29,181 nt of DNA, taken from the IMG/VR virus record IMGVR_UViG_3300038435_000221, positions 1 to 29,181 of that record, one strand, 5' to 3'. Positions 1-29,181 of the stretch are shown here, piece after piece. Below the pieces are notes generated by a model. That model had not been told where the DNA came from. It was given only the letters and a program-made list of their open reading frames with translations, and searched no databases. Position 1 is the stretch's first letter, and every line of letters starts with the position of its first letter. The DNA is from a virus. The translations under genes were made by a program, and so were the position numbers.

Positions 1-126
1 TCATGTCCGCAAAGCCTTCATCATGAGAGTGTAGGGGTAGCCGCCATAGCCATCGCCATTGCCAAAGCCATAGCCAAAGCCATAGCCATCGCCATTGCCA
101 TCGGGTAAAATCTTACCATATGACAT
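1..126 (-). CDS. Gly/Tyr/Asp-rich microprotein (41 aa)
   Basis: A 41-residue reading frame starts at ATG 126-124 and ends with TGA at 3-1. It begins MSYGKILPDG and continues as alternating X-Gly pairs (DGNGDGYGFGYGFGNGDGYGG, given here as the DG/NG/YG/FG dipeptide pattern of about residues 9-30), then ends in a short basic tail. The start overlaps the last 14 bases of the upstream metallopeptidase/VWA gene in another frame, so translation is probably coupled to it. The DNA shows as imperfect GCCATN hexamers on the plus strand. No known domain is recognised; low-complexity Gly-Tyr sequence suggests a flexible or self-associating chain. It could be non-coding repeat, but the open frame, coupled start and clean stop favour a gene. 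Confidence 0.5.
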   Translation of the reverse strand: MSYGKILPDGNGDGYGFGYGFGNGDGYGGYPYTLMMKALRT

Positions 127-1210
127 CAATACCTATTCCCTTTTTATTAAGATCAGTTTGATAACATCCAACTGGTACACATAGCACTTTAGTTTTAGAG
201 TTTTTAATTTTTTCACATTCGTCTGCTAAATCATCATCAGTAATTATTATTGCAATTTTTGGATTAGTTTTATTAAGATGCTCTATAATTAAATGATAGG
301 GTGTATTGCCGCCATTAAAATCTTTGGAAGATATTTTATTATCACCAAAAAACCAAACATCTTTTTTTATAGAAGATCCATATTTTTTTAAAACAGCATT
401 AATAACTTCATTCGCTTTTTTAGTTTTTTCATCGCAAAAAGAGGCGCTTCGATCTAAAAAAATTTCAACTAAAGGTGATAAATAATTGGTCATCCGGCCT
501 TTAAGTATATAATCTTCATTATAATATCTGTTCGGGCGATTATAAGTTTTTTGTGATAATGACCTTAATCTTAAACTCTTATCAATTTCGCTAACCAATG
601 TAGGTTTTCTCTTTTTTATATTTTCAAAATGATCACTATTATTTTTAATCAACTGTTCTTTCTTTGCTTTTTTACTAATAGCTTCTATCATTTTTTCTAA
701 AATTTCTTTAACTTCTTTGGTGGTATAACTTATTTGTTCTTTAGGTTTAATATCATTTTCATTATTAGTAGATTCTATTTGCATACAGATACATTTCGTA
801 GTGCATTTTTTATTATTTTTTATAAGATAATCATAAATATCTTCAGCAATATCAATATGTGATGGAAGCTCAGGAATACTATCGCTAGTAATGCCTCTAT
901 AAAGACCAGATCTCTTGGATTTTATTAGGTCTTCATCTTCTATAGTATAAAGGTTTCTAGCTATTTCAAGCTCTGTGCTCATTACCCAGTTTTCTTTATT
1001 AAAATCATGATATGCATTTTTCATCTTTATTTCACGATAAAAATGATTCAGCAAAATATGGGCTTGTTCGTGATAAATAGCGAGACTCTCTTCACGATGC
1101 GAAAGATTATTGGCAATATAGATTTTTAAACCATCTGTATAAGCAGGCGCAGGCATTTGTGAACGAGGCAATCTGACTATTTCAGCTAAAACTATTTCAT
1201 TGTTCTGCAT
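113..1210 (-). CDS. Metallopeptidase-like / VWA-like protein (DUF2201 type)
   Basis: This 365-residue protein has two recognisable parts. The N-terminal region carries a zinc-peptidase HExxH motif, HEQAH at residues 47-51, followed by a helical segment with candidate third-ligand acidic residues (E80/E82). The C-terminal third (about 245-365) resembles a VWA domain with a metal-ion-dependent adhesion site: D253-x-S255-x-S257, a threonine at 303 and the DDD at 325-327. The middle is Lys-rich and probably helical, with a C136/C140/C142 cluster. This architecture matches the DUF2201/VWA-like family, normally encoded beside a MoxR AAA+ ATPase, as here one base upstream (TAA-A-ATG junction). Together such pairs act as chaperone or remodelling complexes; the substrate is unknown. 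Cytoplasmic; no signal peptide. Confidence 0.85.
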   Translation of the reverse strand: MQNNEIVLAEIVRLPRSQMPAPAYTDGLKIYIANNLSHREESLAIYHEQAHILLNHFYREIKMKNAYHDFNKENWVMSTELEIARNLYTIEDEDLIKSKRSGLYRGITSDSIPELPSHIDIAEDIYDYLIKNNKKCTTKCICMQIESTNNENDIKPKEQISYTTKEVKEILEKMIEAISKKAKKEQLIKNNSDHFENIKKRKPTLVSEIDKSLRLRSLSQKTYNRPNRYYNEDYILKGRMTNYLSPLVEIFLDRSASFCDEKTKKANEVINAVLKKYGSSIKKDVWFFGDNKISSKDFNGGNTPYHLIIEHLNKTNPKIAIIITDDDLADECEKIKNSKTKVLCVPVGCYQTDLNKKGIGIDVIW

Positions 1211-1211
1211 T

Positions 1212-2015
1212 TTATAATCTCAAAGGAGAAAGATATTTTTGAGATGCACTATTAATTTTTTTGGAAGTAGAAAATATTTTATCTATCTTTGTATTATTAA
1301 ATGAGTTTAATTTGTTAATAATATAAGTTGCTTCCAAAGGACATAATAATCCCGAGATGAACTTTTTCTGTTCTTCCAAAGTGGCAGATGTATTGCAATA
1401 CCAAGTAAGGAATAAACTTATAGTTCTAGGGGAGGTTATTCTTTTCTCATGACCTTCACCTAGCATGTTATAAAGATTAATTTCCCCATTTTTTATGGAT
1501 TCCAAAACGGGATTAATTTTTTCAATATGATTTTTATAATGTTTTATTGCCCAATCATACCATTCTAAGGGATCTGGAATAAAATCTATACAGCAAAATC
1601 TAGATTGCATGGCTTCACTTATTCCATCTGACCCACTAATAAATTCATTATTAGCAGCTGCAATAATGCAGGTATTATCGGGTAATTTGGAATTTCCAAT
1701 AGCTCTATTACATATTAAAGTCAAAAATGAATCAGAAACACTTCTACGGGCTTTATCTAATTCATCAAAAAAAATAGCGGTTGTCTTTCCTTGAGCATCG
1801 GCTTCTTCCAATCTTTTAAAAATAATTGGTATAGTTCTTTTATCATATACTCCATCTCGATAAGGCAATCCAGAAATATCTTCTTCTACCATAGAAGAAG
1901 CTAACATAACTTCTACATGCTCAAAACAGCTTTTAATTTTTTCTGTTTTACCTACACCCGGATGCCCATAAAAAAGCACAGGAATATGTTTTGTTAAGTA
2001 CTTTTTTATATTCAT
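1212..2015 (-). CDS. MoxR-type AAA+ ATPase
   Basis: A 267-residue ATPase. Walker A is GHPGVGKT near residue 17, Walker B is AIFFDELDKA near residue 80, sensor 1 is the AAANNE segment near 120, and an arginine-finger region follows at SEAMQSRF. These are the features of the MoxR branch of AAA+ proteins, which act as hexamers and work with VWA-domain partners. The partner lies immediately downstream. The start ATG shares an ATGA overlap with the stop of the preceding gene, so the two are translationally coupled. The length is somewhat short for the family (usually 300-350), mainly at the C-terminal lid. Role in the phage is unknown; remodelling or metal loading of a phage or host protein is the family-based guess. 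Confidence 0.9.
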   Translation of the reverse strand: MNIKKYLTKHIPVLFYGHPGVGKTEKIKSCFEHVEVMLASSMVEEDISGLPYRDGVYDKRTIPIIFKRLEEADAQGKTTAIFFDELDKARRSVSDSFLTLICNRAIGNSKLPDNTCIIAAANNEFISGSDGISEAMQSRFCCIDFIPDPLEWYDWAIKHYKNHIEKINPVLESIKNGEINLYNMLGEGHEKRITSPRTISLFLTWYCNTSATLEEQKKFISGLLCPLEATYIINKLNSFNNTKIDKIFSTSKKINSASQKYLSPLRL

Positions 2016-2299
2016 CGCAAAGTAGTCCCTTTAAAACTATAAAGGTCAATACATGGTAAAATCCCATAACAACAAGAGAGTGGCCATATGCACAATTCAT
2101 TTTCATCAAATCTATCAAGGATTATTTTTGCATCTCTATCTCCACGTGTAACACCAGCAATACCTTTACCTCCTGAAAATCCTCCCGACATAGAGCATTT
2201 TTTCATGGCGATAAATCCTTCTTGAGGTGCGTCTACTTCTTCCCCAAAATAATAAAATCCTCCAGCAATTACAAATATTTTCCAGTTTTCATTACTCAT
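2012..2299 (-). CDS. Small unknown protein coupled to the MoxR gene (95 aa)
   Basis: A 95-residue protein with an aromatic N-terminus (WKIFVIAGGFYYFGE), a Gly-rich centre (residues about 38-50) and a Cys-containing end (CIWPLSCCYGILPC). The pattern 'exposed beta strand, gly-rich turn, ILD, hydrophobic strand with Cys' recalls a small phage family commonly found near MoxR/VWA genes (possibly DUF6948-like), but that match is from memory and weak. A good Shine-Dalgarno sequence, AAGGAG, lies just before the ATG at 2299, and its stop overlaps the MoxR start by four bases (ATGA). The tight coupling suggests a stoichiometric partner of the ATPase system. Function unknown. Confidence 0.75.
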   Translation of the reverse strand: MSNENWKIFVIAGGFYYFGEEVDAPQEGFIAMKKCSMSGGFSGGKGIAGVTRGDRDAKIILDRFDENELCIWPLSCCYGILPCIDLYSFKGTTLR

Positions 2300-2320
2300 A
2301 ACATTTCTCCTTAAATAATT

Positions 2321-2599
2321 TTATTTTATCGCCTTTTCTAACGCAATCATTTGAATATCCACATAACGTCCAATAATTTTAAGAGATACTGACTTAGGAA
2401 ATTTTTCTCTTAATAAGTTCACCACCTCTAACTCATTCCGATTCTTTTTATCAATAATTTCTTTAACAGCTGCATTCAATAAAAATGCAGTCTTGGGATT
2501 TGTAGCGACTTTATCAGCAGCCTCAACATAAAGCGCAGCTGTTTCATCATCTAACCAAAAATTCCCATAAGCAAATAGTTCTTCTAATTCTTTTAACAT
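2321..2599 (-). CDS. Small helical unknown protein (92 aa)
   Basis: A 92-residue protein, mostly Leu, Ala, Glu and Lys, predicted all-helical, with no signal peptide or membrane segment. I do not recognise a family. It lies in the leftward early operon, 21 bases upstream of the next gene. Its own ribosome site is weak (GGAAA about 10 bases before the ATG), and a 20-codon frame ends across its start, so re-initiation is likely. Early-operon placement suggests a host-takeover or DNA-metabolism accessory role, but nothing in the sequence shows this. Confidence 0.7.
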   Translation of the reverse strand: MLKELEELFAYGNFWLDDETAALYVEAADKVATNPKTAFLLNAAVKEIIDKKNRNELEVVNLLREKFPKSVSLKIIGRYVDIQMIALEKAIK

Positions 2600-2655
2600 G
2601 AATGATTTTTTTCCAATTCCGCTAAGCGTTTCATATCAGGCAGATCTTTTTTCAT
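2593..2655 (-). CDS. Possible 20-aa coupling peptide
   Basis: ATG at 2655-2653 opens a 20-codon frame (MKKDLPDMKRLAELEKN...) ending TAA at 2595-2593. It starts one base after the stop of the HTH gene and ends seven bases inside the start of the 92-residue gene, neatly filling the gap between them. No clear Shine-Dalgarno sequence. It may be a real micropeptide, or only a frame that carries ribosomes from one cistron to the next. Confidence 0.3.
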   Translation of the reverse strand: MKKDLPDMKRLAELEKNHSC

Positions 2656-2656
2656 A

Positions 2657-2857
2657 CTATTTATTTTTATGCCCAACAAGTTCCCAATATTTATCTAAAA
2701 TACTTTCATCATAAAAAATACGAGCTGTTGGACACAGAGCGTCTGTTATAAATATAGAACACGGATGGTCCGTGTTTTTATATTTCCATCGCCATTGATG
2801 AATAGTGCGAGGAGTCACACATAAGCGTTTCGCTATTTCTTCTAGAGGTACTTTCAT
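2657..2857 (-). CDS. Small HTH DNA-binding protein (66 aa)
   Basis: Residues 4-30 form a helix-turn-helix: PLEEIAKRLCVTPRTIHQWR, with the classic spacing of a short-helix, glycine-like turn and recognition helix ending in QWRWK. The remainder (about 35-66) is unassigned and includes two cysteines. I chose the start at 2857 rather than 2875 because it makes a four-base ATGA overlap with the upstream gene and removes a non-conserved MVWDYC prefix. It resembles excisionase/MerR-like or Mor-like small phage regulators, but which one cannot be told. In the early left operon it could be an excisionase or an early regulator. Confidence 0.7.
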   Translation of the reverse strand: MKVPLEEIAKRLCVTPRTIHQWRWKYKNTDHPCSIFITDALCPTARIFYDESILDKYWELVGHKNK

Positions 2858-3048
2858 ACAATAATCCCATACCACTTAGCAGCATTGATACGGTTTTTAG
2901 CAAATATGCCAGGATGATTTTTAATGGTTTTACGCGCACGCTGACCATTTCCCCATATATCGGCTTTATTCTTACAATCTTGTTTTAATGCATGTACATC
3001 AATCATGGGGTCAATGCGATAAAAAAATTTATGGTTTTCAATAAACAT
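2854..3048 (-). CDS. Small basic unknown protein (64 aa)
   Basis: A 64-residue basic protein with no recognised domain. The sequence has a central Lys/Arg-rich part (GQRARKTIKNHPG) that could contact nucleic acid. It has a strong ribosome site, AAGGAG, about eight bases ahead of its ATG, and its stop overlaps the next gene's start (ATGA). Part of the leftward early operon. Function unknown. Confidence 0.65.
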   Translation of the reverse strand: MFIENHKFFYRIDPMIDVHALKQDCKNKADIWGNGQRARKTIKNHPGIFAKNRINAAKWYGIIV

Positions 3049-3084
3049 GATTTTTACTCCTTCGGTTCTTAAGTTAATATTTTA

Positions 3085-3654
3085 TTAAAAAGGTAATACA
3101 TCATCTTCAATTTGATTCACTGGAACTTCATAATTATCTGGAGGTATATTTTCAGATTTAGTATGATTTTCTTGAGGTGGTTGTCCTGCATTTTTTGGTT
3201 TATTGGTATAAACCCAATCTACCAATTCAGATGCAAGTCTTAATACGTCAACTTTTAATATTTTAGTTTCTGGATAATTATGACAAAGAATGGAAACCGC
3301 ATTGCTTAATTGACTTTGATTTACAATGCGTATTTGTTCTTCAGGGTCACGTGGTTTCCAAGTTCCTCCGCTAAATCCTTTTTTAGTATTTAATTGAGGA
3401 TTTGAGAGATTTTCAAAATTATCTTTTACTTTAAATTTATTAACAGGTTGCCCTGAATATTTATCAATTTCTTGGCTATAAGAAAATTTAACTTTATCTC
3501 CCACTTTGAATAAATCAGCTTTGTTACTTGCTGTAAAAGTAAGATAGGGAGTATTATTAACAAAAATAGTGAAATTAGCACAGTCACCGTAAGTGGTAGA
3601 CTTATCTTCGCCTTTAAATACTTTTTCAATGATTCCTTCAACGATATTACTCAT
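3085..3654 (-). CDS. ssb: Single-stranded DNA-binding protein with SSB C-terminal tail
   Basis: A 189-residue protein. Residues 1-80 look like an OB fold: alternating beta strands (VEGIIEKVFKG, FTIFVNN, YLTFTAS, GDKVKFSYSQ). The middle (about 85-145) is a helical segment including a typical phage motif around residues 100-125. The last part is disordered and Pro/Asn-rich and ends in the acidic-hydrophobic tail EDDVLPF, matching the conserved DDDIPF-type tip with which SSB proteins recruit replication and repair partners. It differs from the E. coli SSB core, so the call rests mainly on this tail plus the OB-like start. A good AAGGA site precedes the ATG. It would coat ssDNA during phage replication and recombination and probably interacts with host SSB partners. 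Confidence 0.75.
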   Translation of the reverse strand: MSNIVEGIIEKVFKGEDKSTTYGDCANFTIFVNNTPYLTFTASNKADLFKVGDKVKFSYSQEIDKYSGQPVNKFKVKDNFENLSNPQLNTKKGFSGGTWKPRDPEEQIRIVNQSQLSNAVSILCHNYPETKILKVDVLRLASELVDWVYTNKPKNAGQPPQENHTKSENIPPDNYEVPVNQIEDDVLPF

Positions 3655-3674
3655 ATTTTGATTCCTTTTTTTCC

Positions 3675-3908
3675 TTAAGCAGCTTTTTTAACATTAAATA
3701 AGTTTTCTTCTAATTTTCTGTGATACCCTTGGGCATATTCCCAGTCATTTGTTGATAGTTTCAATAATTTTCTATAATTAGCTCCGTATGGATGTTGTAT
3801 CAATGCATAAATCCTCTCAGCAGTGGTTTTTGTAATAACATCCAGGGTCATTAGATTTATTATTCCTGATATTAAAGTCTCTACATCTAATTTTTGATTC
3901 TTATTCAT
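3675..3908 (-). CDS. Small unknown protein (77 aa)
   Basis: A 77-residue, probably helical protein with an aromatic-charged C-terminal half (NDWEYAQGYHRKLEEN). No family recognised and no membrane segment. Its start overlaps the stop of the preceding Cys-rich gene by four bases (ATGA), so it belongs to the same leftward transcript from the putative PL promoter. Function unknown. Confidence 0.65.
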   Translation of the reverse strand: MNKNQKLDVETLISGIINLMTLDVITKTTAERIYALIQHPYGANYRKLLKLSTNDWEYAQGYHRKLEENLFNVKKAA

Positions 3909-4120
3909 GCTGCGATTCTCCCTTCTATATCGGCGTGCTGATTAAAGTAATATTGTTTACTTTCAATATCTAATTTATCCCAGCAGTGCGAGCATACAAA
4001 TAGTTTTGAATGCATGTGCGAAGGGTGGTAGCAATTGCCGCATATTTCACCTTTAAACACCTTTTTATAGAGTTCCTGACTAAAAATTTCATTTAATTTA
4101 CTTGTCGTACTTATTTTCAT
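3905..4120 (-). CDS. Small zinc-ribbon-like protein (71 aa), first early-left gene
   Basis: A 71-residue protein with two CxxC pairs spaced by 13 residues (CGNCYHPSHMHSK..VCSHC), plus histidines between them, the layout of a small zinc ribbon/knuckle. This is the first full gene of the leftward early operon, with a very strong ribosome site, GAGGAG, ahead of its ATG. The leader between promoter and gene is about 60 bases. Zinc-ribbon early proteins in phages often touch host RNA polymerase or nucleic acid, but no specific family is recognised. Zinc binding is inferred from the cysteine spacing. Confidence 0.75.
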   Translation of the reverse strand: MKISTTSKLNEIFSQELYKKVFKGEICGNCYHPSHMHSKLFVCSHCWDKLDIESKQYYFNQHADIEGRIAA

Positions 4121-4130
4121 GTTATTCTCC

Positions 4131-4166
4131 TCAAAGTTTCAATTTAGAGCCATCCTTGGCGGACAT
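4131..4166 (-). CDS. Possible 11-aa leader peptide of the PL transcript
   Basis: ATG at 4166-4164 follows AAGGAAGAA and opens the frame MSAKDGSKLKL, ending TGA at 4133-4131. The stop overlaps the start of the GAGGAG ribosome site of the first early gene. It lies just inside the predicted 5' end of the PL transcript. It may couple translation to the next gene or be chance. Confidence 0.25.
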   Translation of the reverse strand: MSAKDGSKLKL

Positions 4167-4184
4167 TTCTTCCTTGCGAAGGTA

Positions 4185-4213
4185 ATATTACCTATGGGTA
4201 ACATAGTAGTCAA
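4185..4213 (-). promoter_or_regulatory. Putative PL promoter
   Basis: On the minus strand: -35 TTGACT (4213-4208), 17-base spacer, -10 TAATAT (4190-4185). It reads into the leftward early operon starting at 4120. The spacer and both boxes overlap the two operator palindromes, as expected for repressor-controlled PL. The same TAATAT -10 with a 17-base spacer occurs at the putative PR. Confidence 0.65.
4187..4202. promoter_or_regulatory. Operator OL-1 (putative repressor site)
   Basis: ATTACCTATGGGTAAC, an inverted repeat of ATTACC/GGTAAY around a 4-base centre. It is preceded by another GGTAAT half-site at 4181-4186 forming the perfect palindrome GGTAATATTACC. It lies between the -35 and -10 of the putative PL. 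The same pattern recurs at 4212, 6154 and 6231. Confidence 0.6.
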
Positions 4214-4227
4214 TACCTATGGGTAAT
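4212..4227. promoter_or_regulatory. Operator OL-2 (putative repressor site)
   Basis: AATACCTATGGGTAAT, the same palindromic pattern as OL-1 with the same central TATG. Its centre is 25 bases from that of OL-1, so dimers at the two sites would lie on nearly the same face of the helix. It abuts the -35 of the putative PL. Confidence 0.6.
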
Positions 4228-4230
4228 ATT

Positions 4231-4358
4231 ATTTTAAGCATTTAATTAACCTATTGATTTTAAATAGATAATTAATGATTTAAAAAGATATTAAAATACA
4301 GAAATGCACTAAAAAGCATTTTGAATTTGAAAATTTTTATTGAGTTTCTAAAAAATAG
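4231..4358. other. AT-rich spacer between PL operators and lysogenic operon
   Basis: About 130 bases, very AT-rich, with no convincing gene. It contains one short stem-loop (AAATGC, 8-base loop, GCATTT at 4302-4321) that could help end the leftward lysogenic transcript, but the run of T after it is poor on either strand. Otherwise I see nothing here. Confidence 0.4.
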
Positions 4359-4598
4359 TTATTGACAATAAAATGTTACACCAGAACTTTGATCAAAAAC
4401 ATAACCTGTTGCAGGATTAAAGGTTATGATATCTCCTTCATCAACATCATCTGCATTTATAGTAGTGGGGGAGCATTCATGGCCATCGATAGTTAACGTT
4501 AAATCGCCATCATCTACATCTTTATCTTGAATAGTGGTTTCATTTGCATGTAATCCTATGCAAAAAAGCATTAATCCGCATACAAGTAATTTTTTCAT
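4359..4598 (-). CDS. Small exported protein of the lysogenic operon (79 aa)
   Basis: The N-terminus is a standard signal peptide: MKK, then hydrophobic LLVCGLMLFCIGL, then a cleavage motif LHA before NETT (about residue 19). The mature part is about 60 residues, acidic (repeated Asp-Glu: DKDVDDGD, ADDVDEGD) with two cysteines (C42 and C78) that could form a disulphide in the periplasm. It may be periplasmic or secreted. It is the last of four co-directional genes headed by the repressor, 15 bases after the previous one, so it should be made in the lysogen. I recognise no family. Superinfection exclusion or another lysogenic-conversion role is an inference from placement. Confidence 0.7.
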   Translation of the reverse strand: MKKLLVCGLMLFCIGLHANETTIQDKDVDDGDLTLTIDGHECSPTTINADDVDEGDIITFNPATGYVFDQSSGVTFYCQ

Positions 4599-4613
4599 AA
4601 ATTTCTTTTTTAT

Positions 4614-5024
4614 TTATTGAGATTTAGCTTTCACACCGTAGAAGTCAAAAGTGATAGTTTGTATTTTTTGATGATTGGGCGCGTTAGTATTTCCTGAGTA
4701 TTGCATATAAAGATGTGAGCCTGCAGGAATAACTGTATCAGTGTATATTGACAATATTTTCCCACTAAATAATCCGTATCTTGGTAGGTTTTCATCAAGG
4801 GGTATAAGATTTGTTGGATTATTAGGATCTGTTCCTACAGACATATTCAATTCACCTCTATCAGGAGGTAAATTTGGTGGGGTAACATTAACATTTCTTT
4901 CTTGAATATAAGAAATCATATAAGCATCATTGGTAGGGGTGGCACCCATATCAATGATTTGGGGTGTTGGACCAATATTTGTGAGCGTAATGCTCCATGC
5001 TAAAACAAGTGGTGCGCCTACCAT
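4614..5024 (-). CDS. Unknown lysogenic-operon protein, paralogue A (136 aa)
   Basis: A 136-residue, beta-rich protein. It is a clear paralogue of its upstream neighbour: both share an AWSxTLxNxGPxPQxIxxG segment near the start, PTNxxY soon after, a GT..P.N motif in the middle, and an AG..LY.xYS segment followed by an I-rich strand near the end. No signal peptide is evident, although the N-terminus is hydrophobic. A strong AAGGAG site precedes the ATG. It sits between its paralogue (16 bases away) and the exported protein, in the repressor transcript. Function unknown. Tandem duplication and lysogen expression suggest an exposed or immunity-related role; a virion-decoration role is possible. 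Confidence 0.75.
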   Translation of the reverse strand: MVGAPLVLAWSITLTNIGPTPQIIDMGATPTNDAYMISYIQERNVNVTPPNLPPDRGELNMSVGTDPNNPTNLIPLDENLPRYGLFSGKILSIYTDTVIPAGSHLYMQYSGNTNAPNHQKIQTITFDFYGVKAKSQ

Positions 5025-5040
5025 AAAATGCTCCTTAAGG

Positions 5041-5421
5041 TTAATTAGAGGGGTAAGCTAATATATCTATTGTAATTGGCTCGCCATTGTATTTATTATT
5101 TTCTGAATATTTTACATATAAATTTTGAGCTGCAGGCGCAATAGAATTACCACCTAAGCCCCAGATCATGTAACCTTTTTCAGTTGGGTTGGAGTTGTCG
5201 CCCGCATTGATGCTTTCGACAACGTTATTAGGTGTTTGCTCTGAGGTTCCAATGGTTATTACAAGGCCTTTGGTTTGAGATACATCCATGTTTTTTATAA
5301 CGGCCATGACAGGTATGTAATTTTCATTTGTAGGAGCTGTTCCGATGTTGATAACTTGAGGGACTGGCCCTAAATTATTCAAGGTGAAACTCCATGCTAC
5401 GATCAGTGCTTTTCCTATCAT
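5041..5421 (-). CDS. Unknown lysogenic-operon protein, paralogue B (126 aa)
   Basis: A 126-residue paralogue of the next gene down. Shared positions include AWSFTLNNLGPVPQVINIG (residues about 9-27), PTNENY and the later AAQNLYVKYSENN segment. The middle differs and contains shorter loops. It starts 19 bases after the repressor stop with an AAGGGA ribosome site, so it is almost certainly co-transcribed with the repressor. No known domain, no clear signal sequence. The two copies have diverged strongly (conserved at roughly one position in three), so the duplication is old and both are likely under selection. Confidence 0.75.
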   Translation of the reverse strand: MIGKALIVAWSFTLNNLGPVPQVINIGTAPTNENYIPVMAVIKNMDVSQTKGLVITIGTSEQTPNNVVESINAGDNSNPTEKGYMIWGLGGNSIAPAAQNLYVKYSENNKYNGEPITIDILAYPSN

Positions 5422-5440
5422 AAAACGTCCCTTTATTTAT

Positions 5441-6139
5441 TTAAATTGAATCCCCTGTTTTGGATATCATTACAACGCGGCCAATTACATTAAGCAAATT
5501 CCTGGCTTCTTTTTTTAAAACAATTTTATCAGGAAAATGGGATTTAACAGGATTATCTGATTTGATAATAAAGTTATCAGGGCCTATAAAAAATCTTTTA
5601 ACTTGAATAATTTGATCATTTATAAAAGCATACAGCTTTCCATCTTCAATTTCTTTTTTTGTACAGTCTATTAGAACTTTATCTCCATCATTCAGTGTAG
5701 GAAACATATCGCTTCCTTCTACTTGCATTGCACAAGCGGATTCTTCAGTAATGGCTAATTTAGTCATATCTTCTTTTGATAACATAACAGCTTGCTCCTT
5801 AGGGTGCATGGTAATACCTCCATCAAGAGAAGATGATTCTAAATCAATCAACGGAATAAATCCATAATATTTATCCGTTAATGGGGGGAATTCTGTGAAA
5901 TTCATCGCAGATTTTGTATGATCTTTATCTAGCCAATGATCGTCTTTGTGGAATTTTTCTTCTATTTCACAGGCAAACTCTGGGCCAATATTTTTTTTTC
6001 TAGTCAAATATTGTGTTATAAGGTTATAAGATTTTCCTAATCGATCGGCTAATTCCCGGCGACCGAGTTTTTCTTCTAGGTATTTTAAATTTTTCCAACG
6101 ATTAAAGTAAATAATTGTAAGTTTTGTGGTTTTGTCCAT
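5441..6139 (-). CDS. CI/LexA-like repressor with altered S24 active site
   Basis: A 232-residue repressor. Residues about 18-65 form an HTH (LGRRELADRLGKSYNLITQY) and about 92-225 an S24-peptidase-like dimerisation domain. The lysine of the catalytic dyad is present (K181 in QVKRF). The serine motif, normally V-x-G-D-S-M-x-P, reads VEGSDMFP at 140-147, so aspartate (D144) sits where the serine should be and S143 is one residue early. The linker also lacks the Ala-Gly or Cys-Gly cleavage dipeptide (it has LDGG near 105-108). It is thus probably not RecA-cleavable. It heads a four-gene leftward operon, is divergent from cro, and its putative promoter overlaps an operator, so autoregulation is likely. 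Confidence 0.9.
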   Translation of the reverse strand: MDKTTKLTIIYFNRWKNLKYLEEKLGRRELADRLGKSYNLITQYLTRKKNIGPEFACEIEEKFHKDDHWLDKDHTKSAMNFTEFPPLTDKYYGFIPLIDLESSSLDGGITMHPKEQAVMLSKEDMTKLAITEESACAMQVEGSDMFPTLNDGDKVLIDCTKKEIEDGKLYAFINDQIIQVKRFFIGPDNFIIKSDNPVKSHFPDKIVLKKEARNLLNVIGRVVMISKTGDSI

Positions 6140-6153
6140 TGGTAATTCTTGTG

Positions 6154-6169
6154 GTTACCCGTAGCTAAT
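6154..6169. promoter_or_regulatory. Operator at PRM (putative repressor site)
   Basis: GTTACCCGTAGCTAAT, one mismatch from the RTTACC-N4-GGTAAY pattern. It overlaps the -10 of the putative repressor promoter. An extra GGTAAT half-site lies at 6141-6146, next to the repressor start codon. Confidence 0.5.
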
Positions 6170-6195
6170 ATTCTAACATTAAATTTTACATTCAA
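6167..6195 (-). promoter_or_regulatory. Putative PRM (repressor) promoter
   Basis: Minus strand: -35 TTGAAT (6195-6190), 17-base spacer, -10 AATATT (6172-6167), about 28 bases before the repressor ATG at 6139. Both boxes match the consensus at four of six positions. The operator at 6154-6169 covers its downstream edge. Confidence 0.45.
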
Positions 6196-6203
6196 AAACA
6201 ACC

Positions 6204-6232
6204 TTGAGGTAATATGAAAAAACCATTAATAT
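6204..6232 (+). promoter_or_regulatory. Putative PR promoter
   Basis: Plus strand: -35 TTGAGG (6204-6209), 17-base spacer, -10 TAATAT (6227-6232), reading into cro at 6260. A GGTAAT half-site overlaps the -35 and a full operator begins at the -10, the expected layout for repressor control. Confidence 0.6.
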
Positions 6233-6246
6233 TACCTATTGGTAAC
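6231..6246. promoter_or_regulatory. Operator at PR (putative repressor site)
   Basis: ATTACCTATTGGTAAC, a near match to OL-1 (differs in one central base). It lies over the expected transcription start of PR. An inverted GGTAATAT (6208-6215)/ATATTACC (6229-6236) pair also frames the promoter. Confidence 0.6.
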
Positions 6247-6259
6247 TCAAAGGAATGCA

Positions 6260-6484
6260 ATGGAATTATCGGACTATATCAGATCTCTCCCGAGGGGTGG
6301 TAAATCTAATTTAGCTAAATATCTAAAGGTTAGGCTACCAACTATTAGAAAATATGAGCTTCGTCAAATTAATCCTTTGCCTGAAAGAGCAAAATTGATT
6401 GAAATTTACTCTAAAAAAAAAGTTACTTTGGAGGAGATTGTTGGGGTTAAAAAAGCACAAGAAATAATGGAAATTTGGAAATGA
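6260..6484 (+). CDS. Cro-like regulator (74 aa)
   Basis: A 74-residue HTH protein; residues 14-40 carry the HTH (KSNLAKYLKVRLPTIRKYE) in the style of Cro/YdaS-type phage regulators, where antitoxin-like Cro proteins have the N-P-L-P-E-R segment following the recognition helix. I chose the ATG at 6260 because AAAGGA lies about four bases ahead of it; an upstream TTG at 6239 would fall inside the operator. First gene of the rightward early operon and divergent from the repressor. By analogy with lambda it should bind the same operators and shut down repressor synthesis in lytic growth. The stop overlaps the next gene (ATGA). Confidence 0.8.
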   Translation: MELSDYIRSLPRGGKSNLAKYLKVRLPTIRKYELRQINPLPERAKLIEIYSKKKVTLEEIVGVKKAQEIMEIWK

Positions 6485-7227
6485 CCGACCTTGAGCTGCT
6501 AGATTGTGTTTTAGCACAACATCCTATTGTAACCCACCGCATATTCTTGCATATAACCCAAGACTTAAAAGCCGCGGCATTTTTTGGTCAGCTCTATTAT
6601 TGGTCGAAAAAAATGAATCACGAATGGTTTTATAAAACTGTTGATTCATGGGGTGATGAATTATATCTGAGTTGGGAAGAGCAAAAACGTATTAGAAAGA
6701 AGCTAATCGTATTGGGTTTAATTGAGGAAAAAAGAAAGGCTTCTCCAGCAAAATTATTTTTTAAACTTAATTTTCCGAGATTAATCGAGCTTGCAAAGCA
6801 ATATTATAGCCAGATTCAGGGAAAGTCAGAATCTAGATTCAGGGAAAGTCAGAATCTAGATTCAGGGAAAGTCGGAAGCTTGATTCAGGGTTTCCCTGAA
6901 TCTATATATAAAGAAACAGAGACTACAACAGAGACTACTACAGAGAATAAAAAAAATAACCCTAAAGGGTTATTAAAAAAAAATGTAAAAAGATCTTTAC
7001 CAGAAGATTTTGGTATTTCAGAGCGGGTATATGCATGGGCAGAGGAAAAGGGTTATCCCAATAGTTCGCTTAAAAAAGGTCTAGAGGTATTGGTGAGCTA
7101 TGCCAAGAGAAATGGCAAACAGTATGTGGATTGGGATGAGGCATTGATGACAGCGGTTCGTGAGAACTGGGCAAAGTTACCCAATGATGGTTTTGTCATT
7201 GCTGCCGAGGATGATTTAGGTTTTTAG
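6481..7227 (+). CDS. Replication initiator (O-like) with embedded origin
   Basis: A 248-residue protein starting at ATG 6481 (ATGA overlap with cro; a TTG at 6475 is less likely). Residues about 15-110 form a winged-helix domain of the phage replisome-organiser type (AAAFFGQLYYWSKKM, then SWEEQKRIRKKLIVLGLIEEKR). Residues 110-165 are low complexity, Ser/Gln- then Thr/Glu-rich, and are encoded by tandem 23-bp repeats. Residues about 170-248 (PEDFGISERVYAWAEEKG onwards) are a helical C-terminal domain that likely recruits the helicase loader. This is the lambda-O arrangement: the initiator gene carries its own origin, and the protein binds it. It is followed by a loader gene. Confidence 0.75.
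   Translation: MTDLELLDCVLAQHPIVTHRIFLHITQDLKAAAFFGQLYYWSKKMNHEWFYKTVDSWGDELYLSWEEQKRIRKKLIVLGLIEEKRKASPAKLFFKLNFPRLIELAKQYYSQIQGKSESRFRESQNLDSGKVGSLIQGFPESIYKETETTTETTTENKKNNPKGLLKKNVKRSLPEDFGISERVYAWAEEKGYPNSSLKKGLEVLVSYAKRNGKQYVDWDEALMTAVRENWAKLPNDGFVIAAEDDLGF
6813..6904 (+). repeat. Replication-origin iterons (4 x 23 bp)
   Basis: Four directly repeated 23-bp units start at 6813, 6836, 6859 and 6882. The first two are identical (GATTCAGGGAAAGTC followed by AGAATCTA); the third diverges at its end and the fourth after GATTCAGGG, where it turns into a perfect 9-base inverted repeat (GATTCAGGG-TTT-CCCTGAATC, 6882-6902). Because 23 is not a multiple of three, the repeats are read in three different frames, so DNA rather than protein is conserved. 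An AT-rich tract follows directly. Confidence 0.75.
6905..6990. other. AT-rich tract beside iterons (candidate unwinding region)
   Basis: Starts TATATATAAAG and runs through a 12-bp tandem repeat (ACAGAGACTAC-type at about 6917-6945, coding Thr-Glu-Thr) to long A-runs. Being directly next to the iterons, it is the obvious candidate for the DNA-unwinding element of the origin, as in lambda. Confidence 0.45.
6949..6974 (-). terminator. Candidate leftward intrinsic terminator inside the initiator gene
   Basis: A 9-base perfect stem (AATAACCCT/AGGGTTATT, 6955-6974, 2-base loop) is followed, on the minus strand, by a run of T (complement of the A-run at 6949-6956). On the plus strand it is followed by A's, so it could terminate leftward transcription only. 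It would protect the origin/immunity region from antisense transcription or end an OOP-like antisense RNA. Confidence 0.4.
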
Positions 7228-7235
7228 GATTGATT

Positions 7236-7649
7236 ATGCAGCAGGGAATGGTGAGCAATGGGGTGTATGTCATAAAGCGTTTAAAAGCGCTTTATCCTTC
7301 GTTTCGTAGTCATGTCGATAAGCTAGAGAAGGATGAAAAGCGTTGGTTGCTTGAGGAGTATGAGAAAGCTTTTAACAAATACACATTGCGAGAAGTAACG
7401 GAGAAAGTAAGTAATGCGATACAGATCTCAAGCACCCGTGCTCCGACCATTAGCGATATTGTAAATGCTGCGGGTGTAAAACAGGCTTCGATTGTTGAGA
7501 CGCCCGATATTGGTTTGGAAGGGCAGTATTCTGAAGCATTGAATCGAGGTGATTGGAGAGAGATGCAAAATTTAAGAGTGCGGCTCGCGCGGTCTCGACT
7601 GGAAAAAATAAATTACGATGCCATTTTAAAACCCACATATGCCTATTAA
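7236..7649 (+). CDS. Replicative helicase loader (G39P/P-like)
   Basis: A 137-residue protein from ATG 7236 (AGGA ahead; an in-frame TTG at 7230 is less likely). The first 90 residues resemble the helicase loader/inhibitor family of G39P: a helical YPSF....K..W.....aF..Y.L..V...v pattern followed by the typical SSTRAPTISDI segment (about residues 65-78). The C-terminal part (about 90-137) is basic and helical. No phage helicase is encoded in the window, so it would deliver host DnaB to the initiator-origin complex encoded just upstream. Its gene follows the initiator directly, mirroring O-P of lambda. Confidence 0.7.
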   Translation: MQQGMVSNGVYVIKRLKALYPSFRSHVDKLEKDEKRWLLEEYEKAFNKYTLREVTEKVSNAIQISSTRAPTISDIVNAAGVKQASIVETPDIGLEGQYSEALNRGDWREMQNLRVRLARSRLEKINYDAILKPTYAY

Positions 7650-7665
7650 ACTAATTTTTAAGGCA

Positions 7666-7715
7666 TTGGTTAGGTTTTTAATATGTAGGTAATATGATGG
7701 TAGCGCAGGTAATAT
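7666..7715 (+). promoter_or_regulatory. Possible internal promoter with GGTAATAT half-sites
   Basis: Two direct copies of AGGTAATAT (7687-7695 and 7707-7715) lie 20 bases apart. The first contains a TAATAT -10 preceded, 18 bases upstream, by TTGGTT (7666-7671). GGTAATAT is also the extended half-site of the OL/OR operators. The region may be a repressor-controlled internal promoter for the genes from 7767 onward, but only half-sites are present. Confidence 0.3.
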
Positions 7716-7766
7716 TAAAATTGATTTTATATGGGTTAAAATTAGTTTTACGAAAATGGATAAAAA

Positions 7767-7973
7767 ATGACAATAACAGTACCGACATTACATTTAGGAA
7801 TTTTAGGAATCATCTTCATTGTATTAAAACTATGCGGGGTGATTTCTTGGGCGTGGTGGTTAGTATTATTACCAATTTATTTACCTTTACTGCTTATGTT
7901 AACCATTATTTTTATTGTATTAATGATCTTCGCTATTGCCGTTTTTTTCGTAGAAATAACAACATGGGATTAG
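7767..7973 (+). CDS. Small two-span membrane protein (Fels-0-type)
   Basis: A 68-residue, highly hydrophobic protein. Two membrane spans are likely (about residues 8-24 and 34-62), with the aromatic turn WAWW between. It resembles the small phage family annotated as transmembrane Fels-0-like proteins, which share the beginning ILGIIFIVLKLCGVISW... and the WWLVL...P pattern. The function of that family is unknown. It starts 118 bases after the helicase loader. A longer frame overlaps it in another phase, but this one has the hydrophobic pattern of a real protein. Host inner membrane expected. Confidence 0.65.
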   Translation: MTITVPTLHLGILGIIFIVLKLCGVISWAWWLVLLPIYLPLLLMLTIIFIVLMIFAIAVFFVEITTWD

Positions 7974-8038
7974 ATATAAAAATGATCAATAAAACCCAAA
8001 AAACACCCATGAAAAAAAGCAGGAAGCGTAAAAAATGA
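7964..8038 (+). CDS. Possible 24-aa basic micropeptide
   Basis: ATG 7964 opens MGLDIKMINKTQKTPMKKSR..., a strongly basic peptide of 24 residues that ends with TGA at 8036-8038, overlapping the VRR-NUC start (ATGA). It bridges the gap between the membrane protein and the nuclease. It could be a micropeptide or just a coupling frame; evidence is limited to position. Confidence 0.25.
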   Translation: MGLDIKMINKTQKTPMKKSRKRKK

Positions 8039-8421
8039 CTCAAGAAGATTATTTACAAATTGCTTGTATGGAATATCTACGATGGAAACATCCAAATACT
8101 TTAGTGCTACACATACCCAATGGTGGTTTTAGAAACAAAATAGAAGCCTATAAACTCAAGCGTATGGGTGTTTTAGCAGGAGCGCCAGATATATTTATTC
8201 CATTGGAAAAAGGAAAAATTACTAGTAAAGATGACGTGTACGTAACCGAATATAACGGTTTCTTCTGCGAACTAAAAATAAAACCTAGAAAGCCCACCAA
8301 AAAACAATTAGAAATACACGAAAAACTACGTGAATTAGGATATTATGTTTGTGTGTGTTATTCAATCGATGAGTTTATCAAAGAAGTTGAAAATTATTTA
8401 GGAAAAAAGCATGACCAATAA
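8035..8421 (+). CDS. VRR-NUC nuclease
   Basis: A 128-residue stand-alone VRR-NUC domain of the PD-(D/E)xK nuclease superfamily. Visible motifs: an N-terminal acidic residue (E4), the IPNGG loop at 27-31, the GVLAGAPD52 strand, and E79-L-K81 followed by Q91 in the helix, which is the expected catalytic set. Such phage enzymes act as structure-specific nucleases, for example on recombination or replication intermediates. The start overlaps the preceding frame by four bases and has a good AGGAAG site. It lies in the rightward early operon with the replication genes, consistent with a role in phage DNA processing. Confidence 0.85.
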   Translation: MTQEDYLQIACMEYLRWKHPNTLVLHIPNGGFRNKIEAYKLKRMGVLAGAPDIFIPLEKGKITSKDDVYVTEYNGFFCELKIKPRKPTKKQLEIHEKLRELGYYVCVCYSIDEFIKEVENYLGKKHDQ

Positions 8422-8572
8422 AACCATACATCTAGACTTAACCCTTCCCAACAATGAAAGTAACCCACATTCTGCTGACATAAAAATATGCGCACCAGGC
8501 GCCTGCCTTCAAGTGATTTATAAGTCAACGGATGAAATTTCTGAAATAAATAATCAAGAAAAACAGGAGTAA
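8411..8572 (+). CDS. Small unknown protein (53 aa)
   Basis: ATG 8411 to TAA 8572 encodes 53 residues, overlapping the VRR-NUC gene by 11 bases and using its own AGGA site. It begins MTNKTIHLDLTLP and contains an ICAPGAC segment with two cysteines. No domain recognised. It looks beta-rich and soluble. The tight packing with neighbours on both sides (three bases before the next gene) supports it being real. Confidence 0.6.
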   Translation: MTNKTIHLDLTLPNNESNPHSADIKICAPGACLQVIYKSTDEISEINNQEKQE

Positions 8573-8575
8573 AAC

Positions 8576-8794
8576 ATGTTCAAATTTTTAAAGTTTGTAA
8601 GTATAGAGAAATACGAAAACCAAAAAGCATTAACCCAAACCTGGAAAGATAAATTCGATAAACAAATTCAAGCACATCAAAATACCATCTTAGTTAAAGA
8701 CAAAGCCTATAGAGAATTAAAAGCACTCTATGATGATGCAATTAAAAAACTTGAAGACATGAAAGAGAATGAAAAAAAAGGAACTGCAGAATGA
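8576..8794 (+). CDS. Small coiled-coil protein (72 aa)
   Basis: A 72-residue, charged, helical protein whose residues about 15-70 form a long helix, probably a coiled coil, rich in Lys, Glu and Gln. No family recognised. It has an excellent AGGAG ribosome site and shares an ATGA overlap with the co-chaperonin gene. In the rightward early operon, so a small accessory of replication or host takeover. Confidence 0.65.
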   Translation: MFKFLKFVSIEKYENQKALTQTWKDKFDKQIQAHQNTILVKDKAYRELKALYDDAIKKLEDMKENEKKGTAE

Positions 8795-9075
8795 TATTAC
8801 CTATTGCTACCCGCATTTTAATAAAACCCATCATTATGCATGCAGAAACTAAAACCGAAGGCGGTATTATTATCGCAAACATCGTAAAACCAACTCAAAA
8901 TAAAGGAGAGGTTTTAGCAATAGGGCCAGATGTTACATTAGTCAAAAAGGGCGATATCGTCTATTACACCAAACATGCTGGATTAGAAATATTAAACAAT
9001 AACGAAATGCATCTCATCATAAATGAAGGAGATATTTTAGCAATTATAAAGGATGATCATGTTAGTCAAGAATAA
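8791..9075 (+). CDS. groES: GroES-like co-chaperonin
   Basis: A 94-residue Cpn10 protein, the usual length (E. coli GroES has 97). The core signatures are visible: the mobile loop around 19-28 (ETKTEGGIII), the KGEVLAIG strand (38-45), VKKGDIVYYTK (51-61) and the C-terminal DILAII strand (81-86). The hydrophobic GGIII tip would contact GroEL. The roof-loop region is shorter than in the bacterial protein and the N-terminus (MILPIATRILIKPI) keeps the typical start. Phages that carry a co-chaperonin (T4 gp31 class) use it to fold their capsid protein with host GroEL, and P22-type coat protein is a known chaperonin client. Coupled to the coiled-coil gene by ATGA. Confidence 0.9.
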   Translation: MILPIATRILIKPIIMHAETKTEGGIIIANIVKPTQNKGEVLAIGPDVTLVKKGDIVYYTKHAGLEILNNNEMHLIINEGDILAIIKDDHVSQE

Positions 9076-9265
9076 CCAAGTAATAATGGATTTTAAAGAA
9101 ATAGAAGAAGCAAAAGCATTTGCTTCACTCTGTTGGGATGTAAAACGTATATTTGAATCATTTCCCCAATATATAGACGTAAAGTTTACTCCCGAAAAAG
9201 CATTGCTTTTGCTTTTACAACAAGCAGCTACAGAAGTTTCAGATTTAGCAGATCATCCCCCGTAG
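9059..9265 (+). CDS. Small unknown protein (68 aa)
   Basis: A 68-residue protein. Of the two in-frame ATGs I prefer 9059, because AAGGA then sits about seven bases ahead; 9053 would leave only one base. It overlaps the co-chaperonin gene end. Residues 10-40 look helical and 45-60 leucine-rich (KALLLLLQQAA). No family recognised. Function unknown. Confidence 0.6.
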   Translation: MLVKNNQVIMDFKEIEEAKAFASLCWDVKRIFESFPQYIDVKFTPEKALLLLLQQAATEVSDLADHPP

Positions 9266-9308
9266 ATGACTAAAATTAGGTTTAAAATAAACACAAGGAA
9301 AATAAATC

Positions 9309-9641
9309 ATGATGCAACCCAGATTTAAAAAAAACGAAAGAGTTTTTTATGTACATATTCCAGCTAAAAGAGATTTAGTTACTGGAACTCTAAAGCCAGA
9401 AAAAGCTCGCCCGGCTACTGATCTTGTCGATGAACATTATTGGCCCCACCAAGGAAGTGGTTTAGAAATCATTTATAAACTCGTATCACGCGGTAAAAAA
9501 ATAAATCAAAAAGAACTCTATTCCAATAAAGACGATTGTCAAGCCGCGTGCGATAAAATCAATGAAGAATTATCAAAAGTATCAGAAATAAAACCTAAAA
9601 AAATAGAAAAGTCAGCCGCCTTGAATACTATGACTACTTAA
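9309..9641 (+). CDS. Unknown protein, possible protein-binding domain (110 aa)
   Basis: A 110-residue protein with a charged, beta-rich front (RFKKNERVFYVHIPAKRD), a central DEHYWPHQGSG segment and a Lys-rich tail. No domain recognised. The ATG at 9309 follows AAGGA at about nine bases. It is separated from the previous gene by 43 bases with no clear regulatory feature, and lies in the same rightward transcript. Confidence 0.6.
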   Translation: MMQPRFKKNERVFYVHIPAKRDLVTGTLKPEKARPATDLVDEHYWPHQGSGLEIIYKLVSRGKKINQKELYSNKDDCQAACDKINEELSKVSEIKPKKIEKSAALNTMTT

Positions 9642-9651
9642 GTACTATGAA

Positions 9652-10014
9652 ATGCCCCTCATCAATACGTTGCGATATTTAAGAAAAAAAAAGAAATGGT
9701 CGCGTGATTTTGTAGCGGTTGAAAGTAATATATGCGTGCGTATTATTCGCTATTATGAAGTAGGGGCAATTTCTATTTCTCTAAAAAATGCAGAACGTTT
9801 ATCCGAATTATTCGAAGTAGATGCGAGTCTTATCGTAGGTAAAAATCAAAAAGTATTTATCTCAGATGAAGAATATGAAGAACTGATCCCTCCTTTAACG
9901 CATAGGGAAATGCTGATGACTAAAATGCAGCAATTTATTAGTGGAACTTTACCCAAATGTTCACTTAAGGAAATTTACATGGAGGTGATTGTTAATGGTC
10001 ATAAAGGTGATTAA
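9652..10014 (+). CDS. XRE-family HTH regulator, candidate late activator
   Basis: A 120-residue protein. Residues 1-65 are a lambda-repressor-type (XRE) HTH domain: LRYLRKKKKWSRDFVAVESNICVRIIRYYEVGAISISLKNAERLSELF. The C-terminal half (about 70-120) is helical, with an acidic SDEEYEEL stretch, and has no peptidase domain. The ribosome site is weak. It is the last gene of the rightward early operon, the position where lambdoid phages put their late regulator, and it stands directly before the late promoter region that holds the first copy of the 29-bp repeat. A role as late-gene activator is therefore an attractive inference, not shown by the sequence. Confidence 0.75.
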   Translation: MPLINTLRYLRKKKKWSRDFVAVESNICVRIIRYYEVGAISISLKNAERLSELFEVDASLIVGKNQKVFISDEEYEELIPPLTHREMLMTKMQQFISGTLPKCSLKEIYMEVIVNGHKGD

Positions 10015-10101
10015 TGTTTTTAGAAAATAATTTTAGAAATTCAAACTTTTTTATTGCCCTAGCCCAACATTTAATGCCTGATTCTACGATTTATTCAAAA
10101 T

Positions 10102-10130
10102 AAATAATAAATACCATTCAAATATTGCCA
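10102..10130 (+). repeat. 29-bp late element, copy 1
   Basis: AAATAATAAATACCAT, two variable bases (TC), then AAATATTGCCA. A second copy at 23823-23851 matches at 27 of 29 bases. This copy ends six bases before the -35 of a putative promoter. It is a candidate activator-binding site for late genes. Confidence 0.6.
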
Positions 10131-10135
10131 CCTCC

Positions 10136-10164
10136 TTGACTTCTAAATAGTTTGATATTAATAG
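10136..10164 (+). promoter_or_regulatory. Putative late promoter
   Basis: -35 TTGACT (10136-10141), 17-base spacer, -10 TAATAG (10159-10164), with an alternative ATATTA -10 at 10155. The weak -10 plus an upstream repeated element suggests an activator-dependent promoter for the virion genes starting at 10190. Confidence 0.45.
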
Positions 10165-10189
10165 CGCAATTTCAATTAGTTAGCGCTGT

Positions 10190-10417
10190 ATGCCCAAAAG
10201 TCTAACAGAAATACGTAAAGAACCCGGAAAAAGTAATGCCTATAAATACAAAGGCGTTGCCAAAAAAGACTTCGCTGGTCCCAGTGAAACTTACCCAATC
10301 AATACATTAAAACGCGCTAAATCAGCAATCAAATTAGCTCATAACTCCCCTCAAGAAGAAAGTATCAAAGCACGAGCGCGTGCTAAATACCCACAACTCA
10401 AAAAAGGTAAAAAATGA
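10190..10417 (+). CDS. Small basic late protein (75 aa)
   Basis: A 75-residue basic protein. The section KDFAGPSETYPINTLKRAKSAIKLAHNS, followed by a basic ARARAKYPQLKK end, matches a small domain common in phage genomes near capsid or decoration genes, of the form 'F.gP..tyPI....A..A......., i..rA...yP'. Its role is unknown. It is the first gene of the virion operon. The ribosome site is weak, and the start is near the expected 5' end of the transcript. The stop overlaps the next gene (ATGA). Confidence 0.7.
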   Translation: MPKSLTEIRKEPGKSNAYKYKGVAKKDFAGPSETYPINTLKRAKSAIKLAHNSPQEESIKARARAKYPQLKKGKK

Positions 10418-10548
10418 AAAAGCCCTCAGTAAAACACATCGACGAAGAAGCTGATAAAAAACTAGTTAATAAGATGCTCAAAAAAGAACGTGCGCGCGAT
10501 AAAAAAGATGATGCACGGCAAATGAAAAAGATGATGCGCAAGAAATAA
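10414..10548 (+). CDS. Small Lys-rich protein (44 aa)
   Basis: ATG 10414 to TAA 10548 encodes 44 residues, nearly a third of them lysine or arginine (KKLVNKMLKKERARDKKDD, KMMRKK end). It is coupled to the preceding gene by an ATGA overlap, which makes it credible despite its length. It is probably helical. Possible DNA contact through its charge; no family recognised. Confidence 0.55.
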   Translation: MKKPSVKHIDEEADKKLVNKMLKKERARDKKDDARQMKKMMRKK

Positions 10549-10568
10549 CGGTTCCGAAAGGCTTATAT

Positions 10569-11048
10569 ATGTGCAATTTTGTTCCAACGGATGAACAGCG
10601 TAAAACTGCTTCACATTTATTATCACATGGCATATCCGGGGATAGAGCGCGTTTAAAAATAATTAATCCCAGAACTAATAAACCCATCGATAAAGATACT
10701 TTTTATAAAGTATTTGCACGTGAGGTTGAATTAGCTGGATTGGAAAGAACAGGTCTTGTCGTTGATCGGCTTTATGAAAAAGCCTTGGAAGGGGATGTAG
10801 GTGCAATTTCTAAATATCTCTCTCTTCAAGGACGTGGAGCATTTAATAAACGCTTTGAATACAATCCCGATGACCCTCCCTCTAAACAAATAGCTTCTGT
10901 AATCAAAGCAAGTTCTGATGGAATTATAGGCGCTCTTGAAACTTCTGAAATCGTTAATGCCATAGCAAAACTCGTGACCGTCGTTGAAGTTGAAGAACTC
11001 AAAAAAGAATTTGCTGAACTTAAGAAACTCATGAGGAAGAAGAAATGA
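10569..11048 (+). CDS. terS: Terminase small subunit
   Basis: A 159-residue protein. The N-terminal half has an HTH-like DNA-binding part, and residues about 75-95 (GDVGAISKYLSLQGRGAFNKRFE) match the typical TerS segment that follows it. The C-terminal part (about 105-159) is helical, ending in a Lys-rich coiled-coil stretch suited to oligomerisation and contact with the large subunit. TerS recognises the packaging site and regulates the large subunit. It overlaps the large-subunit gene by ATGA (11045-11048), the classic TerS-TerL pair. AAAGG precedes its ATG. P22 gp3 is the functional counterpart, although sequence is not clearly similar. Confidence 0.8.
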   Translation: MCNFVPTDEQRKTASHLLSHGISGDRARLKIINPRTNKPIDKDTFYKVFAREVELAGLERTGLVVDRLYEKALEGDVGAISKYLSLQGRGAFNKRFEYNPDDPPSKQIASVIKASSDGIIGALETSEIVNAIAKLVTVVEVEELKKEFAELKKLMRKKK

Positions 11049-12571
11049 GTTTAAACGCATTCAGAAATGAAATCAAAAATTTTAAAAACCAATATTTTTA
11101 TGAAGCGCAACTTCCTGATATACAAATCAGTGATGATTATTATCTAACACAAACTCAGAACAGTCGTTTTTATGTTCCATCGCCAACGGGACTTGAGTTT
11201 CACAAAGATGATTCATTTTTTAAAGTGATCATGGGTCCTTTTGGATCAGGTAAATCTGTTGCGTGTTGCCATGAAATCATATTTAGAGCTTTTGGTATGC
11301 CAAAGTGTATTGATGGCATAAGGCGTTCTAAATGGTGTGTTGTACGTAATACCTATCGCATGTTGGAAATATCAACAGTACGTACATGGCTTGATTGGTT
11401 TGCCCATTTAGGTGAAGTGAAAATCACACAAAAACCCCCTTATTATTTTTGCGAGTTTTGGGACGATCAAGGGAAGATAGAGTTAGAAATTGTATTTCTA
11501 GCTCTAGATCGCCCAGGACAATTAGAGAGTTTAAAGTCTGCTGAATTTACCGGTGCTTGGCTGAACGAATTATCAGGATTACAAGAAGCCGTATTTCAAT
11601 TCATGAAGGGCCGTATTAATGGACGTTATCCATCAAAATCAATTTGTACAGAACCCTATTGGACAGGAATTATTGCAGATACCAATCCACCTAATACCAG
11701 GAGTTGGGTCTATCGGATGTTTGAAAAAGAAAAACATCCAGAATTTAGAATGTTCAGACAGCCAAGAGGATTGATTAAGAATTCAAATGATCAATGGATT
11801 GATAATGTTGATGCAGATAATAAAAAGAATTTAGCACCTGATTATTATCAAAAAATGACTCTGGGTGCGTCTGAAGAATTTATAAAAGTATTTTGCTTGG
11901 GAGAGTATGGTTCTGTCTTAGATGGTAAACCCGTATATGCCGAATATAACGATGACATTCATAGTATTAACGGTCTTAAGCCCATTCCTGAAAATTATAT
12001 TTATACCGGTTGGGATTTTGGACTTACTCCTGCATGTGTGGTTGCTCAACGCAATGTTAATGGGCGCATTCATATTTTAAAAGAATATGTTTCACAAAAC
12101 ATGGATCTTGAGCAGTTTATAAAAACAATTGTTAAACCGCGTTTAGCTGTTGATTTTAAAGATTGTATTGTCCATGAGGGATGGGCAGATCCTGCAGGTA
12201 CTCAAAAGGCACAAACGGACGGATCAACGTGTTTAGCCATTTTAAATAAATATGGATTTAATGTATCTCCAGCGCCATCTCAAGATCCAATTGTACGTCA
12301 AAAAGCAGTTCACGATTATTTGAATTTAATGATTGATGGTAAACCAGCGCTCATAGTGAATAGAGATGGATGTCAATTATTAAGAGAAGGTTTTCAGGGT
12401 GGTTATCAATATCGAAAACTTCATACGATTCAAGGTGAAAAATTCGCTGATTTTGTAGAAAAGAATGAATATTCACACCCTCATGACGCTTTGCAATACC
12501 TAATGTTGGGTATATCTGGTTATATCCCCGAAAAAGAACGTACGCAAGTTATTTACTTTGATGAGTTTTAA
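11045..12571 (+). CDS. terL: Terminase large subunit
   Basis: A 508-residue packaging motor, close to the usual 490-500. The ATPase part has Walker A at G64-PFGSG-K70-S and a Walker B-like AWLNE175 (residues 171-175). The nuclease part shows the RNase H-like triad: D324 in GWDFG, D382 in ADPAG and D481 in HPHDALQY. It pumps DNA into the procapsid using ATP and makes the packaging cuts. Its context, between the small subunit and the portal, is that of P22 genes 3-2-1. Nothing looks truncated. Confidence 0.95.
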   Translation: MSLNAFRNEIKNFKNQYFYEAQLPDIQISDDYYLTQTQNSRFYVPSPTGLEFHKDDSFFKVIMGPFGSGKSVACCHEIIFRAFGMPKCIDGIRRSKWCVVRNTYRMLEISTVRTWLDWFAHLGEVKITQKPPYYFCEFWDDQGKIELEIVFLALDRPGQLESLKSAEFTGAWLNELSGLQEAVFQFMKGRINGRYPSKSICTEPYWTGIIADTNPPNTRSWVYRMFEKEKHPEFRMFRQPRGLIKNSNDQWIDNVDADNKKNLAPDYYQKMTLGASEEFIKVFCLGEYGSVLDGKPVYAEYNDDIHSINGLKPIPENYIYTGWDFGLTPACVVAQRNVNGRIHILKEYVSQNMDLEQFIKTIVKPRLAVDFKDCIVHEGWADPAGTQKAQTDGSTCLAILNKYGFNVSPAPSQDPIVRQKAVHDYLNLMIDGKPALIVNRDGCQLLREGFQGGYQYRKLHTIQGEKFADFVEKNEYSHPHDALQYLMLGISGYIPEKERTQVIYFDEF

Positions 12572-12573
12572 TT

Positions 12574-14706
12574 ATGGCAAAAAATAAGAAAAATACTAAA
12601 GGTTTAGAAAAGCGTAATGAAAAGATCAATGCTTGGTTTGATTATTTTTCAGATAACATTCAAACCTATACCAATAACATTGAATTTGTAGAGGGTTCAC
12701 AATGGAATCCTGATGAAGTTGCTTATTATGCTGCAAATGGTAAAACCCTTCTTACTGATAATGTACTCAATAAATTTGTAAAACAAATCATTGGTGAACA
12801 ACTAAAAACCACCCCTGAGATGCAGGTGGTGGTTGATAGTGATCAGGTAAATCAAAAGAAAGTTGCAATCCGTTCTGATTTATTGCGCACAATTCAAATA
12901 AAGAACCACGCCAAAGAGTGTTACGAAATCGCTATCGAATGTTCGATGAAAGGGGGGTTCGGTGCTCTATGGGCTTATAACGATTATGACGATGGCATAA
13001 CCTTTCAGCAGGTTGTTAAACAAGAACCTATCAAAAATCCTACTTTATGTTTTTGGGACCCAAAAGCAAAAAATAAAACTAAATGCGATGGGGATTACTG
13101 CGGGATGATTGACTATATGCGCAAATCTGAATTCAAGCGCAAACATCCCAATGCTGAACCAACATCTGAAGGATGGAATTCAGATCAAGTTGATTTAGAT
13201 CGCATTATGTTAGAAGAGGATGATGAACTCATTCCTATAGCAACCATCTACGAAAAGCGCTTTTTTAAAAAAAGAATTCTTTTGGTAAAACCCACTATAT
13301 CAGGGAAAGAATTTGATACTGTTCCTGCTGATCAATTTGATGAATACAAACAGCAATATTTAAACAATATCCAATACATCAATGAAATATTGGGTATGAG
13401 TCAATCTCTTCAAGAGCCGCAAGTCATAGATGAACGGATTGTTGATGATTATAAAATAAAGTGTTATCGCCAAACTAAAGTAGAAGATCTCGAAGAATAT
13501 GAATTCCCTGCGCGTGATTTACCCATTCAATATGTAGATGGGTATAGCTATTACGATAAAGGTAAGCAAACCATTAAATCTTTTACGCAAGATGCACATG
13601 ATGCTCAAAAACTAGTTAATTATATTTATTCAGAAATTGGTCAAGCCGTACGTACTTATCAGCGTGTAACTATCATTGGCACGCAAAAGATGTTCAATGG
13701 CGCATTAAAGCAAATGAAGAATCCAGAAAAGCCTACTGCGTTCTTACCTATTGAACCTGATCCGGCATTTAACGGTGGGGTGCCAATGATTACCGACCCA
13801 CATCCTGTGCCGGCAGAATTGTTTACAGCCTACCAAATGGCTGTTGCTTCTATACAAGATATTTTAGGGCGTACTGAGGCCTCTATGGGAGATCCTGGTA
13901 ATGAGATTTCAGGCGTTGCTATAGAAAATCGCATTATGCAACAGAATACTGTTGTAAATAAGTGGTTTGATGGTCTTTTAAAAGCCATAGAACAACAAGG
14001 TCGTGTAGTTAATCAATTGATCAGTAATCTTTATGATCAACCTCGTTCAATGATGCTCTATAAAGAAAATAATAAAGCTTATAACGCCAATCTCAATCAG
14101 TTTAATCACCAAACAGGAGAAGTTGATAACGAAATCACAAATGAAGATTTTGAAATCAGAATTTCTGTAGGCGCTAATTACGAAATGATGCGTCAACAAG
14201 AGCGTCAATATCTCTTAGATATTTTACAACAATCTCAATTACCAGCTTTTGCGAAGATAGGGCACTTAATCGCTAAATTATCTGATACACCGATTATGCC
14301 GCAAGTGGTTCAAGCCATTGAAACCATGATTGATCCACAAGTATTGGCTAAAGAAAAAGGATTGCCACCACCACCACCACCTCCCCCTCCTCCACAAGTA
14401 ATGCTTGAACAACAAAAGATTCAGGCAGATATGCAAGCCACGCAGGTAAAAGTTATGCAAGCTCAAATCGACAAGATGAAAGCTCAGATGGAATTTTTAA
14501 TGAGTATTTCCGAATTACAAGGTAAGGGTGTTGAAGCACAAGCAGAGGTACAAAAAGCTGCTATGGAAGCCGGAAGAGATTTATCGCAACACCACGTCGA
14601 TATGGTTGGACATGGTGTAGAGACCTTAGGTCACTTAAAAGATTTAGCTGCGTTATCGCAGCAACCATCCACACAGCAGGAGTTAAATGCTGGAGCGCAA
14701 ACGTGA
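12574..14706 (+). CDS. Portal protein (P22 gp1-like)
   Basis: A 710-residue portal, matching the length of P22 gp1 (725). The N-terminal half carries the portal core (YAANGKTLLTDNVLNKFVKQIIGEQ; GGFGALW). About residues 595-605 are a run of ten prolines, followed by a long Gln/Met-rich coiled coil (about 610-690), the equivalent of the P22 barrel helix. It forms the dodecameric ring through which DNA enters and leaves. It starts two bases after the terminase stop. Confidence 0.9.
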   Translation: MAKNKKNTKGLEKRNEKINAWFDYFSDNIQTYTNNIEFVEGSQWNPDEVAYYAANGKTLLTDNVLNKFVKQIIGEQLKTTPEMQVVVDSDQVNQKKVAIRSDLLRTIQIKNHAKECYEIAIECSMKGGFGALWAYNDYDDGITFQQVVKQEPIKNPTLCFWDPKAKNKTKCDGDYCGMIDYMRKSEFKRKHPNAEPTSEGWNSDQVDLDRIMLEEDDELIPIATIYEKRFFKKRILLVKPTISGKEFDTVPADQFDEYKQQYLNNIQYINEILGMSQSLQEPQVIDERIVDDYKIKCYRQTKVEDLEEYEFPARDLPIQYVDGYSYYDKGKQTIKSFTQDAHDAQKLVNYIYSEIGQAVRTYQRVTIIGTQKMFNGALKQMKNPEKPTAFLPIEPDPAFNGGVPMITDPHPVPAELFTAYQMAVASIQDILGRTEASMGDPGNEISGVAIENRIMQQNTVVNKWFDGLLKAIEQQGRVVNQLISNLYDQPRSMMLYKENNKAYNANLNQFNHQTGEVDNEITNEDFEIRISVGANYEMMRQQERQYLLDILQQSQLPAFAKIGHLIAKLSDTPIMPQVVQAIETMIDPQVLAKEKGLPPPPPPPPPPQVMLEQQKIQADMQATQVKVMQAQIDKMKAQMEFLMSISELQGKGVEAQAEVQKAAMEAGRDLSQHHVDMVGHGVETLGHLKDLAALSQQPSTQQELNAGAQT

Positions 14707-14738
14707 AGCTTAAAACACGGTGATAAATAGGAGAAATT

Positions 14739-15851
14739 ATGAACACAAAATCAAATAATGCGGGTCAATTAAGTCAGGATCAATTGGATCAGCAAGAACT
14801 TGATAGAGCTTTTAATGAAATGAACGGTATCAAACCCGAAGATGCGGCACAAACGCCAGAACCTCAACAAGAGGAGGTTTTAGACGATATACTGCCGGCA
14901 AATGAAGGGGAAGTTGATACTACAAATGATGATCTTCTTACTGAAGTTTCTGAAGAAGCGCAAGAAAAGCCTGAGGGTGATGTGCTTGAGGATGACGAGA
15001 AGAAGGACGAAGCAAAATCAGATGATTATGTGGATTTAGAAAATTCTCCTATAGAAGATGACGAAACCCTGATTAAACCTGATGATCCAGTCGGGGTACA
15101 AAAACGTATCGGTAAGGAAGTTCAACGCCGTAAGGTATTGGAAGCAGAAATTGCGCAGATGAAAGCTCAGCAAGAGCAATTGATGCGCATGGTGATGGGG
15201 CAAACGCCTAATAGTGTAGTACCAGGAATGATGCCCACTATGCAGCCTAATGTTGCGCAACAACAGCAACAAGTGCCATTTGTACCTCCTCCACTACCAA
15301 AACCTTATGAAGAGATGAATGAATTTGAACGCTTTGAATATTTCAACCAGGTAAAAGTGGCTGAAGCACAAGCAAAACAAATGCATTCACAGCAACAGGT
15401 GCAACAGCAAAGACATCAAGCTGATTTAGGAAAAGTCTTAAATCAATTGAGACAAAACCTTGATGATCCAGTCATTAATGAACTCTATACAAAAAATGGA
15501 GGGAATTTAACTGAGCACATGCTTGCGCCTTTAGTGGACTACAAAAACGCTGCGTCATTGATTCGTTATTTTCACGTAAAGCACAACGCAGAGCTGGCCT
15601 TATTAGCGACGAAACCTCCTCATGAGCAAGCAAGAGGGATCGTTCGCTTAGCTGAACGCGTAAATCTTGAAAGAAGACAATCTTTTGAGAAAAAAGCAAA
15701 TGCTAAAAAGCCAGTTCCTGCGGGAAAAACAACAAGTGCCGCTGCACCAAAAGCATTTGCTAAGAAGGATATTTATTCCGATCAGGCATTGTTAGAAAAA
15801 GCAGCGGGAAATCCAAAACTTTGGGATCAATTAATAGCAAAGGGCTATTGA
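14739..15851 (+). CDS. Scaffolding protein (P22 gp8-like)
   Basis: A 370-residue protein with the expected scaffold layout: an acidic, Glu/Asp-rich front (about 20-125), a helical middle rich in Gln (KRIGKEVQRRKVLEAEIAQM, then QQQQVPF and QQQVQQQRHQ), and a basic end (KKANAKKPVPAGK, then a short amphipathic helix LWDQLIAKGY) for coat binding. P22 gp8 has 303 residues; similarity here is architectural more than by sequence. Position between portal and coat is the same as in P22. It directs assembly of the procapsid and then leaves. Good AGGAG ribosome site. Confidence 0.8.
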   Translation: MNTKSNNAGQLSQDQLDQQELDRAFNEMNGIKPEDAAQTPEPQQEEVLDDILPANEGEVDTTNDDLLTEVSEEAQEKPEGDVLEDDEKKDEAKSDDYVDLENSPIEDDETLIKPDDPVGVQKRIGKEVQRRKVLEAEIAQMKAQQEQLMRMVMGQTPNSVVPGMMPTMQPNVAQQQQQVPFVPPPLPKPYEEMNEFERFEYFNQVKVAEAQAKQMHSQQQVQQQRHQADLGKVLNQLRQNLDDPVINELYTKNGGNLTEHMLAPLVDYKNAASLIRYFHVKHNAELALLATKPPHEQARGIVRLAERVNLERRQSFEKKANAKKPVPAGKTTSAAAPKAFAKKDIYSDQALLEKAAGNPKLWDQLIAKGY

Positions 15852-15871
15852 TCTCCCGCTAGGAGAAAATA

Positions 15872-17137
15872 ATGACAATTACAGTTCCAAGTTATGCGTC
15901 ACCTACATTAGTTGCTAAACGTATTGCGCAGTGGTTTTACACCATGAGCCCAATTGTTAAAACGGCTTATAAAGGTTATGCAAATATGTTCGACAATAAC
16001 AAACTTTCAACACCAGGCACTACTTTTAACGTAGCGTTGGATAACCGTTTTACTTTGCAACGAAGCGATGCGATTACGCTAGAAGGTATTGTTGATAGAA
16101 CGGTACCTGTAACCGTACAGAACCCTTATCGTATGGGTGCTGCATATACTACAACTGCACAAAAATTATTGATTCGTGATCTTGATCAGCAAACGATTAA
16201 GCCCATGTCTGCAACAATCAGTGCGGGTATCGAACAGGATCTCATCTCTCAATTTGAGTTATATGGTTATAATTTCCAAGATTTTACAACCACTTATAAT
16301 TCAAGCACATCGGGTATTTTGGATACACCAGCAAAAGTAGGCCAGATTGCTACTTTCTTCAGAGAGTATTCAATTGATGCTGTTATTCCCTGGTATGGTT
16401 CTATTCGTCCCAATAACTATCAAGCAATGGTTGATGGTTTCCCATCTTCCTTCTATCCAAAAACCAACGATAGCGTATTGCATGATGACATCAAATCTAA
16501 AGATGTTAAACGCATCAATAGTTTTGATTTAATGTGGTCAGAAGTACTCTATAAACACGTTGGTGGTACAGCTGGTGGAGCAACAGGCGTAACTTTAAAT
16601 GCAACCGTATCAAGCGGTACAAGCATTACACTTGCGGGTTTAACCCCGGGTCTAACTTTTGCAGTAGGTGATCGTTTAGTATTTCCTGCATCTTATAAAG
16701 TTAATCCAGTAACACGCGATGATATTACTAACTCAAACTTCCAAGCTGTTGTAGCCGCAGCTGCGACTGTAGGTGGTGGTGGTACTGTTACCTTAACCAT
16801 TTATGTAGGTCCAGGTGGTCTGAATGCTAATACAGATGATCCAAATAGAAACTTAAATCGTGCTTTAACTTCGGGCGATTCAGTGCAGATTATTAGTGAA
16901 TTCTGCTTAAACTGTTTCTATACAGGTAATGCTGTATTGTTTGCGCCGATCGATCAAGCTGCATTTGATGTTGCACCAAATCAACGTGGCGCTGAGAGTG
17001 ATCCGCACAGTAAGTTGAAATTCCGCGTAACTTACTTCCCTTCCCCAGGTACAAACCAAAATACCGTCTATGTCGATGCATTGATGGCAATGGGTATTGC
17101 TCCTGAAGGAACAAGCATTGCATTAACTGATAACTAA
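15872..17137 (+). CDS. Major capsid protein (P22 coat gp5-like)
   Basis: A 421-residue HK97-fold coat protein of the P22 type (gp5 has 430). The start TVPSYASPTLVAKRIAQWFYTMSPIV and the segment GTTFNVALDNRFTLQRSDAI..VPVTVQNPYR are typical of this family. About residues 225-345 correspond to the inserted beta-barrel (I-domain) of P22-type coats: alternating beta strands and glycine turns. The C-terminal part (PGTNQNTVYVDALMAMG) is the P-domain strand set. It forms the icosahedral shell on the scaffold. Strong AGGAG site; good codon use, as expected for the most abundant virion protein. The co-chaperonin encoded at 8791 could help it fold. Confidence 0.92.
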   Translation: MTITVPSYASPTLVAKRIAQWFYTMSPIVKTAYKGYANMFDNNKLSTPGTTFNVALDNRFTLQRSDAITLEGIVDRTVPVTVQNPYRMGAAYTTTAQKLLIRDLDQQTIKPMSATISAGIEQDLISQFELYGYNFQDFTTTYNSSTSGILDTPAKVGQIATFFREYSIDAVIPWYGSIRPNNYQAMVDGFPSSFYPKTNDSVLHDDIKSKDVKRINSFDLMWSEVLYKHVGGTAGGATGVTLNATVSSGTSITLAGLTPGLTFAVGDRLVFPASYKVNPVTRDDITNSNFQAVVAAAATVGGGGTVTLTIYVGPGGLNANTDDPNRNLNRALTSGDSVQIISEFCLNCFYTGNAVLFAPIDQAAFDVAPNQRGAESDPHSKLKFRVTYFPSPGTNQNTVYVDALMAMGIAPEGTSIALTDN

Positions 17138-17156
17138 TGCTTTAAGGGGATAGATC

Positions 17157-17936
17157 ATGCCAGTAATGACCGTCAATAGTTTAGCGTTTGTGAGAGAGGC
17201 CTATGAATCATGGGGGATTATCAGTGATTTTGATACATTGTCTGATCCCATGTACGTCAGAGGATTATCTTATTTAAATCAAATTCTTGCTAAAGATCAG
17301 GCTAATGGCATATCTATCCCTGCTTATGCGCAATTGAATTTTAATTTAATTGCAGGACAAGCATTTTATGAAATATCCAATAATATAGGTGCCGAGGTTG
17401 CATCAAATCCACTTATGGATTTGGAAGACGGCGTCATCCTTTATTCAAATTTGATTCAATATCCAATTTTAGATGTTAAGAGATCCGAATTATTAGGGAT
17501 TCCATTAGCCGTTAATACTCAGTCGTGGCCTTCTCAAATGCTCTTGTATAAATTCAAGCGAATAACAGGAGATAGAGATGCACCTATCGTTACGATGTCC
17601 GATGATCCAAATAGTTGTGTATTACGTTTTTATCCAGTTCCATCACAAACTTTTCCAGTAATTATTTATGCAAAAAGGGTATTAGATAGTGTTGAAAAAA
17701 ACCAAGATATTTCTATTCCTCCTCATATGCTTATGTATTTACGTTATAGCTTGGGACAAGAGCTCACGCGTAAATATGAAAACTCTGTATGGAAGCCAGA
17801 GGATACACAAACGCTTATAGAATTAAGAGAGATGTTTAAGTCGGGGAATGAAATTGATAATTCCCTTGATCAATCCCCAACGTTGCAATCTGGTGCGCCA
17901 AGTCGCCCGATGGCTACCAATGTGCCTTATTACTAG
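17157..17936 (+). CDS. Head-tail adaptor (P22 gp4-like)
   Basis: A 259-residue protein. Its front matches the gp4/tail-accessory-factor pattern: an N-terminal helix, LNQILAKDQANGISIPAYAQLNFNLIAGQAFYEI, with the Trp/Gly and gly-gln-Y motifs of that family. It is longer than P22 gp4 (166), with an extended C-terminus that is Ser/Pro-rich. It joins the portal to the tail and closes the head. It sits between coat and the plug protein, as in P22. The family assignment is by pattern and position; other head-tail connector families would look similar. Confidence 0.7.
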   Translation: MPVMTVNSLAFVREAYESWGIISDFDTLSDPMYVRGLSYLNQILAKDQANGISIPAYAQLNFNLIAGQAFYEISNNIGAEVASNPLMDLEDGVILYSNLIQYPILDVKRSELLGIPLAVNTQSWPSQMLLYKFKRITGDRDAPIVTMSDDPNSCVLRFYPVPSQTFPVIIYAKRVLDSVEKNQDISIPPHMLMYLRYSLGQELTRKYENSVWKPEDTQTLIELREMFKSGNEIDNSLDQSPTLQSGAPSRPMATNVPYY

Positions 17937-17945
17937 GATAACGCT

Positions 17946-19412
17946 ATGCCAAAGGTTAATTTTCCAGTAGTAGGTACATTTGCGAGGGTCAAGCAGCGAG
18001 GTATTACCCCTGAGAGTACGATCAATATGTATCTTATCAATCAGGGAAATGAAAAAGTTCCAGATACACTCATTAATGTACCTGGTTTTATAAGTTTAGA
18101 AAATACACCTTATTTTCCGTTTGGTGAAGTTGGTCGAATGCTTTATGTAGATGATCAACAAACAATTTACGCGGTTGTAAGTGAATATGTATATAAGCTA
18201 ACAACAACTTTCGAACCGATTTTATTGGGGACGCTTACGACAGATACAGGTTATGTGGATATTGAAGGAAATAATTCTGATCAAATTATGTTTGTAGACG
18301 GCGCTAATGGTTACATTTATAACATAACGACAAACACTTTTGGAAGAATTACTGATCCTGATATTTTACCAAGCCCACAATCAGTAGCATTCTTAGATGG
18401 GCGATTTATTATCAATAGTGCGGGCACAAATCAGTGGCAAATCTCAGATTTAAATGATGGTACGAGTTGGGATGCTTTAAATATTCAAGAACTTGAAACA
18501 CAAAAAGATACGATTCAAGCAATTGCTGTTAATCAACGTATTATCTTTTTATTTGGAAATCAAGTTACTGAATGTTGGAATGATGTAGGAAATCCAGATT
18601 TTCCTTTTGCGCGTTTAGATACCATGAATTTCCAGGTGGGCGCAGCATCGACTGCTTCTGTTACTCAAGCAGAAGGCTTATTGTTTTGGTTGGGTAGATC
18701 AACAAATGGAACTGCATCTGTGATGTTAAGTGATGGGGGTATGCCCATTGCTGTCAGTACCGTAGATGTTGATCAAGAAATAAATAATTATGCCTTAACC
18801 ACTGATTGTGAAACTTACTATTTCAGAGAAAACGGTTATACGTTTTTGGCGGTTAATTTTACAACCGAAGATCAGAGTTGGTTATATAACGTTACCAATC
18901 GTACGTGGACAAAACAGAGTACGCATGAGGGTAATAGACATCGCATTAAAACCATTATTAATTATGGTGAATTGAATTATGCACTTTCCTATGATGATGC
19001 TGATTTTTATGAAGTTTCTCAAGCGTATAACACTTTTGATGGCGATCCTATTGTTAAAGAGCGTATTACGCATAGATTTTTTGATCAAACTTTACGTGAT
19101 ATAAAAGTTTCATATATCGAAATTGATTGTTTACACGGTTTTGCCCCGCAAGCAGGTTCTCCTGAAAATCCCAATTATTCTGCCGATCCTTTTCTAGAAT
19201 TATCTGTATCAAAAGATGCGGGTATTACTTTTGGTCCTAATGTCAGGGCTCCTATTGGCCGTGTTGGTAAAAGAGGCGTAAAGACATATTGGCACAATCT
19301 GGGAATTAATAAGGATTTTGTATTTAGGTTTAGATGTTATGCAAACGTAGATTTTTATTTAAGAGATATGTCGATTTTATACAGTTTAGCAGGGCCTCAA
19401 GGAAGAAGTTAA
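17946..19412 (+). CDS. Packaged-DNA stabilisation protein (P22 gp10-like)
   Basis: A 488-residue beta-propeller-like protein, matching P22 gp10 (472) in length and in the N-terminal signature FPVVGTFARVKQRGITPESTINMY. Repeated blades are visible as Trp/Asn turns (FGNQVTECWNDVGNPDFPF, LFWLGRSTNGTASVMLSDGG). It builds the tail hub that plugs the filled head. It overlaps the next gene by one base (TAATG). Adjacent to the gp4-like gene, as in P22. Confidence 0.85.
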   Translation: MPKVNFPVVGTFARVKQRGITPESTINMYLINQGNEKVPDTLINVPGFISLENTPYFPFGEVGRMLYVDDQQTIYAVVSEYVYKLTTTFEPILLGTLTTDTGYVDIEGNNSDQIMFVDGANGYIYNITTNTFGRITDPDILPSPQSVAFLDGRFIINSAGTNQWQISDLNDGTSWDALNIQELETQKDTIQAIAVNQRIIFLFGNQVTECWNDVGNPDFPFARLDTMNFQVGAASTASVTQAEGLLFWLGRSTNGTASVMLSDGGMPIAVSTVDVDQEINNYALTTDCETYYFRENGYTFLAVNFTTEDQSWLYNVTNRTWTKQSTHEGNRHRIKTIINYGELNYALSYDDADFYEVSQAYNTFDGDPIVKERITHRFFDQTLRDIKVSYIEIDCLHGFAPQAGSPENPNYSADPFLELSVSKDAGITFGPNVRAPIGRVGKRGVKTYWHNLGINKDFVFRFRCYANVDFYLRDMSILYSLAGPQGRS

Positions 19413-19708
19413 TGTTTAATCAAATAAGTATTCAAAATCAAATAAGACCCCCCTTACAAGATGAGGTAGTGGGAACAGATCGGATCGTGACAAGCATATG
19501 GTTACGCTATTTTAATAATTTATATCAGCTATTAGTTGCCATCTTGCAGAAGGGTATCAGTTTGCCATCATTAACAACATCGCAACGCGATAGTGATTCT
19601 TCTTATAACCAACAAAGATGGTTATACATCACCGATGCAGCAGCCGGTAAAGAAGTACAAATAAATATCAATGGAATTTGGTATTACGCAACATTAACGG
19701 CTGTTTAG
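19412..19708 (+). CDS. Small tail protein of unknown role (98 aa)
   Basis: A 98-residue protein starting at ATG 19412, which overlaps the gp10-like stop (TAATG). A longer reading upstream (19334) is unlikely because it overlaps that gene. Residues about 20-50 (SIWLRYFNNLYQLLVAILQKG) resemble the small phage proteins that precede ejection or fibre genes, followed by a beta-rich GKEVQININGIWYYATL end. P22 has its tail needle gp26 and gp14 in this slot; this protein is much shorter and lacks a needle-like coiled coil. Confidence 0.6.
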   Translation: MFNQISIQNQIRPPLQDEVVGTDRIVTSIWLRYFNNLYQLLVAILQKGISLPSLTTSQRDSDSSYNQQRWLYITDAAAGKEVQININGIWYYATLTAV

Positions 19709-19717
19709 GAGAGTTTT

Positions 19718-20440
19718 ATGTCATGGCAAGCATCTATTCAACAAATGTTTAATAACCCCGATAATTCTCTTAATTCTATTAATCCAGGAGGAAGTAGCGC
19801 ATCGATGTTCACGATGAATCCCTGGATGATGGGGGGCGCGGGATTAGCGAGTTTATTGGGAGGTATTTTTAATAAAAGCGGCGCTGATAATCTGGGTAGT
19901 AATATCCGACAGGGCATGGGAGATATTACCAATTATGCAAATCAGGGGTTGGCATTTTTAGATCCTTATAATCAAGCAGGTCAAGCTGCGCTGGGTCAAT
20001 ATAGTCAAGCGCTTAATGGAATGTCTAATCCTGTTGATTATGTAAATAACATTATGGGTCAGTATAAACAGTCTCCTCAATCTCAATTCAATACGCAAGA
20101 AATGTTGAGAGCGGCAAATAATGCATCAGCTGCAAGCGGACAATTAGGATCCCCTGCTGAACAGATGGCAATTAGTAGATATCAAAATCAAATTGACAGC
20201 ACAGATCAACAGCAATTTTTGAATAATGCATTGGGGGTTAATTCTCAATATATGGGAGGATTACAAGGTTTAGCTGGTATGGGTTATGGTGCAGCGGGTC
20301 AAATGAATCAAAATCGTTTAGGTTTGGGAGATGAAATGGCCCAAATGTATCAAAACTTAGGCATGGCTAATATGTATGGAAATCAATCCATGGGTAGTGG
20401 TATTGGAGGATTTTTAGGCGGTTTAGCGAGTTTATTATAA
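19718..20440 (+). CDS. DNA ejection protein (P22 gp7-like)
   Basis: A 240-residue protein, like P22 gp7 (229) in size and place. It is rich in Gly, Asn, Gln, Met and Ala, with a hydrophobic Gly segment (WMMGGAGLASLLGGIF) near residue 40, helical low-complexity middle and a second Gly/Leu-rich end (GIGGFLGGLASLL). Such features are typical of ejected internal proteins that enter the host envelope to let DNA through. Three ejection proteins follow each other, as in P22 7-20-16. Identification is from composition and position. Confidence 0.7.
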   Translation: MSWQASIQQMFNNPDNSLNSINPGGSSASMFTMNPWMMGGAGLASLLGGIFNKSGADNLGSNIRQGMGDITNYANQGLAFLDPYNQAGQAALGQYSQALNGMSNPVDYVNNIMGQYKQSPQSQFNTQEMLRAANNASAASGQLGSPAEQMAISRYQNQIDSTDQQQFLNNALGVNSQYMGGLQGLAGMGYGAAGQMNQNRLGLGDEMAQMYQNLGMANMYGNQSMGSGIGGFLGGLASLL

Positions 20441-20452
20441 AGGGGTAGGATA

Positions 20453-21565
20453 ATGGTAGCACCACTTGGACAATTACAATTAGCTAGTTCTTTGGAAAAT
20501 CCTGTATTAAGTGGATTTCAACAAGGATTACAAACAGCATTGTTGCCACAAACAACAGCCGCGGATATGGCTGCAAAAATGGCGCTTGCGCAATATAATC
20601 AAGCTCGGGGAGGATATTACGACCAATATGGTAATTATCGACAAGCGCAATCTGATTATTTGATACCTTCTCAGGCGCTCGTTAATCAGCAAAAGGCTAA
20701 TGTTTTATATCCTGCTATTGCACAGCAGCGCCAGGCGCAAGCACAACAAGTCCAAGCTTTAACGCAGCCAAAAGCTAATTTAGTACAAGCACAAACACAA
20801 CAAGCATTAGCAGGTGGGCCAAGAGGGCAATTAATTAATAATTTGCTAGCAAATCAAAATGGTCTTCCATCAAACATTGGGAATCAAGCAGCAATTGCTA
20901 CTGTTTTACAAGGGGCGACGCCTGAAGTAAAACGTAATTTTGCATATCAAGCTGCTCAAGGAAATATTCCATTACAACAATCCATTCAGGGTGCTAATTT
21001 AAAAGCTACTAGTAATCAACAATTATTGCGTCAGCAAGCAGCTATGGAACAATTCGATTCTGCTGTGCAACCTATGCTTCAAGATGTGGGTAATGCAGTA
21101 GCCCATTATAGTGGTCCTGGCGGTGCTTTAAGATTAAGAGGAGATCAATTAAAGCAAGCCAGTGGAGGTAAACCTTCTCCTGAATATAGTGCTTATTTAA
21201 CCGCTGTTCAAACACAAATACCTTTAATTGCTGATAATGCAAGAAAGGTTTTGGGTGCGCAAGCATCTGATGCTATGCAGGAACAATTACAGGGAATAGT
21301 TGGTCCAGGAGGTAAATTAGATATGAAAGCTTTTGCTTTAATGCCGCCTCAGGTTGTTTATGACAAATTAAATTCATTTAGTAATTATTTAACCAAAGAA
21401 GCCCAGGTTGGTAGAAATTTTGTAGGTCCATTAAGTTTAAACCCAGATAAACAAAATCCTATAGAAGCTCCAGAAAAAATTGGTCCTCAAACTGGCAATC
21501 CACCTCCGGGAATGTCAAAAGCAGAGTTTACAAAGTGGTATTTGCAGAATAATGGAGGGCGCTAA
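20453..21565 (+). CDS. DNA ejection protein (P22 gp20-like)
   Basis: A 370-residue, Gln/Ala-rich, largely helical protein (NQQKANVLYPAIAQQRQAQAQ region, about 75-110). It is shorter than P22 gp20 (471). Placed between the gp7-like and gp16-like genes and overlapping the latter by one base (TAATG), it should be the second internal protein released into the host during DNA entry. No enzymatic domain seen. The family link is by position and composition, so moderate certainty. Confidence 0.7.
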   Translation: MVAPLGQLQLASSLENPVLSGFQQGLQTALLPQTTAADMAAKMALAQYNQARGGYYDQYGNYRQAQSDYLIPSQALVNQQKANVLYPAIAQQRQAQAQQVQALTQPKANLVQAQTQQALAGGPRGQLINNLLANQNGLPSNIGNQAAIATVLQGATPEVKRNFAYQAAQGNIPLQQSIQGANLKATSNQQLLRQQAAMEQFDSAVQPMLQDVGNAVAHYSGPGGALRLRGDQLKQASGGKPSPEYSAYLTAVQTQIPLIADNARKVLGAQASDAMQEQLQGIVGPGGKLDMKAFALMPPQVVYDKLNSFSNYLTKEAQVGRNFVGPLSLNPDKQNPIEAPEKIGPQTGNPPPGMSKAEFTKWYLQNNGGR

Positions 21566-23613
21566 TGGCTACTCAATCTGATATTGATTCAGCTTATGAA
21601 AAATACCAACAACAAACAGCTTCTCAAAAAAATATCTCTTCCGATGATATTGATTCTGCTTATCAAAAGTATCTTAATGGACAATTAGATCAACAAGCTG
21701 CTAATTTTCCTCAGCCGCAATCAACAGCAGATAAAATAAGAGGACATTTAAAATCAGTTGGGGCCGGATTACTTCAACCTTCAATTAATTTGGCATCTGG
21801 TATTCAAACAGAGGTAAACCAAACTATAAAAGCTATTGATCCATCTTATCATATGATGACCCCTGTTAATGCAGACCCAAACTTACAACTTGTAGCTAAT
21901 GCTCCTAATCAAAGTGAAGCAAATCTCGCCCAAATACCTGGAGCTTTTTTAGCTCCAGGAGGAAATGCCGTAAAAGCTTTCGATACATTGAAAGGATCAA
22001 TAGGAGCTGCCGGTGCATTAGGAGGGTTATATGGACTAGGATATGGTAAAGCGGCGAATCCTGATAGTAGTAGTTTATACGATGTCGCAACTGGAATAGC
22101 TACGGGAGCAGGATTACAGGGGGCATTAAGAGGAATAGGAAGCGTTGCACAAAATCTTATTAATAAACCATTAACTAGAATTCAACAGCAGGCTGAAAAG
22201 GAAAAATCTTTCGGGGTTCAAAATAGACCATTAACTCCTGCAGAAGCAAAACAAAGACTGCAAACCGCACAACAAACTGGAATAAAACCTAGTTTAGGTA
22301 CTTTAACAAATGATCCTCAAAGTATTCAATCTTTCGAAAATTCTGCATTTACGCCATTTAATAATCAACAAACATATGCTGCAGAAAATATTGGGCGTGC
22401 TGATCAATTGGGCAGTGATATTTACAATGATTTAAATAGAGGGTTGAATAGAGAAGAAATTGCTCCTACGCTTACCAACGAAATTAACGATATTTTTAAC
22501 GCTAAAAAAGCTCAATCTAAAGAAAATTATGACAACTTAGCTAATATGGCAGATCAAGTAGGTGTGCAAGGTAATCGTTCAAATGCACAAGCTTATGCTT
22601 TGGACCAACTCAGTAAATATCAAAACGCCAAAAACATGGGTAAATTAACAGCGCTTGATCCTGATACCTTAGATATTTTAAAGACTGTTTCTAAAGACAT
22701 CACTCCTACTGAAGAAACACCTTATACCTTTTCTGATTTAAAAGATGAACGCAGCATTGTGGGGGAAAAACTTAATCAACTACGTGAGTCTAATCCCAAA
22801 GCAACCACCGCAGAAAACATATTAAATAATTTGTATAGTAAATATTCGGATGATATGAATGATACATTACAGTATGGAAGTTTTAGAAGTCAAGAATTAT
22901 TAGATTCTTGGAAAAAAGCCAATAATTTCCATAGAGATGAAGTAACCCCTTATTATCAAGGCAGATTACCTTATATCCTAAAAAATGAAACTCACGAAAA
23001 GATTACAAATGAATTAATTAATAATTCTAAATATAGGGATTTGATAGCATCTTTACCCGCTGATACTAAGAAGTTATTATTAGGTTCCAAAATTGCGTCA
23101 ACACTTCCTTCGGATGATTTTTCAGCCAATAAATTTTTGAGTGGATATAATAGAGTTGCTAAAACTGCTAATATTACTCCTCTTACCATGGGTCTTACTC
23201 AAAATATTAATGGAACAGAAATTCCTATTAAAGATGCCTTAGATAAATTGTCAACTATTTCAGAAATGAATGAACCATTAAAAAAGATAAAATCAACTAT
23301 TCCAACAGGATATGCTCTTAAAGGAGCACAACAAAGTGGTTTACCCGTGTCTTTAGGGGCGCTTATAGGTTTAGGTGCTCATGGGTCCTGGGGTGCATTA
23401 GCAGGAGCTGGAGCAGGTACAGCTTATGCTGGTATAAAAGGACGTTTAACTAGTAATTATTTGAAAAATCCTGAAGTATTACGGGCTTATTCTAATCCCC
23501 TGCAGAGAGCAGAAATCCTAAAAAATGCTTATCCATTGATCAATAAAGTACCGGCAAACTTACCCGCAGGACTTAACGCTATGTTAAATTATTTTATTAA
23601 TCAAAACCAATAA
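21565..23613 (+). CDS. DNA ejection protein (P22 gp16-like)
   Basis: A 682-residue protein, comparable to P22 gp16 (609). It starts with two copies of a short DIDSAYxKY motif (about residues 5-13 and 27-35). Gly/Ala-rich membrane-active segments occur at about 130-190 (GAFLAPGG, AAGALGGLYGLGYG) and near the end (LGALIGLGAHGSWGALAGAGAG). The rest is helical and charged. It probably forms part of the trans-envelope channel together with the two proteins before it. It is followed by a reverse-strand gene. Confidence 0.75.
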   Translation: MATQSDIDSAYEKYQQQTASQKNISSDDIDSAYQKYLNGQLDQQAANFPQPQSTADKIRGHLKSVGAGLLQPSINLASGIQTEVNQTIKAIDPSYHMMTPVNADPNLQLVANAPNQSEANLAQIPGAFLAPGGNAVKAFDTLKGSIGAAGALGGLYGLGYGKAANPDSSSLYDVATGIATGAGLQGALRGIGSVAQNLINKPLTRIQQQAEKEKSFGVQNRPLTPAEAKQRLQTAQQTGIKPSLGTLTNDPQSIQSFENSAFTPFNNQQTYAAENIGRADQLGSDIYNDLNRGLNREEIAPTLTNEINDIFNAKKAQSKENYDNLANMADQVGVQGNRSNAQAYALDQLSKYQNAKNMGKLTALDPDTLDILKTVSKDITPTEETPYTFSDLKDERSIVGEKLNQLRESNPKATTAENILNNLYSKYSDDMNDTLQYGSFRSQELLDSWKKANNFHRDEVTPYYQGRLPYILKNETHEKITNELINNSKYRDLIASLPADTKKLLLGSKIASTLPSDDFSANKFLSGYNRVAKTANITPLTMGLTQNINGTEIPIKDALDKLSTISEMNEPLKKIKSTIPTGYALKGAQQSGLPVSLGALIGLGAHGSWGALAGAGAGTAYAGIKGRLTSNYLKNPEVLRAYSNPLQRAEILKNAYPLINKVPANLPAGLNAMLNYFINQNQ

Positions 23614-23618
23614 TAAGA

Positions 23619-23759
23619 TTAAGATTTATGTTCTAGTTTTTTACGTATCTCTTCAAGTTTGTTCCATAGATCCGTAAATGAAAGGTAGATTATATAATAA
23701 GTATAGCCAAACCCTCCAATAATTAGTAAAAATAATGTCCATATTGTTGAGTTAGACAT
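23619..23759 (-). CDS. Small single-span membrane protein (46 aa), moron
   Basis: ATG 23759-23757 to TAA 23621-23619 encodes 46 residues. Residues about 6-27 are one hydrophobic helix (WTLFLLIIGGFGYTYYIIYL), followed by a charged helix DLWNKLEEIRKKLEHKS. The ribosome site AAAAGGAAC is good and a strong promoter lies just upstream (23792-23819). It runs against the late genes and sits between the last ejection gene and the fibre gene, exactly where P22 has immI and sieA. It is thus probably expressed in the lysogen; superinfection exclusion is a plausible function, not shown. Family unknown. Confidence 0.65.
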   Translation of the reverse strand: MSNSTIWTLFLLIIGGFGYTYYIIYLSFTDLWNKLEEIRKKLEHKS

Positions 23760-23791
23760 TTTAGTTCCTTTTATTAATTTTCTGCATATTT

Positions 23792-23819
23792 ATTATACAT
23801 AAATACATATAAAAGTCAA
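23792..23819 (-). promoter_or_regulatory. Strong sigma70-like promoter for the membrane-protein moron
   Basis: Minus strand: -35 TTGACT (23819-23814), 16-base spacer, -10 TATAAT (23797-23792, exact consensus). It is the best promoter-like sequence I found in the window, with no operator palindrome nearby, so it may be active in the lysogen. Confidence 0.65.
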
Positions 23820-23822
23820 CAA

Positions 23823-23851
23823 AAATAATAAATACCATGTAAATATTGCCA
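23823..23851 (+). repeat. 29-bp late element, copy 2
   Basis: AAATAATAAATACCAT, two variable bases (GT), then AAATATTGCCA. It matches copy 1 (10102-10130) at 27 of 29 positions. It ends 22 bases before ATATTA (23873-23878), a possible -10 for the fibre genes starting at 23911. It lies just behind the divergent promoter of the moron. Confidence 0.6.
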
Positions 23852-23910
23852 TCTTACGACATCACTGAAGTCATATTAAATTTGGCTAAATTTATAATAG
23901 TAGCTAAAGA

Positions 23911-26508
23911 ATGTCTTTTGGCGTTTTTATACAGCCCAATCCAGTCTGGGCTTTTTTAGATCAAGCCGCTCTGCCAGCTGCAGGTGGATTTATCTATACC
24001 TATGAATCATCAGATCATCAGACACCTAAAGCTACTTATCAAAATAATGATTTAAACGCTCTTGTACCTTGGTCCAACCCTATTACCTTAGATGCAACTG
24101 GTAAACAAGCAGACGAAGCGACCGATATTTGTTATCCCATATTTTGGGCAGATGATGCGCCTTATTACATAGAAATTACCGATAGTGACAATAACATCAT
24201 ATTTCAAGGAGATGGTTTTCCTTGGAATGGTTCAAATGAACCTGTTATAAGTGAAATCGATATTGAAAACTATTTTATTAACGCTCAACTCTATTTTGAT
24301 AATGCTGAAGTCATAGATACTGATGGTGATAGAGGGTTTAATGATTTACCCGCATCGGAATTGAGTATTGCGCCTGATAATTGGTTTTTTATCAAAAATA
24401 ATACATCAGCTACCGATACTATTACTATTGTTGACTTTAGCGCGGGTCAAACTGAAGTACTCAATAATCCCAAAGCTTATTTTATTTATAATTGTACAGT
24501 CCCTGGAACTTCAGAAACCCAGAAAAAATATTATTACAAATTTGGATCTGTAAGACAGTTTGCGAATGAAACTATAAATATACAGTTTTACGCTAGGTCT
24601 ACGCTCTCAAGTCAATTATCGGTAACGTATACACAGTATTTTGGTACCGGAGGATCTCCCTCAGCAACCAATACTCAACCTATTACCACGCAAAGTTTAA
24701 CGGGTAATTGGGTTATTTATCAGGTCTCTGTCGAAATTGATGATCTTACGAGTAAAAATATTGGTACTAATGGAGATGATTATTTATCCATTGATTTTAA
24801 TATGCCATTTAATAGCGTTGCCAATGTGCAATTATCAAATATGTGTTTACGTTTCGGCGATACTTTTATAGATATTCAAGAAGAATCTGTAAATATTACT
24901 TCGGAAGAAATAAAAGCATCTTCATTACCCTTACCACGTTCTGTTAACTGGGATGATGGTAATTATGAGTTGATGATGATTTCAGGGGTGCAAACATGGG
25001 TTGCCTGTGCGGGAAGGGGGTGTGAATGGTACACGAATGCTGCACCAAGTTATGCATTATTACAAAACGGTTTGCCTTATTATTCTTCACAATACTATAA
25101 CTTAGCGAATTATTTATATCAGTCTTCTAGTTTGTCCTTACCTTTTTCGTATGGCCCTCAAGGATTTACGGTATCAATTGCCACCGCAACACTTACTATA
25201 ACTTGCGTAACAAATGGTGCTGTTACTTCTGGATCAGCAGGAACTTCTGGATTCTCTTTTACTCAAACCAGCAATGGTAGTGGCTCGACTCCTGGAATAG
25301 TGACTCTTGTTGTTAATGCTGCATCTACTATTTTGCCTGGAGAGTATTTTTTAATAAATAGTCCTTCAACGAGTTATTTTGTTTATTTTAGTCAAAATAA
25401 TGAGACGAAAAATCCACAAGCAACGACGCCGGCTTTGAGTGGGAAAACCGCAATAAAAGTTTCGTATACAGGTTCAGAAACAGATGCACAGTTAGCGGCG
25501 CTAATATTAATCCAATTAGAAATCGCTCATTTTAGGGTTCCTGATCAACGCGGTTTAACAAGCCGTATGCCAGATTTTGGTGCAACTGCTGTATTCCCTG
25601 TTGCTTCTCAATTAAAGATTAGGTCCTTGGGTAATGATAGTGGCGTAACTTTTGCAATTGTGGGATTAGATGTAAATGGTGCTGCATCATCAGAAAACCT
25701 AACGGGTGCAAATGTTGGAACAGCCACCTCTGTTAATACTTATTCAGCAATAACATCAGTAACGCCTAATATAAATACGGCATCTTTTGTTGCGATGGGT
25801 GATTCAACCTTAACGCAAGGTATTTCTCAATTCCAGTTGGGTTTTGCAAGTGTACCTACACCATTAAATGGTAATTATGGTCGCGATCCTGATTACTATA
25901 CGCAGTCTGGTTTTTGGGCTTATTATCCGATTTATTTGAATCAAGTAACTCCGGGAGTAACTCCAGCTGATGATCAAACAGGAGATTATATTGCTATTGT
26001 TTCAGTAGGAAATGATTCCGGTATAAATTTTGTTATCAGGGGATATACCGATAATGGTGCTTATGCTGTAGAAACAATAGCAGGTACTAATGCGGGAACT
26101 GTACCATCTGCAAATCTTTATTCTATTGTTATATCTATCACTCCTACAGGAAATACAGCATCGACAGTAACTGCTAAATTTTTCAATCATGGAATAGCAG
26201 ATGGTATTTGTTTATCTCAATCTGGAACAACTAATACCGCTTTAAATATCAATGGTGCTTATGCGGCTTATCCTGCAAACGCTCGTACTTCTCTTTATGC
26301 AGGTGGTGCTAAGGGCGACAACGTTGGTTCATTACAAATAGATTCTATTCGTGCACACGAGCACTCATTCCCAGAAAGCGGTGGCGCAGGGATTAAAGGA
26401 TTTAGTTCTGCAGCCAGTGATGGATTCTCTACCTTTAGCACACAACCGAACTATGGAAATGAAACACGTATTAAAAATATTTACGTTAACAAGATTATTT
26501 ATTTTTAA
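23911..26508 (+). CDS. Tail fibre / receptor-binding protein
   Basis: An 865-residue fibre. The first ~105 residues match the common phage fibre start (NPVWAFLDQAALPAAGGFIYTYES, then ATGKQADEATDICYPIFW, then YIEITDSDNNII), which attaches to the virion. The middle is beta-rich. Two copies of a beta domain (about 575-629 and 701-757) share NDSGxxF, NGA, GT, YS.I.SITP.xNTAS. The end (residues about 800-865) is a collar-type tip: RAHEHSFPESGGAG followed by NETRIKNIYVNKIIYF, like the T4 gp12/collar-domain NGGET.KNI motif. It likely binds the receptor. Ribosome site is weak (AAAGA). Confidence 0.75.
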   Translation: MSFGVFIQPNPVWAFLDQAALPAAGGFIYTYESSDHQTPKATYQNNDLNALVPWSNPITLDATGKQADEATDICYPIFWADDAPYYIEITDSDNNIIFQGDGFPWNGSNEPVISEIDIENYFINAQLYFDNAEVIDTDGDRGFNDLPASELSIAPDNWFFIKNNTSATDTITIVDFSAGQTEVLNNPKAYFIYNCTVPGTSETQKKYYYKFGSVRQFANETINIQFYARSTLSSQLSVTYTQYFGTGGSPSATNTQPITTQSLTGNWVIYQVSVEIDDLTSKNIGTNGDDYLSIDFNMPFNSVANVQLSNMCLRFGDTFIDIQEESVNITSEEIKASSLPLPRSVNWDDGNYELMMISGVQTWVACAGRGCEWYTNAAPSYALLQNGLPYYSSQYYNLANYLYQSSSLSLPFSYGPQGFTVSIATATLTITCVTNGAVTSGSAGTSGFSFTQTSNGSGSTPGIVTLVVNAASTILPGEYFLINSPSTSYFVYFSQNNETKNPQATTPALSGKTAIKVSYTGSETDAQLAALILIQLEIAHFRVPDQRGLTSRMPDFGATAVFPVASQLKIRSLGNDSGVTFAIVGLDVNGAASSENLTGANVGTATSVNTYSAITSVTPNINTASFVAMGDSTLTQGISQFQLGFASVPTPLNGNYGRDPDYYTQSGFWAYYPIYLNQVTPGVTPADDQTGDYIAIVSVGNDSGINFVIRGYTDNGAYAVETIAGTNAGTVPSANLYSIVISITPTGNTASTVTAKFFNHGIADGICLSQSGTTNTALNINGAYAAYPANARTSLYAGGAKGDNVGSLQIDSIRAHEHSFPESGGAGIKGFSSAASDGFSTFSTQPNYGNETRIKNIYVNKIIYF

Positions 26509-26521
26509 AGGAGTTTATTAA

Positions 26522-27193
26522 ATGTACTACGATAAACAAAATTGGGATCAATCAATACTTTTAGAATCACAAGCCGCTGATCCTGATGGAATTAGTCTTG
26601 CAAGTACCTATTCTGCAGGCGAATTACCGCTTAATGGAGCGCTCACATCAGGTGGGTCTTATACAAATAATATCGGGAACTTCATCACTATTGTTTGTGG
26701 GGGTGATGAAACCGCCAATATATTTACGATTACTGGTAAAGATCAAGCCGGTCGTACATGGATAGTAAATAGCCCCGGTGCAAATGCAGGTACTGTAACT
26801 ATTGATGTGCCTTTTGTAACCATAAGTTCCATTGTTATGGAAGATAATGCTGCTGGAAACGTCAGTATAGGTATTTCTGCCCAAAACGCTACCGTTTGGA
26901 TTCCTATTGATAAGAGACGTCAATATCTAATGTTAGGAATGGACGTTTATGTAAGTAGCGGTGCCACTCTTAACTATACCGTTGAATATACGCGCCAATC
27001 AGTAAGAGGCGATCTTCCACCTACAAGAATTTTTGCAGATGCAAATTTAGCAGCTGAAACTGCTTCTGGATATACGAGTCAATTAGAGCCGTGGACTGCT
27101 GTACGTCTTCGTTTTAATTCCTGGACAACTGGAAACGCTGTATTTGAAACACAACAAGCTGATGACATGCATTCTTCATATAAAGGGTATTAG
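26522..27193 (+). CDS. Fibre-associated structural protein (223 aa)
   Basis: A 223-residue beta-rich protein. Residues about 52-120 contain a third copy of the domain found twice in the preceding fibre (TANIFTITGKDQAGR, GANAGTV, ISSIVMEDNAAGN pattern). The rest includes an acidic aromatic middle and a basic segment, PPTRIFADANL. It starts 14 bases after the fibre stop with a good AAAGGAG ribosome site. It is probably an accessory or decorating part of the fibre, or a capsid/tail protein. No named family recognised. Confidence 0.65.
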   Translation: MYYDKQNWDQSILLESQAADPDGISLASTYSAGELPLNGALTSGGSYTNNIGNFITIVCGGDETANIFTITGKDQAGRTWIVNSPGANAGTVTIDVPFVTISSIVMEDNAAGNVSIGISAQNATVWIPIDKRRQYLMLGMDVYVSSGATLNYTVEYTRQSVRGDLPPTRIFADANLAAETASGYTSQLEPWTAVRLRFNSWTTGNAVFETQQADDMHSSYKGY

Positions 27194-27222
27194 AAATTAA
27201 TTAAAACACAGGAGTATTAAAA

Positions 27223-28239
27223 ATGTCTTTATATAACTATTTTTTAACCTATAAGGATGATGTATTACCAGCAACCAATAGCGTTCTTGTTTATTCAAGC
27301 GAAGGCAGTGGAAAAATGGTTAGTACACCCCTTTTGGTAAACCCAGAAACTGGAGCTTTTACTTTAACGGGAGACTTTACTGTATCAGGTTCTGAAAGTG
27401 GGTCTAATCTTTCAATTAGTGTTACAAATACAGCAACAGCCGCAGCCTCTGGTGCATTTATTGGTGCTACTGTAACTGGTGCATCAAGTGGAGATGCTTA
27501 TTACTTGGCACGTATTGCAGGCGGTCAGGCATGGACCTGGGGTCTTGATACATCTGCATCGGATTCTTTTGTCTTAGCTGCGAGTGCGACATTAGGTACA
27601 AGCAATGTATTATCCATTTCAACTACAGGCGATATCGCTTTTTCCCTAGGAAATATTTCATTAATTCGTTCCGCCATTGGAAATGATGTTTTTGTTAATG
27701 TTACCAACACTGATAATACGCAAGCTACATCAGATGCCGGTGTTTCTATCATAACCGGTGGTGCATCAGCTGGTGACCCCTATATTCTTATGGGAGTAAA
27801 TGGTGCATCAAACTTTTCAGTAGGTATTGATAATAGTGCATCTGATAATTTTGTAATATCTGCTGCTGCAGGTTTGGGCATAAGTAATGTTCTTTCAATC
27901 ACAAACCTCGGTGTGGTAAGCATTTTCAATAATTTAGTACTGGGTAATGCCGGAAATAGAATCCAATACACTTCAGGAGCAAATGCTGCTACAGGCACCG
28001 CAACTTTGGTTGCAGGTACGGTTACAGTATCAACAACAGCAGTAACAGCTAATAGCAAAATCAAACTCACAAGAGCAAGTATTGGAGCAACAGGAGCAGC
28101 CGCTACGGGTAATTTAGTAATAGGTACAGTGACAGCGGGTGTGTCATTCGTAATAAATTCTGTACAAGCAGCTGACGCTACCGCATTACAAGCATCAGAT
28201 GTCAGTACAGTTACTTGGGAAATAAGTGAATTGGTATAA
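27223..28239 (+). CDS. Fibre-like protein with internal duplication (338 aa)
   Basis: A 338-residue, Ser/Thr/Ala/Gly-rich protein. Residues about 64-139 and 157-234 are two diverged copies of one repeat (GASxGD, GLDxSASDSF / GIDNSASDNF, GTSNVLSI / GISNVLSI), each about 77 residues. The C-terminal ~85 residues (253-336) form a compact domain (TVTVSTTAVTANSKIKL, GTVTAGVSFVINS, STVTWEI) that is also found in the next gene and in many phage fibre tips. It is likely a surface fibre or spike component. Good AGGAG site. Confidence 0.7.
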   Translation: MSLYNYFLTYKDDVLPATNSVLVYSSEGSGKMVSTPLLVNPETGAFTLTGDFTVSGSESGSNLSISVTNTATAAASGAFIGATVTGASSGDAYYLARIAGGQAWTWGLDTSASDSFVLAASATLGTSNVLSISTTGDIAFSLGNISLIRSAIGNDVFVNVTNTDNTQATSDAGVSIITGGASAGDPYILMGVNGASNFSVGIDNSASDNFVISAAAGLGISNVLSITNLGVVSIFNNLVLGNAGNRIQYTSGANAATGTATLVAGTVTVSTTAVTANSKIKLTRASIGATGAAATGNLVIGTVTAGVSFVINSVQAADATALQASDVSTVTWEISELV

Positions 28240-28274
28240 ATCTTTTAATAATTAATTTAATACAGGAGAAAAAC

Positions 28275-28769
28275 ATGGCAACAACACAATATTTACAATT
28301 ATTTCCCTATACAGGCCAATATCCAGCGCCAGGTAGCGAATTATATGTAAGCCCTATTTTAGTAGATTATGATACAGGTGATCTTAGTGGTATTGGGGAT
28401 ATAACTTTAGGAAACGATATTATCGGTACTACTGGTTTATCATTAATAAGCTCAGCTGGGAACATTACTCTTACCCCATTTACCGGTATTGTAGATTTTA
28501 ATAATTCCTCAATCATTGATTTAACAAAATTATCTATTGTGACGGGTGCAAATGCTTCTATCGGCACTACAGCTGCAATGACAGCCGGTACAATTACAGT
28601 AAGCACTAACCAAGTAACAGCAAGTTCTAAGATTTTCTTGGTACATGCTGTTCCTGGCGGTACTTTAGGTGCTTTATCTTATGGAACTATTGTAGCTGGA
28701 ACAAGCTTTGTTATTACTTCCAGTTCAAATACTGACACATCAACCGTTACTTATTTGATTATTAACTAA
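28275..28769 (+). CDS. Fibre-tip-domain protein (164 aa)
   Basis: A 164-residue protein. Residues about 91-163 repeat the tip domain of the preceding gene (GANASIGTTAAMTAGTITV, VTASSKIFLVH, AGTSFVITSS, STVTYLII). The front half is short, beta-rich and unassigned, with Gly-Asp turns. An excellent AGGAG site precedes it. It may be a short accessory fibre or a product of duplication of the neighbouring gene. Confidence 0.65.
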   Translation: MATTQYLQLFPYTGQYPAPGSELYVSPILVDYDTGDLSGIGDITLGNDIIGTTGLSLISSAGNITLTPFTGIVDFNNSSIIDLTKLSIVTGANASIGTTAAMTAGTITVSTNQVTASSKIFLVHAVPGGTLGALSYGTIVAGTSFVITSSSNTDTSTVTYLIIN

Positions 28770-28770
28770 T

Positions 28771-29181
28771 ATGTTTAACGGTATTGCCGGCGTATTATCA
28801 ACGATAGGATCGGTATTGGGTGTGAACTCAATAGCGGATGCTGCGGAGAAATTAAAAAATAATGATATTACGCCCGAGCAATCCATTGAGCTTGCTAAAA
28901 TTAATATACAGTCACAAGCGCTTGATAATGAAGATAAAAAAGATTTGAGGGCTAGTAATAATACACCTATAAATCGTCTTAATTTCACAATTGCTAACGT
29001 TTCTGCAAATGTGATGCCTATTTTATTGATTTTAGCTGGTGCTTTTGGCCATATCCAGGAGGAGATAAGAGGAATGTTAGTAGCCGCAGGGACTGGTATT
29101 TTAAGTTTATATTATGGTTATTGGTTAGGATCGAGTATAGGCAGTCATTTAAAGGACCACTGGCGACCGAATGATTCATAA
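28771..29181 (+). CDS. Holin-like membrane protein
   Basis: A 136-residue protein that ends exactly at the window edge (TAA). It has an amphipathic start (FNGIAGVLSTIGSVLGVNSIADAA), a charged middle, and two membrane spans (about 74-94 and 102-123) separated by a short charged loop (EEIRG). This fits a phage holin of the 3TM/GTA-type, with the first segment amphipathic. It starts one base after the previous stop. As the last gene of the late region it may release the endolysin, which would lie downstream outside the window. Other membrane proteins could look similar. Confidence 0.6.
   Translation: MFNGIAGVLSTIGSVLGVNSIADAAEKLKNNDITPEQSIELAKINIQSQALDNEDKKDLRASNNTPINRLNFTIANVSANVMPILLILAGAFGHIQEEIRGMLVAAGTGILSLYYGYWLGSSIGSHLKDHWRPNDS

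Follow-up and report, generated by a model that had tools for sequence, protein, structure and literature searches.

Copies of a single 29-bp element, AAATAATAAATACCAT-N2-AAATATTGCCA, precede both late gene blocks of a temperate P22-type podovirus prophage, and the element is best explained as an upstream site for a phage-made activator of both blocks, a reading that we consider probable. Its two copies are unique to these places and equally spaced from the start codons that follow them; a close relative carries an analogous element of different sequence in the corresponding positions, and hairpins lie directly ahead of the late start codons of both phages. The timing of late genes in non-lambdoid temperate podoviruses has been little studied, and in this prophage the element, its putative reader and the leader hairpin can each be named to the base.

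The prophage and its repeated late element

The window, i.e. the whole 29,181-nucleotide stretch of DNA that was analysed, comprises bases 52-29232 of a 198.8-kb contig from a genome of 1.97 Mb. It is a temperate P22-type podovirus prophage, whose left end may have been lost at the end of the contig. Public phage records yielded no match to its DNA, and their proteins were at most 39% identical to those of the prophage. In addition to small early genes, the following features were located (window coordinates):

5441-6139, minus strand: gene for a CI-type repressor with a peptidase S24 domain
9652..10014, plus strand: gene for an XRE/HTH_3 protein of 120 aa (Pfam HTH_3 3.5e-06), the candidate late activator
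10102..10130, plus strand: element copy 1, AAATAATAAATACCATTCAAATATTGCCA, exactly 88 bp ahead of the ATG at 10190 of the first late ORF
10190..23613, plus strand: late block 1 with the packaging, head, head closure and ejection genes
11045, within late block 1: TerL gene
12574, within late block 1: P22-type portal gene (Pfam P22_portal E 8.8e-93), accompanied in this block by the scaffold, coat, head closure and ejection protein genes
23619-23759, minus strand: ORF of 46 codons between late blocks 1 and 2
23823..23851, plus strand: element copy 2, AAATAATAAATACCATGTAAATATTGCCA, exactly 88 bp ahead of the ATG at 23911 of the tail-fibre gene
23911..29181, plus strand: late block 2 with the tail-fibre gene (starting at 23911; phrog_4492) and subsequent genes
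about 29018-30307 (window numbering): integrase gene, which overlaps the window end and continues beyond it

Several further features were noted in the prophage. Palindromic sites, TTACCYATRGGTAA, are situated at 4188-4201, 4213-4226 and 6232-6245 (a weaker one at 6155), around the CI gene and those early genes that run leftward, and are probably CI/Cro operators. A GroES-like co-chaperonin gene was detected at 8791-9075 (PHROG E 1e-18; NCBIfam GroES E 3e-15), and four 23-bp direct repeats (6812-6903), possibly origin iterons, lie within ORF 6475-7227, which is likely a replication gene, judged by its place. At the distal end of this early-left region (113-2015, minus strand), two genes resemble by eye a pair of MoxR-type AAA ATPase and VWA-like protein, with weak NCBIfam matches to AAA only, and 12-bp tandem repeats (GCCATA/GCCATC) were seen at 43-100, just beyond the end of ORF 113-1210.

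The first-pass annotation of this DNA had described a duplicated element whose copies differ in N2 alone and lie just ahead of the late gene blocks, and both points held on re-examination. The copies are identical at 27 of 29 bases, with N2 reading TC in copy 1 and GT in copy 2, and are embedded in an extended match of 39 bp with 87% identity (10095-10133 / 23816-23854). The annotation had further judged such conservation unlikely to arise by chance, which was borne out by a match score of 26.5 for this intergenic pair, compared to a maximum of 14 in 300 shuffles. No third copy with up to three mismatches was found in the window (mean of 0 expected from 100 shuffles). A search of the rest of the 1.97-Mb assembly and of 51 related genomes did not reveal the element either, leaving two copies in 2 Mb with none of the scattered copies that would count against the first-pass reading, and its exact 25-bp core was absent from IMG/VR. 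Among the between-gene repeats of the prophage, the element ranks first, and a pair of repressor-operator-like sites was the sole other one reported.

Late block 2 plausibly needs a start of its own, because the minus-strand ORF 23619-23759 separates it from block 1. This ORF has a good to strong promoter (TTGACT-16-TATAAT, minus strand, 23819 to 23792), and its product, which contains a hydrophobic N-terminal stretch, is possibly a membrane protein expressed in the lysogen. Copy 2 adjoins this promoter, and the element could thus be conceived as an operator through which CI, Cro or the XRE protein silences the late promoters or, at copy 2, the minus-strand gene in the lysogen. XRE proteins are often repressors, and ATACCAT and AATATTGCC in the element come near half of the TTACCYATRGGTAA sites at 4188, 4213 and 6232. 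However, this resemblance is short and could be due to chance, the element has no inverted half, a minus-strand gene of that kind is missing at copy 1, and direct repression of late promoters by CI would be unusual. An operator function is, in our view, unlikely.

The element of a close relative and the candidate reader

A close relative was found in IMG/VR (3300042923_000644, 25.6 kb; G052, consisting of L005 and L014) and is described here in late-gene orientation. Its late region is syntenic with that of the window phage, with protein identities of 63% for TerL, 51% for the portal and 58% for the coat protein. The window element was absent from L005, the TerL-containing part of G052, at up to nine mismatches. 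G052 carries an element of its own, AAAGTACCACTATGAA, which is 16 bp long and present in exactly three copies, all of them on the late strand:

3629-4012 of L005, minus strand: XRE protein gene, divergent from the late block
4074, late strand: G052 element, 71 bp ahead of the first late ORF
17558, late strand: G052 element, 70 bp ahead of the tail-fibre gene
21956, late strand: G052 element, 73 bp ahead of a third late gene, at a further late block, after two minus-strand genes

AAAGTACCACTATGAA is the best between-gene repeat in G052, and chance was ruled out by a shuffle test. In the window phage as well as in G052, the phage's own element is found ahead of each late unit and nowhere else. 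Because different repeats occupy corresponding places in syntenic late regions, each phage appears to mark the starts of its late units with its own element. A TACCA core is common to both elements (TACCA and TGCCA in the window element); it is short, and its sharing may be due to chance. Three of the five copies are placed after minus-strand genes or a divergent regulator, where a transcript from upstream could not simply continue. The comparison of the two phages suggests a trait of the lineage as a whole, namely a late-promoter element that is repeated and co-diverges. Such a pattern of phage-specific elements has the look expected of a promoter element that co-evolves with a dedicated DNA-binding protein. 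With only one close relative available, two phages are the whole basis for the co-divergence of element and protein. The late-activator site that had been suggested in the first-pass annotation is partly supported overall; the position of the element, its exact copy number and, above all, the relative's own repeated element speak well for it.

Searches of IMG/VR and genome contigs with TerL, portal and coat proteins returned G052 as the only close relative; those with the XRE protein returned none, and no close genome came up when the search was widened to order, class and phylum. A clear counterpart of the repeated intergenic element was found neither in G053, BcepC6B, Hodr, Pmp11, MEP301 and Vibrio D478 nor in the prophages of G151, G199, G210 and G367. 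The repeats of G199 were rejected as a counterpart, since they are long and palindromic and hence of another kind: in its prophage region, L055 and L056 contain long exact dispersed between-gene repeats of the short palindromes TTGACACATAAGTGTCAA and AAACTCATTATTGAGTTT, located at about 7.6 kb and 20.6-21.2 kb on the reverse strand. Exact matches of the G052 16-mer in other IMG/VR contigs were also discarded, being single ones in about the number expected by chance (own estimate). In the early region of G052 (L005 171-684), an ORF pair was observed that resembles, by eye, the BrnT/BrnA toxin-antitoxin system.

In both phages, an XRE gene is positioned just ahead of the late block, on opposite strands. 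The two proteins align over nearly their full length (24% identity, E 2e-07) and share the motif QK-(V/I)-x-ISD-(D/E)-EY, which lies outside the HTH. In lambdoid phages, this slot ahead of the late block is the place of the Q antiterminator. The protein in this slot matched HTH_3/XRE only, with no Q-family match and, for the window protein, no antiterminator match in PHROGs or NCBIfam; its AlphaFold model (mean pLDDT 53) was too poor for a fold search. Based on its position and its co-divergence with the element, the XRE protein encoded at 9652-10014 is probably the one that binds the element. Most XRE proteins act as repressors, and palindromes are the rule among their sites; the 29-bp element is not palindromic, and the XRE gene is oppositely oriented in the two phages, all of which counts against an XRE activator as its reader.

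Promoter signals and leader hairpins

A consensus scan of the plus strand passed no -35/-10 pair between either copy and its ATG. The weak -10 proposed for both copies in the first-pass annotation is accordingly uncertain, its common register being ambiguous: +21, +26 and +42 compete in the window (p 0.38). In G052, the best common register is +19 (TAAAAA, TACACT, TAGCAT), clearly ahead of the next one (p about 0.15 compared to shuffles). For the window, the +26 register was chosen because it matches the best register of G052 in its position with respect to the hairpin. The resulting candidates and the adjacent hairpins are as follows:

10156..10161, plus strand: candidate -10 of copy 1, TATTAA, 26 nt past the element, in an ambiguous register
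23877..23882, plus strand: candidate -10 of copy 2, TAAATT, 26 nt past the element
10162..10188, plus strand: leader hairpin 1, UAGCGC...GCGCUG, -8.5 kcal/mol, ending 1 nt ahead of the ATG (p 0.008 compared to shuffles)
23881..23908, plus strand: leader hairpin 2, UUUGGCUA...UAGCUAAA, weak, ending about 3 nt ahead of the ATG (p 0.086 compared to shuffles)
G052, three leader hairpins: CCCUUG...CGAGGG; UCGCUUAAAA...UUUUAGGCGA; CAUCUCACUAG...CUAGAGAGAUG

A perfect TATAAT at 23893-23898 competes with the candidate -10 of copy 2. TTGCCA, with which the element ends, was considered as a -35 and rejected, since a spacing of 17 bp leads to only a poor -10 in each copy (TAGTTT, AGTCAT). With -10 sequences at +19 (G052) and +26 (window), RNA would start at +31 and +38, respectively (near 10168 and 23889 for the two window copies), which in each of the five leaders is within the hairpin's 5' arm or just past it. 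In this register, the element would span about -66 to -38 in the window and -46 to -31 in G052, beside or over the missing -35.

The lack of a convincing sigma-70 -35 on the plus strand would also suit an element that itself acts as a core promoter for a single-subunit RNA polymerase or a sigma factor encoded by the phage. Transcripts would then begin at the element or immediately beyond it, with the hairpin as an ordinary stabilising structure of the 5' leader. The length and sharp conservation of the element are fitting for a polymerase promoter, its distance to the ATG is constant, and TACCACTATGAA in G052 resembles T7-type promoters by eye. However, the window element is unlike a T7-type promoter, and no RNA polymerase was recognised among the window proteins scanned; the RNA polymerase family PF00940 was not found in the genome, in a weak test whose controls did not register and for a prophage possibly cut at the left end of the contig. 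In addition, a temperate phage with CI and an integrase usually uses the host polymerase. We thus consider a core promoter improbable and favour an upstream activator site.

The 3' arms of the hairpins stop 1-4 nt short of the ATG in all five leaders (one of the hairpins being weak), and their arm sequences are unrelated, structure but not sequence being common to the five. The dinucleotide-shuffle tests, with the p values listed above for the window and values of 0.019, 0.002 and 0.009 for G052, gave a combined Fisher p of 2.8e-06 (0.006 for the window pair alone, 4e-05 for G052 alone). The leader hairpins also stood out in comparison with other start codons: p was 4.6e-05 for 31 further ones in the two phages and 5.8e-05 for 27 in the host that have intergenic leaders (part of the host contig reads N). 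In more distant phages, hairpins precede late genes in some cases, but not systematically. A role as terminators was rejected, given the lack of a T run after any of them, as was a shared operator in the hairpin arms, given their unrelated sequences. When the leaders were truncated in simulations to the putative RNA starts, the opening energy of the start region decreased in all five cases, from 10.2 to 5.7 and from 5.1 to 4.5 kcal/mol in the window and from 12.7 to 5.9, 10.3 to 5.1 and 11.2 to 3.8 kcal/mol in G052, corresponding to 4.5-7.4 kcal/mol in four leaders and 0.6 in the fifth.

There is a substantial chance, if somewhat below an even one, that these hairpins have no regulatory role, being chance or generic leader structures, and that the element alone matters. 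The hairpins were noticed by eye first and tested afterwards, the one at window copy 2 is weak, and the start sites are putative. On the other side stand the presence of a hairpin at the same place in five of five leaders, combined statistics that are strong against three null models, and the purine-rich ribosome-site sequences of G052, which sit in the 3' arm of the hairpin. Very unlikely, by comparison, is a function of the element in RNA, where upstream transcripts running into the late blocks would carry it as a signal for processing or, in the manner of nut/qut, for antitermination loading. Its fixed distance to the ATG and the hairpins nearby are compatible with such a signal, but the element itself lies outside any predicted structure. 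The processed RNA signal considered in the first-pass annotation is unsupported for the element; the hairpins downstream of every copy are a separate RNA-level feature, which that annotation had not noted. Moreover, Q or N family matches were not obtained, and there is nothing nearby to antiterminate, because a terminator is missing between either copy and its ATG.

A proposed late switch and its relation to known systems

In the activator model, the element would be bound by a DNA-binding protein of the phage, with the XRE protein as the likeliest one, which would bring the host RNA polymerase to the weak -10 that closely follows, and the head/packaging block and the tail block would be switched on together. 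In read-through RNA from upstream, the hairpin would cover the ribosome site, whereas RNA from the late promoter, starting within the hairpin, would be without the 5' arm and would be translated. By analogy with phage T4, the hairpin may therefore serve to hide the ribosome site from unscheduled transcripts. Taken together, these steps would constitute a double lock on the late operons of a temperate podovirus, consisting of a co-diverging activator/element pair and a hairpin, with XRE control replacing Q antitermination; we put this forward tentatively, as possible rather than probable. In the double-lock reading, the hairpin would silence transcripts read in from outside, and therefore only late-promoter RNA would be translated. 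A limited literature search found no double lock on the late operons of temperate phages. The arrangement would bring together, in a temperate podovirus outside the lambdoid group, late promoters marked by an activator site and leader hairpins of the T4 kind. For an integrated prophage, transcription from neighbouring genes is a standing risk, and the model, if true, would extend the anti-read-through device of T4 to the late operons of such a prophage. The element and the XRE gene would then form a compact and specific activator-promoter pair, for which the different element of G052 provides a natural swap test.

As in the control of lambdoid phages and P22 by Q, a regulator gene is located just ahead of the late block, and the portal and head genes are of the P22 type. 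The arrangement differs in that an XRE gene takes the place of Q and in that two separate late elements are present as opposed to a single PR'. LfsT, from a prophage region of Pseudomonas aeruginosa, is likewise an XRE protein; it promotes lytic growth and binds at phage promoters, but its sites, NAACN(5,8)GTTN, are partly palindromic, unlike the prophage element (PMC9769523). The late promoters of phage Mu (lys, I, P, mom) are similar in that several late units share a repeated activator site upstream of a non-consensus promoter, with the C protein binding ahead of the -35 where the promoter elements deviate from the consensus (PMC4461284); in the prophage, activator and promoter are putative. 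C is not known as an XRE relative of the prophage's protein, and element sequence and gene order differ between the two phages. The hairpins, finally, resemble those of T4 e and I-TevI, where a hairpin covers the ribosome site in early RNA, and of soc and 49, which are named beside them: a hairpin in the start region is combined with a late promoter placed such that late RNA lacks the 5' arm (PMC3014915, PMC2988022), as it would from the candidate starts in the prophage. T4 reads its late promoters (TATAAATA) with its own sigma factor gp55, the RNA starts in the prophage are putative, and the prophage hairpins, unlike those of T4, head whole late blocks of an integrated prophage.
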